Positions 1-64,000 of a stretch of 64,000 nucleotides of DNA are shown here, piece by piece. Origin of the DNA: Streptomyces sp. NBC_00335. Its GTDB lineage: Bacteria > Actinomycetota > Actinomycetes > Streptomycetales > Streptomycetaceae. A model generated the notes under the pieces. It was not told the DNA's origin, ran no database searches, and saw only the letters and a program-made list of their open reading frames with translations. Location: positions 7,989,501 to 8,053,500 of the forward strand of contig NZ_CP108006.1 of NCBI RefSeq assembly GCF_036127095.1. Direction: 5' to 3'. The translations under genes and the position numbers were made by a program. Numbering within the stretch: position 1 is the first letter of the stretch; the number at the start of each line of letters is the position of its first letter.

Positions 1-616
1 AGTGTGCGTAGGCGCGGCGGCGGGGGCGGGCGTCCAGGCCCGCGGTCAGGTTTCCGTGCGCGGCGAGCACGCCCTTGGGCGCGCCGGTGGTGCCGGAGGT
101 GCCGATCACCTGGGCCGGGTCGGCCGGGCCGACCCGGTGCGGCGGACCGGCCGGCGGCTCGGGGTGCGCCGCCAGCAGGTCGTCCAGCCGCAGGTCCACC
201 AGTCCCGGAATGGTGGGCAGGCCGCCTACGCGCTCCTGACCCTCTCCCTCTCCCTCGTCGTCACCGTCCCGCAGGACCGTGCCGGCTCCGGCCAGTGCGG
301 CCAGGGCGGCGGCATCGGCCTCCGACAGGTCCTCACGGACCGGGACCGGTACCCCGCCCGCGTACTGGACGGCGAGGAAGCCGACCGCGTACCGCTCCCA
401 GCGGGCGTTGGAGAACCGCAGCACCACCCGGTCCTGCGGTCCGACCCCGGCGGCGGCCAGCCCGACGGCGGCGCGCAGCGCCTCCTCGCGCCAACGGCCG
501 TAGCTGAGTTCCCCGCCGCCGACGACCTGCAGCGCGAGGTGGTCGGGGTGTTCGGCGGCCCGCGCGTCGAGGAGCTCCGGGACGGTCGTCGCGGCGGGTG
601 GCAGGGTGGTGGCGAT
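1..616 (-). CDS. AMP-dependent ligase, N-terminal part (runs off left edge)
   Basis: This is the N-terminal part (about 205 residues) of a class I adenylate-forming enzyme; the rest lies outside the window. The readable frame has an opening typical of the family (VPELLDARAAEHPDHLAL), then the helix-rich substrate-entry region and the ATP-binding loop near + position 100 (IGTSGTTGAPKG). It follows the stop of the C-A-T NRPS gene by about 50 bases and probably belongs to that operon, loading an acyl or amino acid starter. No ATG, GTG or TTG occurs in frame between the upstream stop and the conserved region. An ATC at 616-614 has a GGAG six bases upstream and is the best-placed start; a CTG at 604-602 is the other option. 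Substrate cannot be judged from this fragment. Confidence 0.8.
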   Translation of the reverse strand, partial: MATTLPPAATTVPELLDARAAEHPDHLALQVVGGGELSYGRWREEALRAAVGLAAAGVGPQDRVVLRFSNARWERYAVGFLAVQYAGGVPVPVREDLSEADAAALAALAGAGTVLRDGDDEGEGEGQERVGGLPTIPGLVDLRLDDLLAAHPEPPAGPPHRVGPADPAQVIGTSGTTGAPKGVLAAHGNLTAGLDARPRRRAYAH

Positions 617-668
617 GGCGGGCTCCGGTGTGATTCGTGGGGAGTGTTCAGGGACGGGGCGGGCAGGA

Positions 669-3600
669 TCAGTCCAGGTGGGCGGCGGCCTCCTCCTCGC
701 TGAGGGCATCGATCTCCGCGACCAGCAGGGCCTCGATCCGGGCCGCCAGGGCTGCCGGGGTGGGGCTCTCGAAGACGTCGCGGATCGACACGTCGAGACC
801 GACGCCGGCCCGGATGCGCGCGGCGACCCGGGTGACCAGGAGCGAGTCCCCGCCGAGGGCGAGGAAGTCGTCCAGTACGCCGACCTTCGGTAGGCCGAGC
901 ACCTCCTGCCAGAGCTCGACCACCAGGGCCTCCGCATCGCTGCGGGGCGCCACGTATCCTGCGGCGCCGCCCGCCGGGTCCGGGTCGGGCAGGGCCGTGG
1001 TGTCGAGCTTGCCGTTGGTGGTCAGCGGGAGGGTGTCCAGCAGCAGCACGGAGTCCGGCACCATGAAGGCCGGCAGCCGCAGCGCCAGGAACTCGCGCAG
1101 TTCGCCCGCCCCCGGCGCGGCTTCGGACCGGTGTCCGGCGGCCGGCCGAAGGACGGCGTACGCGATCAGCCGGCGGCCGTCGCGGACCAGCACGGCCACC
1201 CGGCCGACCGCCGGATGGGCGGTGAGGGCGGCCTCGATCTCGGCGGGCTCGATCCGGTATCCGCGGATCTTCACCTGACCGTCGGCGCGGCCGAGGAACT
1301 CCAGCTGCCCGTCGGCGCGCCACCGGGCGCGGTCGCCGGTGCGGTACATCCGGCCGTCCGGGGCGTCGGTGAACGGATCCGGGAGGAACGCCTCCGCGGT
1401 GAGGTCGGGCCGGGCCGAGTAGCCGCGTGCGAGGCCGCTGCCGCCGATGTACAGCTCGCCCTCGGAGCCGGCGGGCAGCAGGCTGCCGCGCTCGTCCAGG
1501 AGGTAGAGCCGCACCCCCGGCAGCGGACGCCCGAGCGGCGGGCGCCGATCGGCGGCGGACCCGCGACCCGGGCGGGCAGCTACGTCGCCGCCGGGACCGC
1601 CGGCGAGCTCGCCCGCGGTGACGATGACGGTGGCCTCGGTCGGGCCGTAGGTGTTGACCAGCCGGACGGCGTCACCGTGCAGCTCCCGCCACTGGGCGAG
1701 GGCGACGGCCTGCGCCTCGGACCCCCCGAGGACCACCAGGCGCAGCGCCGGCGGCCACGGGGTCTGCTCACCGAGGGACACCAGCTCCTGCCAGTACGCG
1801 GTCGGCAGGTCGAGTACGGTGACGGACCGTCCGGCCTCGCTGCGCAGCAGGTCGGGCAGCATCCGGCCGCCGCCGGGGAGCAGGACGACACAGGCGCCCG
1901 CGGTGAGGGCGGGCCAGATCTCCTCGGCATGGGTGTCGAAGCCGATGGAGGCGAACTGGACGATCCGGTCGCCCGGCCGGAGCCGGTAGCCCTCCGGTCC
2001 GGCCATCCACCGGACGCGTTCGGCCAGGGAGGCGTGCTCGATGGCGACGCCCTTGGGGGTGCCGGTGGAACCCGAGGTGTAGAGCACGTACGCGAGGCCG
2101 TCCGGGGCGCTTCCGGGCAGCGGGGTCCCCGCGGGAGCCGTGCGCCCCGGCTCGATGCCCGCGGGCCCGGCCTGCCCGGTCTCGGTCCTCGGATCGCCGG
2201 CCTTCTGTACGGGGACATCCGGTGCCGGGACTTCCCGTACCCGGACGTCCAGTACCGGGACTCCCAGGTCCGGACGCTCGCCTCCGGTGAGCAGCAGGGC
2301 GGCCTCCGCCTCGCCGAGCATCAGCCGCTGGCGCTCGTCGGGGTGCGCGGGGTCCAGCGGCAGGTAGCCGGCGCCGGCCTTCCAGATGGCCAGCAGGGCG
2401 GTGACCAGTTCGAAGGAAGGCTCGATCCGGACGCCCACGGCGCGGCCGGCCACCGGGCCCAGTCGGCGGGCCAACTCATCAGACGAGCGGTCGAGTTCGA
2501 CGTACGTGAGGACGCGGCCGGCACACTCCAGAGCGGGGGCGTCGGGATGGGCCGCGACCTGACCGGCGAAGCCGAGCAGGATCGGGAGCGCGTCCTCGGC
2601 GACGGCGGGTCCGGCGCCGAGAGCGAGCAGCGCGGCGCGCTCCTCGGGGGCGGGCAGCCAGTCGCCGTGCAGCGCGACCTCCACGTCCACGACGGCCCGG
2701 GTGAGCAGGTCGCGGACCCGGCGCGCCAGGGCCTCGACCGTGGCGCGCTCGAAGAGCTCCCGGTCGAAGCAGAACGACAGCGTCATCCCGCCGTCCGGGG
2801 TGCGCCAACTGTCCAACAGCAGATCGGTCTTGGCCCGGTCGAAACCGGAGTCCATGTCCGCCGTCCGGACGCCCGTGGGCAGCAAGGTCCGCTCGTCGGC
2901 GCCGGCCAGCTCGTATTGGCTCTGGTGGACGAACACCGCCTGGTAGAGCGGGCCGACGCCGGGCAGTACGGGCAGTCCCAGTTCGGCGGCCACCCGCTCG
3001 ACCGGGATGTCCTGATGGTTCAGCGCGGCCATCGTGGCGGAGCGCACCCGGCGCAGCACCGTACGGAAATCGGGCTCGCCGGTGAGGTCCGCGCGGATCA
3101 CCCCGGTGCGGGAGAAGTAGCCGAGCAGGGCCTCGTGGGCGGTCTCGTTACGGCCTGCCAGCGGGGTGCCGACGGCGAAGTCGTAGCAGCCGCTCCAGCG
3201 GGCCAGCACGCTCTGGTAGGCGGCGAGCAGCACCATGAAGGGGGTGCAGCGCTGTTCGCGGGCCAGGGCGTCGAGTCCGGCGACGAGGCCGGGGTCGAGG
3301 GCGAGGTCGGCGAAGCCGGCCGGGTGCGTGGGCTCGGCGGGTCTGGGGTGGTCCAGCGGCATCCGCAGGGCGCTGACACCGGCCAGTCGTTCGCTCCAGT
3401 GATGGACAGCCTGCTCGGCCGCGCCGCCGTCCAGCCTGGTCCGTTCGGCGAGGGCGAACTCGCCGAACTGGAGCTTGAGCTCCGGCAGTTCGGCCCGCCC
3501 CTCGCCGATCTCCTCGCGGTACAGCGCGAGCAGTTCGCGCCACAGCACGGTGAAGGACCAGCCGTCGGAGACGATGTGGTGGACCACCACGCTCAGGGCG

Positions 3601-4034
3601 TGCTCCTGCTCGCCGGCGCTGACCAGGACGACCCGCAGCGGCGGGCGCTCGCCCAGGTCGAAGGGGGCGTTGACGAAGGGGGCGCAGGCCGCGGTGAAGG
3701 ACTCCTCGGCGGTGTCCGGTATCGGGACCAGGGTGAGTACGACCTCCCGTACGGGCTCCACGAGTTGGACGGGATGCTCGCCGTCCAGGGCGAACCGGGT
3801 GCGCAGCACCTGGTGCCTCTCGGTGAGCCGGGTGAGGGCCGCGCTCAGGGCCCGCGGGTCGATCGGACCGCTCCAGCGCCGGTTCAGGTACATGTTGAAC
3901 CCGGCGTCCTCGGGAGCGAGTTGCTGGAGGAACCAGAGGCGGCGCTGCTCGTCGGTCAGCGGATGGCGGGCGATCGGGGCCGGGGCCGGAGTCGGGGCCG
4001 GAGTCGGCGTCGGAGTGGGGATCGGGGAAGTCAT
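669..4034 (-). CDS. NRPS module, C-A-T, substrate unknown
   Basis: An 1121-residue nonribosomal peptide synthetase with one module. The condensation domain occupies about residues 20-450, with the active-site motif HHIVSDGWS near 151. The adenylation domain follows, with its ATP loop (YVLYTSGSTGTPKG) near 655. The carrier domain (LGGDSLL, phosphopantetheine serine) is near 1061. Aligning the A4-A5 region to GrsA by eye gives the ten-residue code DTEDVGTVIK, which I cannot assign to a substrate with confidence. There is no epimerase or thioesterase, so this protein must pass its product to another protein. Its ATG overlaps the stop of the preceding NRPS-MFS gene in an ATGA arrangement, which indicates translational coupling. 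The N-terminus carries a short Pro-Thr-Ala repeat (residues 3-22) before the C domain. Confidence 0.95.
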   Translation of the reverse strand: MTSPIPTPTPTPAPTPAPAPIARHPLTDEQRRLWFLQQLAPEDAGFNMYLNRRWSGPIDPRALSAALTRLTERHQVLRTRFALDGEHPVQLVEPVREVVLTLVPIPDTAEESFTAACAPFVNAPFDLGERPPLRVVLVSAGEQEHALSVVVHHIVSDGWSFTVLWRELLALYREEIGEGRAELPELKLQFGEFALAERTRLDGGAAEQAVHHWSERLAGVSALRMPLDHPRPAEPTHPAGFADLALDPGLVAGLDALAREQRCTPFMVLLAAYQSVLARWSGCYDFAVGTPLAGRNETAHEALLGYFSRTGVIRADLTGEPDFRTVLRRVRSATMAALNHQDIPVERVAAELGLPVLPGVGPLYQAVFVHQSQYELAGADERTLLPTGVRTADMDSGFDRAKTDLLLDSWRTPDGGMTLSFCFDRELFERATVEALARRVRDLLTRAVVDVEVALHGDWLPAPEERAALLALGAGPAVAEDALPILLGFAGQVAAHPDAPALECAGRVLTYVELDRSSDELARRLGPVAGRAVGVRIEPSFELVTALLAIWKAGAGYLPLDPAHPDERQRLMLGEAEAALLLTGGERPDLGVPVLDVRVREVPAPDVPVQKAGDPRTETGQAGPAGIEPGRTAPAGTPLPGSAPDGLAYVLYTSGSTGTPKGVAIEHASLAERVRWMAGPEGYRLRPGDRIVQFASIGFDTHAEEIWPALTAGACVVLLPGGGRMLPDLLRSEAGRSVTVLDLPTAYWQELVSLGEQTPWPPALRLVVLGGSEAQAVALAQWRELHGDAVRLVNTYGPTEATVIVTAGELAGGPGGDVAARPGRGSAADRRPPLGRPLPGVRLYLLDERGSLLPAGSEGELYIGGSGLARGYSARPDLTAEAFLPDPFTDAPDGRMYRTGDRARWRADGQLEFLGRADGQVKIRGYRIEPAEIEAALTAHPAVGRVAVLVRDGRRLIAYAVLRPAAGHRSEAAPGAGELREFLALRLPAFMVPDSVLLLDTLPLTTNGKLDTTALPDPDPAGGAAGYVAPRSDAEALVVELWQEVLGLPKVGVLDDFLALGGDSLLVTRVAARIRAGVGLDVSIRDVFESPTPAALAARIEALLVAEIDALSEEEAAAHLD

Positions 4035-7000
4035 GCGTTCGTCTCGCCTTTCGCGCGGGCCCGCAGGGTCTCCAGGCCGATCAGGTCGTCGGACTCGGCG
4101 TCCGGGACCTCCCGGTCGAAGCGGGCCAGGACGGGGATGCAGAGGCTGATCAGGACCAGAGCGGCCATGGCGAGGCCGAACACCAGGTAGAGCAGGCCGA
4201 TGCCGCGCCCGTCACCGGTGCCGATGAGCGCGCCGACGCTGGAGGCCAGCGCGCCGCCCTCGTCCATCAGGGGCTGGAGCAGCTCGGGGCCGGCCGGGGC
4301 GACGAGGGCGAAGCCGATCGGCAGGGTGGACCAGGCGACCAGGGTGTTCACCGCGATCACCCGGCCGTGGAAGCGCATGGGCACCTTCGTCTGGATGACC
4401 GTGGCGTAGATGCCGTTGAGCAGCGCCAGACCGTAGGTCATGCCGAACGCGCCCGCGGCGACCACGGTCACCGAGGGCCGCAGGCCGGTGACGACGCAGG
4501 CGGCGGCGAGACCGAGGGTGGCGAACAGGACTCCGCGCAGGCGCATCCGGCGCGGGCCTCCCCAGACCAGCAGGGTGAGGCCGCCGAGGACCGCGCCCAG
4601 GCCGGCCGCGGTGGAGACCCAGCCGGCCGCGGCGGTCGAGGAGAAGGAGAGCACCAGCGGGGTGATGAGCAGGAAGAGGGGTGAGAGGAAGATGTTCAGC
4701 GCCGCGAACCAGAACAGCATGGCTCTGAAGTGGCGGCTGCCGAGGGCCCGTTGGAAGCCGGCCCGGATCTCGGCGCCGACGCTCTCGCGGCGGGTGGCGG
4801 CCATCACGTCGGGGAAGCGCACCGCCAGGGTGACCCCGGTGGCGATCAGGTAGCTGACGACGTCGAAGACCAGGATGCCGCCGAGGCCGATCACGTGCAG
4901 GATGCCGACCGCGATGAGCGGTACGAGGAACTGGGCGAGGCCGAGGGCCATCTGGACCACACCGTTGGCGCGTCCGAGGAAGCGCTTGGGCACCAGCTGC
5001 GGTACCGCCGAGCCCCAGGCGACGCGCTGGAAGGCGAGTGCGGCGGAGAGCAGGGAGATCATCACGTAGCAGTGCCAGATCTCCAGCGAGCCGCTGAGGT
5101 AGAGCACCAGCAGGGCCGCCTGGGTCAGGCCGGCCGCGACGTCGCCCCACAGCATCACCCGGCGGCGGTCGCCGCGGTCGACGATGGCGCCGGCCAGCGG
5201 GGCGACCACGATGCCGGGCACCAGGCCGAAGGCGGCGAGCATGCCGAGCTGGAACAGCGAGCCGGTCTGCAGGTAGATCCAGATGGGCAGGGCGAACTCG
5301 GTGAGCGCCGAGCCGATCATCGAGAGCTGCTGGCCGGTGGCGATGGCCAGGAACCGGCCCATGGTCGGGCGGACGGGGCGGCGCTCGCGTGCCCTGCGGG
5401 ATGCGCCCGGCTTCCCGGGCGCCGGCTCGGGTTCCGGAACGCGTCCAGGCTCGGGTGCCGGAACGTGTCCAGGCTCGGGTTCCGGAACGTGTCCCGGCGC
5501 GAGAGCCGGATCCGTTCCGGTGGTGTCGCGGGAGAGGCCGGCCAGCCACCAGGTGGCGTCGGCGGTGGGCCCGTGCCGCGCCTCCTCGCCGGCGGCGATC
5601 GAGCGGTGCACCCCGGTCAGGATGTCGGCCAACTCCTCGGCGCGGTACTTGAGGTAGAAGTGCCCGGCCTCGTCCAGGACCACCACGGCGGCGGTCCCGG
5701 TGATCCGGTGCCACTCGCGGAACCGCTCCTGGTAGAACTCGGTCGCCGGATCGCGGTCGCCGCAGACGGCGATCACCGGCGCCGAGATGGCGCCGCCCTC
5801 GCTCTCGTACAGTTCGCCGAAGTAGCGCTCGGCGCCCTTGGTGCCGACCCGGCGGTTGTGCACGATCAGCCGCAGCTGCTCCTCGTCGACCTCGTCCACG
5901 TCCAGGCCCGCCGAGGCCAGGGCGTTGATCATGCCCTGGTCGCTGCGCAGGCGGGCGGCCAGCTCGGCGAAGCGCTCGGCCATCGCGGCGCCGCGGCCCT
6001 TCGGGCGGGCGAAGGGGAAGATCCCCCCGAGGTGGACGGCGTCGATCTCCCGGCCGGACGCCTCCACCCGGCGGGCGATCTCCACGGTCAGCCGGACGCC
6101 GACCCCGCAGTGCCCGTAGAGCACCAGAGGTCCGGCCACGTTCGCGACGATCTCCTCGGCGCAGAGCCGGGCGACCTCGTCGATGTCCATCGCCTCCTCG
6201 CCCAGCTCGTGGCCGGGGACGGCGATGGAGTGCAGGGCCCAGTCCGCCGGCATGGCGTCGGCGAGCGGCTTGTAGATCAGTGCGCTGCCGCCGCCGTAGG
6301 GGGCGCAGACGACGGTGGCGGCCGCCTTGCGGCGCTCGGGGGTGAGCAGGTGCAGCAGCCGGCGCGGTCCGCGGTCCGCCTCGGGCGTGGCCACCAGTTC
6401 GGCGAGCCGGCGGACCGTCGGGTACTTGAAGAGGTCCATCACGCCGACCGGGGTGGCCAGGTCGGGGAAGGCCCGGCGCATCCGGGCCACCACCTGCGTG
6501 GCGAGCAGGGAGTGGCCCCCGAGCTCGAAGAAGTCGTCCAGTGCGCCGACCCGGGGGAGGTCCAGCAGGTCCGCCCACATGGCGGCGATCACCTGCTCGG
6601 TCCCCTCCTCGGGGTCTACGTGGCCGCCTGCGGACGGGCCGTCCGCAGGCGCCGGCAGCGCCTTCCGGTCGACCTTGCCGTGGGCGAGCAGCGGCAGCCG
6701 CTCCAGCACCACGTAGCGGGCCGGAACCATGTAGTCCGGCAGCACCTCGCCCAGCACGGCGCGCAGTTCGGCGGCGGCCGGAGGTTCGCCGCCGGCGGGG
6801 CGTTCCAGGTAGGCGACGAGGTTCTGCTTGACGCCCTCGCCGCGGGCCATGACCAGCGCCTGGGTGATCCCGGGCAGCGCGGTCAGCGCGGCCTCGATCT
6901 CGCCGGGCTCGACCCGGTAGCCGCGGACCTTGATCTGGTCGTCGCCGCGGCCGAGGTACTCCAGGGTTCCGTCCGCGCGCCAGCGCGCCAGGTCGCCGGT

Positions 7001-9778
7001 GCGGTACATCCGCGGGCCGCCGGTCGCCGCACCCCCTGGGCCCGCGCCGTACGGGTCGGCCGCGGACGGCTCCGCTCCGGCCGCTTCCGCTTCTACCGGT
7101 TCCGCTACGGCCGGTTCCGCTCCGGCGGGGGCGGCGTACGGATCGGGCAGGAACCGCTCGCCGGTCAGGTCCGGCCGCCCGAGGTAGCCCCGGGCCAGCC
7201 GGTCCCCGCCCAGGTACAGCTCACCGGTGACGCCCGGCGGAACGGGGTTGCGGGCTTCGTCCAGCACGTAGCAGCGCGCGCCGGCGAGCGGGCTGCCGAT
7301 CGGGGTGCTGCCCGGCGCGTTCAGGCCGTCGGCGGTGACCTCGTGGACGGTGATCCCCACCGTCGCCTCGGTCGGCCCGTAGTGGTTGAACACCGCGCAA
7401 CGGCCCAGTGCGGCGATCCCAGCCGCCCAGGACCAGCTGCTCGCCTCGCCGCCGAGGACCAGCGTACGGCGCGGCAGGAGCCGCTCCAGCGGTACGTCGG
7501 CGGTCAGCGCGGCCAGGTGGGAAGGGGTCATCTTCAGGTGGTCGATGCCGGCCCGCTCGATCTCCGCGGCCAGTTCCACGCCCGCGATCCGGCGCGGCAG
7601 CAGGTGCACCCGGCCGCCGGTCGTGAGCGCCAGGTAGAGCATCGTCATGCTGAAGTCGAAGGAGAGCGACTGAAGCAGCCCGAAGGAGCCCCCGGGCTCG
7701 ATCCGCAGCCGATCGCCCGCGCCCGCCAGGTAGTTGAGGATCTGGCGGTGCTGCACGGCGACGCCCTTGGGTGCTCCGGTGGAGCCCGAGGTGTAGATCA
7801 CGTACGCCAGGTGGTCGGCGCCCGAGACCTCCTCCAGCGGCGTTCCGTCCCACTCCGCCGCGTCGTCCGCGTCGCCCCCGTCACCGTCGCCGATGTCGGC
7901 GCCTGTGTCGCCGGTCAGCAGATCGACGGCCGGGTGGTCGCCGAACCGCGGTCGCAGCACGGCGTCGGTGATCAGGACCTTGGCTCCGGAATCGGCGACC
8001 AGGCGGGCGAGCCGCGCGGGGGGCTGCTCGGGGTCGAGCGGCAGGTAGCCGCCACCGGCCTTGAGCACGGCGACCAGGGCGACCGCCAGCTCGGGGGACT
8101 GCTCCAGGCAGACGGCCACCCGGTCGTCCGCACCCACGCCCAGCGCCCGCAGGCGCCGGGCCATCGCGTTGGCGCGCCGGTCGAGGCCGCCGTAGGTCAG
8201 CGTGCGGTCCTCGAAGACCAGTGCGGGCGCCTCGGGCGTCCGGGCCGCCGCCTCGGCCAGCGCCTGTGTGAGCGTGGCGGGGCCGTCCACCGGTAGCGCG
8301 GGGCCGGTGGCCCAGGTCTCCAGTACGGCCGTCCGCTCGGCCGCGCCGAGCAGCGGGAGCCGGTCGACCGGCAGTGCCGGATCGGCGACGCCGGCGGCGG
8401 TCAGCAGCTCGAACCGCTCGGCGAGGCGCTCGACGGTGCCGGCGTCGAAGAGGTCGGTGCGGTAGGTGAACAGACCGTAGAGGCCGCCGTCCGGTTCCTC
8501 GCGCATGTAGAGGGCGAGGTCGGCGTGGGTGGTGGTGGCCTCGTAGCCGAAGCCCTCGGAGTCCAGGCCCCCGGCAGGGGTGGTGGCGCGGTCGCCGTAG
8601 TTCTGGAAGGCGAAGGTGGTCTGGAAGACGGCGGCGCGGCTGACGTCGCGTTCCACCGCGAGATCGCCCACCATCTGCTCGAACGGCACCTCCTGGTGCG
8701 CGTACGCGTCGAGCGTGGTCTCGCGGACCCGGCTGATCAGCCGGCCGAAGTCGAGCCCTTCGGAGAGCCGGGCGCGGATCGGCAGCATGTTGACGAAGGC
8801 GCCGACCACGCCTTCGAGTTCACGGTGGAGACGGCCGGCGACGGCGGAGCCGACGGCGAAGTCGCGCTGGCCGGCGTGCCGGCCCAGCAGGGCCTGGAAC
8901 GCGGCCATCAGCACCATGTACGTGGAGGCCCCGTAGGCGCGGGCCAACTCGCCTATCCCGCTGCATAGTTCGGGGCTCCAGTGGAACTCGGTGGCGGCCC
9001 CGTCGAAGGTGAAGAGCGGCGGGCGGGGCCGGTCGGTGGGCAGCTCCAGGGCCGGGACGCCGTCGAGCTCCCTGAGCCAGTGCTCGCGGGAGGCGGCGAG
9101 CTGCCCGTTCGCCAGACGGGCCTGCTGCCAGGCCGCGTAGTCACCGAACTGGACCGGCAGGGTTGGCAGTTCGAGAGAGGCGCCGTGGGCGTGGTGGGCG
9201 TAGAGGAGGTCGAGCTCGCGGTTGAGGAGGTCGATCGACCAGCCGTCGCAGATGATGTGGTGCATCACCAGGGCCAGTACGTGGTCGTCCTCCGCGATCC
9301 GGACCACCAGGGCGCGCAGCAGCGGACCGGTCTGCAGGTCGAAGGGTTCGGCGATCATCGCCCCGAGTTCGGCGGCGGCGCGTGCCTGCGGATCCGGGTC
9401 CGCGACGGCGTCCAGGTGCTGGGCGGCGAACGGCGCCGGCTCGGCGACCCGGACCTCGGCGGTGCCGGCCTCGGTGGTGCGGAAGGTCATCCGCAGGCTC
9501 TCGTGCCGGGCCACCAGGCCGGTCAGCGCGGCGTCCAGCGCGGCGCGGTCGAAGGGGCCTCGGAGCCGGCGGGCCGGCGCCAGTGTGTATGCCGTGGAGC
9601 CGGGGGCGAACTGGTCCATGAACCAGAGCCGTTCCTGGCCGCTGGAGAGCGGCGGTGCGCTGCCCGTCGGGCGGGGGTCCACCACCCGGGCGGGGGCCGA
9701 GGCGCCGCGCAGCCGCCGGCTGAGGAGGGCGCGCTTGACTGCGGACCAGTCGGCGGGCAGGTCCTGGGTATCCGTCAT
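4031..9778 (-). CDS. NRPS C-A-T-thioesterase fused to MFS exporter
   Basis: This 1915-residue protein joins peptide assembly, release and export in one chain. Order: condensation domain (HHIICDGWS near residue 175), adenylation domain (TSGSTGAPKG near 660), carrier domain (LGGHSLL near 1090), alpha/beta-hydrolase thioesterase (about 1130-1370), a linker of PEPEPGHVP-like repeats (about 1395-1440), then a major facilitator transporter (about 1470-1890) with many hydrophobic segments and a loop-2 motif (GAIVDRGDRR). The thioesterase nucleophile elbow reads GHCGVG, so residue 1224 is Cys where Ser is usual; candidate Asp (CGDRDP) and His (EAGHFY) partners are present. The hand-aligned adenylation code is DFTKVGHVGK, close to the published aspartate code DLTKVGHIGK. 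As the only gene here with a releasing domain, it should be the terminal module. ATGA-coupled to the next gene. Confidence 0.95.
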   Translation of the reverse strand: MTDTQDLPADWSAVKRALLSRRLRGASAPARVVDPRPTGSAPPLSSGQERLWFMDQFAPGSTAYTLAPARRLRGPFDRAALDAALTGLVARHESLRMTFRTTEAGTAEVRVAEPAPFAAQHLDAVADPDPQARAAAELGAMIAEPFDLQTGPLLRALVVRIAEDDHVLALVMHHIICDGWSIDLLNRELDLLYAHHAHGASLELPTLPVQFGDYAAWQQARLANGQLAASREHWLRELDGVPALELPTDRPRPPLFTFDGAATEFHWSPELCSGIGELARAYGASTYMVLMAAFQALLGRHAGQRDFAVGSAVAGRLHRELEGVVGAFVNMLPIRARLSEGLDFGRLISRVRETTLDAYAHQEVPFEQMVGDLAVERDVSRAAVFQTTFAFQNYGDRATTPAGGLDSEGFGYEATTTHADLALYMREEPDGGLYGLFTYRTDLFDAGTVERLAERFELLTAAGVADPALPVDRLPLLGAAERTAVLETWATGPALPVDGPATLTQALAEAAARTPEAPALVFEDRTLTYGGLDRRANAMARRLRALGVGADDRVAVCLEQSPELAVALVAVLKAGGGYLPLDPEQPPARLARLVADSGAKVLITDAVLRPRFGDHPAVDLLTGDTGADIGDGDGGDADDAAEWDGTPLEEVSGADHLAYVIYTSGSTGAPKGVAVQHRQILNYLAGAGDRLRIEPGGSFGLLQSLSFDFSMTMLYLALTTGGRVHLLPRRIAGVELAAEIERAGIDHLKMTPSHLAALTADVPLERLLPRRTLVLGGEASSWSWAAGIAALGRCAVFNHYGPTEATVGITVHEVTADGLNAPGSTPIGSPLAGARCYVLDEARNPVPPGVTGELYLGGDRLARGYLGRPDLTGERFLPDPYAAPAGAEPAVAEPVEAEAAGAEPSAADPYGAGPGGAATGGPRMYRTGDLARWRADGTLEYLGRGDDQIKVRGYRVEPGEIEAALTALPGITQALVMARGEGVKQNLVAYLERPAGGEPPAAAELRAVLGEVLPDYMVPARYVVLERLPLLAHGKVDRKALPAPADGPSAGGHVDPEEGTEQVIAAMWADLLDLPRVGALDDFFELGGHSLLATQVVARMRRAFPDLATPVGVMDLFKYPTVRRLAELVATPEADRGPRRLLHLLTPERRKAAATVVCAPYGGGSALIYKPLADAMPADWALHSIAVPGHELGEEAMDIDEVARLCAEEIVANVAGPLVLYGHCGVGVRLTVEIARRVEASGREIDAVHLGGIFPFARPKGRGAAMAERFAELAARLRSDQGMINALASAGLDVDEVDEEQLRLIVHNRRVGTKGAERYFGELYESEGGAISAPVIAVCGDRDPATEFYQERFREWHRITGTAAVVVLDEAGHFYLKYRAEELADILTGVHRSIAAGEEARHGPTADATWWLAGLSRDTTGTDPALAPGHVPEPEPGHVPAPEPGRVPEPEPAPGKPGASRRARERRPVRPTMGRFLAIATGQQLSMIGSALTEFALPIWIYLQTGSLFQLGMLAAFGLVPGIVVAPLAGAIVDRGDRRRVMLWGDVAAGLTQAALLVLYLSGSLEIWHCYVMISLLSAALAFQRVAWGSAVPQLVPKRFLGRANGVVQMALGLAQFLVPLIAVGILHVIGLGGILVFDVVSYLIATGVTLAVRFPDVMAATRRESVGAEIRAGFQRALGSRHFRAMLFWFAALNIFLSPLFLLITPLVLSFSSTAAAGWVSTAAGLGAVLGGLTLLVWGGPRRMRLRGVLFATLGLAAACVVTGLRPSVTVVAAGAFGMTYGLALLNGIYATVIQTKVPMRFHGRVIAVNTLVAWSTLPIGFALVAPAGPELLQPLMDEGGALASSVGALIGTGDGRGIGLLYLVFGLAMAALVLISLCIPVLARFDREVPDAESDDLIGLETLRARAKGETNA

Positions 9779-9802
9779 CGAGTTCCTGTTCGGGCATGCG
9801 GA

Positions 9803-9851
9803 GGGGGAATCGGAGGATGGGGGAATCGGAGGGCGGGGGAATTCGGAGGGT
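9803..9851. repeat. Three tandem 16-17-bp repeats between NRPS genes
   Basis: Three head-to-tail copies starting at 9803, 9819 and 9835, each close to GGGGGAATCGGAGG plus two or three bases. They lie in the 135-bp gap between two NRPS genes, just before the ribosome-binding site of the NRPS-MFS fusion. Function unknown; read directly from the sequence. Confidence 0.8.
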
Positions 9852-9867
9852 GCGGGCGCGGCGGGGG

Positions 9868-9896
9868 CCGGGCACGGCCGAGTGGGCCGTGCCCGG
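9868..9896 (-). terminator. 12-bp perfect hairpin after the glycine-module gene
   Basis: Left arm CCGGGCACGGCC at 9868-9879, right arm GGCCGTGCCCGG at 9885-9896, five-base loop. It begins 17 bases after the stop of the upstream NRPS gene. There is no U tract, as is usual in Streptomyces. It could be a full terminator, a partial one that lowers expression of the downstream genes, or an RNA-stabilising stem. Confidence 0.65.
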
Positions 9897-9913
9897 TGTA
9901 CGGGGCGCGGGGC

Positions 9914-12900
9914 CTACAGGCGTTCGCGGACGGCGGCGGCGATGCCGGCCGGGGTCGGAACGTCGAAGAAGACGTCGAAGTCCAGTTCCACGCCGAGCGC
10001 GTCACGGATCCGGGAGGCGATCTGGATCACCGTCAGCGAGTGCCCGCCGAGGTCGAACAGGTCGTCCTCGGGGCCCACGTCGGGGAGGTTCAGCACCTCG
10101 GCCCAGATCCGGCGGACCGTTCCGGTGGTCTCGTCACCGGCATCGGCTGCCCGTGGCGCCGGCGCCGCCTCGCGCGGCGGTACCGGCAGGGCCCGCCGGT
10201 CCAGCTTGCCGTTCGGGGTGAGCGGCAGGCGCTCCACGGTGAGCCAGCGCTGCGGCGCCATCGCGGCCGGCAGCGTGCGCAGCAGATGTTCGCGCAGATC
10301 GGAGGGGGCGGGCGCCGGGGCGCCGGCGGCCGGGACCAGGTAGCCCGCCAGGAACGGCTCGCCGTCCTCCTCGGTGCGGACGGCCACGGCGGCCTGGGCG
10401 AGGGCCGGGTGCTCCAGCAGGGCGGACTCGATCTCGCCGAGTTCGATCCGGTGGCCGCGGATCTTGACCTGGTCGTCGATCCGGCCGAGGAAGTCGAGCT
10501 CGCCGTCAGGCGTCCGGACGGCGCGGTCCCCGGTGCGGTAGAGCCGGGCTCCGGGCGGGCCGAACGGGCTCTGCACGAAGCGCTCGGAGGTGAGTTCGGG
10601 CCGGCCGAGGTAGCCGTGAGCGACCCCGTCCCCGCCGATCAGCAGCTCTCCGGGGATGCCGAGCGGGGTGGGCCTCAGCTGCTCGTCGACGATGTAGACC
10701 TGGGTGTTGGCGATCGGGGTGCCGATCCTGACGTGGCCGGGATCGGCGGGGAGCTCGGAGCAGGTGGACCAGATGGTGGTCTCGGTGGGCCCGTACACAT
10801 TGAACAGCCGGGCGGTGCGCGCCCGCAGTTCGCGGGCGAGCGGCAGCGTCAGCGCCTCGCCGCCGGCCAGGCCGGTGACGGCGGCGAGGGCGTCGGTGGC
10901 GCTCCCCGCCGCGAGCATCACCCTCCATCCGGACGGGGTGGCCTGTACATGGGTGACGTCCTCGGCGCCGATCAGCGCGAGCAGGCCTGGTCCGTCGACG
11001 GCGAGGCCGTCCGGGGCCAGGACCAGGCGGCCACCGGTGATCAGCGGCAGGTAGAGCTCCAGCGCGGAGATGTCGAACGAGAGCGAGGTCAATCCGAGCC
11101 AGGCGTGCCGGGGGCCCGAGTCGAGCCGGTCGGCGAAGGAGGTGAGCAGGTTGACCAGTGCCCGGTGCCCGACCGCGACGCCCTTGGGGCGGCCCGTGGA
11201 GCCCGAGGTGTAGAGGACGTACGCCACATCGTCCGGACCGGGGGCGGCGCCGTGGTCGGCGTCGGGTGCGGCCTCGGCCGGGTCCTGCGCCGACGGCGCC
11301 GGGAGCCGTAGGACCGCTGGAGCGGCGGCGGCGACCAGTGGCGCGGGCTCGCGGTCGGCGAGCACCAGAACGGCTGCGGAGTCGCGCAGGACGAGGGCGA
11401 GGCGCTCGGCCGGATAGCCCGGGTCCAGCGGCAGGTAGGCCGCGCCGGTGGCGAGGACGGCGAGCAGCGCGGCGGGCAGGTCGGCGGTACGGTCCAGGTG
11501 GACGGCGACCAGGTCGCCGGGTCTGACGCCGCCGGCGCGCAGTGCTGCGGCCAACTGGTCTGTACGGGCCAGTAGTTCGCGGTAGCCGAGGTGGCGGCCG
11601 GCAGCGCTGACCGCGATCGCCTCGGGGGTGGCGGCGGCCTGGGCGCGGATCAGGTCGAGCACGGTCCGGTCGGTCGGATAGGGGCGGGCCGTGGCGTTCG
11701 GCCCGGTGGTGACGGCCCGGAGCTCGGCGGCGTCCAGCAGCGGCAGGTCCAGCAGCCGGGCACCGGGGTCGGCGACCGCCCCGGCGAGCAGGGTGTTGTA
11801 GTGGCCGGCGATCCGGCGGGCGGCGTCCGGGGCGAGCACGGCCGGGTCGTACTGCAGGCTGAAGTCGAGGCCGCCGCTCAGGGCGTCGCCGCTCTTGGGG
11901 GCTTCGACGATCTGGAGGTGGAGGGTGTTGCGGGCGGTGCGGTGGTGCACGGCCCAGGCGATCCGGGCACCGGTGCCGGCGAAGTCCGGGTCAGGGCCGC
12001 GCCGGCGGTAACCGAGGGAGACGGCGGTCAGGCCGACGCGGGGGCTCAGCCCGGAGACGGCGGCGCCGAAGGGCACGCCGCGGTACGGGTAGCCGGCCCG
12101 CAACTCGGCCCGTACGGCGGCGGCGAAGGCCGTGAAGGTCTGTGAGGCATCGGCCGCGGGCGCGTGGACGGGCAGTTCATTGACGAACAGCCCTACTTCC
12201 CCGGTGAGTTCGCGCGTCCGAGTGGAAAGCGGAACGGACACCGGAACCGCCTCGCCGCCGTACCGGCGCAGCAGCCCGTGCAGGGCCGCGAGCAGGAACT
12301 CGAAGACCGTGGTGCCGCCGAGGGCGGCCGTGGCGGCCAACTCGCGTGCCTCGGCGCCGTCGAGACTCCACTCGACCGTCTCGCCTGCCCCGGCGACGGT
12401 CGGGGTGCGCGATACACCGGGCAGCACCGGGTCGGTGGCGGCGGCCCAACGCGGCCCGTACCACTCGGCAGCCCTCCGTACGGTGGCCGGATCCTCGGCC
12501 GGTGAGGCGGGTGCGGTGGTCGAGGGAGAGGGAAGGGGCGCCGCGCCGTACGCGGCTGCGAGGTCCCGGGTCAGCACGTCCTTGGAGTTGCCGTCGAAGA
12601 CCGAGTGGTGCGCGGTGACCAGCAGTTCGGCACTGCCGTCGGAGCGCCGGTGCAGGGTGAAGCGGCTGAGCGGGCCGGTCTCCAGGGTGAACGGACGGGC
12701 AGCCTCCTCCTCCAGCCGCTTCTCCAGGTCGGCCTCGTCTTCGGGCGCTTCGAGCTGCACCAGTTCGGGCTGCTGCGCCGCGGGTTCCTGCCACACCCGG
12801 CCGTCACACTCGACCAGCCGCGCGGCCAGAGCCGGATGCCGCCCGATGACGGCGGCCACCGCGCGGACCAGGGCCGCCGTGTCGATCCGGTCGAAGGAGA

Positions 12901-13015
12901 TCCGCACCGGCATGTGGAACGCCTCGCGGGCCAGTCCCAGCCGCTCGGTGAGCCAGACGCCCTGCTGGGCCGGCGAGGCGGGTCTGCGGTCGGGCAGGGG
13001 GAGGACTTCGGACAT
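9914..13015 (-). CDS. NRPS module, C-A-T, glycine-type specificity
   Basis: A 1033-residue one-module synthetase and the first gene of the visible operon. The condensation domain opens near residue 10 and carries HHSVFDG near 137. The adenylation domain has TSGSTGRPKG near 607 and the A4 motif SFDISALELY. The carrier domain has LGGHSL near 990 and ends the protein. The hand-aligned code DILQLGVIWK differs by one residue from the published glycine code DILQLGLIWK, so glycine is the likely substrate. A condensation domain sits at the N-terminus with no upstream carrier in the same protein, so it accepts an acyl or peptidyl group from another protein. The start ATG has only a weak upstream AGTGAG. 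No MbtH-like gene was seen in the window. Confidence 0.95.
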   Translation of the reverse strand: MSEVLPLPDRRPASPAQQGVWLTERLGLAREAFHMPVRISFDRIDTAALVRAVAAVIGRHPALAARLVECDGRVWQEPAAQQPELVQLEAPEDEADLEKRLEEEAARPFTLETGPLSRFTLHRRSDGSAELLVTAHHSVFDGNSKDVLTRDLAAAYGAAPLPSPSTTAPASPAEDPATVRRAAEWYGPRWAAATDPVLPGVSRTPTVAGAGETVEWSLDGAEARELAATAALGGTTVFEFLLAALHGLLRRYGGEAVPVSVPLSTRTRELTGEVGLFVNELPVHAPAADASQTFTAFAAAVRAELRAGYPYRGVPFGAAVSGLSPRVGLTAVSLGYRRRGPDPDFAGTGARIAWAVHHRTARNTLHLQIVEAPKSGDALSGGLDFSLQYDPAVLAPDAARRIAGHYNTLLAGAVADPGARLLDLPLLDAAELRAVTTGPNATARPYPTDRTVLDLIRAQAAATPEAIAVSAAGRHLGYRELLARTDQLAAALRAGGVRPGDLVAVHLDRTADLPAALLAVLATGAAYLPLDPGYPAERLALVLRDSAAVLVLADREPAPLVAAAAPAVLRLPAPSAQDPAEAAPDADHGAAPGPDDVAYVLYTSGSTGRPKGVAVGHRALVNLLTSFADRLDSGPRHAWLGLTSLSFDISALELYLPLITGGRLVLAPDGLAVDGPGLLALIGAEDVTHVQATPSGWRVMLAAGSATDALAAVTGLAGGEALTLPLARELRARTARLFNVYGPTETTIWSTCSELPADPGHVRIGTPIANTQVYIVDEQLRPTPLGIPGELLIGGDGVAHGYLGRPELTSERFVQSPFGPPGARLYRTGDRAVRTPDGELDFLGRIDDQVKIRGHRIELGEIESALLEHPALAQAAVAVRTEEDGEPFLAGYLVPAAGAPAPAPSDLREHLLRTLPAAMAPQRWLTVERLPLTPNGKLDRRALPVPPREAAPAPRAADAGDETTGTVRRIWAEVLNLPDVGPEDDLFDLGGHSLTVIQIASRIRDALGVELDFDVFFDVPTPAGIAAAVRERL

Positions 13016-13298
13016 TCAGCGGCTCACTTAGGACGTCGGAGCAGGGTGGAGGTGCAGCACGGGTGAGCGTGCGGACGCGGCATCGGGTGCGGGCTACCGC
13101 ACGTCGGGGCTTCGGGACCCAACGGCGGGCTCAGGCAACCTGGTTCGGTGAAATGCGGGCCACCGTGCATCCGGTCCTCCCCCGGGGACCGGCCGACGGC
13201 CGTGAGTGGTCAGGACCGCCGGACGTCCCGGAACCCCCAGGAACGTCTGGCTGTTCGGGCCCCCGCCCGATGAAGACAATTGGTCCAGACCTGTCGAG

Positions 13299-13327
13299 AG
13301 ATTCGCACAACGCCCAATCACCGTCAA
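13299..13327 (-). promoter_or_regulatory. Candidate sigma-70-type promoter for NRPS operon
   Basis: On the minus strand, TTGACG (13,327-13,322) is followed after 17 bases by GAATCT (13,304-13,299). The -35 box is near consensus and the spacing ideal; the -10 box keeps only the A at position 2 and the T at position 6. It would give an untranslated leader of about 280 bases before the NRPS start at 13,015. Confidence 0.4.
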
Positions 13328-13390
13328 GGGCCGTCGGGGGCTGGAAACGGTCGTCGCCGGCGTGTCGATCTGTCCCGGGGCTCGCCGAAA

Positions 13391-13425
13391 GATCCGTGAT
13401 TGATCGCCCCTGACGGATCATCAAT
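13391..13425. promoter_or_regulatory. Nested inverted repeats upstream of NRPS promoter
   Basis: GATCCGT (13,391-13,397) pairs with ACGGATC (13,413-13,419), and ATTGAT (13,399-13,404) pairs with ATCAAT (13,420-13,425). A second, smaller repeat, CAGAT-N7-ATCTG, lies near 13,442. The position about 65 bases upstream of the candidate -35 box suits an activator or repressor site. The regulator is unknown. Confidence 0.4.
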
Positions 13426-13914
13426 CTCGATGCTGTCAGCGGCAGATCGGCTGAATCTGGTCGGTCGGGGAGGCGTGGACGCCTCCGGCACGGAACGTGA
13501 CGGGGGCAGGCGGTTGCGGCACCGGTCGGATGGGTCCCCGCATCACTCGAAGGTGGTCCAGGGGAGACGGGGCAACGATCCGGCCCGGTGCCGGACGGGG
13601 CTGGCGGCTCGGTTGCGGCAGGCGGGCCCAGGTGCACCGCGTCCGGGGTTCGCAGGGACGCGAATGCGCCGGCGAACGTGGAAACCAACAGTTCACCGGG
13701 GCGAGCGTCCCGCCCTCCCGAGCGGGTCCGGCCTCGTGCGCCGGTGCACGGCCGGCCCCGGATGTACGGCCCGCAACCCCTCCGGGCGGGGCATCCGCCC
13801 CTGCAGGAATGCGCGGAACCGCGCAGTCGCGGCTGTCGTGGGTCCACGGGTCCGACTCGCGTGCCGATGGGGCGCTGGTTACGCTGCGTTGAAAGCGGCG
13901 GGCGCTCCGGCGGG

Positions 13915-14448
13915 CTACCCGCCGACGCGCACGTCGTCGCAGGGCGCGGGAGCCGGCGCCCCGGCCCGCTGCGCGTCCTTCCAGTGGGCGGCCTCCCCGT
14001 CCACGCCGCGCTTCGCCGGCGCTACGTAGCCGACCCACGGCCCCTGGCCTTCGTTGTCCATGGTCTCGACCCCCACCACGTACCGCCGGCCCGGCTCCAG
14101 GACGGCGTACAACTCCGGATCCACGGTGGCGTAGCGGCCCGGGGAGCCGCCGCTCTCGATCCCTTGGGTGACCGTGAACGACTCGGGAGGGGCGCCCTTC
14201 AATCCCTTGAGTACGCGTACCTGACTGGACAGGTACGAGCTGCCGTCCGCCTCCCATGCCCGGGTGTTCTTCACCGTCTCGACCACGGCCATCACCGGGA
14301 ACTCATCGGCGACCACGGGGTCCTTCGTCAGGTCCGCACCACAGGACGCGTGCCCGGAGCCTTCCGTCCCGGCGACCGAGTACCAGCCGCCACCGGCGAG
14401 CAGCAGCCCCCCGGTCAGGCCCGCCGCGGCCCACATCCGTGGACTCAT
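13915..14448 (-). CDS. Secreted hypothetical protein beside a metzincin protease
   Basis: A 177-residue protein with an N-terminal hydrophobic segment (residues 5-25, MWAAAGLTGGLLLAGG) that should be a signal peptide or membrane anchor. The mature part has cysteines near residue 37 and close to the C-terminus and a beta-rich pattern (RYVVGVETMDNEGQGPWVGY). I do not recognise a family. The ATG at 14,448 was chosen because it directly precedes the signal sequence and lies only two bases after the stop of the protease gene. The tight spacing suggests the two are made together, so this protein could assist, inhibit or anchor the protease; that is inference only. Confidence 0.75.
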   Translation of the reverse strand: MSPRMWAAAGLTGGLLLAGGGWYSVAGTEGSGHASCGADLTKDPVVADEFPVMAVVETVKNTRAWEADGSSYLSSQVRVLKGLKGAPPESFTVTQGIESGGSPGRYATVDPELYAVLEPGRRYVVGVETMDNEGQGPWVGYVAPAKRGVDGEAAHWKDAQRAGAPAPAPCDDVRVGG

Positions 14449-14450
14449 GA

Positions 14451-15002
14451 TCAGCCCCACAGCTTCTTGTAGTTGGCCTTGTCCACGGCCTGCGGTACGT
14501 CGAAGTCCTCTTGGACCTGGGGCCACATCAGCGAGTTCGTCGTCTCGAAGTCCTTGTGGCAGGGGCCGAGCGCATGCCCCAGTTCGTGGGCGGCGACACT
14601 CCGGCGCTTCTTCGCCGAATACGACGACATCTTCGCCTTGTTGAAACGGATGTAGTCCGTCCACGCCGGTGCGGCGTTGTAGCTCCAGATGCCGGCCGCG
14701 GTGCTCTTGGAGTCGTTGAAGTCCTGGAAGTCGAGGTCGTTGACCGTGCTCGTGGTGTCACCGACGATCTTGATCTTCGCGCCGGAGTACTGCCAGGCCG
14801 CGATGGCGTGCTTGATCTCCGGGTCGTACTGCGAGGAGTCGGTGTACCGGATCTCGCCCTCGTCGACGGAGCTCCGGGACTTCGATTCGGACTCCGGCTT
14901 GACGCACGGCGCCGGATCGACGGCATGCGCGGTACCGGGCGCGAGGAGCAGCAAGGAGGCGGTCGCCGACAACGCGACGAGGAACCTGTTCACCTCACCC
15001 AC
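14451..15002 (-). CDS. Secreted matrixin-like zinc metalloprotease
   Basis: A 183-residue small secreted endopeptidase. A signal peptide (residues 1-27, ending AHA) is followed by a short catalytic domain with the metzincin zinc motif HELGHALGPCH: zinc ligands His139, His143 and His149, catalytic Glu140, and a Met-turn residue in NSLMW (Met159). The usual third ligand and Met-turn of the matrixin/snapalysin fold are therefore intact. The protein is about the size of other Streptomyces small neutral proteases. GTG at 15,002 is used as start; a second GTG nine bases inside is possible. It is followed after two bases by the secreted partner gene. Confidence 0.88.
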   Translation of the reverse strand: MGEVNRFLVALSATASLLLLAPGTAHAVDPAPCVKPESESKSRSSVDEGEIRYTDSSQYDPEIKHAIAAWQYSGAKIKIVGDTTSTVNDLDFQDFNDSKSTAAGIWSYNAAPAWTDYIRFNKAKMSSYSAKKRRSVAAHELGHALGPCHKDFETTNSLMWPQVQEDFDVPQAVDKANYKKLWG

Positions 15003-15091
15003 GGTAGGGGACCGCCGCGCGGGAATGATCGTTTCGCCGGGCCGTCGAGGCGGATCGTCCCCGGCGGCCCGGCCGCGTTCTCAAGAGCGAC

Positions 15092-15871
15092 CTACGGGTG
15101 GTCGCACCGGCCGTCCGGCAGGGGCGATGCGCCGAGGCGGGTGTAGTACTCGGTCGAGATGATCGACTCCCGTACCTCTTGGGGGAGACGGGCGAGGATT
15201 CCGGGCAGGGGCCGCTCTCGGGCGGCCTCGCTGCGGTGGGAGAGGATCGCCGCCCACTTCTGCGTGAGGAAGGCGCTCACATCGACCGTCGCCGTGATGT
15301 GTCCGTCCGGTACGGACAGCACCTTCTTCCCCACCCGCGACAACAACGGGCCCAGCTCGCCCACCCCCGAGTCGGGGTGGGTGGCCGCGTACAGGGTGGC
15401 GGGCTGCCAGGGGGCGCCCGCGTCCGGGTAGTGGTGTTCCAGGCCCGCGGCGTGGAAGGCCAGGACGGCCGCTTGATGGGTACGGACGTGATCGGGATGG
15501 CCGGTCAGCTGGCCGTACGCGTCATGTGTCAGAACCAGCTGCGGCCGTACGGCACGGATGTGTGCCACGAGCATCTCCACGACCTCGTCGATGGGTGTGT
15601 CACACAGCCTCGGCCGGCCCGGGGCGGACTCCGGAACGCGTGCGTCGGCGTAGCCGAGCATCCGCGGCTCTCCAGCGCCCAGGACCTGGAGGGCATCGGC
15701 GAGTTCGGCGGCCCGGTGGCTGTCGCGGGACCAGGTCGCGGTGACGACCGCGGTGTCGAAACCGGCGGCGGCGTGCTGCGCGAGCACTCCGCCGGCGAGC
15801 AGCGATTCATCGTCCGGGTGGGCGAACACTCCGAGGAGGGAGGGCCGGTCGGGGGTGGGTGAGGGGGGCAT
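15092..15871 (-). CDS. PIG-L / LmbE family deacetylase
   Basis: A 259-residue zinc-dependent N-deacetylase of the family that includes N-acetylglucosamine-PI deacetylase and MshB. The N-terminal metal motif AHPDDE (residues 17-22) and the later HPDH motif, which gives the third zinc ligand, are both present. There is no signal peptide, so it acts in the cytoplasm on an N-acetylated sugar or sugar conjugate. It lies directly downstream of an ABC exporter gene on the same strand, separated by 105 bases containing heptamer repeats, so its product could be exported by that transporter. It is too far from mycothiol genes to call it mshB. Confidence 0.88.
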   Translation of the reverse strand: MPPSPTPDRPSLLGVFAHPDDESLLAGGVLAQHAAAGFDTAVVTATWSRDSHRAAELADALQVLGAGEPRMLGYADARVPESAPGRPRLCDTPIDEVVEMLVAHIRAVRPQLVLTHDAYGQLTGHPDHVRTHQAAVLAFHAAGLEHHYPDAGAPWQPATLYAATHPDSGVGELGPLLSRVGKKVLSVPDGHITATVDVSAFLTQKWAAILSHRSEAARERPLPGILARLPQEVRESIISTEYYTRLGASPLPDGRCDHP

Positions 15872-15890
15872 GGGCGTGGCGCCTTCTTCC

Positions 15891-15939
15891 GGGGTGCGGG
15901 GTGCGGGGTGCGGGGTGCGGCGTGCGGCGTGCGGCGTGT
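15891..15939. repeat. Seven tandem heptamers between deacetylase and ABC exporter
   Basis: Four copies of GGGGTGC followed by GGCGTGC, GGCGTGC and GGCGTGT, uninterrupted. They fall in the 105-bp gap between the exporter stop and the deacetylase start. Tracts of this type can change length by slippage; no other function can be read. Confidence 0.85.
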
Positions 15940-15976
15940 CTGGGCTCGGCGGGTGGGGCTGGGCGGGCGCGGCCGG

Positions 15977-17866
15977 TCAGCGGTCCTGGGAGAGTGCGAG
16001 GAGTTCGGCGAAGGTTCCGCCGCCGTGGACGAGATCGTCGTAGCGGCCCTGTTCGGAAATGCGGCCGCCTTCCAGCACGATGATGTGGTCCGCGATCTTC
16101 GTGTTCTCCAGCCGGTGCGTGACCATGATGGTGATCCGGTCGGCGGCGATGGCCTTGATCCGCTCGAAGACCAGGTGCTCGCCGCGCGGGTCCATCTGCG
16201 AAGTCGGCTCGTCCAGGATCAGCAACTCGGGCTTGCGGTACAGGGCCCGGGCGCACGCTTCGCGCTGCCACTGCCCGCCGGAGAACTCGACGCCTCCCCA
16301 GATGTCGCGGGCCTGGAGGCTGTCCAGACCGTGAGGGAGGTCTTCGACGGCTTCGCGCAGGCCGACCGCGTCGATGGCCTCCCACACGGGTCCGTCGTCG
16401 TGGGTGCGGGGCTGGCCGAGGGTGATGTTCTCGCGCACCCGCAGCGGCCACTTGGCGAAGTCCTGCGGCACCAGGCCGGTGAGGCGCCAGACGGTGTCCG
16501 GGTCGGTGTCGGCGAGGTCGCTTCCGTTCCAGGTGACCTTGCCCTTGTCACAGAGGTAGATCCCGGTGATCAGCCGGGTCAGGGTCGACTTTCCGGAGCC
16601 GTTCGCTCCGACGATCGCGAGGATCTGGCCGCGTTCCAGGGTGAGGGAGACGCCGTCCACCGCGGGCTTGTCCTTGCCCGGGTATTGGTAGACGACCTCG
16701 TCGAGCCGGATCCGCTCCACCGGGCCGGTGATCTCGCGCGGCCCGCGCCGGGGAGCACGGGCGGCGGCCTCGTCGAGGAAGGACTGCATGTCGGTGAGGT
16801 AGAGGCTGGTGTGGAAGACCGCGGCGCCGTTGATGATGACCTGGGAGAGCGCGGCGAGCGCGGTCTGGACGGCGATGACGGCCGTGGCGGCGATGGCGGG
16901 TTCGATCCGGCCGGTCACGGCGAGCCAGGCGAGCGCCCCCCAGGTCGCGAGGAGGAAGACGCCGCCGGCCAGCGCGGCGAGCAGGGAGATCCGCAGGGTG
17001 CGGGGCGCGGCGGCCAGGTTCCGCCGGTCGCAACGGTCGGACAGGGCCCGGTACCAGTAGACGAGGTAGTCGGTCATCGAGTTGGCGCGGACCTCGTCGC
17101 CGTACTGGGAGGCCGTGGCCCACCAGCGCATCATCCCGCGGACGTTGCGGTCGCTGATGTTGGCGTAGTGGATCTCGTAGTCCACGCGGGCGGTCAGGAC
17201 GGCGCCGATGCCGGCGGGCAGCACGGCGAGGAGCAGCAGGGGCAACATCATCACGTTCAGCAGGGACAGGACGCTGCCCGCGGTGACCAGGCGGATCAGC
17301 GAGGACATGAAGCGCTGGGCGTCGGTGACCATCACGTGGGTGCGGACCACCCCCATCTCGGCCGCCTCCTGCCGGTCGGAGAAGCCGTCCCCCGCGTAGG
17401 CCACGGCCTCGACCCGGCAGACCGCCTCGACCAGAGTGCTGTCGGTCTCCGAGGTGAGCAACGGGGTGATCCGCCGCTCGGCGTACGTGGCCACGGCCCC
17501 GGCGACCCGGTTCATCGCGGCGGCGAGCGCGACGACGAGCAGCGCGGGCAGGGCCCCCTGGAGGCGGTCGGCCGCACTGCCTGCGCCGAGTACGGGCCCC
17601 ATCGCGCGGGCGGTGGCGGCCAGCAGTACCGCGGCGGACACGCCCGTGACGACCTGGCATCCGATCAGGAGTCGCACGGCCCGCCGGTCGGTCCGCCAGG
17701 ACAGGCGGCCGATCCGGGCCAGGACGGACGGGAGCGTGGCGCACATCGTCCGGAAGGAGACCTCGGCGAGCGGATTGACGGCGAACTTCCCGCCGTAAGT
17801 GATCTCCGCCGGGGGCGGAGGGGGCGGAGCGCCGGCCGCTTTGGTGTGTGCTCGGGATGTGGTCAT
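15977..17866 (-). CDS. ABC exporter, fused membrane and ATPase domains
   Basis: A 629-residue half-transporter. Residues about 70-360 form the six-helix membrane domain of the exporter type. The C-terminal ATPase has Walker A GANGSGKST (near 420), the signature FSGGQWQREA (near 528), Walker B LLILDEP just after it, and the H-loop MVTHR. It should work as a homodimer in the cytoplasmic membrane. The substrate is unknown. The proline-rich start (AGAPPPPPPAEITYGGKF) is cytoplasmic. It lies upstream of the PIG-L deacetylase on the same strand; the pairing suggests export of a sugar-containing metabolite, but nothing in the sequence proves it. Exporters with this fold are also common in natural-product clusters. 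Confidence 0.92.
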   Translation of the reverse strand: MTTSRAHTKAAGAPPPPPPAEITYGGKFAVNPLAEVSFRTMCATLPSVLARIGRLSWRTDRRAVRLLIGCQVVTGVSAAVLLAATARAMGPVLGAGSAADRLQGALPALLVVALAAAMNRVAGAVATYAERRITPLLTSETDSTLVEAVCRVEAVAYAGDGFSDRQEAAEMGVVRTHVMVTDAQRFMSSLIRLVTAGSVLSLLNVMMLPLLLLAVLPAGIGAVLTARVDYEIHYANISDRNVRGMMRWWATASQYGDEVRANSMTDYLVYWYRALSDRCDRRNLAAAPRTLRISLLAALAGGVFLLATWGALAWLAVTGRIEPAIAATAVIAVQTALAALSQVIINGAAVFHTSLYLTDMQSFLDEAAARAPRRGPREITGPVERIRLDEVVYQYPGKDKPAVDGVSLTLERGQILAIVGANGSGKSTLTRLITGIYLCDKGKVTWNGSDLADTDPDTVWRLTGLVPQDFAKWPLRVRENITLGQPRTHDDGPVWEAIDAVGLREAVEDLPHGLDSLQARDIWGGVEFSGGQWQREACARALYRKPELLILDEPTSQMDPRGEHLVFERIKAIAADRITIMVTHRLENTKIADHIIVLEGGRISEQGRYDDLVHGGGTFAELLALSQDR

Positions 17867-18251
17867 CGGGGCCCCCTGGGTCGCCGGTCGGACGCTGTCG
17901 TGAGCTCAACGACGGCCCCAGGTTTTCGAACACACGTCTTTCGGTCGGCCCTGGAATCCCGGAATGACGGGCGCGGGGGAGCGTGCGAACTACACCGACC
18001 CGTCTCCCATAACGGCACTGCCACCCAAGGGGGTTGGCCGAATCGCCGAGGTTCCCGTGCGCCGCACGGCAACGGGCGCGCCGGCCCGCATCGGGCCGGG
18101 CCCGCTTATAAGGTGCAGGGTTTCCCGTACGCCGAGAACCCCTGCGGAGCCGGCAGGAACCCACTGCCGTGGCTGGGCAGGTCCCCCCTTCCCCCGTGCC
18201 GTGGACGCAGTGGGGAAGGGGAGAGGGGGCAGGGGGGAAGGGACGGGCAGG
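17867..18251. other. Intergenic region, no gene seen
   Basis: About 385 bases between the ABC exporter start and the stop of the peptidoglycan-binding protein gene (both minus). It must contain the exporter promoter and the upstream gene's terminator. A TTATAA-containing hexamer near 18,106 is the only AT-rich element; no good -35 partner was found on either strand. No credible protein or RNA gene. Confidence 0.5.
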
Positions 18252-19565
18252 TCAGCGGCCGGTCGTGGCGAAGAGGCGGCGCCAGGTCTCCGGGCCCGGG
18301 TAGCCGTCCGCCTCCGCGCCCCGCCAGCCCTGTGCCCGCTGGAAGGCTTCGACGTTGCGCCGGTCGCTCTCGGACCAACGGGGGCCGGGGCCCTCGGAGT
18401 AGTGCCGCCCGTAGCCGCGCTCGACCAGACGGCGGCCCAGCCGGGCCACGTGGTCGTTGGACTGACCGGGGCGGAAGTACTGCCCGCCGGGGAAGGCGGA
18501 GCCGGTCGTGGACCCGTCGCCCCCGGAGGGGATGTTCCGCCCCTTGCCGCCGGTGAGCAGGGTCCAGGTCGCCGGCCCCGGGATCCCGTCGGCCTCGGCG
18601 CCGCGCCACCCCTGCGCCTCCTGGAAGGCCTTGGTGGCGGCACGGTCCGCGGAGCCCCACACCGGCCCGGGGCCGGAGGCGTAGAAGCGGCTTGCGCCGC
18701 GCGCCACGAGCATCTCGCCGAGCCGGGTGACGTGGGGACCGTTCGCCCCGGGGCCGAAGGCGCCCGCCCCGGGGAACGCGCCGGAGTCCTCCTCGCCGCC
18801 GCCCTCGCGCAGGCCCGTGTAGCGGTAGGCCACGTAGCGCGAGGAGTTGTTCCAGTACGCGTACGGGTTCGTGCGCTTCAGGGTGTGCGGGCGGGTCTGC
18901 TCATAGGCGGTGTAACGGCTCATGGACGCATCGGTCCAGCCGCCGAAGAGCACCACATGGGATCCGGCGCCCGGGTCCGACGGGTTGTGGAACAGCAGCA
19001 TGTCGCCGGGCCGCAGCTCGGACTTGGATATGCGCTGCCCGAACTGGTCCAGGCTGCCGGTCCACTGGTTGGAACCGAGGCCCCAGGCCATCGAGACGAA
19101 GCCGGAGCAGTCCGTCCGGTAGCCGTTCCGGTAGGCGTTCATGCTGTACGGGACCTGCGCGTCGACCCATTGCTGGGCCCGGCGCATGATGTCCGCCCGA
19201 GTGGTGGCGGTGGCCCCCGGGGCGCTCAGGCGCCCCGCCGAGTCCCGCACCAGGGGGCCGGTCGGTCCCTGGGGAGTGGACTGCGCGCCGTCGGGCGAAG
19301 GGGCGCGCCCCGTTTCGACGGCCTGTGCGGCCGCGGCTGTCCCCGGTGTGACGGCGAGGCCGCACGCTCCGGCGACGGTGGCGACGGCCAGTGCCCGGAC
19401 CCGCCCGCGCGGCGTGTGCCGGGCGGCGGTGGAGCGGCGATCGGAACGGCACCCCGGGCAGGGGCAGTCCGCCGCCGGCGGTATCTCGGTGAAGTCGATC
19501 GGTGGCATGAGGAGCATGAGCGGCAAATCCCTCAGTACAGGGGCATAAGTGCCCAAGTCGATCAT
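18252..19565 (-). CDS. Peptidoglycan-binding protein with NlpC/P60-like domain
   Basis: A 437-residue exported cell-wall protein. After a hydrophilic leader, a hydrophobic stretch ending in AAAAQA (near residue 80) serves as signal sequence. Residues about 130-260 contain YRTDCSGFVSMAWGL, matching the catalytic-Cys region of NlpC/P60-like amidases, and a later His (GAGSHVVLF). Two similar C-terminal repeats (about 285-350 and 370-432), each with the pattern ASGPGPxW..D..A..FQ.AQGWRG.EADG.PGP.TW, are peptidoglycan-binding domains. It probably cleaves or anchors to wall peptides. An unusual CPCPGCRSDRR segment (residues 34-44) precedes the signal, so the true start may be further in; MLLMPPIDF is one alternative. 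Confidence 0.82.
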   Translation of the reverse strand: MIDLGTYAPVLRDLPLMLLMPPIDFTEIPPAADCPCPGCRSDRRSTAARHTPRGRVRALAVATVAGACGLAVTPGTAAAAQAVETGRAPSPDGAQSTPQGPTGPLVRDSAGRLSAPGATATTRADIMRRAQQWVDAQVPYSMNAYRNGYRTDCSGFVSMAWGLGSNQWTGSLDQFGQRISKSELRPGDMLLFHNPSDPGAGSHVVLFGGWTDASMSRYTAYEQTRPHTLKRTNPYAYWNNSSRYVAYRYTGLREGGGEEDSGAFPGAGAFGPGANGPHVTRLGEMLVARGASRFYASGPGPVWGSADRAATKAFQEAQGWRGAEADGIPGPATWTLLTGGKGRNIPSGGDGSTTGSAFPGGQYFRPGQSNDHVARLGRRLVERGYGRHYSEGPGPRWSESDRRNVEAFQRAQGWRGAEADGYPGPETWRRLFATTGR

Positions 19566-19875
19566 GCTCCATGGCGGGCCGGGAGGGGCTCAAGTCCTCC
19601 GGAGCGGTGTCCGGCATGTCGGACGGGGCACCGGGCCGTGGCGGGGGTCGATGCAAGGGCGTTGGGCACCGGGCACTCGGCGCTGCGGCGCTGCGGCGCT
19701 GGGCGCTGGGCGCGACGTGCGGGCGCGGCGGGCCGTCCTCGGCGCCGACGGTCCCGGAAGTGGACGCCGCGTCCCCGGGTGGGCGCGGGCTTCGACATTC
19801 GGGCGATGCCGCAGATCGGTGGGGCCGGGCATGATCCTTGGTCGAAGACCCTTACCGACGACGAAAGTGCGCATC
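19566..19875. other. Divergent intergenic region with short tandem repeats
   Basis: About 310 bases between two divergent genes (peptidoglycan-binding protein and GNAT), so it should hold both promoters. Near 19,679-19,712 it has a run of CGCTGCGG/CGCTGGG repeats. No operator or gene stands out. Confidence 0.5.
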
Positions 19876-20334
19876 ATGTCGACCACCATCACCGTCCGCG
19901 CGGTCCGCGACGCGGACTTCCCGCAGTGGCGCGCCCTGTACCGCGGCTACGCGGACTTCTACCGGGTCGAGCAGACCGAGGAGGCCGCCGAACGCGTGTG
20001 GACGTGGATCAACGACCCCGCCCACGAGGTGAACGCCCTCGTCGCCGAGGACGTGGACGGCCGGCTGATCGGCCTGGCGCACTACCGCCCGTTCGCCCGC
20101 CCCCTTTCGGCCACCACCGGCGGGTACCTGGACGACCTGTTCGTCGACCCCGCCCGGCGCGGCTCCGGCGCCGCCGATCAGCTGCTCACGGCCTTGGGTG
20201 AGATCGCTGCCGAACGCGGCTGGAGCGTCGTCCGCTGGATCACGGCCGACGACAACCACCGCGCCCGGTCCAAGTACGACCAAGTGGCGACTCGTACGAT
20301 GTGGGTCACCTACGACATGGCTCCGGCCAGCTGA
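19876..20334 (+). CDS. GNAT-family N-acetyltransferase
   Basis: A 152-residue acetyltransferase that would move an acetyl group from acetyl-CoA to an amine. The GNAT fold is indicated by the opening ITVRAVRDADFPQWRALY, the strand-4 motif GYLDDLFVDPARRGSGAADQLL (positions about 80-101, containing the Q/RxxGxG/A CoA loop as RRGSGA), and the closing DNHRARSKYDQVATRTMWVTY. The start ATG at 19,876 follows from the conserved N-terminus. Substrate is unknown. It is a single gene on the plus strand, converging on the rodlin gene with a strong shared hairpin between them. Confidence 0.9.
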   Translation: MSTTITVRAVRDADFPQWRALYRGYADFYRVEQTEEAAERVWTWINDPAHEVNALVAEDVDGRLIGLAHYRPFARPLSATTGGYLDDLFVDPARRGSGAADQLLTALGEIAAERGWSVVRWITADDNHRARSKYDQVATRTMWVTYDMAPAS

Positions 20335-20400
20335 TCGAAGCGATTCGCGCGGGGCCCGGACGACCTGGGGCCTGAACGGTCTGGGGCCCGGACGGCCGAC

Positions 20401-20443
20401 GGCCCGGCCGCGGAGCGCTCGTGCGGGCGTCCGCGGCCGGGCC
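20401..20443. terminator. 14-bp hairpin between convergent GNAT and rodlin genes
   Basis: GGCCCGGCCGCGGA (20,401-20,414) pairs perfectly with TCCGCGGCCGGGCC (20,430-20,443) over a 15-base loop. It lies 67 bases after the GNAT stop and 50 bases before the rodlin stop, so it can serve as a bidirectional terminator. A short GTCAGTCA repeat follows at about 20,451-20,480. Confidence 0.75.
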
Positions 20444-20492
20444 GGGCCAGTCGGTCAGTCAGTCAGTCATTCAGCCAGTCAGGGGCGGGCCG

Positions 20493-20906
20493 TCAGCTTC
20501 CCTGCGACAGGTTGCCCGACAGGACCGGGATGTTGTCCAGGATGTGGGAGAGCGCCTCGTCGCCCTTGGCCTGGGTGGAGTTCTCGGTGCACTGCTGGTT
20601 CTGCGGGTTGGACAGGACGTTGATGTCCTGGACGCCCACGTTCGCGAGGACGGCGACGAGCGACTGCGCGTTGACCTTGACCGGCAGACCGATGCACGGC
20701 TTGTTCAGCGTGCCCTGGACCGCGGAGAGCTGGGGGCTCATCGCGCCGTGGGTCTTCTGGTTGCCGTAGGCCTGCACGGCGCCGTTGCCGTTGACGGTGT
20801 TGATCCCGTTGTCATTGCCGATGGCCATGGCCGGAGCGGCCATGGCGCCGCCGGCGCCGATCGCGGCGGCGGTGGTGACTGCGGTGACCATCATCTTCTT
20901 CAGCAT
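20493..20906 (-). CDS. rdl: Rodlin, aerial-hypha and spore surface protein
   Basis: A 137-residue secreted protein of the rodlin family, which with chaplins forms the rodlet layer on Streptomyces aerial hyphae and spores. The signal peptide (MLKKMMVTAVTTAAAIGAGG, cleaved after about residue 30) is followed by the family hallmarks NGINTVNGNGAVQAYGN, a central Cys in NKPCIGLPVKVNAQS, a second Cys in PQNQQCTENSTQAKG, and the end DEALSHILDNIPVLSGN. Start ATG at 20,906 with AAGGATCT upstream. In S. coelicolor two rodlin genes are divergently arranged; here the neighbour upstream is a phosphotransferase gene, so this copy stands alone. Whether it corresponds to rdlA or rdlB cannot be told. Confidence 0.95.
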   Translation of the reverse strand: MLKKMMVTAVTTAAAIGAGGAMAAPAMAIGNDNGINTVNGNGAVQAYGNQKTHGAMSPQLSAVQGTLNKPCIGLPVKVNAQSLVAVLANVGVQDINVLSNPQNQQCTENSTQAKGDEALSHILDNIPVLSGNLSQGS

Positions 20907-21047
20907 TACCTGGAGATCCTTCGTTGGAGCGGGGTGGTACCCGTCGGTCATTTCGCCCTGGCAACGCCTGAGACCTTGCAGATGTGGCGCTAAGTCACCC
21001 GTTTGGCTCGACCCGCTCTACGGCCTGACGGGCGGCCCGGCCGGCGG

Positions 21048-21083
21048 GCGGGTGGACGAGCGGGTGGACGGGCGGGTGGACGG
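21048..21083. repeat. Three tandem 12-mers after phosphotransferase stop
   Basis: GCGGGTGGACGA followed by two copies of GCGGGTGGACGG, ending one base before the stop codon of the phosphotransferase gene. They lie between that stop and the rodlin promoter region. Function unknown. Confidence 0.8.
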
Positions 21084-22115
21084 TCAGACGGGCGGAGCCT
21101 GCCTCAGGAGGTCCAGCGCCGTCGCCAAGTCGGCGGCGGCCAGGTCGGTGAGGGGCGCCCGCGCCTGCGGGTCGTAGCCGCGGGGGACGCCTTCGACCAG
21201 GACGATCAGCGCCAGGTAGGCGCGGTACATCGCGATGCGCAGGCGTTCGTCGGCCGTGAGCGGGCCGGAGCGGTAGCCGGACAGGAAGGCCGGGTCCCGG
21301 GTGATGTCGTCGAAGAGCGCGGTGGACACCAGGTCGGCGAGCGGATCTCCCCAGAACGCCCGTTCGCCGTCGATGATCCCGGTGATCTCCAGGCGTCCGT
21401 CCCGCTCGGCGAGCAGGATGTTGCCCTCCCACAGGTCGAAGTGGACCAGCGAGGGGGCCGTCACCTGGTCGAGGAGCCGGCCCCGCTCACGGACGAGGCC
21501 GAGGACGAGGCCGGGGTCGACGGGCAGCGGGGCGCCGAACCGGCGGGCGTCCGCGCAGACATCGGCCAGCATGCCCTCGAAGGCGATCCGCCAGCTCGTG
21601 CCGGCGCCCGCCGGCGGGTTCCCGTACGGATAGCCGAAGGAGGAACCCCGTACGCGGTGGAGCCCGCGGACGAGGCGGCCGAGGTCGGTGCGCAGTCTTG
21701 CCTGGTCCGAGGAACCGATCCCGGCGCGCAGCCGGTCCCAGGGTTCGCCCTCCAGGTGTGTCATCAGGAGGTAGTCGGCGCCGATCGCACTCCGGTCGAA
21801 GCCGGTCGCCACGACTCCGGGCACCGGCAGGCCGGGCACCGTCGAGGCACGCCGGTAGAACTCGGCTTCGGTGCGCATCAGCGCGTTCTCGTAGGTCATG
21901 AGCGGTGTGCCCGCCGGCGGTGCGACCTTGAGCACGACCGGCCGCTCTCCCGGGCCGGGGTCCCGCGGTCCGCCGGGCCGGGCGGCCAGGGTGAGCAGGT
22001 GGACCGAGTTGAAGGTGCCGCCGGCCAGCTCCCGGTGGCGCAGGACCCTGGTGTCCGGGTCCTGGGCGTGCGCGACCGCGCGCGTGATCTGTTCGTCGGT
22101 CAGGGTCCGCTGCAT
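21084..22115 (-). CDS. Aminoglycoside phosphotransferase family protein
   Basis: A 343-residue kinase-like protein of the APH/choline-kinase fold. The catalytic loop reads LVHFDLWEGNIL (Asp as base, Asn as metal ligand) and the metal-binding motif IIDGERAFWGDPLADL takes the place of the DFG motif. The N-lobe has VVLKVAP (ATP-binding lysine) and an EAEFYRRAS helix. ATG at 22,115 was chosen because a GGAGGA lies eight bases upstream. The family covers antibiotic kinases, fructosamine and small-metabolite kinases; none can be chosen here. A perfect 16-bp palindrome 42 bases before the start suggests repression by a LacI-family regulator, which would fit a metabolic role better than a resistance one. 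Confidence 0.88.
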   Translation of the reverse strand: MQRTLTDEQITRAVAHAQDPDTRVLRHRELAGGTFNSVHLLTLAARPGGPRDPGPGERPVVLKVAPPAGTPLMTYENALMRTEAEFYRRASTVPGLPVPGVVATGFDRSAIGADYLLMTHLEGEPWDRLRAGIGSSDQARLRTDLGRLVRGLHRVRGSSFGYPYGNPPAGAGTSWRIAFEGMLADVCADARRFGAPLPVDPGLVLGLVRERGRLLDQVTAPSLVHFDLWEGNILLAERDGRLEITGIIDGERAFWGDPLADLVSTALFDDITRDPAFLSGYRSGPLTADERLRIAMYRAYLALIVLVEGVPRGYDPQARAPLTDLAAADLATALDLLRQAPPV

Positions 22116-22156
22116 CGCGGGTGTCCTCCGGTCCGGAGCGTCTGACGGATCCACTG

Positions 22157-22172
22157 GGGAGAGCGCTCTCCC
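22157..22172. promoter_or_regulatory. 16-bp perfect palindrome, LacI-family-like operator
   Basis: GGGAGAGCGCTCTCCC, fully self-complementary, 42 bases upstream of the phosphotransferase ATG. The central GAGCGCTC core with a CpG at the dyad is typical of LacI/GalR-family operators in Streptomyces (for example the CebR type). No LacI-family gene is nearby, so the regulator would act in trans. Confidence 0.6.
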
Positions 22173-22236
22173 GTGGCGTGAACCTAACGCGCCGCCTCTG
22201 CCGGGGTCAAGGAGCCGTCGCCACTCGACCGGCATG

Positions 22237-22282
22237 CGCGCGACCCGGACCTCCCCGGGGAGGGGGAGGGCCGGGTCGCGCG
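22237..22282 (-). terminator. 12-bp hairpin after the subtilisin gene
   Basis: CGCGCGACCCGG (22,237-22,248) pairs perfectly with CCGGGTCGCGCG (22,271-22,282). It starts 12 bases after the protease stop and is followed by no U tract. Good candidate terminator for the minus-strand protease gene; it also separates it from the phosphotransferase promoter. Confidence 0.75.
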
Positions 22283-22294
22283 GGACGGGACGGG

Positions 22295-24082
22295 TCAGGA
22301 GGCGAAGCAGAGGGACTGGCCGGTACCGAAGCCGTAGCAGTCGATGCGGCGCGAAGCGGTGGCCGTCAGGCCGGAGTTGTCGGTGACGGTCAGCTCGGCG
22401 GTGTAGCTGCGCTGTCCGGCCGGGTAGCGGTGGGCGACGGTGGCTCCGGTGCCCGTGGCGGCGTCGCCGAACTTCCACTTGTACGAGGCGATCGAGCCGT
22501 CGGAGTCCTTGGAGCCCGAGCCGTCGAAGGAGCAGTCCTGGTACCAGCAGGACACCGAGAACGCCGCGGTCGGCGGGGTGCCCGTCGGAGGCTGCGTGGT
22601 CCCGGCGGTGACGGGCTTGGTGACGGTGGCCGTGCGGCCGGAGTCGTCGGTGACGGTCAGCTTGACCGAGTAGGTGCCGGCGGCGGAGTACTCGTGGGAC
22701 GGCTTGACGCCCTCACCCTTCGCACCGTCGCCGAACTCCCAGGCGTACGAGGCGATCGAGCCGTCCGGGTCCTTGGACGCCGAGGCGTCGAAGGCGCAGG
22801 AAGCGGCCGAAGTCGAGCACTGGGCGGCGAAGTCCGCGACCGGCTCACCGGGCTGGGTGGGAGCGCCGAGCTTGGTCACGTTCAGGAACTTGTTGGGGGA
22901 GCCCGAACCGGCCCCGGTCACCACACCCGACTGCGCGTTGTCCACCAGCGCGTCGCGCACCTGCTGCGGGGTGGCGTCGGGGTGCGCCGAGAGGTAGATC
23001 GCAGCCGCTCCCGCCGTGTGCGGAGTGGCCATGGAGGTGCCGCTCATCGTCTGGGTGCCCCCGCCCATCTTGGTGGAGACGATGGAGCCGCCGGGGGCGA
23101 ACAGGTCGAGGCAGGAACCGTAGTTGGAGAAGCTGGAGCGGGCGTCGTTGCTGTCCGTGGAGCCGAGGGTGATGGCCGCGGGCAGGCGCGCCGGGCTGGT
23201 GTTGCACGCGTCCTTGCTGTCGTTGCCCGCGGCGACGGCCACCGGCACGCCCGCGTTGATCACGCCGGCCACGGCGTCGTCGAGCGCACGGTCGGCGCTG
23301 CCGCCCAGGGACATGTTGACGACGGCCGGCTTCTTGGCGTTCCTCGCGATCCAGTCCATGCCGGCCGCGATCTGCTCCGTGGACCCGGAACCCTGGCAGT
23401 CGAGCACCCGCACCCCGACCAGCTTCACGTTCTTGGCGACGCCGTATGCGCTGCCGCCCACGGTCCCCGAGACGTGCGTGCCGTGTCCGTGGCAGTCGGC
23501 GGAGTCCGCGTCGTTGTCGATGAAGTCGTAGCCCGAGGAGGCGCGGGAGCCGAAGTCCGAGTGCTGCCGGTAGAGGCCGGTGTCCGCGATGTACGCGGTC
23601 ACCCCGCTGCCGTCGTTCGGGTAGGCGTAGGAGCCGTCCTTCGCTCCGTCGACGCGGTCGATGCCCCAGGACGGCGGGTTGGGCTGGGTCCCCGACACGC
23701 GGAAGACGGTGTCGGCCTGGACGTAGCGCACGCCCGGCGCGGCCGCGAGCCGCCGGGCCTGCGCCGGGGTCGCCTTCACGGAGAAGCCCTTGAGGGCGGC
23801 CGTGTACAGCTGACGGACCGCCCCTCCGTGGCGGTCCGTCAGCGTCTTCGCCTCCCCGGCGGTCTCGGCCGTGGCGGTGGCGCGCAGGGAGGGCGCGCCG
23901 TCGAGGACGACGAGGTACCGGCCGCTCACGGTGTCCGCCGCGCCCTCGCCGAGGACCCGGCCCTCCGCGGGTCCGGCGTGGGCCTGGGTGGCGGCGCCGA
24001 ACAGGCCGAGGACGGTCGCGGTGGCGGCACCGAGACATATGGCCCCGAGCCGGGTGCTTCTTGCCGCACGCTGTGCACGCAT
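22295..24082 (-). CDS. Secreted subtilisin-family protease with two PKD domains
   Basis: A 595-residue secreted serine protease. The signal peptide (about 1-36, AHA end) is followed by an inhibitor-I9 propeptide (about 50-135), an S8 catalytic domain (about 138-400) and two PKD domains (about 410-495 and 510-590), each with DPDGSIASYAWEFGDG-type motifs. The triad is Asp167 (IADTG), His200 (HGHGTH) and Ser350 (GTSMATP), with oxyanion Asn in AAGND. Cysteine pairs occur in both PKD domains and at the very C-terminus. ATG at 24,082 is used because AGGAG lies eight bases upstream; a start 36 bases earlier also exists. PKD domains usually aid binding to insoluble protein such as collagen or keratin. 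Confidence 0.94.
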   Translation of the reverse strand: MRAQRAARSTRLGAICLGAATATVLGLFGAATQAHAGPAEGRVLGEGAADTVSGRYLVVLDGAPSLRATATAETAGEAKTLTDRHGGAVRQLYTAALKGFSVKATPAQARRLAAAPGVRYVQADTVFRVSGTQPNPPSWGIDRVDGAKDGSYAYPNDGSGVTAYIADTGLYRQHSDFGSRASSGYDFIDNDADSADCHGHGTHVSGTVGGSAYGVAKNVKLVGVRVLDCQGSGSTEQIAAGMDWIARNAKKPAVVNMSLGGSADRALDDAVAGVINAGVPVAVAAGNDSKDACNTSPARLPAAITLGSTDSNDARSSFSNYGSCLDLFAPGGSIVSTKMGGGTQTMSGTSMATPHTAGAAAIYLSAHPDATPQQVRDALVDNAQSGVVTGAGSGSPNKFLNVTKLGAPTQPGEPVADFAAQCSTSAASCAFDASASKDPDGSIASYAWEFGDGAKGEGVKPSHEYSAAGTYSVKLTVTDDSGRTATVTKPVTAGTTQPPTGTPPTAAFSVSCWYQDCSFDGSGSKDSDGSIASYKWKFGDAATGTGATVAHRYPAGQRSYTAELTVTDNSGLTATASRRIDCYGFGTGQSLCFAS

Positions 24083-24229
24083 CCAACTGCTCCTACTGAT
24101 CGGGTTCCTGGATGCCACGGCGTGGGGGCCGGGGCACGGGGATCACCCTCGTGACACCGGGGGAGCACGGCAATCCGTACCCGGGTCCGTAGGAGTACCT
24201 ATTCGCAGCCGTCACGCGCGCCCCGGGCG

Positions 24230-27016
24230 CTACGGAGTACGTACCTCCGTGCGGCTGCTGACCTTCAGCTTCCGCAGCACCTTCGCCACGTGCTGCTCCA
24301 CCGTGCGCGGCGAGAGGAACAGCAGCTCGGCGATCTCCCGGTTGGTCCGGCCCGAGGCCACCAGCCGGGCCACGTCCGCCTCCCGCGGCGACAGTCCCTC
24401 GCCGTAGCCGCCCCGGCCGCGCCGGGCCGCCGCCACGTGCCCGCTGCCGCGCAGCGCCCGCCGGCAGCGGGCCGCCTCACGCACGGCTCCGATGCGCTCG
24501 AACTCGGCGGCCAGGAGCGCCAGTTCGTCGGCGTCCGGTACGCATTCCAGCGCGGCCTCCACGGCCTGGGCCGCGCTGTGCGGCCGGCGCAGCGCGGTGA
24601 ACTGGGCAGCCGCCCGGCGGTAGTGCGCCGATGCCTCCTGCGGCTGACCGGCCGACCGGGCCACGGCCGCCCGGCACAGCGGCAGCGCCGCCAGCGCCAG
24701 GGGGTGGTCGCGTCCCGCGATGGCCTGCGCGTACTCCCCGGTCAGTCGTCCCGCGTCGGCGATCCGGCCCGCCCGGACGTACGCGTCCACGCCGGCCGCC
24801 GCCAGGTCCGCGGCCCAGCCCCAGAGCCCCTTGTGCCGGACGCGCGCGAGTCCCCGGTCGGCCTCGGAGCAGGCCGCGCCGGCCCGGCCCCGCGCGAGGT
24901 GGATGCGTACCGCCGCCGCGCCCGCGGCGGCCAGGACCGGCGAGGCCGCGTTGTGCGGATCGTCCAGAGCGGCCGCCGCGAGGTGCTCGGCCGCCTCCTC
25001 CCACTCCCCGTGCGCGGCGCCCAGGAGCCCCAGGACCAGGCGCGCCTCCGACTCGATGCCGTAGGCGCCCTGGGCCGCCTCCCAGACCTGCCGGGCGCGC
25101 TCGCCGAGCCCCTCCCAGCGCCCCTGGCTCCACTCCAGGCGCAGCACGGTCGCGTCGATGATCCCGCGCAGGTACGGGGCCCCGCACGCGGCGGCTATGC
25201 GGTCGCCCTCCCGGCGGAACAGGTCGGCCTCCGGGTCCTTGCCCAGCCAGGCCGCGGCGTCGGCGAGGTTCCCGCACATCCGCGCGAGCTCCAGGCGGCC
25301 CGCCCGGTCCGCCGCGCCGGCGGCGAGCAGGGCCTCCGCCTCGGCGCGCACCGCCCCCTCGCCGAGGGCCATCCGCAGGACGAGGTGGTTGCCGCGCACC
25401 GCGAGCCGCAGCGCCTCGTCCCCGTGCGCGGCGGCGATCCGCTCCGCGCGGCCGATCCACTCCTGGTAGACCGCGTACGGTTCTTCGCCCCACGTCGGCA
25501 TGGCGAGTCCGGCCATGCCCCGGGCGGCGCGGGCCGGGCGTTCGCGGAGCTCGGCGACGGCGCGGACGGTGTCCAGCCGGCCCTGGCGGTGGTCGCCGGC
25601 CTGGTTGTTCAGCAGCAGCCCGAGGTTGAGCCGGATGTCCCCGCGCACGGCGTCGGGCAGCGCCCCGCCGTCGTCGACCACCCGGCGCAGCAGCCGGGCG
25701 GTGCGCCGGTGGGTGAGGCCGATCGTGGCCGCGCGGCTGAGCCGCAGGGCCAGGCGCGCGCAGTCCTCGGCCGGCAGCCCGGGATCGTCGAGGAGCCCTT
25801 CGAGGAGTTCCACGGCGAGCGCCGTGTCGCCGATCTCCCGGGCGTGCTCGGCGGCGTCCTCCGCGTAGCGCCGCCAGGCCTCCACGGCGCCGGCCTGCCG
25901 GGCGTGGTAGGCCAGCCGTACGAGTGGCGGCGCGGGCAGCGCGGCCAGCGCGGTGACGGCACGCAGGTGCAGGCGCCGCCGGTCCGGGCCCAGCAGGGCC
26001 TCGTACACGGCCTGTTGGGCCAGTCCGTGCCGGAATCCGTACCGGTCCTCGCCCCAGTCGTGGAGCACTCCGGCCCGCAGCGCGGCCCCCACGGCCGCGG
26101 CCCCGGCCTCCTCGTCGAGCCCCGCCACGGCGGTGACCAGGGCCTCCTGCGCCGGATCGCGCAGCACCGCGGCCGCGTGGACGACCGCGAGGGCCGGCGC
26201 GTCCAGTCCGGCGGTCCGATCGGCCATCGCCTCCTGGAGCAGGGCGGGCACGGCCGTCGGAGCGCCCGGACCCCGCACGAACTCCTCCAGCACGAAGGGG
26301 ATCCCGGCGGTCCGCTCGTGCAACTCGTCCGCCAGCCGCGCGGATACGGGCCCGCCCGTGAGCGCGGCGGCCAGGGTGCGCACCTCGCCCGCGTCGAGCG
26401 CCTCCAGCCGCATCAGGAGGGACTCGTGACCGGCCGCCCGCCGGTAGGCGCGCCCCAGCGGCAACCCGGGGGCGGGCAGGTCCTCCCGCCGGTAGGTCAG
26501 TACGACGGCGAGCCCCGGCGGCGGATCCTCGATCAGGAACCGGATCAGGTCGCGGGTGCCGTCGTCGGCCCAGTGGAGGTCCTCGACGACGAGCACGGCC
26601 GGGCACACGGCGGCCAGCAGCGCTCCCACCGCGCGGAAGATCCGGTGCGTGGCGGCGGCCGGGTCGTGCAACGGCTCGCAGGGCGGGGGAAGCCGCTCGG
26701 CGAGCTCCGGCAGGTACGGCCGCAGGGCCCCGCACACGGGGCTGAGCCCGGCCGGCACGGCGTGGGCGAGGGTACGGAGCACATCGAACAGCGGCCCGTA
26801 CGGGAACGGTTCGCGCAGCGGCGGACAGCTCCCCGACAGCACCCGCGCCCTGAGGTCCGGTCTGCGCGCGAGCACCTCGCGCACGAGCCGCGTCTTGCCG
26901 ATCCCGGCCTCGCCCTCGATCAGCACCACGGCGGGCGGCCGGGCCAGCGCCGTACGCATCGCCCGAATCTCCGCATCCCGTCCGACCAGCACCGATGCGC
27001 CCATCCCCGCAGTCAT
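24230..27016 (-). CDS. Large LuxR-family (LAL) ATPase regulator
   Basis: A 928-residue transcription factor of the LAL class. The N-terminus opens [16 protein letters not shown] with Walker [12 protein letters not shown] (near residue 36) and a Walker B region [11 protein letters not shown] (near 145). The middle is a long helical repeat region rich in Ala, Arg and Leu. The C-terminus (about 865-925) is a LuxR helix-turn-helix: [37 protein letters not shown] (37 residues at this position). LAL proteins activate antibiotic or sugar-use genes on binding ATP and an inducer. It has no clear partner: the downstream gene is the subtilisin and the upstream is ectD, whose operon ends facing it. Its target is unknown. 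Confidence 0.93.
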
Positions 27017-27081
27017 GCGGGTGGAGTCTACGCAGCACCGCAGACCCCCGGTAGGGGTCCGCCCATCACCCCCGCCGGGTA

Positions 27082-27112
27082 GCCGACCCGGCCGGGCAAG
27101 CGCCGGGTCGGC
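27082..27112 (-). terminator. 11-bp hairpin ending the ectoine operon
   Basis: GCCGACCCGGC (27,082-27,092) pairs with GCCGGGTCGGC (27,102-27,112) over a nine-base loop, eight bases after the ectD stop. Confidence 0.75.
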
Positions 27113-27120
27113 CGGACGTG

Positions 27121-28023
27121 TCAGCTCACCGGGGTGAAGTCCCGCGAGGCGATGTATCCGGGGCGGCGCACCGGGGCGGCGAAGGGCTTCGACGGGCGGT
27201 TCTCGACGCTGTTGAAGACGAGGAACACGTTGCTGCGCGGGTAGGGCGTGATGTTGTCACCCGAACCGTGCATCGCGTTGCAGTCGAACCAGGTGGCCGA
27301 ACCCGCCTTGCCGGTGAAGAGCTTGATGCCGCAGGCCGAGGCGAACTGGGTCAGCGCCTCGTCCGACGGGGTGCCCGCGTCCTGCATCCGGAGGGACTTC
27401 TTGTAGTTGTCCTTCGGCGTCGCACCGGCGCAGCCCAGGAAGCTCCGGTGGGAGCCGGGCATGATCATCAGGCCGCCGTTGGTGGAGTGGTTCGGCGTCA
27501 GGGCGATGGACACCGACACGGTGCGCATGTGCGGCAGGCCGTCCTCGGCGTGCCAGGTCTCGAAGTCGGAGTGCCAGTAGAAGCCGCTGGCGCCGAAACC
27601 GGGCTTGACGTTGATGCGGGACTGGTGCACGTACACCTCGGATCCCAGGATCTGCCGCGCACGCCCCGCGACGCGCGGATCGGCGGCGAGGGCCGCGAAC
27701 ACCTCGCTGATCCGGTGGACTTCGAAGACGGAGCGCACTTCCCGTGACTTCGGCTCCACGATGGACCGCTCGTCGGCGAGCGTCGAGGGGTCACGGAGCA
27801 GCCGGTCCATCTCGGCCCGGTAGACCTCCGTCTCCTCGGGCGTGATGAGTTCCTCGACGGACAGGAAACCGTCGCGCTCGTAGCTCTCCAGCTCGTGGGC
27901 CCATATCGGGCCCGGCGTGCCGGGATCGGACCAGACGACGGGGTCCACGCGGCCGCTGAGCACCTCCTCGGAGCCCCGGGTCGGATACAGGTCGTTCACC
28001 GTGCGTATGGATGCGGAGGTCAT
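27121..28023 (-). CDS. ectD: Ectoine hydroxylase EctD
   Basis: A 300-residue non-heme Fe(II)/2-oxoglutarate dioxygenase that turns ectoine into 5-hydroxyectoine. The EctD signature [15 protein letters not shown] is present with iron ligands His151 and Asp153; the third ligand is in NAMHGSGDN, and the Arg that holds 2-oxoglutarate is in PYPRSNVF. Length matches the family. It is the last gene of ectABCD, 73 bases after ectC, with a terminator after it, so the strain should make both ectoine and hydroxyectoine as salt, heat or desiccation protectants. The gap to ectC holds a GTGCGAGTGCGAGTGCG simple repeat near 28,060. Confidence 0.97.
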
Positions 28024-28096
28024 GGCGGTGCCTGCCTCTCCCTTCTCTTCCGTGTGAGTGCGTGTGCGAGTGCGAGTGCGCGAGCGTGTGGGTACG

Positions 28097-28513
28097 TCAG
28101 CCGTGGTCGGGCCCGGGTTCGGGTTCGGTGAGCAGCGGGTACACGCCGTTCTCGTCGTGGTCCTCCCGGCCCGTCACGGGCGGGTTGAAGACGCACAGGC
28201 AGCGGAACTCGTGCTTCACGCGCAGGGTGTGCCGCTCGTGGCCGTCGAGGAGGTACATGGTTCCCGGCGTGATCGTGTACGTCAGACCCGTCTCGTCGTC
28301 CGTGAGCTCGGCCTCTCCCTGCGTGCAGACCACGGCCTCCACGTGGTTCGCGTACCACATGGACGTCTCCGTGCCGGCGTACAGGACGGTTTCGTGCAGG
28401 GAGAAGCCGACGCGTTCCCTGGCCAGGACGATGCGCTTGCTCTCCCAGGTGCCGGAGGCCGCCTTGACGTGGCGGTCGGTTCCCTCGATGTCCCGGAACG
28501 AGCGGACGATCAT
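28097..28513 (-). CDS. ectC: Ectoine synthase EctC
   Basis: A 138-residue cupin enzyme that closes N-gamma-acetyl-diaminobutyrate to ectoine. The family opening [18 protein letters not shown], the cupin segment [22 protein letters not shown], and the metal-site region [15 protein letters not shown] are all present; length is normal. Third gene of the operon, 35 bases after ectB. Acts in the cytoplasm. Confidence 0.98.
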
Positions 28514-28548
28514 GTTGGTGCCCTTCGTGGTGTGTGGCGGAGTGCTGG

Positions 28549-29811
28549 TCAGGCGGTTTCGCGGACGGAGCGGGCGAGGATGTCGAGGCCCTCGTCGAGT
28601 TCGTCGCCGGTGACGGTCAGGGGCGGGAGCAGCTTCACGACCTCGCCCTGGGGGCCCGAGGTCTCGATGAGGAGACCGTGCTCGAAAGCCCTCCGGGACA
28701 CCGCGGCCGCGCGCTCCTTGTGGGCGAACTCCACGCCCCAGACCAGCCCGCGGCCCCGGTACGTCGCGCCCAGCCGGGCGTGTTCGCCGCACAGCTCGTG
28801 CAACGCGCCCTCGATGCGCGCGCCCTGCATGAGGGTCCGCTCGCGCAGGACGCCGTCGCCCCAGTACGTCTCCAGGGCGGCCGTCGCGGTGACGAAGGCC
28901 GGGTTGTTGCCGCGGAAGGTGCCGTTGTGCTCGCCCGGCTCCCACAGGTCCAGCTCGGGCTTGAACAGGCACAGGGACATGGGGAGTCCGTAGCCGCTGA
29001 TGGACTTCGACAGCGTGACGATGTCGGGGGTGATGCCCGCCTCCTCGAAGGAGAAGAACTCGCCGGTCCGGCCGCAGCCCATCTGGATGTCGTCGACGAT
29101 CAGCAGCATGTCGCGGCGTCGGCACAGGTCGGCGAGGGCGCGGAGCCATTCCGCGCGCGCCACGTTGATCCCGCCTTCGCCCTGGATGGTCTCGACGATG
29201 ACCGCGGCCGGGTGGTTGAGGCCGGATCCCTGGTCCTCCAGCAGGCGCTCGAACCAGAGGAAGTCGGGGGTCCTGCCGCCGAGGTAGTTGTCGAAGGGCA
29301 TCGGGGTGCCGTGGACCAGGGGTATGCCGGCGCCGGCCCGTTTGAAGGCGTTGCCCGTGACGGCGAGGGAGCCGAGCGACATGCCGTGGAAGGCGTTGGT
29401 GAAGGACACGACCGACTCGCGCCCCTTGGCCTTCCGCGCCAGCTTGAGCGCCGCCTCTACGGCATTGGTCCCGGTGGGGCCCGGGAACATCACCTTGTAG
29501 TTCAGTGCGCGGGGTTCGAGGACGTGGGACCGGAAGGTCTCGAGGAAGGCCCGCTTGGCGGTCGTCGCCATGTCGAGCCCGTGCGTGATGCCGTCGCGCT
29601 CCAGGTAGTCGAGCAGGGCGCGCTTCAGGACGGGGTTGTTGTGGCCGTAGTTCAGGGACCCGGCGCCCGCGAAGAAGTCCAGGTAGCCGGAGCCGTGTTC
29701 GTCGTACAGCCGGCTTCCCGTGGCGCGCTCGAAGACTACGGGCCAGGCGCGGCAGTAGCTGCGCACCTCGGACTCCAGGGTCTCGAAGACGGACAGGACC
29801 GGCTCGGTCAT
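28549..29811 (-). CDS. ectB: Diaminobutyrate-2-oxoglutarate transaminase EctB
   Basis: A 420-residue class III, PLP-dependent aminotransferase that converts aspartate semialdehyde and glutamate to 2,4-diaminobutyrate, the first committed step of ectoine synthesis. Landmarks: [19 protein letters not shown], cofactor-binding [17 protein letters not shown], the PLP aspartate in [14 protein letters not shown], and the Schiff-base lysine in [14 protein letters not shown] at 29,811 matches the family N-terminus [14 protein letters not shown]; a longer frame upstream is not conserved-looking. Confidence 0.97.
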
Positions 29812-29861
29812 GGTCAAGGGGACTCTCCAATGAGCGTGGGGTGGTGTGTGCCGCGCGTTCG

Positions 29862-29918
29862 GCGCGAGGCCTTCGGTGCGAGGCATCGGTACGAGGCTTC
29901 CGGTACGAGGCGTTCGGA
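29862..29918. repeat. Four imperfect 13-14-bp repeats between ectA and ectB
   Basis: Four head-to-tail copies of roughly RCGAGGCNTTCGGT (starting about 29,862, 29,878, 29,891 and 29,905) fill the gap between the ectA stop and the ectB start. They lie inside the operon; role unknown. Confidence 0.6.
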
Positions 29919-29924
29919 CCGGGA

Positions 29925-30485
29925 TCAGAAGTGCAGCGGCCCGATGCGGTGCAGGACCTCCGGGGCGTAACCGCGGTCCGGGAACTCCTCCGGGGCGAAC
30001 AGCACCTTGCGCGTGAGCGTGGCGCCGTGCCGGGCGGCGTACGAGGCGAAGAGCCGCTCCGACGCGAGGTTGCCGGGGGAGATGGTGGTCTCCAGGAAGC
30101 TCAGTCCGTGTTCTGCCGCCACCCGGGCGGAGAGGCCGTCGAGCAGGTCCGCGGCGATGCCCAGGCCGCGGACGGATTCGTCGACGGCGATCTGCCAGAC
30201 GAGCAGGGTTCCGGGGCTCTCGGGGCGCAGGTATCCGCTGACGAATCCGACGGGACGCCCGGAGGAGTCGCGGGCCACCGCGGACGTGCCGGCGAAGTCA
30301 CGGCACCAGAGCAGATAGCTGTAGGCCGAGTTGAGGTCCAGCGTCCTGGAATCGCGGGCGAGGCGCCACAGCTGGCGGCCGTCGCTGGGGCGGGGGCGGT
30401 CGATGTGCGTGGTGGAGGTGGTCGAGGCGGTCGGTACGGACGGTGTGGTCTTCCGGTAATGGGCCAGTTCTGCATGAGCAGTCAT
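29925..30485 (-). CDS. ectA: Diaminobutyrate acetyltransferase EctA
   Basis: A 186-residue GNAT enzyme that acetylates 2,4-diaminobutyrate at N-gamma using acetyl-CoA, the second ectoine step. The family pattern is clear: [23 protein letters not shown], then the CoA loop region [17 protein letters not shown], and [24 protein letters not shown] at 30,485 is used because the segment before it is not conserved-looking. First gene of ectABCD; its promoter must lie in the 327-bp gap upstream. Confidence 0.96.
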
Positions 30486-30812
30486 GCGGGCCGAAGCTAC
30501 CGAGGGTTGGAGCGGATTGCACGGGGCCAAGGGGTTACGGGGCGGATGTCTTTCGTGATAGATGGAGATGCCCTGCGGAGGGCTCGGAAGGTCCGGCGAT
30601 GCGGCCGATGTGTCGTGGCATATGCCGATATCTTCACCCCACCCCCGGTTTTATAACGAGCCGGTAACGTCTTTGCCCTGTCTCACGTTTTCCCCTCGAG
30701 TGTGATGTCTTCCTCGGCCGGTCGGGGGTTTCGTTCGCTGCTGCGCGGACATAGGCGACAGGCAGGGCCCGGGGTGAGCCCTGCCCGGATCGGCCCGGAG
30801 CGGCCCGGCGCG
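30486..30812. other. Intergenic region with ectABCD promoter
   Basis: About 327 bases between ectA and the stop of the ligand-binding protein gene (both minus). Two AT-richer patches are visible, near 30,545-30,565 and around 30,630-30,665 (with TTATAA near 30,650); either could hold the osmotically controlled ectA promoter. The end nearest the upstream gene carries a hairpin, listed separately. No protein or RNA gene recognised. Confidence 0.5.
30761..30785 (-). terminator. 8-bp hairpin after the ligand-binding protein gene
   Basis: GGCAGGGC (30,761-30,768) pairs with GCCCTGCC (30,778-30,785), nine-base loop, 27 bases past the stop codon at 30,813. Likely terminator of the two-gene unit upstream of ectA. 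Confidence 0.6.
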
Positions 30813-32288
30813 TCATTGCCCCTGCGGTGGTTTGCCCTCCGCCGCGGACACTTCTACGAACTCCACCTGGCCCTTGGCGTTGAGGCGGAGGACCGGGACG
30901 GCCTTGTTGCGCGGATCGCCGTTGTTCTGGAAGGAGATGAACCCGCTGGCCCCGGCCACCTGCTGGGTGCCGTCCATCTGGTGGAACATCCGGGCCACGG
31001 CGTCGCCGGCCACCTGGCCCTGCCAGCGGGCGGCCATCTGAATGCCGTGGGCCGCCGCGAGCACCGCGTCGTGGCCCATCAGGGCCCCGCCGTCCCCGCG
31101 GGGGTCGTTCGGGAACCACTGGTCCATCAGCCCGCCCGGCTGGAAGTTCTTCGCGGAGGGCGCGGACACGGTCTGCGGCGCCGCCCGGTACATGTCGGGG
31201 TGGGCGAGGCCGGTGTAGAGCACCTCGATGCCCGTCTCCGCGGCGCGGGCGAGCTGCTCGGGGCTCAGGTTGGTCGTGTCGTCCCCGGTGAACACGGTGA
31301 ACCGCTGCTCGGTGCAACTGCGGTTGGCGAGCGCGTCGAGGAAGCGGGTGAGCTGCAGGCCGCGGCCCGCGAAGTAGACGAGTTGCGGGCGCTGCTGGCA
31401 CAACTGGCCCGGCATGTAGCGCAGCTCGTTCTGCCAGGCGCTGCTGACGGAGGAGTCGTACGTCATGCTCTCGGCGACGAGCTTGTGCGTGTCGTCCTGG
31501 AACGCCTTGGTGAAGGCGGAGCCGAGGGTGGCGGAGTAGAGGTCTCCCCGCGCCACGTCCTGGATGACGACGCCGGTGGTGACGCCGCGCCGCTTGAGGT
31601 AGCCGGCGCCCGCGTACGCCTGGTCCTCGTTGGTGGGTGCGATCCGGACGAAGCCGTTGATGTCCTTGATGTCCGAGGCGGTCATGGTGGCGCCGACCAT
31701 GGCGATCCCGTGCTCGGAGAATCGCTTGATGGCCGAGAGGTTCTCGTTGGTGCTGGGGCCGAGGCCGGCCACCGCGACGAGCCGGTCCGGGGAGTCCTTC
31801 AGGGCGATCAGCTCGTCGACGGTGTGCTTCCACTGCGCGGACTTGCTGCCCGGGTTGGCTATGAGCAGCCGGATCTTGGGAACGGCGGCCAGGTCGCCCT
31901 GGTTGTGCCGGTACTGGGCGAGGTAGGCGCCCTGGAGCTCGTGGCGGACGCCTTCGGCGGAGTTGCTGTCCGCGGCGGTCGTGGTGAACGAGGTGAAGTA
32001 GGCGACGCTGACGTACGGCTCCTTGTCCGCGTTGGCGAGGACCCGTCGGTTCTCCACCTCGATCTTGGCGCTGACGGCATCGAGGTGCGGAGCGAAGACG
32101 TAGGAGCCGTCGCTCACCCCGACGCACTCGTCGTCGGGACCCCGTTCCACGACCCCGTCGGCGCACCTGGCCTGACGCTCCTGGAGCCAGCCCACGCCCA
32201 GCCAGAGCGCCGCGACGAGGGTGACGGCCGCCGCTGTGGCCAGCGCGACGCGGCGGACGACGTGCAGGGGCCATTCGAGTCTGGGCAT
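30813..32288 (-). CDS. Membrane-anchored periplasmic-binding-fold protein
   Basis: A 491-residue protein with one N-terminal membrane segment (about 12-34, VALATAAAVTLVAALWLGVGW) and a large extracellular part resembling the branched-chain amino acid/receptor type of ligand-binding protein. Family-like segments include AVAGLGPSTNENLSAIKRFSEHGIAMVG, a hinge region VRIAPTNEDQAYAGAGYLKRRG, and LVYFAGRGLQLTRFLDALANR. It has no lipobox and no transporter permease beside it, so it is more likely a fixed sensor than a transport component. It follows the ATPase-like gene by four bases and was probably made with it. Confidence 0.85.
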   Translation of the reverse strand: MPRLEWPLHVVRRVALATAAAVTLVAALWLGVGWLQERQARCADGVVERGPDDECVGVSDGSYVFAPHLDAVSAKIEVENRRVLANADKEPYVSVAYFTSFTTTAADSNSAEGVRHELQGAYLAQYRHNQGDLAAVPKIRLLIANPGSKSAQWKHTVDELIALKDSPDRLVAVAGLGPSTNENLSAIKRFSEHGIAMVGATMTASDIKDINGFVRIAPTNEDQAYAGAGYLKRRGVTTGVVIQDVARGDLYSATLGSAFTKAFQDDTHKLVAESMTYDSSVSSAWQNELRYMPGQLCQQRPQLVYFAGRGLQLTRFLDALANRSCTEQRFTVFTGDDTTNLSPEQLARAAETGIEVLYTGLAHPDMYRAAPQTVSAPSAKNFQPGGLMDQWFPNDPRGDGGALMGHDAVLAAAHGIQMAARWQGQVAGDAVARMFHQMDGTQQVAGASGFISFQNNGDPRNKAVPVLRLNAKGQVEFVEVSAAEGKPPQGQ

Positions 32289-32292
32289 GCGC

Positions 32293-34293
32293 TCAGCCCT
32301 CCCAGCCCGCGGTCTGGGGATCGCGCCAGAGCCGGTACCGTTCGGCCTCGTTGAACAGGGCCACGATGTCGTTCCTCCGCAGTTGGGACAGCTGGGTGTA
32401 GCCGTCGGCGATCAGGTTCCCCAGTCGCATGGCGGGGTCGGCGAGCGGATCGCTCCACACCCAGCGGGTGGTCACCAGGGTGTGGATCACGGACTCGGTG
32501 TCCATCACCCGCCCGGGCCGGCGCGGGACGATCCCGGAGAGGAGCTCCAGCGGCCCGCTGCCGGCGGGGAGACGGTTCGGGGCGGAGGTGATCGCGTCGA
32601 ACTCGGAGATCCACTGCGCGGCCGGTACGGCGGTGAAGCGCCGGGTCAGATGGGCGGTGACCTCCTCGGTCCGCCCACGGGCGAGCTGGTGGTACATCTC
32701 CTGCACCGGCTTGCCCTCGCCGCGGTAGTGCTCCGCGAGGAGTTCGTGCGCGGCGTCCCACCCCTCGGGGCGCGCGGCCAGCCGCCACAGGAGCAGCCGG
32801 CGCAGCCACGGGTGGAGTACGGGAACCATGGCGACGGGCCCGGTCAGCAGCCAGCGCGCCCGGATCTCGCCGAACAGGGAGTCGTCGGGGCTGAGCAGCC
32901 GCGTGGCCACGGAGAAGTCCCGGGCGGCGGAGCAATCGGCCAGGGCCGCACGCTGTGTCCCGTCGAAATCGCGCAGGAGATGGCCCAGGGCGGTGTCGGC
33001 GAGGGTGGCGGAGCTCTCCCCGGTGCGCAGCGGCCGGTCGGGCAGGGTGCGCAGCCAGCGGTCCTGCTGGGGGCCCGAGTCCGGGAGCGGACCGGCCTGG
33101 CGCAGTACGTCGAGCACCTGGTGGACGGCGCGCGGCAGCCCTCCGGTGAGCCGGTGCACGAAGGGGGTGAGGCGGGTCAGCGGGGCCAGGTCGCTGTTCC
33201 CGCCGAGCTGGAGCTCTATCCGGATCCGCACCTCGTCCAGATTGAGGTCGCGCAGGCGCAGCGGGTACCACCAGCTGTCCTCGCTGTCGCGGGGCGGCCG
33301 GTGGGCGTGCCAGTCGGCCAGCGAGGCCCGGTCGGGGCCGCGCAGCTGCCAGGGCCAGGAGTCCCCGGTGGCCGGACCCCAGCGGGGCAGCCAGCGGTTG
33401 GAACTGGCGACGACGGTCAGCGGATCGCTGGCGTGCCCCGCCACGACGGTCTGGTCGTGCCGGGAGCGCAGTAACAGGTCCAGGAAGTGGCGCCCGTACT
33501 CCGTGTGGGAGTTGTCCAGGAGCAGCAGGTAGGAGCGGGGCATGAAATTGCGGGCGGTGTTGCGCCTGAGATCTTCCAGGAAGGCCGAGAAGAGGACGAG
33601 GTCGAGCCGCTCCTGTTCGTTCTCGTCGCCCTCGTGACGCCACAGGTTGAGCTCCACGAGGGCTTCCATGGGGTCCGCGCTGCGGGTCATGGGGTGGCGT
33701 CCGTACCAGTGGGCCCCGGCCGTGAGCCGGCTGCCCAGCCGGCCGCCGAGCAGGCCGGGCACGGTGCGGCGGCCGCGCCGCAGGGCGTCCTGGAAGAGGG
33801 CGAGCGCGGCGCTGGAGGCGCCCTCGGGCATGCCGACCGCACCCATGCCCACCTCGAAGAAGGCGGCCAGGTAGTCGCCGTGCCGGGCCTCGTTCTCCTC
33901 CTGGAACCGGTCCAGCTGGCGCTGCACCGCGCGCCGCCCCTCCGCGAGGTTGCGCATGCGCAGCTCCTGGTCGGAGGCGAGCAGGCCGAGGCTGAGCAGC
34001 GGGAAGTGGGAGCGGCCGTAGCGGGGCAGCTTGCGTTCGAGCTGGCGGGCCAGGAGGCCGAGTGCGTAGCGCGGCAGCAGGGACTGGGCCCCGCCGAAGT
34101 TGACGAAGGCGAAGGGATAGTCGGGCCCGAAGCGCTCCATCAGCGCGCTGTGCGCCTCGCTGGCTCCGCTGCCGGCCGGGCCGAGGAGCATGGTCAGGGG
34201 CCGCTCGGCCGCCGGGTTCTCCTTCAGGCACGCGTCGACCAGCGACAGGATGCCGCTGCGGCCCCGCAGGCCCATGCCCGTACCCGGCTCCAT
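32293..34293 (-). CDS. ATPase-like protein with degenerate P-loop
   Basis: A 666-residue cytoplasmic protein. Residues 35-50 read MLLGPAGSGASEAHSAL, in the place of a Walker A motif but with Ala where the lysine should be. A Walker B-like strand, SYLLLLDNSHTEYG (near 248), ends in Asp-Asn. The rest is helical and Trp/Arg-rich, with a region at about 355-400 (LTRLTPFVHRLTGGLPRAVHQVLDVL) typical of STAND/AAA-type P-loop proteins. I cannot name a family with certainty. The pairing with a membrane-bound ligand-binding protein four bases downstream suggests a sensing unit, in which this protein binds but may not hydrolyse a nucleotide. Confidence 0.75.
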   Translation of the reverse strand: MEPGTGMGLRGRSGILSLVDACLKENPAAERPLTMLLGPAGSGASEAHSALMERFGPDYPFAFVNFGGAQSLLPRYALGLLARQLERKLPRYGRSHFPLLSLGLLASDQELRMRNLAEGRRAVQRQLDRFQEENEARHGDYLAAFFEVGMGAVGMPEGASSAALALFQDALRRGRRTVPGLLGGRLGSRLTAGAHWYGRHPMTRSADPMEALVELNLWRHEGDENEQERLDLVLFSAFLEDLRRNTARNFMPRSYLLLLDNSHTEYGRHFLDLLLRSRHDQTVVAGHASDPLTVVASSNRWLPRWGPATGDSWPWQLRGPDRASLADWHAHRPPRDSEDSWWYPLRLRDLNLDEVRIRIELQLGGNSDLAPLTRLTPFVHRLTGGLPRAVHQVLDVLRQAGPLPDSGPQQDRWLRTLPDRPLRTGESSATLADTALGHLLRDFDGTQRAALADCSAARDFSVATRLLSPDDSLFGEIRARWLLTGPVAMVPVLHPWLRRLLLWRLAARPEGWDAAHELLAEHYRGEGKPVQEMYHQLARGRTEEVTAHLTRRFTAVPAAQWISEFDAITSAPNRLPAGSGPLELLSGIVPRRPGRVMDTESVIHTLVTTRWVWSDPLADPAMRLGNLIADGYTQLSQLRRNDIVALFNEAERYRLWRDPQTAGWEG

Positions 34294-34542
34294 GACGTGT
34301 GATCCCCCCCAGGACTGCGCTTAGAGGAGTAGAGCCTGCCATCCGGAGCCGGAGTCAGACAGGGGTTTCCGCTCCTTGATTCCATTCCGCTACGCGGGAC
34401 CGGTGTCCGGGTCGGTGGGCATCGGGCGTCCGGGCGGGTGGGGGCCGTGCATCCGGGCTGCGGGCTGCCCTCTGCCACGGACGCCCGTGGCATAGTCGCA
34501 GCAGGGCGGCGCACCGGCCGTCCGCGAAGACGGGGGCGGGCA

Positions 34543-35175
34543 GTGGACACACGGGCGTTCGAGGAGATCAGCACCGAGGAGGAGCTGCGCGAGCTGCTGG
34601 GCGAACCCACCGCCGTGGCGCTCGGCAAGGAACGGCAGACCCTCCACGACCACCACAAGCAGTGGCTCGCCCGGTCCCCGCTCTGCCTGATCTCCACCTC
34701 CGCCGCCGACGGCACCTGCGACGTATCGCCCAAGGGCGACCCGCCCGGTTTCGCCAAGGTCCTCGACGACACCACCCTCGTGATCCCGGACCGCCCCGGA
34801 AACCGCCGGGCGGACGGCTACCGCAACGTCCTCACCAACCCCCACGTCGGTCTGCTCTTCCTGATCCCGGGCCGCGGCGACTCCCTGCGCGTCAACGGCC
34901 GGGCCCGGCTGCTCCGCGAGGCGCCCTTCTTCGACGACCTGACCGTCAAGGGACACCGCCCCGCGCTCGCGCTCCTCGTGGAGGTCGAACAGGTCTACTT
35001 CCACTGCTCCCGGGCCTTCGTACGCTCCGCCCTGTGGAAGCCGGAGACCTGGAACCCCGAGGCGGCCCCGTCCAGGGCCAGGATCTCGAAGAGCCTGGAG
35101 CGTACGCACGAGTCCCTGGAGGAGCTGGAGCGCTACTACGGGCCCTCGTACGACGAGAAGAACATGTACATCTGA
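34543..35175 (+). CDS. Pyridoxamine-phosphate-oxidase-family flavoprotein
   Basis: A 210-residue FMN- or F420-dependent split-barrel protein. The core is LCLISTSAADGTCDVSPKGDPPGF followed by TTLVIPDRPGNRRADGYRNVLTNPHVGLLFLIPG, the usual order of strands for the PPOX fold; a C-terminal helix carries AFVRSALWKPETWN. The pattern matches the MSMEG_1061-type PPOX subfamily; the substrate is unknown. GTG at 34,543 is the start (GGGGCGGG upstream); earlier codons in frame read as low-complexity. It stands alone on the plus strand, converging with the lipase gene, with a shared terminator. Confidence 0.88.
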   Translation: MDTRAFEEISTEEELRELLGEPTAVALGKERQTLHDHHKQWLARSPLCLISTSAADGTCDVSPKGDPPGFAKVLDDTTLVIPDRPGNRRADGYRNVLTNPHVGLLFLIPGRGDSLRVNGRARLLREAPFFDDLTVKGHRPALALLVEVEQVYFHCSRAFVRSALWKPETWNPEAAPSRARISKSLERTHESLEELERYYGPSYDEKNMYI

Positions 35176-35187
35176 GGGAGAGGCAGC

Positions 35188-35215
35188 GGCCCCGTCAGGC
35201 TGTGCCGACGGGGCC
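35188..35215. terminator. Bidirectional terminator between flavoprotein and lipase
   Basis: GGCCCCGTC (35,188-35,196) pairs with GACGGGGCC (35,207-35,215) over ten bases, placed midway between two convergent stops at 35,175 and 35,235. Confidence 0.8.
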
Positions 35216-35234
35216 CGTGGCGTGGTGCCGCCGC

Positions 35235-36563
35235 TCAGAACACGCAGCTCGCGGCGAGCGGCGCACCGGCGCGACGGGCGTCCATCCAGGCGATGGCGTC
35301 GTCCAGCGGGCCGTCCTCGATGGTGTGGCCCTGGTCGGCGTAGTACTTGAACTCCAGGCTCACGCCCTTGTCGCACAGTTCCCGGGCGAGCGTCTGGTTG
35401 AGGTTGCTCAGCACGTCGTTTCCGCCCTGCGGCAACAACACCGGCACCTTGACGGTGACTTCACCGGTGGCGCTGGCCTTGAGGGCGGCGTTGAGCGGTG
35501 CCAGATCGGCGCCGGGCCGCAGGATGTCGGTGGCGGGTGGGAGATCGGAGTCCCCGCCCATACAGGGTTGTGTCCAGATCCGGTCCGCCGCGGCCAGGCC
35601 CGCGGGGGTCAGGAGTTCGGCGGGCTTGACCGCCGGGTCGGCCGCCGCGGCCCCGTTGAGGAGCGTCAGCAGGATTCCGGTGTAGGGGGTGGCGGTCTCG
35701 TTCTGAGCGGCGAACAGGGCGGGCATCCACTCGAATCCGACCGCCGGCGCGTTGGCGACCACTCCCTTGAGATCGACGTCGGGGGCGTACTCGGCGGCGT
35801 AGTGCGCGCTCCACAGTGCCGCGTGCCCACCCTGTGATCCGCCGTAGACGAGTGTGGTCGCACCCGATCCCGGGTCGATCCCGCGAGCGGCGCGGAGTGC
35901 GTCGAGAGTGGCGTACGCGGCGGACTTGCCGTTGAGGTAGGGATGTCGGACCCCGGTCACCCCCAGGCCGATGTAGTCGGGCTGTACGACGACGAACCCG
36001 CGCGCGAGGAGCTTCCCGACCGGACTGGAGTCCTGCAGCCCGGCGAAGGCCGGGATGCGGGAGGGGGCGCACGCCGAACCGATGCCCATGGTGCCGTGGT
36101 TCACCGCGGCCACGGGTCGCCCACCGGCGGGTGCCGGCCCGTCGGGAACGCTCACCAGCCCGCTCGCGGCCACGGGCTTGCCATCGGTCCCGGTGCTCAG
36201 GTACATCACCAGGAAGGTGCGCGACGGCAGTGTCAGCTTCGCCTCCGGTGTCGTGTACGGGCGTTGGCGGATCACCGTGCCGGGTTTGCCCGGGGGCAGT
36301 GGGTTCGGCGGGTCGTAGAACGCGTCGCCCTCGGGCACGGACGGCGACGCGGTCATCCGCCGCTCGGGGCCCTGTGGCGCGCCGCCGCGGGTGCAGCCCG
36401 ACAGGGTCAGTGCCGCGGCGATCGCACCGATGACGGCCCAACGGAAAGCCCGCACCAACCTCCCTGCGGCACAGCTGTGTTCGCCCTGCGGGTCCGGCCG
36501 ACCGCGCGCCGGGAGGGGGGTCGCTCGCACGGTTCCGGGAGGGTGGCTCAGGCCGTGCGTCAA
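35235..36563 (-). CDS. Lipoprotein alpha/beta-hydrolase, secretory lipase type
   Basis: A 442-residue exported esterase or lipase. A hydrophobic segment ends in LTLSGC, a lipobox, so it should be anchored to the outer face of the membrane by a lipidated Cys (near residue 57). The hydrolase core has the nucleophile elbow YGGSQGGHA, and a late YYADQGHTIEDG gives the His. Sequence style (VVQPDYIGLGVTG, VVANAPAVGFEW) matches the secretory-lipase (LIP) family. The TTG at 36,563 has AAAGGAG seven bases upstream, giving a long 36-residue leader; a GTG at 36,455, directly before the signal peptide, is an alternative with a GGGAGG only three bases away. Confidence 0.88.
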   Translation of the reverse strand: MTHGLSHPPGTVRATPLPARGRPDPQGEHSCAAGRLVRAFRWAVIGAIAAALTLSGCTRGGAPQGPERRMTASPSVPEGDAFYDPPNPLPPGKPGTVIRQRPYTTPEAKLTLPSRTFLVMYLSTGTDGKPVAASGLVSVPDGPAPAGGRPVAAVNHGTMGIGSACAPSRIPAFAGLQDSSPVGKLLARGFVVVQPDYIGLGVTGVRHPYLNGKSAAYATLDALRAARGIDPGSGATTLVYGGSQGGHAALWSAHYAAEYAPDVDLKGVVANAPAVGFEWMPALFAAQNETATPYTGILLTLLNGAAAADPAVKPAELLTPAGLAAADRIWTQPCMGGDSDLPPATDILRPGADLAPLNAALKASATGEVTVKVPVLLPQGGNDVLSNLNQTLARELCDKGVSLEFKYYADQGHTIEDGPLDDAIAWMDARRAGAPLAASCVF

Positions 36564-36642
36564 GGACGGTCTCCTTTGCGTACGCGGCCGCCGTGCGGCG
36601 CCGCCGGATGGAGGCTCTCGTACCGGGTTGCGGCGCTGTTCC

Positions 36643-37308
36643 TCAGGGGGGCGGCGGTGGGTGATCCTCGCCGTCCGGCTCCCCGGGCGGTGGGGTGACG
36701 TTCACGACCAGGGCGACGATGGTGTCGATGACGCCCCCCATGTCCACGTCGGGGTCGAGCAGCCACTGGTGCTGGATGCCGTCGGCGGCGGCCAGAGCGA
36801 GCCGGGCGATCGCGTCGGGGGCGATGCCGGGGCGGATGCGGCCCTCGCGCTGCAGTTCGGCGAGGCCGTCGCGCAGGGCGGCGAGGATGTCGCCGTCGCG
36901 GACCTGGAAGAACTCGCGCGCCGGGTGGCCGGGGAAACCGGACGCGGCCGCCATGCTCACGTACAGGCGCACCAGACCGGCCACGTCGCCGCTGCGGCGC
37001 AGGGTGGCGGCCATCGGCGAGATCGGGTCCGCGCAAGGTTCCCGGGCCGTCCGTTCCTTGGCGATCCGGTCGCGTTCGGCCAGGGCGCTGATCAACAGGC
37101 CTTCGCGCGAGCCGAAGTAGCGCAGGACGCCGGCCTGGGACATGCCCACGCGGTCGGCGATCTCCTTGATCAGCGCGCCCTTCTCGCCGATCATCGCGAA
37201 GACCTCCAGCGCCACCGCGAGGATCTCGTCGCGGCGCACGACCCCCTTCGCGTAACGGCCGCGCGGTGTACGGATGTTGTCGGGCGGTGCGGCACGCTCC
37301 GGGTCCAT
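36643..37308 (-). CDS. TetR-family transcriptional regulator
   Basis: A 221-residue repressor type protein. The helix-turn-helix is RDEILAVALEVFAMIGEKGALIKEIADRVGMSQAGVLRYFGSREGLL (positions about 26-72), ending with the typical ..YF.S.EGLL of TetR proteins. The C-terminal ligand domain has IAPDAIARLALAAADGIQHQWLLDPDVD, and the end is Pro-rich. ATG at 37,308 is taken as start; another lies eight codons upstream. The neighbour on the same strand is the lipase, 79 bases downstream, which could be its target. No operator was identified. Confidence 0.92.
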   Translation of the reverse strand: MDPERAAPPDNIRTPRGRYAKGVVRRDEILAVALEVFAMIGEKGALIKEIADRVGMSQAGVLRYFGSREGLLISALAERDRIAKERTAREPCADPISPMAATLRRSGDVAGLVRLYVSMAAASGFPGHPAREFFQVRDGDILAALRDGLAELQREGRIRPGIAPDAIARLALAAADGIQHQWLLDPDVDMGGVIDTIVALVVNVTPPPGEPDGEDHPPPPP

Positions 37309-37467
37309 GCGCGAAACGCTAGTCCAGTTCACTTTTGACGTCTACGCATCCCGCATCCCGCATCCCGCAGCCCGCGGCCCGACCAGCTTCAGCGCGCGCC
37401 CGCTCCGTGTGCCGCGCCGAGGATTCCCGGCGGGCCACCGACGTGCACTACACGCAGGCCGGCCTGG

Positions 37468-37507
37468 CCACGTCCGCCGTGGGCGGGCCACGTCCGCCGT
37501 GGGCGGG
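37468..37507. repeat. Two exact 20-bp direct repeats, each a small hairpin
   Basis: CCACGTCCGCCGTGGGCGGG occurs at 37,468-37,487 and again at 37,488-37,507. Each copy contains CCGCC-GTG-GGCGG, so it can fold alone. Located 6 bases after the DoxX stop; a tandem terminator is plausible. Confidence 0.7.
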
Positions 37508-37512
37508 CCGGA

Positions 37513-38043
37513 TCAGTCCTCGTCGCCTCCGGCCGGGGGCGCCATCGCGGCGACCCGCCGGTTGACGACGACGGTGGCCGCGACCGCACTGAGGGCGAAC
37601 GCCACCACGATGACGGCGGGACGGTCGAGCCGGTGTCGGCTGACGTGGTCGAGGGAGATCCGTCCCGGCCCCGTGACGCCGAGCGAGGCGGCGACGGTGC
37701 CGAGCAGGGCCGGGTACTCGAAGCCGCCTCCTTGGGCGAAGAAGCCGGCGGGAGCGTGGACCGAGACGGCCCCTGCCATGGCTCCGGCCGCGGCGGCGCC
37801 GGCCGCAGGGGTGGCCAGACCCAGCGCGAGCAGGGCACCGCCACCCGCCTCGCCGAGCCCGGCGGCGATGGCGCTGCGCCTGCCCGGAGTGAAGCCCATG
37901 TGCTCCATCGCCCGGGCCGTGCCCTCGATGCCGCCACCGCCGAACCAGCCGAAGAGCTTCTGCGTGCCGTGTGCCATCAGGACACCGCCTGCCGCGAGGC
38001 GCAGGGAAAGCAGTCCGAGGTCCTTGCGGAGCGTGAAGTGCAT
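37513..38043 (-). CDS. DoxX-family membrane protein
   Basis: A 176-residue four-helix membrane protein. The opening LGLLSLRLAAGGVLMAHGTQKLFGWFGGGGIEGTARAMEHMGF is the DoxX signature, with later hydrophobic segments at about 50-75, 85-105 and 143-165. Family members have been linked to quinol or sulfur redox processes and to membrane redox complexes, but the role of most is unknown. ATG at 38,043 is the start; a longer frame upstream is Arg-rich and unlikely. It is transcribed away from the gene at 38,176. Confidence 0.9.
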   Translation of the reverse strand: MHFTLRKDLGLLSLRLAAGGVLMAHGTQKLFGWFGGGGIEGTARAMEHMGFTPGRRSAIAAGLGEAGGGALLALGLATPAAGAAAAGAMAGAVSVHAPAGFFAQGGGFEYPALLGTVAASLGVTGPGRISLDHVSRHRLDRPAVIVVAFALSAVAATVVVNRRVAAMAPPAGGDED

Positions 38044-38175
38044 GGGGCGGCCTTTCGGCAGGAAGGGGTCGGCTCGACAGGAACGGTCGGCGCAATGTGT
38101 TCCACGCCTTCCGCGCCGCCACACTCACCGTGGAGCCGTCGTGCGGATCTCCCCGAACGGGGGCACGCTGAAGGC

Positions 38176-38763
38176 ATGAACGGCCAGGACGCCTCAGGTC
38201 GGCAAGGGGGCCCGTCGGGGCAGCCTCCACAGTGGGGACCCGAGTGGGGACCCCCGCCGCCACCCCCGCCGGCCAAGCGGAGACCGGTGAAGGGTCTGCT
38301 CACGCACGCGGCCGCCGCCGTCATCGGCCTCGTCATCGGGACAGGCATCGGTTCGAGCGGCGCGGACAACTCCGGTGGCAAGAGCGCCACGCCGTCCCCG
38401 ACGGTCACGGCCACCAAGACGGTGACCGCGACCGGGACAGCAGCCCTGCCGGCAAGGCAGGCGCCCACCTCCACGCCCACCCCCACGCCCAGCACGGTCG
38501 AGAAGGCGCCGGCCGGCGAGATCCCCGGCGACGGGACGTACGTGGTCGGCAAGGACATCAGGCCCGGCACCTACCGGACCGCCGGCGCCGAAGAGGACGA
38601 TGCCTTTCCGAACTGCTACTGGGCTCGGCTGAGCGGAACGTCAGGTGAGCTCAAGGAGATCATCGCCAACGACAACAGCGAGGGGCCGACGACCGTGACG
38701 ATCTCCGCGGCCGACAAGGCCTTCAAGACCACGGGGTGCCAGACCTGGAAGAGGACCGGCTGA
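38176..38763 (+). CDS. Membrane-anchored hypothetical protein, Pro-rich N-terminus
   Basis: A 195-residue protein. Residues 1-35 are Gly/Pro-rich (WGPPPPPPPAKRR), followed by one membrane segment (about 41-60), a Thr/Pro/Ser linker (about 62-112), and a compact extracellular domain (about 113-195) with GDGTYVVGKDIRPGTYRT and a final GCQTWKR. The domain has two Cys, which could pair. The type is common in actinobacteria as a surface-exposed domain of unknown function. ATG at 38,176 is the start; upstream codons in frame overlap the divergent DoxX gene. Confidence 0.78.
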   Translation: MNGQDASGRQGGPSGQPPQWGPEWGPPPPPPPAKRRPVKGLLTHAAAAVIGLVIGTGIGSSGADNSGGKSATPSPTVTATKTVTATGTAALPARQAPTSTPTPTPSTVEKAPAGEIPGDGTYVVGKDIRPGTYRTAGAEEDDAFPNCYWARLSGTSGELKEIIANDNSEGPTTVTISAADKAFKTTGCQTWKRTG

Positions 38764-38785
38764 CGGGGGTCGCGGTCTTCGGCGT

Positions 38786-39157
38786 CTACTCCTGCTCCTC
38801 GATCCCGATGGTCTCCTCCAGCTCCCGGTGAGCCTTGCTCGACGCTCCCTCCCGCTCCTCCAGCAGTACGCGGCCGATGGCGTCGAGCTTGCGCTGGATC
38901 GCGTGCTCGGCCCGGCGTTCGGAGTTCTTGAGCAGGGCGAGCAGGAGCAGGGACACCGCGGCCATGGCGTCACCGGCGAGGTGCTGCCATTCCACGGGCA
39001 GGTGCAAGAGGTGCACGACGATGAAGACCGCCACCAGGAGGACGCACAGGACGGAGAAGAGCGCTGAACTCGTGAAATTGGACGCGAGTTCCGCCAGTTT
39101 CTCGAAGCGGCCGAGCCGCCCTGATCTGCCCTTTTCCGAGGGGTGCTCCAACGTCAT
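38786..39157 (-). CDS. Low-affinity iron permease-like protein
   Basis: A 123-residue protein with two membrane segments (about 34-55 and 63-80) joined by a short loop (HLPVEWQHLAGDAM), then a charged helical tail (ERRAEHAIQRKLDAIGRVLLEEREG). The pattern FTSSALFSVLCVLLVAVF...AVSLLLLALLKNSERRAEHAIQ matches the low-affinity iron permease family, though bacterial members have no proven iron transport. ATG at 39,157 is used; an in-frame start 72 bases upstream gives a poor leader. It converges with the gene at 38,176 with only 22 bases between stops. Confidence 0.85.
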   Translation of the reverse strand: MTLEHPSEKGRSGRLGRFEKLAELASNFTSSALFSVLCVLLVAVFIVVHLLHLPVEWQHLAGDAMAAVSLLLLALLKNSERRAEHAIQRKLDAIGRVLLEEREGASSKAHRELEETIGIEEQE

Positions 39158-39250
39158 GCCCGGCGCCTGCCCGGCGACGGCCGGCTGAAACGTCTGCCGT
39201 GCGCCGGCCGCCGGCCGACGGTGTTCCATCCGCCGGGCATGGGTGTCACG

Positions 39251-40900
39251 TCAGAATTCGCCGCGGAGCCGCATGCGGAGGGGGCGGCCGTCGGGGTCGA
39301 CCAGGACGTGGTGCAGCGGGGTGGCGAGCAGGCGCCGGACGGTCGGCAGCTGCGGAGCGACGTAGCGGCGCAAACGCCCCGCAGGACGCGGGCCGCGCCG
39401 CCCGGCCGTGTGCCAGGCGTCCAGCGCCGCGGCGGCCTCGCCGAGCCGGTCGAACGCGGTGGACGGGTCGCACAGAGCGTCCTCCACCGGCGTTTCCTCC
39501 CCGGGGGACCCGCCCCGCGCCCCGAGCCCGACCCCCTCGTCCGCGTCGAGGTGCTCGCGCATCAGCTCCAGGCGCAGCTCGCGGGCGAAGGAGCGGGCCC
39601 CGTCCCCCAGTCCGCCAGGGTCGCGGGGCTGCCTCGGATCGGCGGCCCGGTCCAGGACGGTGCAGCTCAGCTCGGAGTCGTGCGTCCACGAGCGCAGGTT
39701 GACGTTGTCGGACCCGACGGCGGCCCAGACGTCGTCGATGACGCACACCTTGGCATGCACGTAGACCGGGGTCCCGGCATGGTTCTCCAGGCCGTACACC
39801 GCGACCCGGTCTCCTCCGGCCCTGCGCAGCTCCTCCAGGGCGGAGACCCGTCCGATCATGTTCATGGGTCCGGTGAGCAGGCCGTCCTGCTCCGGTACGG
39901 AGGGGATGACGGCGGCCAGCCGCAGCCGCGGACGCGCGCGCAGTGCCCGGGCGAAGCAGTCCACCACGCGCGGGGACCACAGGTACTGGTCCTCGACGTA
40001 GATCAGGGTCCGGGCCCGGAGCAGCGCCTTGAGGTAGCCCCGGGCGATGCTGCGCTCTCCGTCGGGGGCGAAGGGATAGCCGCGCAGCAGACGGTTCGGA
40101 TAGGTGCGCAGCACCTGGACGGCGTGCGTGCCGCACGGCGGGGGATCGGGCCCCTGCGGCGGCAGCTCGTCCGCGCTGGTGTCCTCGTCCGCCAGCAGTT
40201 CCCGCAGGCGCATCAGCGGACTGCGGCTGAGCGGCGCCGGATCCTCCCAGCGCTCGCGGAAGACGGCTTCGACGTCGCCGACGACGGGCCCGCTCAGGGC
40301 GAGCTGGACGTCGTGCCACGGGGGGTGCGGGCCGTACCGGGGCGCCAGGGGCAGCGATTGGCGGTCGCCGCGGTGGTCGGCGTCGTCGTTGCGGTTGTGG
40401 CAGAGGTCGATCCCGCCGACGTACGCGACATCGCGCTCCGGTCGGCCGCGATGCCGCAGCACCACCATCTTCTGGTGGTGCGAGCCTCCGGGCCGCACCC
40501 GCAGGTCGAGCAGGCACTCACCGCCCGCTGCTGCCAGGTCCTCGCTGAGGGAACGGTTCTCCGCCGCGCTGAACCGGAAGCCGTCCAGGTGGGAGCGCCA
40601 CAGCAGGCCCTTGACGACGACTCCGCGCTCGGCCGCCGCGCCCAGTACGGCCGCGACCTCCGTACCGGGTCCGCGGAGCCGCTCGTCGGGATCGCCGCGC
40701 CAGTCGGTGAACAGGAGCAGGTCGCCGGCGCGCATCGCACGGATCCGCACGAGGAGCTCGGCGAAGTAGGTGGCGCCGTGGACGAGCGGCCGGGCTTCGT
40801 TGCCCTCGGACCAGGCCGCCCCGTCCGCCCGGCGGTGCTCCAGCCGGGTGGCGGTATTGCCGCGTTCTCCAGGTGCCAGGAGCCAATCCGAGGTGGGCAC
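39251..40900 (-). CDS. Phospholipase D family protein
   Basis: A 549-residue cytoplasmic PLD-like enzyme with two HKD-type sites. The second is intact (HAKVCVIDD, followed by WAAVGSDNVNLRSW). The first reads HHQKMVVLRH, so the usual Asp four residues after Lys is Arg. Between them are AYVGGIDLCHNRN and the YVEDQYLWSPRVVDCFARAL region, both typical. GTG at 40,900 has GGAGG seven bases upstream. Possible substrates are phospholipids, cardiolipin precursors or nucleic acid. It is divergent from csbD, and the shared upstream region carries three 14-bp repeats. Confidence 0.88.
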   Translation of the reverse strand: MPTSDWLLAPGERGNTATRLEHRRADGAAWSEGNEARPLVHGATYFAELLVRIRAMRAGDLLLFTDWRGDPDERLRGPGTEVAAVLGAAAERGVVVKGLLWRSHLDGFRFSAAENRSLSEDLAAAGGECLLDLRVRPGGSHHQKMVVLRHRGRPERDVAYVGGIDLCHNRNDDADHRGDRQSLPLAPRYGPHPPWHDVQLALSGPVVGDVEAVFRERWEDPAPLSRSPLMRLRELLADEDTSADELPPQGPDPPPCGTHAVQVLRTYPNRLLRGYPFAPDGERSIARGYLKALLRARTLIYVEDQYLWSPRVVDCFARALRARPRLRLAAVIPSVPEQDGLLTGPMNMIGRVSALEELRRAGGDRVAVYGLENHAGTPVYVHAKVCVIDDVWAAVGSDNVNLRSWTHDSELSCTVLDRAADPRQPRDPGGLGDGARSFARELRLELMREHLDADEGVGLGARGGSPGEETPVEDALCDPSTAFDRLGEAAAALDAWHTAGRRGPRPAGRLRRYVAPQLPTVRRLLATPLHHVLVDPDGRPLRMRLRGEF

Positions 40901-40999
40901 AGTAGGGCCTCCACTCCGACGGGTACCCGCTTCCCACCCTTCCACTCGGGACGGGGGCCGCACTGCGCGCAAGGCCACCTCGTGCCGGCGGCTCGAACG

Positions 41000-41041
41000 G
41001 TCCGTAGCGCGATGTCCGTAGCGCGATCGCAGTAGCGCGAT
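41000..41041. repeat. Three tandem 14-mers in the PLD/csbD divergent promoter
   Basis: GTCCGTAGCGCGAT (41,000-41,013), the same again (41,014-41,027), then CGCAGTAGCGCGAT (41,028-41,041). The shared core is GTAGCGCGAT. The array lies between two divergent genes, about 100 bases from the PLD start and 85 from the csbD start. One turn plus a third of spacing per unit suits clustered binding of one regulator. Confidence 0.7.
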
Positions 41042-41125
41042 GGGCGCGCGGGCGAAAGGTTTACCGGACGGGCATGCGGACAGACGCAGCACGTCAGACG
41101 ATCGCCAACGATCGGAGTGAGAACC

Positions 41126-41299
41126 GTGTCGGGTGAGCAGAAGATGAAGGCCAAGAAGGAACAGGCCAAGGGCAAGGCCAAGGAAGCGGTGGGCCGCACC
41201 GTCGGCAACGAGCGCCTGACCGCCGAGGGGCGTGCCGAGCAGATGAAGGGCGATGCCCGCCAGGCCAAGGAGAAGGCCAAGGACGTCCTCAAGGACTAG
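41126..41299 (+). CDS. CsbD-family stress protein
   Basis: A 57-residue, highly charged helical protein: KMKAKKEQAKGKAKEAVGR then TVGNERLTAEGRAEQMKG and a Lys/Ala tail. This matches the CsbD family, abundant small proteins made in general stress in bacteria. GTG at 41,126 is preferred since GGAG lies eight bases upstream; a GTG three codons earlier is also in frame. A good terminator follows. Confidence 0.93.
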   Translation: MSGEQKMKAKKEQAKGKAKEAVGRTVGNERLTAEGRAEQMKGDARQAKEKAKDVLKD

Positions 41300-41603
41300 C
41301 GCGGCAGGTTGGTTCCACCAGCACTGAACGCGTACGGCCACGGCCTCTTCGCCCGGAAACGGACGACGGAGGCCGTGGCCGTAGTGGTGTGCGCTCCGAT
41401 GTGGTGTGCCCTCCGATCCTGGCGAGGACGGATGTGGAACTGATACACGGTGGAGCGCCTGCCGCCGGACAGCTGCCGGGGTTCCGATGCGTTGAGCGGC
41501 CATGCTCCGGTGTGTGCCCCTCCGCTGCCGGGTGACCTGGGGCCCGGACCGTTCCGGGCACGGCGGGGCACCTGCCCCCGCTGGAACCCGATCCGGGAGT
41601 GTC
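41300..41603. other. Intergenic region after csbD: terminator and a direct repeat
   Basis: About 304 bases between csbD and the DD-peptidase gene. It holds the csbD terminator and, directly after it, two 17-bp direct repeats differing at one base (41,384-41,400 and 41,401-41,417, GTGGTGTGCSCTCCGAT). The last 180 bases should contain the peptidase promoter; no clear boxes seen. Confidence 0.6.
41333..41383 (+). terminator. 15-bp hairpin ending csbD
   Basis: TACGGCCACGGCCTC (41,333-41,347) pairs perfectly with GAGGCCGTGGCCGTA (41,369-41,383) over a 21-base loop, 33 bases after the csbD stop. Confidence 0.8.
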
Positions 41604-42632
41604 ATGTCTGTCCACGCGTTCCTCCGACGGTCCGCCGAGCTGCCCGGGCGGGGTCTGCTCGCGGCCTCCCGGGCCGGTGACGCCGCCGTCGCCGCCGCCC
41701 GTCGCGCGGTGTCGACGGCGCCACTGCCCTGGCCCCACGAGGGCCAGGCGAGCGTGGAGGTGGAGGGGTTCGGCAGCCTCGGCACGGTCGGCGAGCAGAT
41801 ACCGGTGCCGATCGCGAGCCTCACCAAGGTGATGACCGCCTACGTGGTCCTGCGCGAGCACCCGCTCGGTCCGGGGGACCCCGGGCCCGTGGTCCGTGCC
41901 GACCGGGCCGCCGCCCGCGAGGCGGGCTCCACGATCGAATCGGTGGTGCCCGTCAAGGAGGGGCAGGAGTTCCCCCTGAGACAGTTGCTGGCCTACATGC
42001 TGATCCCTTCGGGCAACAACATCGCCAGGCTCCTCGCCCGCTGGACCGCGGGGTCCGAGGCGGCCTTCGTGCGCTGGATGAACGAGGCGGCCGCGGACCT
42101 GGGCATGGCCCGTACGACCTTCACCGGCTCCTGCGGTATGGACACGGGGAACACCAGCACGGCCACCGACCTGCTCGTCCTGGCCCGTACGGTCATGCGG
42201 GACGAGGCGTTCCGGACCATCGTCGCCACCCCCTCGGTCCGCCTCCCGGGCGGCCGGGGCGAGGGGCTCACCACCAACCGGCTGCTCGGCCGGCACGGCG
42301 TCGTCGGACTGAAGACGGGCACCAGCACCCCGGCCGGGGGCAACGTCCTGTGGGCCGCGTACAAGAACGTCGACGGCACCCGCAGGCTGGTCCTCGGCGC
42401 CGTGCTCGCCCAGCGGAGCGGCTGCTCCCCGGTGCGCGCCCGCGCGGCGGTCTGGGCCCACAGCCGCCGACTCGTCGAAGCCGTCCAGCGCGCCCCGCTC
42501 GACGCCCTCGCAACGCCCCGGCCGTCCGTGCCGCCGGCGCCCCCGTCCCCGAAGCCGCCGGCCCGCGTCGCGGGGCGGGGTGCCGGGCGGGGAGGGGCGG
42601 TCGCACTGACTGGTCGCGGTCGAGCGGGGTAG
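41604..42632 (+). CDS. D-Ala-D-Ala carboxypeptidase-like penicillin-binding protein
   Basis: A 342-residue serine peptidase of the S11 type, which trims D-alanine from wall peptides. The three active-site motifs are complete: SLTK (near residue 71, acylated Ser), SGN in PSGNN (near 135) and KTGT (near 237). It has no clear signal peptide and no C-terminal amphipathic anchor; the end is a Pro/Arg/Gly-rich tail (about 300-342). It may be exported by another route or act on a soluble substrate. ATG at 41,604 has GGGAG upstream. Confidence 0.88.
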   Translation: MSVHAFLRRSAELPGRGLLAASRAGDAAVAAARRAVSTAPLPWPHEGQASVEVEGFGSLGTVGEQIPVPIASLTKVMTAYVVLREHPLGPGDPGPVVRADRAAAREAGSTIESVVPVKEGQEFPLRQLLAYMLIPSGNNIARLLARWTAGSEAAFVRWMNEAAADLGMARTTFTGSCGMDTGNTSTATDLLVLARTVMRDEAFRTIVATPSVRLPGGRGEGLTTNRLLGRHGVVGLKTGTSTPAGGNVLWAAYKNVDGTRRLVLGAVLAQRSGCSPVRARAAVWAHSRRLVEAVQRAPLDALATPRPSVPPAPPSPKPPARVAGRGAGRGGAVALTGRGRAG

Positions 42633-42673
42633 GCGCTCGGAAGGGGCGAATGGCGACGACCGAGGAGACAGCC

Positions 42674-42868
42674 ATGAGCGACCACGGACAAGACGCCGGA
42701 CGCAGGCCGGTGCTGCTGCCGGACGAGGGCGCCATGGTCGACGAGCACGGGCGCCCGCCGGGAGCTCCGTCGCGGACGGGTACCGGTTCCAGCTCGCCGC
42801 CCTCCGACCCGGAACGCGTCGAACGGGCTGCCGCCGGGGAAGCCGGACCGGGCGCGCCCGGCCGGTGA
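42674..42868 (+). CDS. Small hydrophilic hypothetical protein
   Basis: A 64-residue, disordered-looking peptide (MSDHGQDAGRRPVLLPDEGAM...) rich in Gly, Pro, Ser and charged residues. GGAG lies nine bases upstream of the ATG. It follows the DD-peptidase by 41 bases on the same strand. No family recognised; the case rests on the ribosome-binding site and the spacing. Confidence 0.5.
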   Translation: MSDHGQDAGRRPVLLPDEGAMVDEHGRPPGAPSRTGTGSSSPPSDPERVERAAAGEAGPGAPGR

Positions 42869-43079
42869 AGCGTGCACGTGGAGGGGCTGGGCCCTGGTCC
42901 ATCGGCTCGGCAGCGGTGTACGGATCCGACACCGGCGCCGGGCGGCAAGAGCATCCACACCGGTGTCCGGCCGGTCCCGCCGGACTGCTCGCCGCGGGGC
43001 CGGCATCCGGGATTGGGCCGGGCGGGAGCGGGCAGGCGCCGGAGTGAAGACACCGTCCGAGACGAGCCGGAGGGTCACC

Positions 43080-43181
43080 ATGACGAACCCGACCGCAGCG
43101 CACACGCCCAGGCCTGTCCCGATGCCGCTCCCGAACCCGGAGCCGATGCCCGAACCCCGGCCGGCGCCCCCGACCAGGTAG
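43080..43181 (+). CDS. 33-residue proline-rich peptide
   Basis: A tiny frame, MTNPTAAHTPRPVPMPLPNP and 13 more Pro-rich residues, with a strong GGAGGGTC ribosome-binding site before the ATG. It shares its MTN start and alternating Pro pattern with the 95-residue protein at 61,114-61,401. Real but unrecognised, or a chance frame; the good start region favours the first. Confidence 0.4.
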   Translation: MTNPTAAHTPRPVPMPLPNPEPMPEPRPAPPTR

Positions 43182-43268
43182 CCGGGCGGCCGGGTCCCGC
43201 GCCGCGGACATGATGCCGGGGTGCGGGGGCAGACGAGTGCCCGGGGATACCTTTCAGGGAGGCGTTCG

Positions 43269-43757
43269 ATGGCGCACGGTACGGACCAGGACGGCCGGGA
43301 CGAGTCCCCGGAAGAACGAGCGGACCGGCAGTGGCAGGAACTCGTCCAAGAGATCCGGGTCGCCCAGACGGGCGTCCAGATCCTGTTCGGATTCCTGCTG
43401 ACGGTGGCCTTCGCCCCCGTGTTCGCGGGGCTCCCGCAGACCGAGAAGACGATCTACGTCGTGACGGTCGTCCTGGGCTCCCTGGCGACCGGCGCCCTGA
43501 TAGGTCCCGTGGCCTTCCACCGTCTCGTCTCGGGGCGCAGGATCAAGCCCGAGGCCGTCGAGTGGGCCGCGCGCCTGACCTTCACCGGCCTCCTCCTGCT
43601 CCTGGCCACGAGCACCTCGGCCCTGCTCCTCGTGCTCAGGGTCGCGACCGACAACGCCCTCGCGACGTGGCTCGTCGGCGGGGTGTTCGTCTGGTACGTG
43701 CTCTGCTGGTTCGTGCTGCCCCTGTGGGCACGCGTCCGCTACACCGCCCAACGCTGA
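43269..43757 (+). CDS. DUF6328-family membrane protein
   Basis: A 162-residue protein with four hydrophobic segments (about 35-55, 65-85, 103-125 and 135-152) after a charged N-terminus (SPEERADRQWQELVQEIRVAQTGVQILFGFLLTVAF). This opening is the mark of the DUF6328 family of actinobacterial membrane proteins; function unknown. ATG at 43,269 has GGGAGG six bases upstream. Its 3' end overlaps the end of the convergent ANTAR gene by 19 bases. Confidence 0.9.
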   Translation: MAHGTDQDGRDESPEERADRQWQELVQEIRVAQTGVQILFGFLLTVAFAPVFAGLPQTEKTIYVVTVVLGSLATGALIGPVAFHRLVSGRRIKPEAVEWAARLTFTGLLLLLATSTSALLLVLRVATDNALATWLVGGVFVWYVLCWFVLPLWARVRYTAQR

Positions 43758-44296
43758 CCCGAGGACCCCGAGGGGGTCCCTAGTGCTGTGGCGGCGAGCT
43801 GTTCCTCCGCCGCGGTGATGGCTTCGAGGGCGGTGGGTCTGCCCATCAGTACGCACAGGGTGTACGCGGTGTCGTCCATGGCCCGCAGGGCCGCCGGGTC
43901 ATGGGGCGAGGCCGCGAGCCGGGCCTGGCAGCCGCGCAGCCGGGTCAGTACCTCCTCGATCCGGGCGGGGTTCGGCGCGAGCCCGGCAGCGCGGGGGCCG
44001 GCCGGCGTTCCGCGGGTGCGGGCGGCCTCCACGGCGCGGCGCAGAGCGCGTTCGAGGCGGGCGGGCAGGGCGGCACCGCACGAGGTGGCGGTCATCGCGG
44101 ACGCCAGGTCCTCGACGGAGACGTCGGCCAGGTCCGCGGCCGTAGCGAGGATGCGCAGCGCGTCACGGGCCGAGCAGGGGGTCGTGGCCATGAGCATCCC
44201 GACGGCCCAGTTGCCCGCCGCCACCGGGTGCCCGTGCGCTCGGGCGGCGGCGGCGGCCTGTCGGGTCGGTGAAATGGGTTCTCCGGGTGTCGGCAC
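43739..44296 (-). CDS. ANTAR/DUF5133 protein, possible RNA-binding regulator
   Basis: A 185-residue protein. Residues about 28-68 (NWAVGMLMATTPCSARDALRILATAADLADVSVEDLASAM, listed by position) resemble an ANTAR domain, which binds hairpins in mRNA leaders to prevent termination. Residues about 110-165, with ALRAMDDTAYTLCVLMGR, match DUF5133, a Streptomyces partner domain. GTG at 44,296 has GGAGGA five bases upstream. Possible targets are not visible in the flanking genes. Its stop lies within the end of the convergent DUF6328 gene. Confidence 0.8.
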   Translation of the reverse strand: MPTPGEPISPTRQAAAAARAHGHPVAAGNWAVGMLMATTPCSARDALRILATAADLADVSVEDLASAMTATSCGAALPARLERALRRAVEAARTRGTPAGPRAAGLAPNPARIEEVLTRLRGCQARLAASPHDPAALRAMDDTAYTLCVLMGRPTALEAITAAEEQLAATALGTPSGSSGQRWAV

Positions 44297-44464
44297 GGGG
44301 TTCCTCCGGTCCGGTTCGGTGGGGACGATGCGGGGGTCCGCGTAGGGACGCTATGCCCCGCCGTCTGAGCACGGGCCGCGCGGCGCGCTGGTTCAGGGAT
44401 CGAACAACTGCCATGACCCGTGCGGCCGACCGACCCGGCCGTTCGGCGCCCCCGGCCTCGGCCC

Positions 44465-44500
44465 GCCGCCACCGCCGCCACCGCCGCCACCGCCGCCACC
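44465..44500. repeat. Four tandem copies of a 9-mer
   Basis: GCCGCCACC repeated four times without change, plus a partial copy, 20 bases after the stop of the glutamine amidotransferase gene (minus). Read on the minus strand it is a GGTGGCGGC run. Prone to length change; no function assigned. Confidence 0.85.
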
Positions 44501-44520
44501 GCCGGGCTCCGGCGGGGCCG

Positions 44521-45369
44521 TCAGCCGAGCGCCGGTGCGAAGGGCAGGTAATCCCGTTCCGTGTCGGACGGGATCACCGTGTAGCTGGCCTCGGGAAGTT
44601 CGTTCCACACGCCGGGCAGGTCCCCCAGCGGCTCGGAGACCACGATGCGGGAGTCGTCGGAGATCTCGCGCAGGTACTCCACCTCGGGGTGGAGGTGGCG
44701 TACGGTCTCGGCGCGGCTGCTGTAGAAGAGCGACCGGGAGGCGCCCTGGCTGGAATACCGGAAGGCCCAGAGCCGCTCGCCGTCGCTGATGGCCAGGGTC
44801 ATCTGGAGCGGTTCCGCGACGCCGTGCTCCTTGCCCAGCCGCTCCACGAGCCCGGCCATCCTGGCCACCGCCCCCGGGACGTCCTGGTCGAGCCCGAAGG
44901 TCACCGCCAGGTAGAACATCACCTCGGAATCGGTGGACCCCTCGATGGAGGAGAAGAGGGCCGGGTCAACGGCCAGGCAGAGGTCGCGCTGCAGCCGCTC
45001 GAAGTCCGCGATGGCCCCGTTGTGCATCCACAGCCACCGGCCGTGACGGAACGGGTGGCAGTTGGTCTGCTGGACGGCCGAGCCCGTCGACGCGCGCACG
45101 TGCGCGAAGAACAGGTGCGATCGCACGTGGGCCGCGAGCTCGCGCAGATTGCGGTTGTTCCAGGCCGGTGCGATGTCCCGGAAGACCGCCGGTGTGCCGT
45201 CCCCTTTTCCGGCGTGTCCGCTGTACCAGCCGAGGCCGAAGCCGTCGCCGTTCGTCGCCTCGACGCCCATCCGGGCGTGGAGGCTCTGGTTGATGAGCGA
45301 GTGCTCCGGGCGGTAGAGCACGGCGTCGAGCAGCATGGGCGAACCCGAGTAGGCGAGCCACCGGCACAT
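44521..45369 (-). CDS. Class II glutamine amidotransferase
   Basis: A 282-residue Ntn-hydrolase. The start MCRWLAYSG places Cys2 as the N-terminal nucleophile after Met removal, so ATG at 45,369 is required even though a start two codons earlier exists. Supporting motifs: NGDGFGLGWY, FAHVRASTGS, NCHPFRHGRWLWMHNG and GSTDSEVMF. It is similar in style to EgtC-type amidohydrolases, but no other ergothioneine genes are nearby, so the substrate is unknown. It lies downstream of the hydrogenase operon terminator and is transcribed from the right, away from the ANTAR gene. Confidence 0.9.
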   Translation of the reverse strand: MCRWLAYSGSPMLLDAVLYRPEHSLINQSLHARMGVEATNGDGFGLGWYSGHAGKGDGTPAVFRDIAPAWNNRNLRELAAHVRSHLFFAHVRASTGSAVQQTNCHPFRHGRWLWMHNGAIADFERLQRDLCLAVDPALFSSIEGSTDSEVMFYLAVTFGLDQDVPGAVARMAGLVERLGKEHGVAEPLQMTLAISDGERLWAFRYSSQGASRSLFYSSRAETVRHLHPEVEYLREISDDSRIVVSEPLGDLPGVWNELPEASYTVIPSDTERDYLPFAPALG

Positions 45370-45445
45370 GCGCAACCATCCCTTTCAGGGCCTCGTTCCG
45401 AGCCTAACCCCGCGGGCGTCCGCGGTCCTGGGCCCACTGTCCGGT

Positions 45446-45487
45446 CCGCCTCGTGACGGGCCCGGGAAGGGGCCCGTCACGAGGCGG
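45446..45487 (-). terminator. 18-bp perfect hairpin ending the hydrogenase locus
   Basis: CCGCCTCGTGACGGGCCC (45,446-45,463) pairs fully with GGGCCCGTCACGAGGCGG (45,470-45,487) over a six-base loop, 23 bases after the hypE stop. Very strong rho-independent-type stem, without a U tract. Confidence 0.88.
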
Positions 45488-45510
45488 CCGCCACCGCGGC
45501 GGGGTGCCGC

Positions 45511-46605
45511 TCAGCAGATCCGCGGCAGCTGCTCCCCGAGCGGCAGGTCCACCACGCGGGTGCCGCCCAGCCGGGTGCGGGCCACGACCATGCCCGGGTG
45601 GGCCTCCACGGCCTCGCCGATCACGGTCGCCCCGCGGCCCAGCGGATGCGCCCGCATCGCGTCGAGCACGGCCTCGGCGTGCTCGCGCGGTACGAAGGCC
45701 ACCAGCTTGCCCTCGTTGGCCACGTAGAACGGGTCCAGGCCGAGGATCGAGCAGGCGTTCGCGACGGCCGGGGGCACGGGCACCCGGGCCTCGTGGACGA
45801 GGACGCCGGTACCGGAGGCCGTGGCGATCTCGTTGAGCGCGGCGGCCAGACCGCCCCGGGTGGGGTCGCGCAGGACGTGCAGGTCCGGGGTGACCGCGAG
45901 CATGCTCCGTACGAGCCCCCCCAGCGGCGCGCAGTCGCTCTCCACGTCCACCCCGAATTCCAGGCCTTCGCGGACGCTCATGATGGCCACGCCGTGCAGC
46001 CCGATCTCACCGCTGACGATCACCACGTCGCCGGGCACGACCCGCTGCGCGCGCAGGTCCACCCCCGCCGGGATGATCCCGATGCCCGCGGTGTTGATGT
46101 AGACGCCGTCCCCGTGCCCGCTCTCCACGACCTTGGTGTCCCCGGTGACCACCTCCACGCCCGCGGCGCGGGCCGCGTCGCCCATCGCGCGGGCGACCCG
46201 CGAGACGACGGACATCTCCACGCCCTCCTCCAGGATGAACCCGCAGGAGAGGTAGGCCGGTTCGGCCCCCGACATGGCCAGGTCGTTGACCGTGCCGTTG
46301 ACCGCGAGGTCACCGATGCAGCCGCCCGGGAAGAACAGCGGGCGCACGACGTAGGAGTCCGTGGAGAAGGCCAGCCGCACGCCCCCGAGGGAGAGCGCGG
46401 CGGAGTCCCCGAGCTGGGCGAGGGCGGGGCCGCCGAACTCCGGGAGGAAGAGGTGCTGGACGAGCTCGGCGGACAGCGCGCCGCCTCCGCCGTGGCCCAT
46501 CACCACCCGGGGGTGGTCGCGCAGCGGGGCCGGGCAGGTCCAGCCGTTGATGTCCAGGGGTGCGGTCTCGGCGGGTGCCGTCCTGGCGGGTGCGGTCTCA
46601 GCCAA
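45511..46605 (-). CDS. hypE: Hydrogenase maturation protein HypE
   Basis: A 364-residue PurM-like enzyme that, with HypF, makes the cyanide ligands of the [NiFe] active site: a carbamoyl group on its last Cys is dehydrated to cyanide with ATP. The C-terminus PRIC carries that Cys. Family motifs [49 protein letters not shown] and [17 protein letters not shown] are present. It has an Ala/Pro/Thr repeat at the N-terminus (residues 1-16). It overlaps hypD by eight bases and is the last gene of the locus. Confidence 0.97.
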
Positions 46606-47740
46606 CGGGGCTCGCCTCCAGCGGCGTCGTCGGGGCGGCCGGCGCGGCCTGGAGGTCGAGCCGGCGGTAGAGGTAGTACGCGGCGCAGGCGCCCTCGCTG
46701 GAGACCATCGTGGCGCCGAGGGGGTTACGCGGCGTGCACAGCGTGCCGAAGGCCTCGCACTCGTGCGGTTTGATGAGCCCCTGGAGCACCTCGCCGCTGC
46801 GGCACTCGGCGGGTTCCCGCGTGGTGATCCCGGTGACCGAGAATCGGTGCTCGGCGTCGAACTCCCGGTAGCGCTCCGACAGGCGCCAGCCGCTGTCCGG
46901 GATCACCCCGATCCCGCGCCAGGCCCGGTCCGTCACCTCGAAGACGTCCTCCAGCATGGCGAGGGCGGCGGGATTGCCCTCGGGGCGGACGGCGCGCTCG
47001 TAGGCGTTCTCCACGGTGTGCTCGCCCCGTTCGAGCTGGAGCACGGTCCGCCGTACGCCTTCGAGGATGTCCAGCGGCTCGAAGCCCGTGACCACGATGG
47101 GCACTTGATACCGCGCCGCGAGCTCCGGGTACTCCGCCATCCCCATCACGCTGCACACGTGCCCGGCGGCGAGGAATCCCTGCACCCGGCAGCTGGGGGA
47201 TTGCATGATGGCCTCGATGGCCGGGGGGACCCGCACGTGCGAGACCAGCAGGCTGAAGTTGGGGATGCCGAGCCGCTTCGCCTGGTGGACCGTCATCGCG
47301 TTCGGCGGGGCGGTGGTCTCGAAGCCGATGCCGAAGAACACCACCTCCCGGTCCGGGTTCTGCCGGGCGATGGTCAGGGCGTCGAGCGGAGAGTAGACCA
47401 CCCGTACGTCGCCACCCTCGCTGCGGACCCGGAACAGGTCCCGGCCGGTCCCCGGCACCCGGAGCATGTCTCCGAAGGAGCAGAAGATCACGCCCGGCCG
47501 GGAGGCGATCTCCAGCGCCTTGTCGATGACCTCCAGCGGGGTGACGCAGACGGGACAGCCCGGCCCGTGAATCAACTCCACTTGATCAGGGAGGAGTTGG
47601 TCGATCCCGTGCCGGATGATGGTGTGGGTCTGGCCGCCGCACACCTCCATCAGCGCCCAGGGCCGGGTCACCGTGGAGTGGATCTCGTCCAGGAGCCGCC
47701 GCGCGAGGGCGGGATCCTGGAACTCGTCGATGTACTTCAC
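46598..47740 (-). CDS. hypD: Hydrogenase maturation protein HypD
   Basis: A 380-residue Fe-S protein that, with HypC, assembles the Fe(CN)2CO unit. It opens [21 protein letters not shown] and shows [42 protein letters not shown] and, near the end, [16 protein letters not shown] with further Cys, matching the family's thiol and cluster residues. GTG at 47,740 has GGGAGG six bases upstream and overlaps the hypC stop (GTGA). Confidence 0.97.
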
Positions 47741-48042
47741 CGCGGACCTCCCTCGCCGCCATCGCCACCGTCGGCGGCATCGGCCGCGAGCTCCCACGGG
47801 TCGCCGAACTCCTCCTGGAGCATGCCGAGTTCCGCGAACAGCTCAAGAGTCTGCTTGGCCGACTCCTCGTCGAGACGCTGCAGGGCGAAGCCCACGTGGA
47901 CGATGGCGTACTCGCCGACCCGGAGGTCGGGCAGGTACTCCAGGCACACCTCCTTCTGTACGCCGCCGAAGTCGACGGTGGCCATGCGGGTGCCGTCCTT
48001 GTCCGCGATGTCAAGCACTCTGCCGGGTACCGCCAAGCACAT
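47737..48042 (-). CDS. hypC: Hydrogenase maturation chaperone HypC
   Basis: A 101-residue member of the HypC/HupF family. It opens [12 protein letters not shown], with the essential Cys2 that carries iron between HypD and the large subunit. The rest ([34 protein letters not shown], by position 22-55) is typical, with an Asp/Gly-rich end. Overlaps hypF by 32 bases and hypD by four. Confidence 0.97.
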
Positions 48043-50422
48043 GGGCCTCTCCTCGCTGTGGGGGGTCGGTGGCGCCGCGGGCGGCCGCCACCATGAGCTG
48101 ACCGAGTGCCAGCCCGCCGTCGTTCGGCGGGACCTGGCGGTGCCGCAGTACGGTGAAGCCGCGCTCGCGCAGCGCGCGGGCGCATGCCGAGGACAGCAGG
48201 GTGTTGGCGAAGACCCCGCCGGTCAGCGCCACCGTGTCCAGTCCGTGCCGCTCGCGGGCCAGGACGCACAGGTCGGCGACGAGCGCGGTGGCGGCGTCGT
48301 GGAAGCGGGCCGCGATCACGGACGGATCCACCCCTGCCCGCACGTCGGAGACCACCGACACCAGCAGGGGCGCCGGATCCGCGGTGACGGGACCCTCGCC
48401 GCCGGGAGCGGGGGAGTCCAGGGTGAAGGCGTACGGACCGGGGCCGGGATCCGCCGCCGCTTGCCGCACCCGTCCCGTCGCCCGCAGTGCGGCGGACTCC
48501 AGCTCCATGGCGGCCTGGGCCTCGTACCCGGATCGCTGGCAGATGCCCGCCAGTGAGGACACGGCGTCGAAGAGGCGTCCCATGCTGGAGGTCGGCACGC
48601 AGTTCAGGCCGAGCTCCAACTGCCTTGCCAAGAGCCGGAATTCATCCTCCGGGCAGCTGATCGCGCAGGGCAGGTCCGGATCCCAGGCGATGCCCGCCGC
48701 CCGCAGGTGCGACAGGGCCATCCGGTACGGCCGGTGCACCGCGGCGTCGCCGCCGGGCAGCGGCACGTAGGCGAGGTGGGCGAAGCGGGTGTACCCGGCG
48801 TAGTCGGCGAGGAGCACCTCGCCGCCCCACACCGCGCCGTCGTCCCCGTAGCCGGTGCCGTCGAACGCGACGCCGATCACCCGGCGGGCGCCGTCCAGGC
48901 CGTGTTCGGCCAGCGCCGACGCGATGTGCGCGTGATGGTGCTGTACGCGCACCAGCGGCCGGCCCCCCGCGTTGCGGACGGCCCACCGGCCCGACCGGTA
49001 CCCGGGATGACGGTCGGCGGCCAGCAGGACGGGCGCGACCCCGGTGACGGACTCCAGCTGTCCTCCGGCCCGTTCGAAGGCCATCTGGGTCGCCAGGTCG
49101 TCCATGTCGCCGATGTGCGCGGACAGCCAGGCCCGGCGGCCCTCCCCGAGGCAGAGGGCGTTCTTCAGATCGCCCCCCGTCGCCAGCGTCGCGGGAACCG
49201 GAAACGGCAGCGGCAGCGGCAGCGGGGCGTAGCCGCGCGAGCGCCGGACCAGCAGCGGGGCGCCGTCGCAGACCCGCACCACGGAGTCGTCGCACGGCAC
49301 GTGGATGGGCCGGTCGTGCGTGAGCCAGCCGTCGGCGATCCCGGCCAGCCGCTCCAGGGCCTCGCCCTCCTCGGTGACGATGGGCTCGCCCGCGAGGTTC
49401 CCGCTGGTCATGACGAGCAGGGTGGGCCCCGGGGGATCGCCGGGCAGCCCGAACAGCAGGTGGTGGAGCGGGGTGTACGGGAGCATGACGCCGAGGTCGG
49501 GGCTGCGCGGAGCGACCTCCTCGGCCGCTCCGGGGACCCCGGCCCGCCTGCGGAGCAGCACGATGGGCCGGACGCCGCCGGTGAGCAGGGCACGCTCCTC
49601 CGGGCCGATGTGTGCCAGCCGCTCGGCCGCGGCGAGGTCGCGCGCCATCACGGCGAACGGCTTGTCACCGCGGGACTTGCGCCGGCGCAGCTCCGCCACG
49701 GCCTCCGGACGGGTGGCATCGCAGGCCAGGTGGTAGCCGCCGAGCCCCTTGACCGCCAGGATCGCGCCCCGGGCCAGCATGCGGCGTGCTTCGGCGACCG
49801 GATCCGTACCGGTGAGCTCGTACCGGTCCCGCCCGCCGTCGGCGACCAGCAGCCGCAGCCGGGGACCGCAGGCCGGGCAGGCGACGGGCTGCGCGTGGAA
49901 GCGCCGGTCGGCCGGATCGGCGTACTCGCGGGCGCAGTCGGGGCACATCGGGAAGCCGGCCATGGTGGTGTGCGCGCGGTCGTAGGGCAGTCCGGTGACG
50001 ATCGTGAAGCGGGGACCGCAGTGCGTGCACGTGATGAAGGGGTGGCGGTGGCGGCGGTCGGCCGGATCCGCCATTTCCGCGAGGCAGGCGGCGCACGTGG
50101 CCGTGTCCGGGGAGACCAGGGTCCGGGACGGGCCGCCGCTCCGGGAGGCGATGATCGCGAATCCGGCGCCGCCGACCACCGGCACCTCGCAGTGGTCCAC
50201 GGTGTCCACCACGGCCAGTGGCGGTGCGTCCGCCGCGAGGCGCTCGCAGAACGCGGAGACGGCGGCGGCCGCCCCCTCGATCTCGGTCACCACTCCCTCG
50301 GGCGTGTTGGTGACGTGCCCGGCCAGACCGAGTCCCGTCGCGCGGGCGTAGACGTACGGCCGGAAGCCGACGCCCTGCACCACGCCCTGGACGGTGACCC
50401 GGCGGCGCTGCACGGACTCCAT
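48011..50422 (-). CDS. hypF: Hydrogenase maturation carbamoyltransferase HypF
   Basis: An 803-residue protein that uses carbamoyl phosphate and ATP to load a carbamoyl group on HypE. Domains in order: acylphosphatase (VVQGVGFRPYVY, residues 1-90), zinc fingers with four CxxC pairs (about 105-195), YrdC-like (about 205-390) and Kae1-like (about 400-790), with HHHAHIASALAEH as metal site. Full length. Start ATG shares one base with the hypB stop (TGATG). Confidence 0.97.
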   Translation of the reverse strand: MESVQRRRVTVQGVVQGVGFRPYVYARATGLGLAGHVTNTPEGVVTEIEGAAAAVSAFCERLAADAPPLAVVDTVDHCEVPVVGGAGFAIIASRSGGPSRTLVSPDTATCAACLAEMADPADRRHRHPFITCTHCGPRFTIVTGLPYDRAHTTMAGFPMCPDCAREYADPADRRFHAQPVACPACGPRLRLLVADGGRDRYELTGTDPVAEARRMLARGAILAVKGLGGYHLACDATRPEAVAELRRRKSRGDKPFAVMARDLAAAERLAHIGPEERALLTGGVRPIVLLRRRAGVPGAAEEVAPRSPDLGVMLPYTPLHHLLFGLPGDPPGPTLLVMTSGNLAGEPIVTEEGEALERLAGIADGWLTHDRPIHVPCDDSVVRVCDGAPLLVRRSRGYAPLPLPLPFPVPATLATGGDLKNALCLGEGRRAWLSAHIGDMDDLATQMAFERAGGQLESVTGVAPVLLAADRHPGYRSGRWAVRNAGGRPLVRVQHHHAHIASALAEHGLDGARRVIGVAFDGTGYGDDGAVWGGEVLLADYAGYTRFAHLAYVPLPGGDAAVHRPYRMALSHLRAAGIAWDPDLPCAISCPEDEFRLLARQLELGLNCVPTSSMGRLFDAVSSLAGICQRSGYEAQAAMELESAALRATGRVRQAAADPGPGPYAFTLDSPAPGGEGPVTADPAPLLVSVVSDVRAGVDPSVIAARFHDAATALVADLCVLARERHGLDTVALTGGVFANTLLSSACARALRERGFTVLRHRQVPPNDGGLALGQLMVAAARGATDPPQRGEAHVLGGTRQSA

Positions 50423-51336
50423 CAGCGGATCTGCCCGTGTGCCCGCGCCGCCGCCGGAGCGGGTGCCGGCGTCGTCGCGTGGCCCGGGCCGTGGTCGTGG
50501 TCATGGCCGTGCCCGTGCCCGTGATCGTGCCCGTCCCCGGCCAGGTGCGGGTGGTTGTGGCTGTGGCTGTCGCCGTGCCCGTCCCCGTGTCCGTGGATGT
50601 GGCCGTGGCCGTGGCCGTCGTCCGCACCGCCGCTCTGCGGCGCAGCGCACGCGCGGGCCATCACCGGCGTGTGCGCCGCGGCTCCCGCTCCGACCGCCTG
50701 CGCCCGGTCCAGCAGGAGGCCGAGGCCCTCGCCGGTGCGGGCCGAGGTGAGGACCACCTCCACCCCCGGATTCACCTGCTGGACGTTCGCGCGGAAGGCC
50801 GCCTCGTCGAACTCGACGGCCCGCGCGATGTCGGTCTTGGTGACGAGGACGAGCTGGGCCAGCCCGAAGGCCGTCGGGTACTTCAGCGGCTTGTCCTCGC
50901 CCTCGGTCACGGACGCGAGGACCACGCGCAGTGACTCCCCGAGGTCGTAGGAGGCCGGGCAGACCAGATTGCCGACGTTCTCGACGAAGAGCAGCCGTGT
51001 GTCCTCCGGCAGCCAGCCGTGCAGGTGGCGGCCCAGCATCACGGCTTCCAGATGGCAGAGCCCGTCGGTGAGCACCTGCTTGACCGGCGCGCCCGAACGG
51101 GCCAGCCGGACGGCGTCGTTCTCGGTGGCCAGGTCGGCGGTCAGCGCGGCCACGGCCACCCCGCGTTCCCCCGCGAGCAGCAGTTCCCGCTCCAGCAGCG
51201 CGGTCTTGCCGCTGCCCGGACTGGACAGCATGTTGACCACCGTCGTGCCGCGGGCGGTGAGTTCGGCGCGCAGGGCCTGCGCGGCCCCGTCGTTCTTGGC
51301 GAGTACCGCCTGTTGCAGGTCGACCACTCGGCACAT
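50422..51336 (-). CDS. hypB: Nickel-inserting GTPase HypB, C-terminal His-rich tail
   Basis: A 304-residue GTPase that helps HypA deliver nickel. P-loop SSPGSGKTALLE (near 38-49), switch motifs ENVGNLVCPASYDLGE and the specificity motif TKTD are present. Residues about 237-292 form a His/Asp/Gly tract (HGHGHIHGHGDGHG and more) for nickel storage or sensing. In most HypB proteins such a tract is N-terminal; here it follows the GTPase domain and ends in a Pro/Ala/Arg tail. Starts three bases after hypA's stop. Confidence 0.96.
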   Translation of the reverse strand: MCRVVDLQQAVLAKNDGAAQALRAELTARGTTVVNMLSSPGSGKTALLERELLLAGERGVAVAALTADLATENDAVRLARSGAPVKQVLTDGLCHLEAVMLGRHLHGWLPEDTRLLFVENVGNLVCPASYDLGESLRVVLASVTEGEDKPLKYPTAFGLAQLVLVTKTDIARAVEFDEAAFRANVQQVNPGVEVVLTSARTGEGLGLLLDRAQAVGAGAAAHTPVMARACAAPQSGGADDGHGHGHIHGHGDGHGDSHSHNHPHLAGDGHDHGHGHGHDHDHGPGHATTPAPAPAAARAHGQIR

Positions 51337-51339
51337 GGG

Positions 51340-51753
51340 TCAGGCCTCCTCGGAGATCGGGGCTCGGCAGGGGGCCAGGGCGGCCGCGGCACCTTCGGTG
51401 GACGGCGCGTCCTCCCAGGTGACCGTCAGGATGCGGAGCTCGCGCCCGGAGAGCAGCTCCACCTCCGTGGCCCTGCCGCACGTGGGACAGCACAGGTCGG
51501 GGGGCATCCCCACGGCCCAGTCGGCCGTGCAGGCGCCGCAGCGCGCGCGGGCCGGCACTGACCGGACGACGAGCTCGGCCCCTTCCAGGACCGTTCCGGC
51601 GCAGGCCAGTTCGAAGCAGAAGCCGAGTGCGTCCGGGACCACTCCGGCCAACTCGCCGACCTGGAGCTCCACTCGGCTCACGGTGCTGCCGGCCTCCGGG
51701 GCCGCCTCTTCCACCTGGCCCACGACGGCCATGGCGATCGACATCTCGTGCAT
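51340..51753 (-). CDS. hypA: Nickel chaperone HypA
   Basis: A 137-residue protein with the conserved start MHEMSIA (His2 binds nickel) and a zinc site of two CxxC pairs (CGAC near 73, CPTC near 90). It hands nickel to the large subunit together with HypB. The C-terminus is longer than usual. First gene of the hypABFCDE block; a hairpin lies between it and the small gene upstream. Confidence 0.97.
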   Translation of the reverse strand: MHEMSIAMAVVGQVEEAAPEAGSTVSRVELQVGELAGVVPDALGFCFELACAGTVLEGAELVVRSVPARARCGACTADWAVGMPPDLCCPTCGRATEVELLSGRELRILTVTWEDAPSTEGAAAALAPCRAPISEEA

Positions 51754-51829
51754 CGGATTCGGTCTCCGTCCTGCCGGGGCTCATTACACCGGCAGGACCG
51801 GGGCGGCACGGCCGGGCACGCCGGGAGCC

Positions 51830-51867
51830 CGTACGCCCCGTACTCCATTCGGAGGCCGGGGCGTACG
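51830..51867 (-). terminator. 11-bp hairpin between hydrogenase and hyp gene blocks
   Basis: CGTACGCCCCG (51,830-51,840) pairs with CGGGGCGTACG (51,857-51,867) over 16 bases, four bases after the stop of the 34-residue gene and 77 bases before hypA. It could part-terminate or process the long transcript. Confidence 0.6.
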
Positions 51868-51870
51868 CGT

Positions 51871-51975
51871 TCACATGCGGCGGATGCGCAAGTAGCGCCT
51901 GATGTCGGGCAGGACCTGCTTGAGGACGGCGACCAGGGCCAGGGCGGCTGCCCCGCCGACGACGACCTTCTTCAT
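51871..51975 (-). CDS. 34-residue basic membrane peptide, DUF6893-like
   Basis: MKKVVVGGAAALALVAVLKQ followed by VLPDIRRYLRIRRM: a hydrophobic helix (residues 4-20) ending in a strongly basic tail. GAGGAG lies eight bases before the ATG, and the gene sits ten bases after the maturation protease stop. Length and pattern match the actinobacterial DUF6893 small-protein group as I recall it. It may anchor or regulate the hydrogenase at the membrane; no function is known. Confidence 0.75.
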   Translation of the reverse strand: MKKVVVGGAAALALVAVLKQVLPDIRRYLRIRRM

Positions 51976-51985
51976 GGGGTGCTCC

Positions 51986-52528
51986 TCAGTTCTCGGCGGT
52001 TCGGGTCGTCCCTCTCGGGTGTGTGTACGGCTCCTCCTGCGCGAGCAGGTCCAGGAGCGCGCGCACGGCCTCCGGCACGGCGTCGGCGACGGGCGCGCTC
52101 AGCCCGATGCCCTCCTCGACGCAGGCGGGTTCGCACCCGAGGACGAGCACGCGCCGGGGCGCCTCGGCGCCGGTTCCGGCGCACAGGGTGTCCAGCAGGG
52201 CGAGGACGGTGGCGGGCGACATGTCGTGGCCGTCGAGGGAGGCCCCGCCCGGGGGAGCGCCCACGTCCTCCTCGCCGACCTCGATCAGGTACAGGGTGCC
52301 GGGGGCCCCGCCGCGCGCGGTGGCGTCGACGAGGACGACCGTGTCGTAGCCGTCCAGCAGCTGGTAGGCGAGGTGGACCCCGCGGACTCCGAAGTCCACC
52401 GCCTCCACGTGCTGCGGCAGGGGGTGCGCCGACAGGGCCCGCAGGGTCTCCACGCCGAAGCCGTCGTCGCCGAGGAAGACGTTGCCGATGCCCGCGATCA
52501 GGGTGCGGCCGCTCACCCCGGCCCTCAC
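51986..52528 (-). CDS. Hydrogenase maturation protease
   Basis: A 180-residue nickel-dependent endopeptidase of the HybD/HycI type that removes the C-terminal tail of the large subunit after nickel insertion. Signature TLIAGIGNVFLGDDGFGVE contains the Glu/Asp nickel ligands; DFGVRGVHLAYQLLDGYD and HDMSPATVLALL supply the rest. GTG at 52,528 overlaps the preceding stop in GTGA; a GTG four codons in is possible. It would act on the tail after His571 of the large subunit in this locus. Confidence 0.93.
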   Translation of the reverse strand: MRAGVSGRTLIAGIGNVFLGDDGFGVETLRALSAHPLPQHVEAVDFGVRGVHLAYQLLDGYDTVVLVDATARGGAPGTLYLIEVGEEDVGAPPGGASLDGHDMSPATVLALLDTLCAGTGAEAPRRVLVLGCEPACVEEGIGLSAPVADAVPEAVRALLDLLAQEEPYTHPRGTTRTAEN

Positions 52529-53937
52529 GTCCGCTCCTCGGGGGCCACCTCGTCCGGCTGGAAGTACAGGAACCGGCCCTGTTCCCGGCGGATGTCGGCG
52601 CCCGGATCGCCCTCCACGGTGACGGCGAGGTGCACCCCTCCGTCGACATCGTGCAGGACCGCCTCCACCTGGGCGGTGCGGCCCTGGAGGAACAGGTCCT
52701 GGGCGTCGGTCCGCCGCAGCCCCGGGCGCAGCACCACACGACTTCCGACGCCCACCCGGACGCCGTCGACCGTCACGTGCTCGGGTACGGGCGCCGCGGA
52801 GTCCGCACCGGCCGGGTCCCACCAGGGCGTCCCGGGCCGGAACAGCTCGTCCGCGTCCGGCGCGGCGGCCTCGCCGGTGATGTCGCGCAGGCCCCGTACG
52901 GCCCCGTGCAGTCGCTCCAGTACCTCTGGCGGCATCGAATCGGCCAGCTCGATCACGGCGGCCGCGCGGGGATCCGTCCCGCGGGCCTCCCGCTTCTCCT
53001 GGTCGGTGAGGGCCGCGGTGCGCAGGGCGAGGATCTCGTCGATCTCGGTGGCGTCGTACATGGCCCCGGCGCTCTCGGGGGCGATGGCCGGGTGGTCCTC
53101 CAGGATGATCGGGGAGGACAGGACCACGTCCGTGCGGCCCGGCTCGCCCGCCAGGACGGGCCAGGTGTGGCGGTTCTCGCAGCCCGCGACCGCCCCCTTG
53201 GCCCACTCGGGCGGGTCGGTCATCGACAGGAAGGAACCGGAGCCCAGCGCCAGCAGGAGGTGGGCTGCGACCAAGGAGCGGGGCAGCGCCTCCTCCCGGG
53301 TCACGGACGGATCCGCCGGGGCCCACGGGCTGGTGTTCTCCACCACGGCGGTCAGCTTCGACACCCGGTACGGGCCTTCGAGTTCGGCGGTGCGCAGGCG
53401 CAGGACCCCGTCGATCCGCTCCGTACGCCTCACCAGGCGGCCGACCGTGCGTCCATCGGCGTCGAGGACCGGCTCGGCCTCCTCGCGGGCGGGCCGGGAG
53501 AAGGGGAACACGGCCTCGGCGTCCGCCAGTTCGGCAACGGTCACGGACAACTCGACCCGTTCCTCGGTCCCCTCGTCCCAGGGGACCAGTACCCGGTCGG
53601 CCAGCTGGAGTTCGGCCACGTCCTCGAACGAGCCGTCGGCTCGGGCACGTTGGACCGTACGCCGCTGCGCGTGCAGGAAGCGCAGCTCCACGCAGAGCGT
53701 CGCCGCGCGCCGGGGCTCCAGCAGGATCTCGGTCCGCTGGAAGGAGTGCTCCCCGTGGGCGGGGGCCCAGGCGGGCGGCACGAGCACGCCGAACTGCCAG
53801 CGCATCCGGTTCTTCGCCGCGGAGGCCCGGTACGGGTAGAGGACGTACCCCTCGAAGAGGACGGCGTCGGCCACCTGCCGGGCCGTGGCGAAACGGGAGT
53901 CCGGGGCGCCGGCGGGGGCCGGGGCGGTCGTGGTCAC
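52525..53937 (-). CDS. Hydrogenase-locus protein of unknown function
   Basis: A 470-residue protein that I do not recognise as a named family. It has no membrane segment or Fe-S motif. Landmarks: QVADAVLFEGYVLYPYRASAAKN near the start, HSFQRTEILLEPRRAATL, an Ala/Glu-rich centre, WAKGAVAGCENRHTWPVLAGEPGRTDVVLSSPIILEDHP, and a final region (about 395-470) with KRVGVGSRVVLRP-like beta structure. The segment YVLYPYRASAAKNRMRWQFG is typical of proteins in actinobacterial group 1h hydrogenase loci. GTGA overlaps at both ends tie it to its neighbours. Confidence 0.8.
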   Translation of the reverse strand: MTTTAPAPAGAPDSRFATARQVADAVLFEGYVLYPYRASAAKNRMRWQFGVLVPPAWAPAHGEHSFQRTEILLEPRRAATLCVELRFLHAQRRTVQRARADGSFEDVAELQLADRVLVPWDEGTEERVELSVTVAELADAEAVFPFSRPAREEAEPVLDADGRTVGRLVRRTERIDGVLRLRTAELEGPYRVSKLTAVVENTSPWAPADPSVTREEALPRSLVAAHLLLALGSGSFLSMTDPPEWAKGAVAGCENRHTWPVLAGEPGRTDVVLSSPIILEDHPAIAPESAGAMYDATEIDEILALRTAALTDQEKREARGTDPRAAAVIELADSMPPEVLERLHGAVRGLRDITGEAAAPDADELFRPGTPWWDPAGADSAAPVPEHVTVDGVRVGVGSRVVLRPGLRRTDAQDLFLQGRTAQVEAVLHDVDGGVHLAVTVEGDPGADIRREQGRFLYFQPDEVAPEERT

Positions 53938-54626
53938 GGCGCGGTCCTCTCGGTCACGAGCGGCGGCGGCGCCCCCAGCCGGAACGGGGCGGGCGCCGGC
54001 CCGGCCGCGGTGTCCAGGAGGGTGCGCACGGTGGCCTCCCAGGAGGGGAGCGCGTGCCGCGAGCGGAAGGCGAGCAGGTCGGCCATCGTGTCGGCGGGCA
54101 GCCGCAGCCAGCCGCACCCGGGGAAGTGCTGCTCGACCATCTCCCGCCACACGGCCACGGGCATCCGGTACGAGGCCTCGCGGTCCCAGGGCACCGGTTC
54201 GACGTGGAAGCCGCCCGCGCCGGTGAAGGCGGTCCCCGAGAACAGCATCAGCATCGGGACCTCACCGTCCCGGAGCGCCGCGAAGTACCGGGTCGCCGCG
54301 ATGTCCATGTCGTAGCTGCACGGCACCACGAGGTCGATCTCGGTCTCCCCGGTGAAGCTCGGGACCATCACCGCGACCTGCGCGAACTGCACCGGCTGGA
54401 GGGTGGATCCCCAGCGGGAGGGCTCGCCGAACAGGTCGGCGAGACCATCGGCCTCGGCCGGTCCGTAGCGGCGCTTGGCCGGCTCCACGCGGAGCTGGCA
54501 GCGCAGGGCGACGGCGTGCACGCGCACCCCGGGCGAGGCGGTGAGCCGCAGCCGGAACACCAGGGTGGGTCCGGCGGCGTACGGATCGGCGCGCACCCCG
54601 GTGCAGGCGAAGGCGAAGTCCGTCAC
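53934..54626 (-). CDS. DUF6084-like hydrogenase-locus protein
   Basis: A 230-residue protein. Recognisable parts: PTLVFRLRLTASPGVRVHAVALRCQLRVEP at the N-terminus and VPCSYDMDIAATRYFAAL in the middle, with a Trp-rich end (FPGCGWLRLPADTMADLLAFR). It fits the DUF6084 type, whose members occur with group 1h hydrogenases; the role is unknown. GTG at 54,626 overlaps the stop of the DUF5947 gene. Confidence 0.78.
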   Translation of the reverse strand: MTDFAFACTGVRADPYAAGPTLVFRLRLTASPGVRVHAVALRCQLRVEPAKRRYGPAEADGLADLFGEPSRWGSTLQPVQFAQVAVMVPSFTGETEIDLVVPCSYDMDIAATRYFAALRDGEVPMLMLFSGTAFTGAGGFHVEPVPWDREASYRMPVAVWREMVEQHFPGCGWLRLPADTMADLLAFRSRHALPSWEATVRTLLDTAAGPAPAPFRLGAPPPLVTERTAP

Positions 54627-55309
54627 GGCCGCCGCCCCGCTTCCACCGGATCCACCGGATCCACCGGATCCAGCGCTTCCGCCGGGGCGAGCACCCGGGC
54701 CCGCCGCTCCACCCGCTCGAAGAACACGCGCAGTGCCTCCCGGGCCTCCGCGCCCCCGTCGAAGCCCTGCCAGAGCATCCGCATCCGGCCCACCAGCTCG
54801 TAGCAGATGTCGATGGGGACCAGGTGGCAGGTGGTACGGCCCTGCGCGCGGTGCAGCAGCAGGGCCTCCACGTCGGGTTCCAGCAGGCCGGCCAGCCGCC
54901 CGGCGCCGAGCACGTGCTGCCAGGTCTCGGCGTCGAGTTCGCTCTCGGTGGCTCCGGCGGGGCTCGGGTAGAGGGCGACCAGCCGGTCGAGTGCGGCGTT
55001 GCGGAACAGGAAGGCCACCCCGACGGGGATCTGGAGAGCCTCCCAGGCCCCGTCGCCGAGCGGATGCTCCGGGTCGGTGAGGTAGCGGTCGGGCACGGCG
55101 CGGAACCGGCCGGTGGCCGCCCCGGGCCGGTCGAAGAGCAGTGCGCAGGCGGTGCACGCGCAGACCAGGGCCCGCCGCTCGGTCTCCACCAAGTGGCGGT
55201 GCGCGTCCTCGGCGACCGCCACCCCGCACAGTTCGCAGGTCTCGGGGCGCGGCGGGCGCGCGCCGGCGAACCGGCGCAGGCCGCGCGCGGCCGGGGCGGG
55301 CGCCGTCAC
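54623..55309 (-). CDS. DUF5947-like hydrogenase-locus protein
   Basis: A 228-residue protein with CxxC pairs near the N-terminus (ETCELCGVAV and LVCACTACALLF), which could bind zinc or a cluster. The middle reads YLTDPEHPLGDGAWEALQIPVGVAFLF and later TTCHLVPIDICYELVGRMRMLWQGF. It resembles the DUF5947 family found in these loci. The C-terminus ends in three DPV units encoded by 9-bp repeats near 54,647-54,675. GTG at 55,309 overlaps the stop of the NifU-like gene. Confidence 0.8.
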   Translation of the reverse strand: MTAPAPAARGLRRFAGARPPRPETCELCGVAVAEDAHRHLVETERRALVCACTACALLFDRPGAATGRFRAVPDRYLTDPEHPLGDGAWEALQIPVGVAFLFRNAALDRLVALYPSPAGATESELDAETWQHVLGAGRLAGLLEPDVEALLLHRAQGRTTCHLVPIDICYELVGRMRMLWQGFDGGAEAREALRVFFERVERRARVLAPAEALDPVDPVDPVEAGRRP

Positions 55310-55848
55310 CGGACCCGTGCCGGGGTCTGCGGGCGGGCGCCGATCTGCAGGAGGGCCGGGGCGGGAGCCGCCTTCTCCACCTCCACGGAGGTCACTTCGG
55401 GCGCGAAGGCCGCCAGGGCGTCCGCCACCCCGCGCGGCACTCCGGTGGAGTCGGCGTCCGCGCCGCCGCAGCCGCAGCCGCCGCCGGCGGGGACGCTCAG
55501 TCGCAGGACCCCCGAGTCCGCGTCGAAGCCGATCAGCTCGGCGGCGTCCGGCGCGGACCGCAGCGCCCGCCCGATCCGGACGCGCACGTCCTCGGGGTTC
55601 AGGTCGTGCAGGGCCAGCAGGCTCGCGACGAGCTCGTCGTCCAGCAGCGGGGCCAGGCCGTGCTCGCCGAGCCGCTCGGTGATCCGGGCGAGCCCCGCCC
55701 CGTAGAACTCCATGAGTCCGCGGACCAGTTCCTCGGCGGCGGCGCAGGCCGCCCGGTCGCCCGTGGCGGCGAGCCGGTCGAGGACCTCGTCCACCCGGCG
55801 CCCGGCCTCCCGGGCGTCGACCGCGACGCCCGTGCGTGCGGCGCTCAT
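55306..55848 (-). CDS. NifU-like protein of the hydrogenase locus
   Basis: A 180-residue protein. The C-terminal half (about 85-160) looks like a NifU C-terminal domain: VRVRIGRALRSAPDAAELIGFDADSGVLRLSV, then a Gly-rich turn and VADALAAFAPEVTSVEVEK. The usual CxxC is not there; the turn reads GGGCGCGG (C-x-C). It may carry or repair the cluster of the small subunit. Overlaps the large-subunit stop (ATGA). Confidence 0.82.
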   Translation of the reverse strand: MSAARTGVAVDAREAGRRVDEVLDRLAATGDRAACAAAEELVRGLMEFYGAGLARITERLGEHGLAPLLDDELVASLLALHDLNPEDVRVRIGRALRSAPDAAELIGFDADSGVLRLSVPAGGGCGCGGADADSTGVPRGVADALAAFAPEVTSVEVEKAAPAPALLQIGARPQTPARVR

Positions 55849-57629
55849 CCGCCCAGTCCGCTCAGGCCGGTGGGGACGTGCATGTTCTTGACGGTCTTGC
55901 CGCCGCCGACGTACATGTGCACCCCGCACGGCAGGCACGGGTCGAAGCTGCGGACCGCCCGCATGATGTCGATTCCCTTGAAGTTCTCCGGGGTGTTCTC
56001 CTCGAAGATGGGGGTGTTCTGCACGGCGTCCTCGTACGGCCCCGGAGTGCCGAAGGTGTCCCGGGTGCTGGCGTTCCACGGAGTCGGCGGATACGGGTGG
56101 TAGTTGGCGATCTTCCCGTCGCGGATCACCATGTGGTGCGACAGGACGCCCCGTACGGCCTCGGTGAAGCCGACGCCGACCGCCTGGTCCGGCACCTCGA
56201 ACTTCTCCCAGGTCTGGGTGCGTCCTGCACGCACCTCCGCGAGGCCCTTCTCGGCGCAGTGCAGCGCGATGGCGGCCGCGTACGCCTGGAAGTAGGTGCG
56301 GGCCCGGTTGCGCTCCAGGGCGTTGCTCCACTTGGGGATCCGCCACTCGAAGGTGGTCTCGGGCTTGGTCATCGTCTTCGGCAGGTTGATGACCACGCTG
56401 TGCCCGGTGGCCTTGACGTAGCCGACGTCCACCAGCCCGGACAGCGCCGTGGACCAGAGCCGGGCGATGGGGCCGCCGCCGGTGTCGAGGGCCAGGTGAT
56501 CCTTGCCGTCGAACCAGCGCGGCGACATGACCCAGCTGTACTTGTCGTCGAAGTTCCGCTTCTGCGGGGCCGGGATGGTGTGCTGGTTCCACGGGTGGCG
56601 CGGGTCCACCGGGTTGCCGAGCGGGTCGTGCGTGACGAACTGCTCCTGCCCCTGCCAGTCGTCGTAGTACGAGCTGCCCAGCAGGATGCGGATGCCCAGA
56701 TTGATCTCGGTGAGGTCGTTGGTGACCAGCTTGCCGTCCACCACCACGCCCGGGGTGACGAACATCTTCCGTCCCCAGTCGGTCATGTTGGCGTACGTGA
56801 AGTCGCAGTACTCGGGGTCGTTGAGGGCGCCCCAGCAGCCCAGCAGGACGCGTCGCCGGCCCACTTCCTCGTAGCCGGGCAGGGCCTCGTAGAAGAAGTC
56901 GAACAGGTCGTCGTGCAGGGGGACCACCTTCTTCATGAACTCCACGTACCGCATCAGGCGGCTCATGTAGTCGGTGAAGAGCTGGACCGAGGCGATGGTG
57001 CCGACGCCGCCCGGGTAGAGCGTGGAGGGGTGCACGTGACGGCCCTCCATCAGGCAGAACATCTCCCGCGTGTAGCGGCTGACTTGGAGGGCCTCGCGGT
57101 AGAACTCGCCCTCGATGGGGTTGAGCGAGCGCATGATGTCGGCGATGGTGCGGTAGCCGTGCTCTCCCGCGTGCGGGGCGGCGGTCCGCTCGGCCAGCTC
57201 CAGGACCCCGGGGTTGGTCTCGCGGACCATCTTCTCGCAGTAGTCGACCCCGACCAGGTTCTCCTGGAAGATGTTGTGGTCGAACATGTACTCCGCGGAC
57301 TCGCCGAGGTTGATGATCCATTCGGCGAGGTGCGGGGGCTTCACCCCGTAGGCCATGTTCTGCGCGTACACGGAACACGTGGCGTGGTTGTCGCCGCAGA
57401 TCCCGCAGATGCGGCTGGTGATGAAGTGCGCGTCACGGGGGTCCTTGCCGCGCATGAAGACGCTGTAGCCACGGAAGACCGACGAGGTGCTGTAGCACTC
57501 GGCGACCCGCTTCTGCTTGAAGTCGATCTTCGTGTGGATGCCGAGACTGCCCACGATCCGGGTGATCGGATCCCATGCCATCTCGACCAGGCCGCTGCCG
57601 TCGCCGGCCGCTTTCGTCTTCGGTTGCAT
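55845..57629 (-). CDS. hhyL: [NiFe]-hydrogenase large subunit, group 1h
   Basis: A 594-residue catalytic subunit that holds the Ni-Fe(CN)2CO centre and oxidises H2. The L1 motif RICGICGDNH (Cys75, Cys78) and L2 motif DPCLPCGVH (Cys565, Cys568) are both complete and have the residues typical of the actinobacterial high-affinity enzymes (group 1h, formerly group 5). After His571 there is a 23-residue tail, to be removed by the locus protease. Members of this group scavenge atmospheric H2 during sporulation or starvation. Follows the small subunit by 72 bases. Confidence 0.97.
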   Translation of the reverse strand: MQPKTKAAGDGSGLVEMAWDPITRIVGSLGIHTKIDFKQKRVAECYSTSSVFRGYSVFMRGKDPRDAHFITSRICGICGDNHATCSVYAQNMAYGVKPPHLAEWIINLGESAEYMFDHNIFQENLVGVDYCEKMVRETNPGVLELAERTAAPHAGEHGYRTIADIMRSLNPIEGEFYREALQVSRYTREMFCLMEGRHVHPSTLYPGGVGTIASVQLFTDYMSRLMRYVEFMKKVVPLHDDLFDFFYEALPGYEEVGRRRVLLGCWGALNDPEYCDFTYANMTDWGRKMFVTPGVVVDGKLVTNDLTEINLGIRILLGSSYYDDWQGQEQFVTHDPLGNPVDPRHPWNQHTIPAPQKRNFDDKYSWVMSPRWFDGKDHLALDTGGGPIARLWSTALSGLVDVGYVKATGHSVVINLPKTMTKPETTFEWRIPKWSNALERNRARTYFQAYAAAIALHCAEKGLAEVRAGRTQTWEKFEVPDQAVGVGFTEAVRGVLSHHMVIRDGKIANYHPYPPTPWNASTRDTFGTPGPYEDAVQNTPIFEENTPENFKGIDIMRAVRSFDPCLPCGVHMYVGGGKTVKNMHVPTGLSGLGG

Positions 57630-57701
57630 CGTGTGCCGTGACCCTTCGTCAGCGCGGGTGGAGGAGGTGTGCGGGGTGGGCGGGGGCAGAACGGCCCGGC
57701 T

Positions 57702-58775
57702 TCACCAGGGCGGGCGGTAGCCCGTCGTGAGCTTCTCGCCGGTGTGGCGCCACTTGGGCTCCTGGTCGACGGTGTGCAGGGTGATCGCCCGGAGCCTGCG
57801 GATCACGGCGCCGTACGCGCCGCTGGCCTTGGTGGAGACCTTGGCCCCCGGCGGTTCGTCCATGAACGGCATGAACTTGTCGGGGAAGCCCGGCATCGTG
57901 CAGGCGATGCAGATGCCGCCCACGTTCGGACAGCCGCCGATGCCGTTCATCCAGCCGCGCTTGGGCACGTTGCACTTGACCACCGGGCCCCAACAGCCGA
58001 TCTTCACCAGGCACTTGGGGGAGTCGTAGGTCTCCGCGAACTCGCCCTGCTCGTAGTAACCGGCCCGGTCGCACCCCTCGTGCACCGTGTTGCCGAACAG
58101 CCACGTGGGCCGCAGCTTGTCGTCCAGCGGGATCATCGGGGCCGAGCCGGCCGCCTGGTAGAGCAGGTAGGTCAGGGTCTCGGAGAAGTTGTCCGGCTGG
58201 ATCGGGCAGCCCGGCACGCACACGATGGGGATACCGGCGTGCGACTTCCAGTCCCAGCCCAGGTAGTCGGGCAGGCCCATCGCACCCGTCGGATTGCCCT
58301 CCATCGCGTGGATGCCGCCGTACGTGGCGCAGGTGCCGATGGCCACCACGGCGAGGGCCTTGGGCGCCAGCCGGTCGATCCACTCGCTGGTGGTGATGGG
58401 CTGGCCGGTCGCCGGATCGTCGCCGAAACCGCACCAGTAGCCCTCGGACTTGATCTTCTCGTTGGGGATGGAGCCCTCGACCACCAGAACGAACGGATCG
58501 ATCTCGCCCCGCTCGCCCTTGAAGAACCACTCGATGAACGTGTCCGCGCCCCCGACGGGACCGCACTCGAAGTCGATCAGCGGCCAGTGCACGGCGATCC
58601 GGGGCAGCCCGGGCAGCGTCCCCGTCACGATCTCCTCGATGCTCGGCTGCATCGCGGCGGTCAGGGACACGGAGTCGCCGTCACAGCTCAGGCCCGCGTT
58701 GATCCAGAGGATGTGGATCAAGGGGTCGTCCGCCGGCGGGTCGTCTGCCACCGGGGCCGGAGTTGCTGCGTCCAT
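57702..58775 (-). CDS. hhyS: [NiFe]-hydrogenase small subunit, group 1h
   Basis: A 357-residue electron-transfer subunit with three Fe-S clusters. At the proximal cluster the usual CxxC is CDGD (Cys31, Asp34), so one ligand is Asp, a known trait of group 1h enzymes linked to oxygen tolerance. Other Cys-rich segments: VAIGTCATYGGIHAMEGNPTG, VPGCPIQPDNF and the distal/medial motifs CLVKIGCWGPVVKCNVPKRG and CPNVGGICIACTMPGFPDK. There is no twin-arginine signal, so the enzyme should stay on the cytoplasmic side. ATG at 58,775 has AAGGAGG seven bases upstream. Confidence 0.97.
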   Translation of the reverse strand: MDAATPAPVADDPPADDPLIHILWINAGLSCDGDSVSLTAAMQPSIEEIVTGTLPGLPRIAVHWPLIDFECGPVGGADTFIEWFFKGERGEIDPFVLVVEGSIPNEKIKSEGYWCGFGDDPATGQPITTSEWIDRLAPKALAVVAIGTCATYGGIHAMEGNPTGAMGLPDYLGWDWKSHAGIPIVCVPGCPIQPDNFSETLTYLLYQAAGSAPMIPLDDKLRPTWLFGNTVHEGCDRAGYYEQGEFAETYDSPKCLVKIGCWGPVVKCNVPKRGWMNGIGGCPNVGGICIACTMPGFPDKFMPFMDEPPGAKVSTKASGAYGAVIRRLRAITLHTVDQEPKWRHTGEKLTTGYRPPW

Positions 58776-58873
58776 GCGGAGGCCTCCTTGGGGAGGGGGA
58801 GGGGGAGGAGCGGCGGCGGGGCCCGCGAAGGGGGCCCGTCACCGCGAGGGGCTCATCGGCCCCACCTTTCTTG

Positions 58874-60712
58874 CTAGCACCCGCCGGGGAGGGGTGCCTC
58901 GTCATGTACACCCGGTCCGGTGACGGAGCCCGGGGACGAACCCGGTGACGAGGCCGGGGACGAGGCCGGGGACGAGCCCGGTCGAGCGGACGGCGGCGCG
59001 CCGTGCCGGGCCGGTACGGAGCGCGTCAGGTGCGGCGGGGTCGTGTCCGGGCGCACCTTGCCCACGAAGGCCCGGCGCAGCGCGTGGTACGGGGCCTGCG
59101 GGTCGAAGAAGGTCCGCCGCATCCGCTCCAGCTCGGCCGCCCGGTAGGAGGCCAGCGGCCGCCGCTCCTCGTCCAGCTCCCGCCGCGCCTTCTTCACGGC
59201 GATCCGGGAGGCGGTGGCGGGGTGGCCGGCGAGCCGGGCGGCGAGGGCCGAGGCCCGGTCCGCGAACTGCGCGGGCGGGCAGGCGACCGTCCGGTCGACC
59301 AGGCCCAGCCGCCGGGCCGCCCCGGCGCTCAGCGGCAGGGCCTGCGCGGTCAGGTGCTCCGCACCGGCGGAGCCGATCCGGCGCGGCAGGGTGTACGTCC
59401 AGAACTCCGATCCGTACAGGCCCATCAGCCGGTAGTGCGGATTGAGGACCACACCGGAGCGGCACCACACCTCGTCGGCGGCCAGGGCCAGCACGGCGCC
59501 TCCGGCGGCCGCGTTGCCGCCCAGCGCGGAGATCACCAGCCGGTCGGTGGTGGTCAGGACGGCCTCCACCAGGTCGTCCATGGCGTTGATGTTGGCCCAG
59601 GACTCCTCGGCGGGATCCGCGGCGGCCTCGATGACGCCCAGGTGGATCCCGTTGGAGAAGAAGTCCCGTCCACCGCCGAGCACGAGCACCGAAGTCGGCC
59701 GGGCGCAGGCCGCACGGTAGGCGGCCAGCAGGCGCCGGCAGTGGGCGGTGCTCATCGCGCCGCCGGGGAAGGAGAACGACAGGAACCCGGCCCCGCCCTC
59801 CTCGTGATAGCCGATGTCGGACCAGGTGCGGGGCCGGGGGCCCCGGCCGGCTTCCGCCGGGGCGGCCGGCTCCGGCAGCTCCGGCAGCTCCGGGAGCAGG
59901 TCCCCGAGCGCGAGGGCGGCGGGGAGTTTGGGCGCGGCCGGCTGCCCCGGGGAGCGGTGGGCCCGCAGCTCCGGGATCCACACGGCTCCGTCGACGGTGG
60001 CCCGGCAGATCGCCCCCGCCCTGGTCGCCAGCAGTTCGCCGGGCCGGCCGCGCAGCCGGTCCTCCGGATGGCCGCCGTGCAGGTACCAGGCGCCGCCGAG
60101 CAGCTCGTCCCGTACACCGGGCCGGGAGTCCGCCGCGCGCAAGGTGCGCAGCACCCGCTCGGTACCGTCCCGCTGCCAGTCGATCCGCCGGTGCTCCTGG
60201 CGCAGCAGGGGGCGGGCCAGGCCCTCGGTCTGCGGCTCGGGGACGTACGTTCCGCCGGCGTAGCGGTCCACGGCGAGCAGGACGGCCTCCAGGGCCGCGT
60301 CGGCCACCTCGCCCCGGTACCAGGTGCTCTTCGACCCGTCCGGGTCCGGCCCGGGGCACTCCACCGAGGCCCACACGTCGCCGGCGTCCATCTCCGCGTT
60401 GGCCTGCAGGACGGTGACGCCCCACCGCGGGACCCCGTCCAGTACCCCCCGGTCGAGCGAGGAGGGACCCCGGTCCCCGACCGGACCGGGGTGCACGATC
60501 AGGCAGGTGTGGGCGGACCACACCTCCTCCGGTACGGCCGAGGTCAGCATCGGCGCGACGATCAGCTCGGGGCGGTGGTGCCGGACGGACGCCGCCAGAT
60601 CGGCCTGGGGGAGCGCCAGCTCCACGGCGACGCTGTGGCCGCGATCGCGCAGCTCGGCGTGGACCCGCTGGGTGAGACTGTTGAAGGCGCTCGCGACGAG
60701 CAGGACGTGCAC
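58874..60712 (-). CDS. hypX: Hydrogenase maturation factor HypX, CO-forming
   Basis: A 612-residue protein with two parts. Residues about 1-270 resemble formyl-tetrahydrofolate-dependent formyltransferases (VLLVASAFNSLTQRVHAELRDRGH, LIVHPGPVGDRGPSSLD). Residues about 310-550 resemble enoyl-CoA hydratases (GAGFLSFSFPGGAMS, NPHYRLMGLYGSEFWTYTLPRR). HypX frees CO from the formyl group for the Fe centre in air, so it fits an enzyme made aerobically. GTG at 60,712 has GGGAG five bases upstream; an earlier ATG gives an Arg-rich leader. The C-terminus is a Ser/Pro/Gly repeat tail (SSPASSPASSPG). First gene of the locus. Confidence 0.95.
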   Translation of the reverse strand: MHVLLVASAFNSLTQRVHAELRDRGHSVAVELALPQADLAASVRHHRPELIVAPMLTSAVPEEVWSAHTCLIVHPGPVGDRGPSSLDRGVLDGVPRWGVTVLQANAEMDAGDVWASVECPGPDPDGSKSTWYRGEVADAALEAVLLAVDRYAGGTYVPEPQTEGLARPLLRQEHRRIDWQRDGTERVLRTLRAADSRPGVRDELLGGAWYLHGGHPEDRLRGRPGELLATRAGAICRATVDGAVWIPELRAHRSPGQPAAPKLPAALALGDLLPELPELPEPAAPAEAGRGPRPRTWSDIGYHEEGGAGFLSFSFPGGAMSTAHCRRLLAAYRAACARPTSVLVLGGGRDFFSNGIHLGVIEAAADPAEESWANINAMDDLVEAVLTTTDRLVISALGGNAAAGGAVLALAADEVWCRSGVVLNPHYRLMGLYGSEFWTYTLPRRIGSAGAEHLTAQALPLSAGAARRLGLVDRTVACPPAQFADRASALAARLAGHPATASRIAVKKARRELDEERRPLASYRAAELERMRRTFFDPQAPYHALRRAFVGKVRPDTTPPHLTRSVPARHGAPPSARPGSSPASSPASSPGSSPGSVTGPGVHDEAPLPGGC

Positions 60713-61113
60713 GGGGACTCCCTGCGACGGACCGGTGCCACGGCGCGGAGTTGCCCGGCCGGATCGGCGGTGCGGGGCCGGCGCGTGACCGGCCGCCAGA
60801 GATGCTTCGCCACGTCCGCCGGTGAGCGCGCGCACCCCGCTGCCCTTGTCACCCGTACGCGCTTTCCGGCAGGGCCGCTCGGCGGCACCGTGCGGTCCAC
60901 GTGACCCGGGTCAGGGGCGGGGCGGTCGCCTGATCCCGTGCTGGGCAGCCGCGCGGGTCCCGCTGTGGTCCGGATGTCTACGCCTCGGCGCCGGGGGTAG
61001 GCGCGGGATGCTGCGCGTGCTGCCGTGAGGCGGCGGACCGCGCGGCCCGCACCAAGGACCGTGCACGGCCGGAAAGCCTGCCGCCGGTTCCCGGACGAAC
61101 GATCGGACGCATC
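60713..61113. other. Intergenic region with the hydrogenase-locus promoter
   Basis: About 401 bases between hypX (minus) and the Pro-rich gene (plus), so it should hold both promoters. No clear promoter boxes, operator or gene could be read. Codons before the hypX GTG stay open to 60,835, but their product is Arg-rich and not conserved-looking. Confidence 0.5.
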
Positions 61114-61401
61114 GTGACGAACGCGAAGAGCTGCACGCCCCAGCGGGTACCGGGCGCGGCGGCGTCCATGGGGACGCCGCCCAACGACCCGGTGCCGCCC
61201 AGCCCGACCCCGACGCCGGGCCCCGGCCCGGGACCGCAACCCGGGCCCCTGCCGGGCCCGGTACCGGCACCCGGCCCGGATCCGGTCCCGCCGGCGCCTC
61301 CGCAGCCCGCGCCGGTCCCGTCGCCCGTACCGCGGCCCGAGCCGCATCCCCGGCCGGGGCCCCTCCCGGGACCCGTGCCGGCGCCCGAGCCCATCACCTG
61401 A
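61114..61401 (+). CDS. 95-residue proline-rich protein
   Basis: After a short start (MTNAKSCTPQRVPGAAASMG) the protein is an almost unbroken run of Pro alternating with Gly, Ala, Val and Leu, with segments such as GPLPGPVPAPGPDPVPPAP repeated. It has one Cys (residue 7) and no membrane segment. The frame is GTG-started with no strong ribosome-binding site. Could be an exposed surface protein or a chance low-complexity frame. The 33-residue peptide at 43,080 is its likely relative. Confidence 0.5.
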   Translation: MTNAKSCTPQRVPGAAASMGTPPNDPVPPSPTPTPGPGPGPQPGPLPGPVPAPGPDPVPPAPPQPAPVPSPVPRPEPHPRPGPLPGPVPAPEPIT

Positions 61402-61468
61402 GCCCGGCCACCCGGCCCCGGGCCCGCCACCTCGGGGCAGGCCCGGGCCCACTGAGGGGTCGGCGGAC

Positions 61469-61828
61469 TCACATGTGGGGCTGGTTGTAATACCGGGCGA
61501 ACTGCTCCAGATAGCTGGGTCCGGTGTCGTACTCCGAAGCGTCGAATTCCGGTGCGTCCTTGATCTGTTCCTTGCTCCGGTCGACGTGGACGGTCCGTGT
61601 GGCCGTGTCGATCCGGGTGATGACGCCGGCCGGCAGCAGGACGTGCTTGCCGAAGATCCACATACCGGTGTCCACGACGATGAGGGACGCGCCGACCTCC
61701 TCGGAGTGCTTGTCGACCTTCCCGATGCCACCGTCGGTGGCCTCCACCTTGTACCCGACGAGGTCGATCCCCTTCGAGTAGCCCGTGGTGTCCTCGTGAC
61801 CCCAGACCCAGATGTCGTGCGTGCTCAT
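61469..61828 (-). CDS. PRC-barrel domain protein
   Basis: A 119-residue soluble protein. The core (about 22-85) reads LVGYKVEATDGGIGKVDKHS, then SLIVVDTGMWIFGKHVLLPAGVITRID, a pattern of beta strands typical of PRC-barrel domains, which bind other proteins in stress, RNA-processing and membrane roles. The end (ASEYDTGPSYLEQFARYYNQPHM) is common in Streptomyces members. ATG at 61,828. Function unknown; it converges with the Pro-rich gene. Confidence 0.9.
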   Translation of the reverse strand: MSTHDIWVWGHEDTTGYSKGIDLVGYKVEATDGGIGKVDKHSEEVGASLIVVDTGMWIFGKHVLLPAGVITRIDTATRTVHVDRSKEQIKDAPEFDASEYDTGPSYLEQFARYYNQPHM

Positions 61829-62057
61829 GGTCGGCCCCTCTCCGTGCGTACCGTCCGTCCTTGACGACGGAGTGCGACCCCCGTCGCAGCCATGAGGCCG
61901 AGGCCGCACCCCGCAGTGGGCGCCTACCCAGCCGGGCGCGGCCGACGCAGGACCGTGCGCGTGCCACCGGTTTGCGCGGCCCGGAGCGGGGCAGCCGTTC
62001 GAGCGGGGCTGCCGCGGCCCGCGGGGCTCCCGTAGAGCTCTGGCGAGGAGGACGGCC

Positions 62058-62300
62058 ATGGACGAGCAGGGTGGAGCGGGCGGAGTGCCGCTGGAAGGCG
62101 GCCGGAAACCGGACCGGCACCGCACGGCGCGGGCGGGCCGCCGCGAGGACGGGGCGCGGGCCGACCGCCCCGACGACGGGACCACGTCCGCGGCCGACAC
62201 GGACGAAGCCAGCAGGCTGGACCGTCCGCAGCAGCCCGAGAAGCCGGGCGGGAAGACGAGCCGGAAGGGGACGAGGTGGGTGGGCCCGCGTGATGCGTGA
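62058..62300 (+). CDS. 80-residue hydrophilic hypothetical protein
   Basis: A charged, disordered-looking protein (MDEQGGAGGVPLEGGRKPDR...), rich in Arg, Asp, Gly and Pro, ending KGTRWVGPRDA. GGAGGA lies five bases before the ATG, which is the main support. No family recognised. Confidence 0.5.
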   Translation: MDEQGGAGGVPLEGGRKPDRHRTARAGRREDGARADRPDDGTTSAADTDEASRLDRPQQPEKPGGKTSRKGTRWVGPRDA

Positions 62301-62354
62301 GGGCCGCCGGACCGCATCCGGGCGGGCGGGGAGAGGGCGTGCCATGCTCAAGGA

Positions 62355-64000
62355 GTGAAGGGCGATGCCGCACCCGTGGGTGAGGGCGCCGCACCCGAGG
62401 TGGTGGCGCTCGCCAGGGTCGTGGCCAGACTCCGGTCGGAAGTCGTCGACCTCGAAGGCGTCGCCGTGACCTCGGCGGTGGTCGAGCGGGCCAAGGGCGT
62501 ACTCATGGCCCAGGCGGGCGTCAGCGCCGAATCGGCCTACGAGCTGCTCCTCGAACGGGCGGGCCGGCGCGGCGGTTCCGTCCTGGAGGAGTGCTGGATC
62601 ACGCTGGGGCAGGTCCGCGTGCGCCGGTCGCAGGGGACCGCGAGGATCTCCCTGCCCACGGCCTCGGCCGCGCGTACCGGGAAACAGCCGAGCACCTCGG
62701 CGCTGAGCCGTCGCCGCCATCTCGTGCGTCGCCGCCACGACCGTGGCGGCGAGCTGAACGGCCTGCTGGCGCGGCTCGCCGACGGTCTGGCCGCGGCGCA
62801 CGGCGGCGATGACATCGCGGAGCTGCTGGTGACCGTACTGGGCGGGGCCACCGACGTGGACGCGGTGATGATCTACACCGTGGCCGCCGCCGGGAGCCTG
62901 GATCTGGCCGGCAGCGCCGGAATCGACGGGGCGCTGGCCGAGCAGTGGCGCCACATTCCGCCGCTGAGCGGGGTCGCCGCCCTCGAAGCGATCGCCGGCC
63001 GCCGTGCCCTCTGGCTGGAGGACCCCGAACAGGACGCCCGGCGCTATTTGCTGATCGGGGACCCGCCGGAGCGGTGGCCGGCGCGCGCCTGGATCCCCTT
63101 GCCGGACGACGGGCCCGCGAGGGCGGCCATCGGGTTCCTGCGCACCCGGGCGGGCCCCTTCGCCGCCGACACCCGGGCGTTGCTGCGCCAGGCCACCCGG
63201 CTGTGCGCGGGGCCGCTGGGGGCGCCGGAACGAGCCCGCGACCCGGAGGGCGAGGGAGCGGCCGGTGGAGACTACGCGGCGACGGTCCAGCTGATCCTGG
63301 ACACCATGGCCGGACCCGCGACCCTGCTCACCCCCCTGCGCTCGGAGACGGGTGAGGTGGAGGACTACCGCATCGACGCGGCGGCGCCCGAATCCGTGGA
63401 CGTGGCCGGCCGGCGCGGCAAGGAGCTCGTGGGCCGCCGGATCCTGGAGACGTACCCCACCGTGGCGGGCACCGACCTCTGGGAGGGGTACCTCAAGGCG
63501 CTCACCACCGGAACCAGGTACGAGGGGGAACCCTTCACCTACGAGGAAGTGGTCGCCGGGGTCCCCCGGCAGTCCGTCTACTCGGTCCGGGCGTCCAGAC
63601 TCGGGGACCACCTGGTGGTCTCCTGGGTCTGCCATGACGGCAGCCAGCGCGAGATCCGCAGGCTGGCCGACATGCAGCGCCTCGGCAACCTCGGCTGGGC
63701 GGGCTGGAACCTGGTCACCGATACCGTCACCTGGTCCGATCAGGTCTATGCGATCTTCGACCGGGATCCGGGCCGGGGGCCGGTGCCACTGGAGGAACTT
63801 CGGGGTCACGTAGTCCCCGACGACCTCCACCAGCTGAGTGCCGCCGTCGAACGGCTGCTGAGCGAGGGGGAGGCCGTCGACCAGCCGTTCCGGATCACCA
63901 CCGGGCGCGGAGTCCGGCACCTGCGGATCGTCGCCGAGGCCCAGACGGACGCCGACGGCACACCCGTCGAGGTGCACGGCTTCTTCCAGGACCTGACCGC
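62355..64000 (+). CDS. ANTAR-sensor protein, partial (runs off right edge)
   Basis: An open frame of at least 548 residues reaching the end of the window. Residues about 20-75 form an ANTAR-type RNA-binding domain (VVERAKGVLMAQAGVSAESAYELLLERA), placed at the N-terminus instead of the usual C-terminus. Then comes a GAF-like sensor region (about 130-285, with ATDVDAVMIYTVAAAGSLDLAGSAGID) and PAS-like regions (about 310-430 and from 450 on, with GNLGWAGWNLVTDTVTWSDQVYAIF). It should sense a small molecule or redox state and prevent transcription termination. GTG at 62,355 overlaps an AGGAG; a GTG at 62,376 is an alternative start. Confidence 0.8.
   Translation, partial: MKGDAAPVGEGAAPEVVALARVVARLRSEVVDLEGVAVTSAVVERAKGVLMAQAGVSAESAYELLLERAGRRGGSVLEECWITLGQVRVRRSQGTARISLPTASAARTGKQPSTSALSRRRHLVRRRHDRGGELNGLLARLADGLAAAHGGDDIAELLVTVLGGATDVDAVMIYTVAAAGSLDLAGSAGIDGALAEQWRHIPPLSGVAALEAIAGRRALWLEDPEQDARRYLLIGDPPERWPARAWIPLPDDGPARAAIGFLRTRAGPFAADTRALLRQATRLCAGPLGAPERARDPEGEGAAGGDYAATVQLILDTMAGPATLLTPLRSETGEVEDYRIDAAAPESVDVAGRRGKELVGRRILETYPTVAGTDLWEGYLKALTTGTRYEGEPFTYEEVVAGVPRQSVYSVRASRLGDHLVVSWVCHDGSQREIRRLADMQRLGNLGWAGWNLVTDTVTWSDQVYAIFDRDPGRGPVPLEELRGHVVPDDLHQLSAAVERLLSEGEAVDQPFRITTGRGVRHLRIVAEAQTDADGTPVEVHGFFQDLT

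Follow-up and report, generated by a model that had tools for sequence, protein, structure and literature searches.

A non-ribosomal peptide synthetase termination module with an ObiF/SulM-like cysteine thioesterase and an MFS transporter in one polypeptide

RESULTS

The fusion protein and its neighbours

The window analysed here is a stretch of 64,000 nucleotides from Streptomyces sp. NBC_00335 (NZ_CP108006.1, positions 7,989,501 to 8,053,500). Four non-ribosomal peptide synthetase (NRPS) genes lie on its reverse strand (Table 1); the start of NRPS3 overlaps the stop of NRPS2 by 4 bases, and NRPS4 probably starts near 669 and runs beyond the window to C1:7986979 of the genome. NRPS2 combines condensation (C), adenylation (A), carrier (T), thioesterase (TE) and major facilitator superfamily (MFS) domains, and all five Pfam domain types score above their curated cut-offs, the A domain as an AMP-binding part at residues 508-866 and its C-terminal part at 960-1035. 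C, A, T and TE follow one another as in a termination module with intact core motifs, and the HHxxxDG motif (both His, the Asp and the Gly) and the GGHS of the carrier are invariant in 121 of 121 sequences (120 listed homologues and the query). Elsewhere in the window lie a NiFe hydrogenase region (48011-60835; large subunit at 55845-57629, HypF at 48011-50422), whose formyl-transferase/enoyl-CoA-hydratase fusion (58874-60835) is HoxX-like by domain make-up, and a PhyH-type oxygenase gene (27121-28023), which is well away from the NRPS genes and does not belong to their shared neighbours.

Table 1. Coordinates of the features discussed (window positions, except for the DUF4246 genes, which are numbered within the loci of the relatives)
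Feature	Coordinates	Strand	Basis
NRPS1, C-A-T, letters DILQLGVIW	9914..13015	-	orthologue in 11/12 relatives
NRPS2, C-A-T-TE-MFS fusion, 1915 aa	4031..9778	-	single open frame, Pfam, homologues
Condensation domain, residues 43-483	8330..9652	-	Pfam; HHxxxDG present
Adenylation domain, residues 508-1035	6674..8257	-	Pfam; letters DFTKVGHVG
Carrier (T) domain, residues 1063-1129	6392..6592	-	Pfam PP-binding; GGHS
Thioesterase domain, residues 1155-1387	5618..6316	-	Pfam; ObiF1/SulM-like Cys-TE (predicted)
Cys1224, TE nucleophile in GHCGVG	6107..6109	-	invariant 121/121 (120 listed homologues and query)
Asp1343, triad acid at ObiF1/RifR position	5750..5752	-	invariant 121/121 (120 listed homologues and query)
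His1373, triad histidine	5660..5662	-	invariant 121/121 (120 listed homologues and query)
Variable TE-MFS tether, residues about 1391-1472, TWWL at 1409-1412	5363..5608	-	alignment
MFS part, residues about 1473-1900, 12 TM segments, motif A intact	4079..5362	-	Pfam, hydropathy, model
NRPS3, C-A-T, letters DTEDVGTVI	669..4034	-	orthologue in 11/12 relatives
NRPS4 5' part: acyl-AMP-ligase-like A, T, C	1..669	-	orthologue in 9/12 relatives
DUF4246 gene downstream of NRPS4	L014 19239-20747; L015 18995-20503; L018 18873-20384		3/12 relatives

The original prediction had placed assembly, release and transporter in a single protein, an arrangement that a frameshift near 5,360-5,500 could have mimicked by joining two genes. 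The reading frame is unbroken over its whole length, and when we searched with residues 1140-1915, 1144 proteins among 7992 scored candidates matched at E <= 0.001; the best 120 of these are 1788-1961 residues long, and in 120 of 120 Pfam recognises all five domain types. Among their sources are Streptomyces, Kitasatospora, Streptacidiphilus, Streptosporangium, Sphaerisporangium and Microbispora, and several of the proteins bear the NCBI name 'non-ribosomal peptide synthetase/MFS transporter'. Likewise, 76 of 80 TE stretches fetched separately read in frame into an MFS domain. Because all listed homologues and nearly all of the fetched loci carry the fusion, the frameshift is excluded, the single protein stands, and the probability that NRPS2 is an artefact of frameshift or misassembly is vanishingly small. 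In 60-codon blocks, GC at the third codon position is 0.92-1.00 in the TE and MFS parts and falls to 0.75 in the linker block alone; upstream of codon 1473, where the MFS part has its first ATG, inspection by eye showed no RBS-like sequence.

An ObiF/SulM-like cysteine thioesterase

The elbow GHCGVG with Cys1224 as nucleophile was numbered exactly in the original prediction, and the preceding His1223 is likewise invariant in the 120 listed homologues and the query. Compared by sequence with the PDB, the TE gave 12 matches, with ObiF1 of the obafluorin NRPS (PDB 6N8E) best at 85.6 bits, and with BorB at 61.8, RifR at 46.6 and the TE of the sulfazecin NRPS SulM (PDB 8W2C/8W2D) at 40.9 bits among them. 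An AlphaFold model of the TE (pTM 0.82), compared with two aligners (Foldseek and VIA), ranked ObiF1 first and SulM second with both, followed by RifR, RedJ or BorB, with RifR within 3 Z units. In the sequence alignment, Cys1224, Asp1343 and His1373 pair, by counting, with Cys1146, Asp1254 and His1284 of ObiF1, and Gly1252 aligns to ObiF1 Gly1173, which stands where an Asp is usual (PMC6668435, in excerpt). In the excerpted text of the same paper, ObiF1 is a Cys-TE that forms a beta-lactone, while in that of PMC11298585 SulM is a Cys-TE that forms a beta-lactam, and ObiF1 and SulM are the only NRPS TEs with the Asp at the later 'position II', a placement seen in some type II TEs as well. Measured against that excerpt, the NRPS2 TE lacks the Gln-Cys-Asn of the beta-lactam-forming SulM TE and has His-Cys-Gly in its place.

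The sequence and fold ranking together with the shared Asp position lead us to regard the NRPS2 TE as an ObiF/SulM-like Cys-TE with the hydrolytic type II TEs as its next relatives. The suggested comparison with characterised Cys-TEs gives ObiF1 as the nearest and SulM as the next by fold, but the likeness is not exclusive, since RifR and RedJ share the triad geometry, and RifR, RedJ and BorB are close in fold. These type II enzymes differ in being stand-alone editing hydrolases, whereas the NRPS2 TE lies inside a terminal module and has a Cys nucleophile. ObiF resembles NRPS2 also in being fed by an acyl group that is not an amino acid; it differs in that its last residue has a beta-hydroxyl, whereas the NRPS2 letters are Asp-type, and in that MbtH-like and aryl-A parts follow its TE in place of an MFS transporter. 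Presumably, the last residue of SulM is 2,3-diaminopropionate, which also sets it apart from the Asp letters of NRPS2.

At the position of Gly1252, 29 of 29 paralogue TEs that follow Ser letters have an Ala. Arg1258 was considered as an Asp-binding residue and ruled out, as all 29 Ser-type TEs have Arg or Lys there. Of the 24 Asp-type TEs, 22 share Arg1309, and of the 29 Ser-type TEs none does; as a substrate-linked residue it is nevertheless only a lead, because its distribution follows the tree and the residue is not placed in the model.

The transporter and its tether

The MFS fold foreseen for the C-terminal part was recovered: MFS_1 (PF07690) matches residues 1483-1816 with 73.1 bits (cut-off 33.4), MFS_3 matches with 42.3 bits (cut-off 27), and the NCBIfam model 2A0121 covers residues 1476-1831 with 168 bits, below its cut-off of 319.6. 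The hydropathy profile has 12 peaks, and the helices of an AlphaFold model of the TE-MFS part (pTM 0.55) give 12 when the 55-residue helix 459-513 is taken as two spans and short helices are omitted. With this model, Foldseek returned ObiF1 on top and then MFS transporters including LmrP, MdfA and YajR. In its twelve helices, motif A and fold, the part resembles MFS_1/MFS_3 transporters, from which it differs in its covalent position behind an NRPS thioesterase. In motif A, 75 of 75 fused members have both the Asp and the Arg. Distances between MFS parts correlate with those between C (rho 0.752) and TE domains (0.715) more than with those between A domains (0.509), and 0 of 300 permutations reached any of the three values. 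The linker measures 47-145 residues by one measure and 14-131 between HMM ends by another; shortly after the TE, the TWWL motif (window 5543-5554) is unchanged across 21 of 21 proteins in an alignment, and a WW pair occurs in the linker of 58 of 77 fused paralogues. MFS proteins usually have a cytoplasmic N-terminus, and the TE would therefore sit on the required side of the membrane.

A probable four-gene assembly line

GTDB contigs yielded twelve relatives, and orthologues were called at a minimum of 55% identity over 400 residues. NRPS2 has an orthologue in 12 of 12; some misses for the other genes are contig ends or reflect the flanks, which reach about 3 kb past the NRPS genes, and one relative has NRPS4 in reverse orientation (L019). 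Beyond the four NRPS genes, no gene of the window neighbourhood is widely shared among the 12, the remaining shared frames being nested within those four, and the widely shared genes include neither a hydroxylase nor a sulfotransferase; the latter is a further difference from SulM. Adjoining NRPS4 in three relatives (L014, L015 and L018) is a gene of 502 residues, DUF4246 in the two that were scanned (L014 and L018). We assume that DUF4246 may be oxygenase-like, and these three could modify a residue by means of it; in the source genome, a search run without a positive control returned no DUF4246 match.

The A-domain letters of NRPS2 read DFTKVGHVG in 108 of the 120 listed homologues plus query, DFTKIGHVG in 10 and DFTKLGHVG in 3, which we take to be Asp-type, as we take those of NRPS1 to be Gly. 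Read from the same positions as a control, paralogues returned DVWHxSLxD, the textbook Ser letters; a literature search on A-domain specificity letters found no paper. At positions 3 and 7, the NRPS3 letters have Glu and Thr, like those of the diamino-acid A domain PosA (PMC10522769, in excerpt), and they are predicted to call for a basic residue; position 2, an Ala in the Lys enzymes of that excerpt, is Thr in NRPS3 and Ala in a paralogue cluster (G619). The A domain of NRPS4 resembles acyl/aryl-CoA ligases and has an Asn at the position of the amino-acid A-domain Asp, and should therefore load an acid without an alpha-amino group. In another paralogue cluster (G062), T-C-A(Gly)-T-C-A(basic)-T stand in one polypeptide. 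From this order, the NRPS4 starter and the A letters, we infer the chain order acyl-Gly-basic-Asp, which needs one C domain fewer than the four present for three amino acids and one acyl group. A Ser-type paralogue cluster of G062 (L170, 9310-11252) has E1-dehydrogenase-like alpha and beta genes adjoining a stand-alone acyl-AMP ligase, which perhaps make the starter acid.

A family of fused paralogues

Searches with the TE alone found matches in 59 of 61 genomes of the genus (E <= 0.001), 31 of 293 of the order and 23 of 394 of the class (both E <= 1e-24) and 3 of 61 of the relatives (E <= 1e-100), these genome sets overlapping; some genomes hold five fused copies (e.g. G612 and G619). The nucleophile is Cys in 75 and Ser in 5 of the 80 fetched stretches. 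Together with 39 further stretches these make 119 loci, 12 of them left out of the table for lack of a readable A domain or for too low a TE score. The resulting 108 TEs, query included, comprise 71 Cys and 5 Ser TEs with an MFS part and 22 Cys, 9 Ser and 1 other TE without; since the stretches were chosen by score, these counts are not frequencies. On a tree of the 108, built by a quick method with a midpoint root and long-branch warnings, MFS presence changes once, with the fused clade of 76 rows at SH-aLRT 93 (below the starred level of 95), and the nucleophile changes four times. The single change suggests that one fusion event probably gave rise to the many paralogues.

Fused Cys-TEs follow Ser letters in 29 cases, the Asp-type GHVG letters in 24 (query included), DLPKVAEVG in 8, other Asp-like sets in seven, and DFLKIASVA, DMPQVGLVW and DLYNLSLIW in one each. 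The last of these (L134, G463:C128) we read as a Cys code, and the thiol would there sit beside the thioester. The five fused Ser-TEs (L146-L150, from G538, G577, G481, G577 and G393, all of family f19) have GHSSVG and all follow the basic letters DTEDIGT(V/I)I; they nest within the Ser-terminated, Cys-TE part of the tree on branches with SH-aLRT 85 to 99. In G538, two different C-A-T-TE-MFS proteins lie within about 20 kb (L174-L176, C8:1105000-1164999), one with Ser letters and a Cys-TE, the other with basic letters and a Ser-TE. Within the fused clade, the association of a basic last residue with a Ser nucleophile is a hint only, because it goes back to one event; it makes chemical sense in that a Cys-to-Ser variant of the SulM TE hydrolyses its product quickly (PMC11298585, in excerpt). 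As a general rule, that a Cys-TE goes with a side-chain nucleophile on the last residue, it is not established: there is one change in the fused clade, and the non-fused TEs that follow DIWQSTADD letters comprise 4 with Cys, 8 with Ser and 1 with another residue. Outside the fused clade, TEs with the same letters thus carry Cys or Ser, and nucleophile identity would not be a simple outcome of the substrate.

An MFS match in a 1805-residue open frame on contig C2 of the source genome was examined as a second fusion and rejected. This region (C2:232296-254010) encodes a 6101-residue NRPS, with a beta-lactamase/PBP-like release domain recognised by eye at its end, followed by an MFS gene. As the NRPS ends with its own stop about 1 kb earlier in another frame, we take the MFS to be a separate gene, and the pair is an unfused counterpart of the NRPS2 arrangement.

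DISCUSSION

We think it fairly probable that NRPS2 is the last module of a four-protein line, in which an acyl-Gly-basic chain is extended by Asp and released by a Cys-TE beside a tethered MFS exporter. NRPS2 would take over an N-acyl dipeptide thioester, predicted to be acyl-Gly-basic, its A domain would contribute an Asp-type residue, and the chain would move to Cys1224 of the ObiF1/SulM-like TE. Release would then take place beside the MFS exporter on the same polypeptide, with the Cys-bound chain captured not by water but non-hydrolytically, perhaps by one of the product's own side chains. For this last step we put the chances only slightly above even. The reading builds on what the sequences themselves establish, namely the order of the domains, their intact catalytic residues, a fusion that runs through the whole family, the class of the TE and a set of four shared genes; it is weakened by RifR, BorB and RedJ ranking just below ObiF1 and SulM (RifR and RedJ with the same geometry), by an apparently Asp-type last residue, which would bring no beta-hydroxyl or beta-amine, by the unexplained C domain, and by the non-fused TEs in which one set of A letters goes with either Cys or Ser.

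Could the TE simply hydrolyse its thioester? A linear acyl-tripeptide acid would then be freed by an enzyme descended from type II-like hydrolases and exported by the tethered MFS part. This is a serious possibility, short of probable: the RifR-like triad geometry is common to type II TEs (PMC6668435 and PMC11298585, both in excerpt), RifR, RedJ and BorB stand close behind the two leading matches, the last A domain reads as Asp-type, and the widely shared genes include no hydroxylase. Against it stand the Cys kept in all 121 aligned sequences (120 listed and the query) and in 75 of the 80 fetched TE loci, and the four-membered rings formed by both of the characterised TEs that are nearest in fold. 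The release by cyclisation that had been predicted stands in part. A Cys-TE nearest to the ring-closing ObiF1 and SulM is in place, but a beta-lactone is a weak proposition for NRPS2 itself, given its Asp letters and the lack of a widely shared hydroxylase; the Ser- and Cys-terminated paralogues appear to be better candidates for it, and the NRPS2 product may possibly be cyclised by another route.

Alternatively, NRPS2 could belong to a siderophore system that makes an aryl-acyl-Gly-basic-Asp/Ser product and exports it through the fused, EntS-like transporter. EntS belongs to the MFS exporters, there are catechol siderophores that combine Ser with a cationic residue, the MFS_3 match lies above and the 2A0121 match below its cut-off, and the NRPS4 starter A domain, with its Asn in place of Asp, is like acyl/aryl-CoA ligases. 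We consider this unlikely, because no iron-box match with <= 3 mismatches to the consensus used occurs in the 64-kb window, only NRPS genes are widely shared, and the triad geometry of the NRPS2 TE is unlike that of EntF (PMC6668435, in excerpt). About as improbable is an MFS part that serves as a membrane anchor or sensor placing the synthetase at the membrane. A linker of variable length would suit such a role; the invariant Asp and Arg of motif A and a divergence that tracks C and TE divergence are the pattern expected of a working transporter matched to its product.

Returning to release beside an exporter, we infer that the MFS part exports the NRPS2 product. The original idea, that the product passes to export without leaving the protein, is borne out as far as a covalent tether on a variable linker goes; a channel or direct hand-over goes beyond it, and the sequence establishes a tether between release and export, not a hand-over. 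With considerable doubt, we further speculate that C-A-T-TE-MFS proteins form a widely spread class of single origin that makes small reactive rings (beta-lactones, beta-thiolactones and cyclic anhydride or imide equivalents from terminal Ser, Cys, Asp or Asn), exported at once as harmful to the producer; where the last residue turned basic, the ring chemistry would have been lost and the TE Cys replaced by Ser.

None of the parts is new, and databases already name the architecture automatically: the NCBI-named proteins share the same C-A-T-TE-MFS order with up to 95% identity over TE-MFS, and the records examined give no product name. In the open-access literature, with subscription journals mostly outside its coverage, we found no paper on an NRPS-TE-MFS fusion. 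With the fusion, a large group from actinomycetes joins a TE class in which only two NRPS members have the triad position in the excerpted text of PMC11298585. It also links release and transporter in a single chain, and nature supplies a comparison of Cys with Ser within one family. Should Cys-TEs of this kind form strained rings, the paralogues with a terminal Ser or Cys would be ready targets for new beta-lactones or beta-thiolactones.
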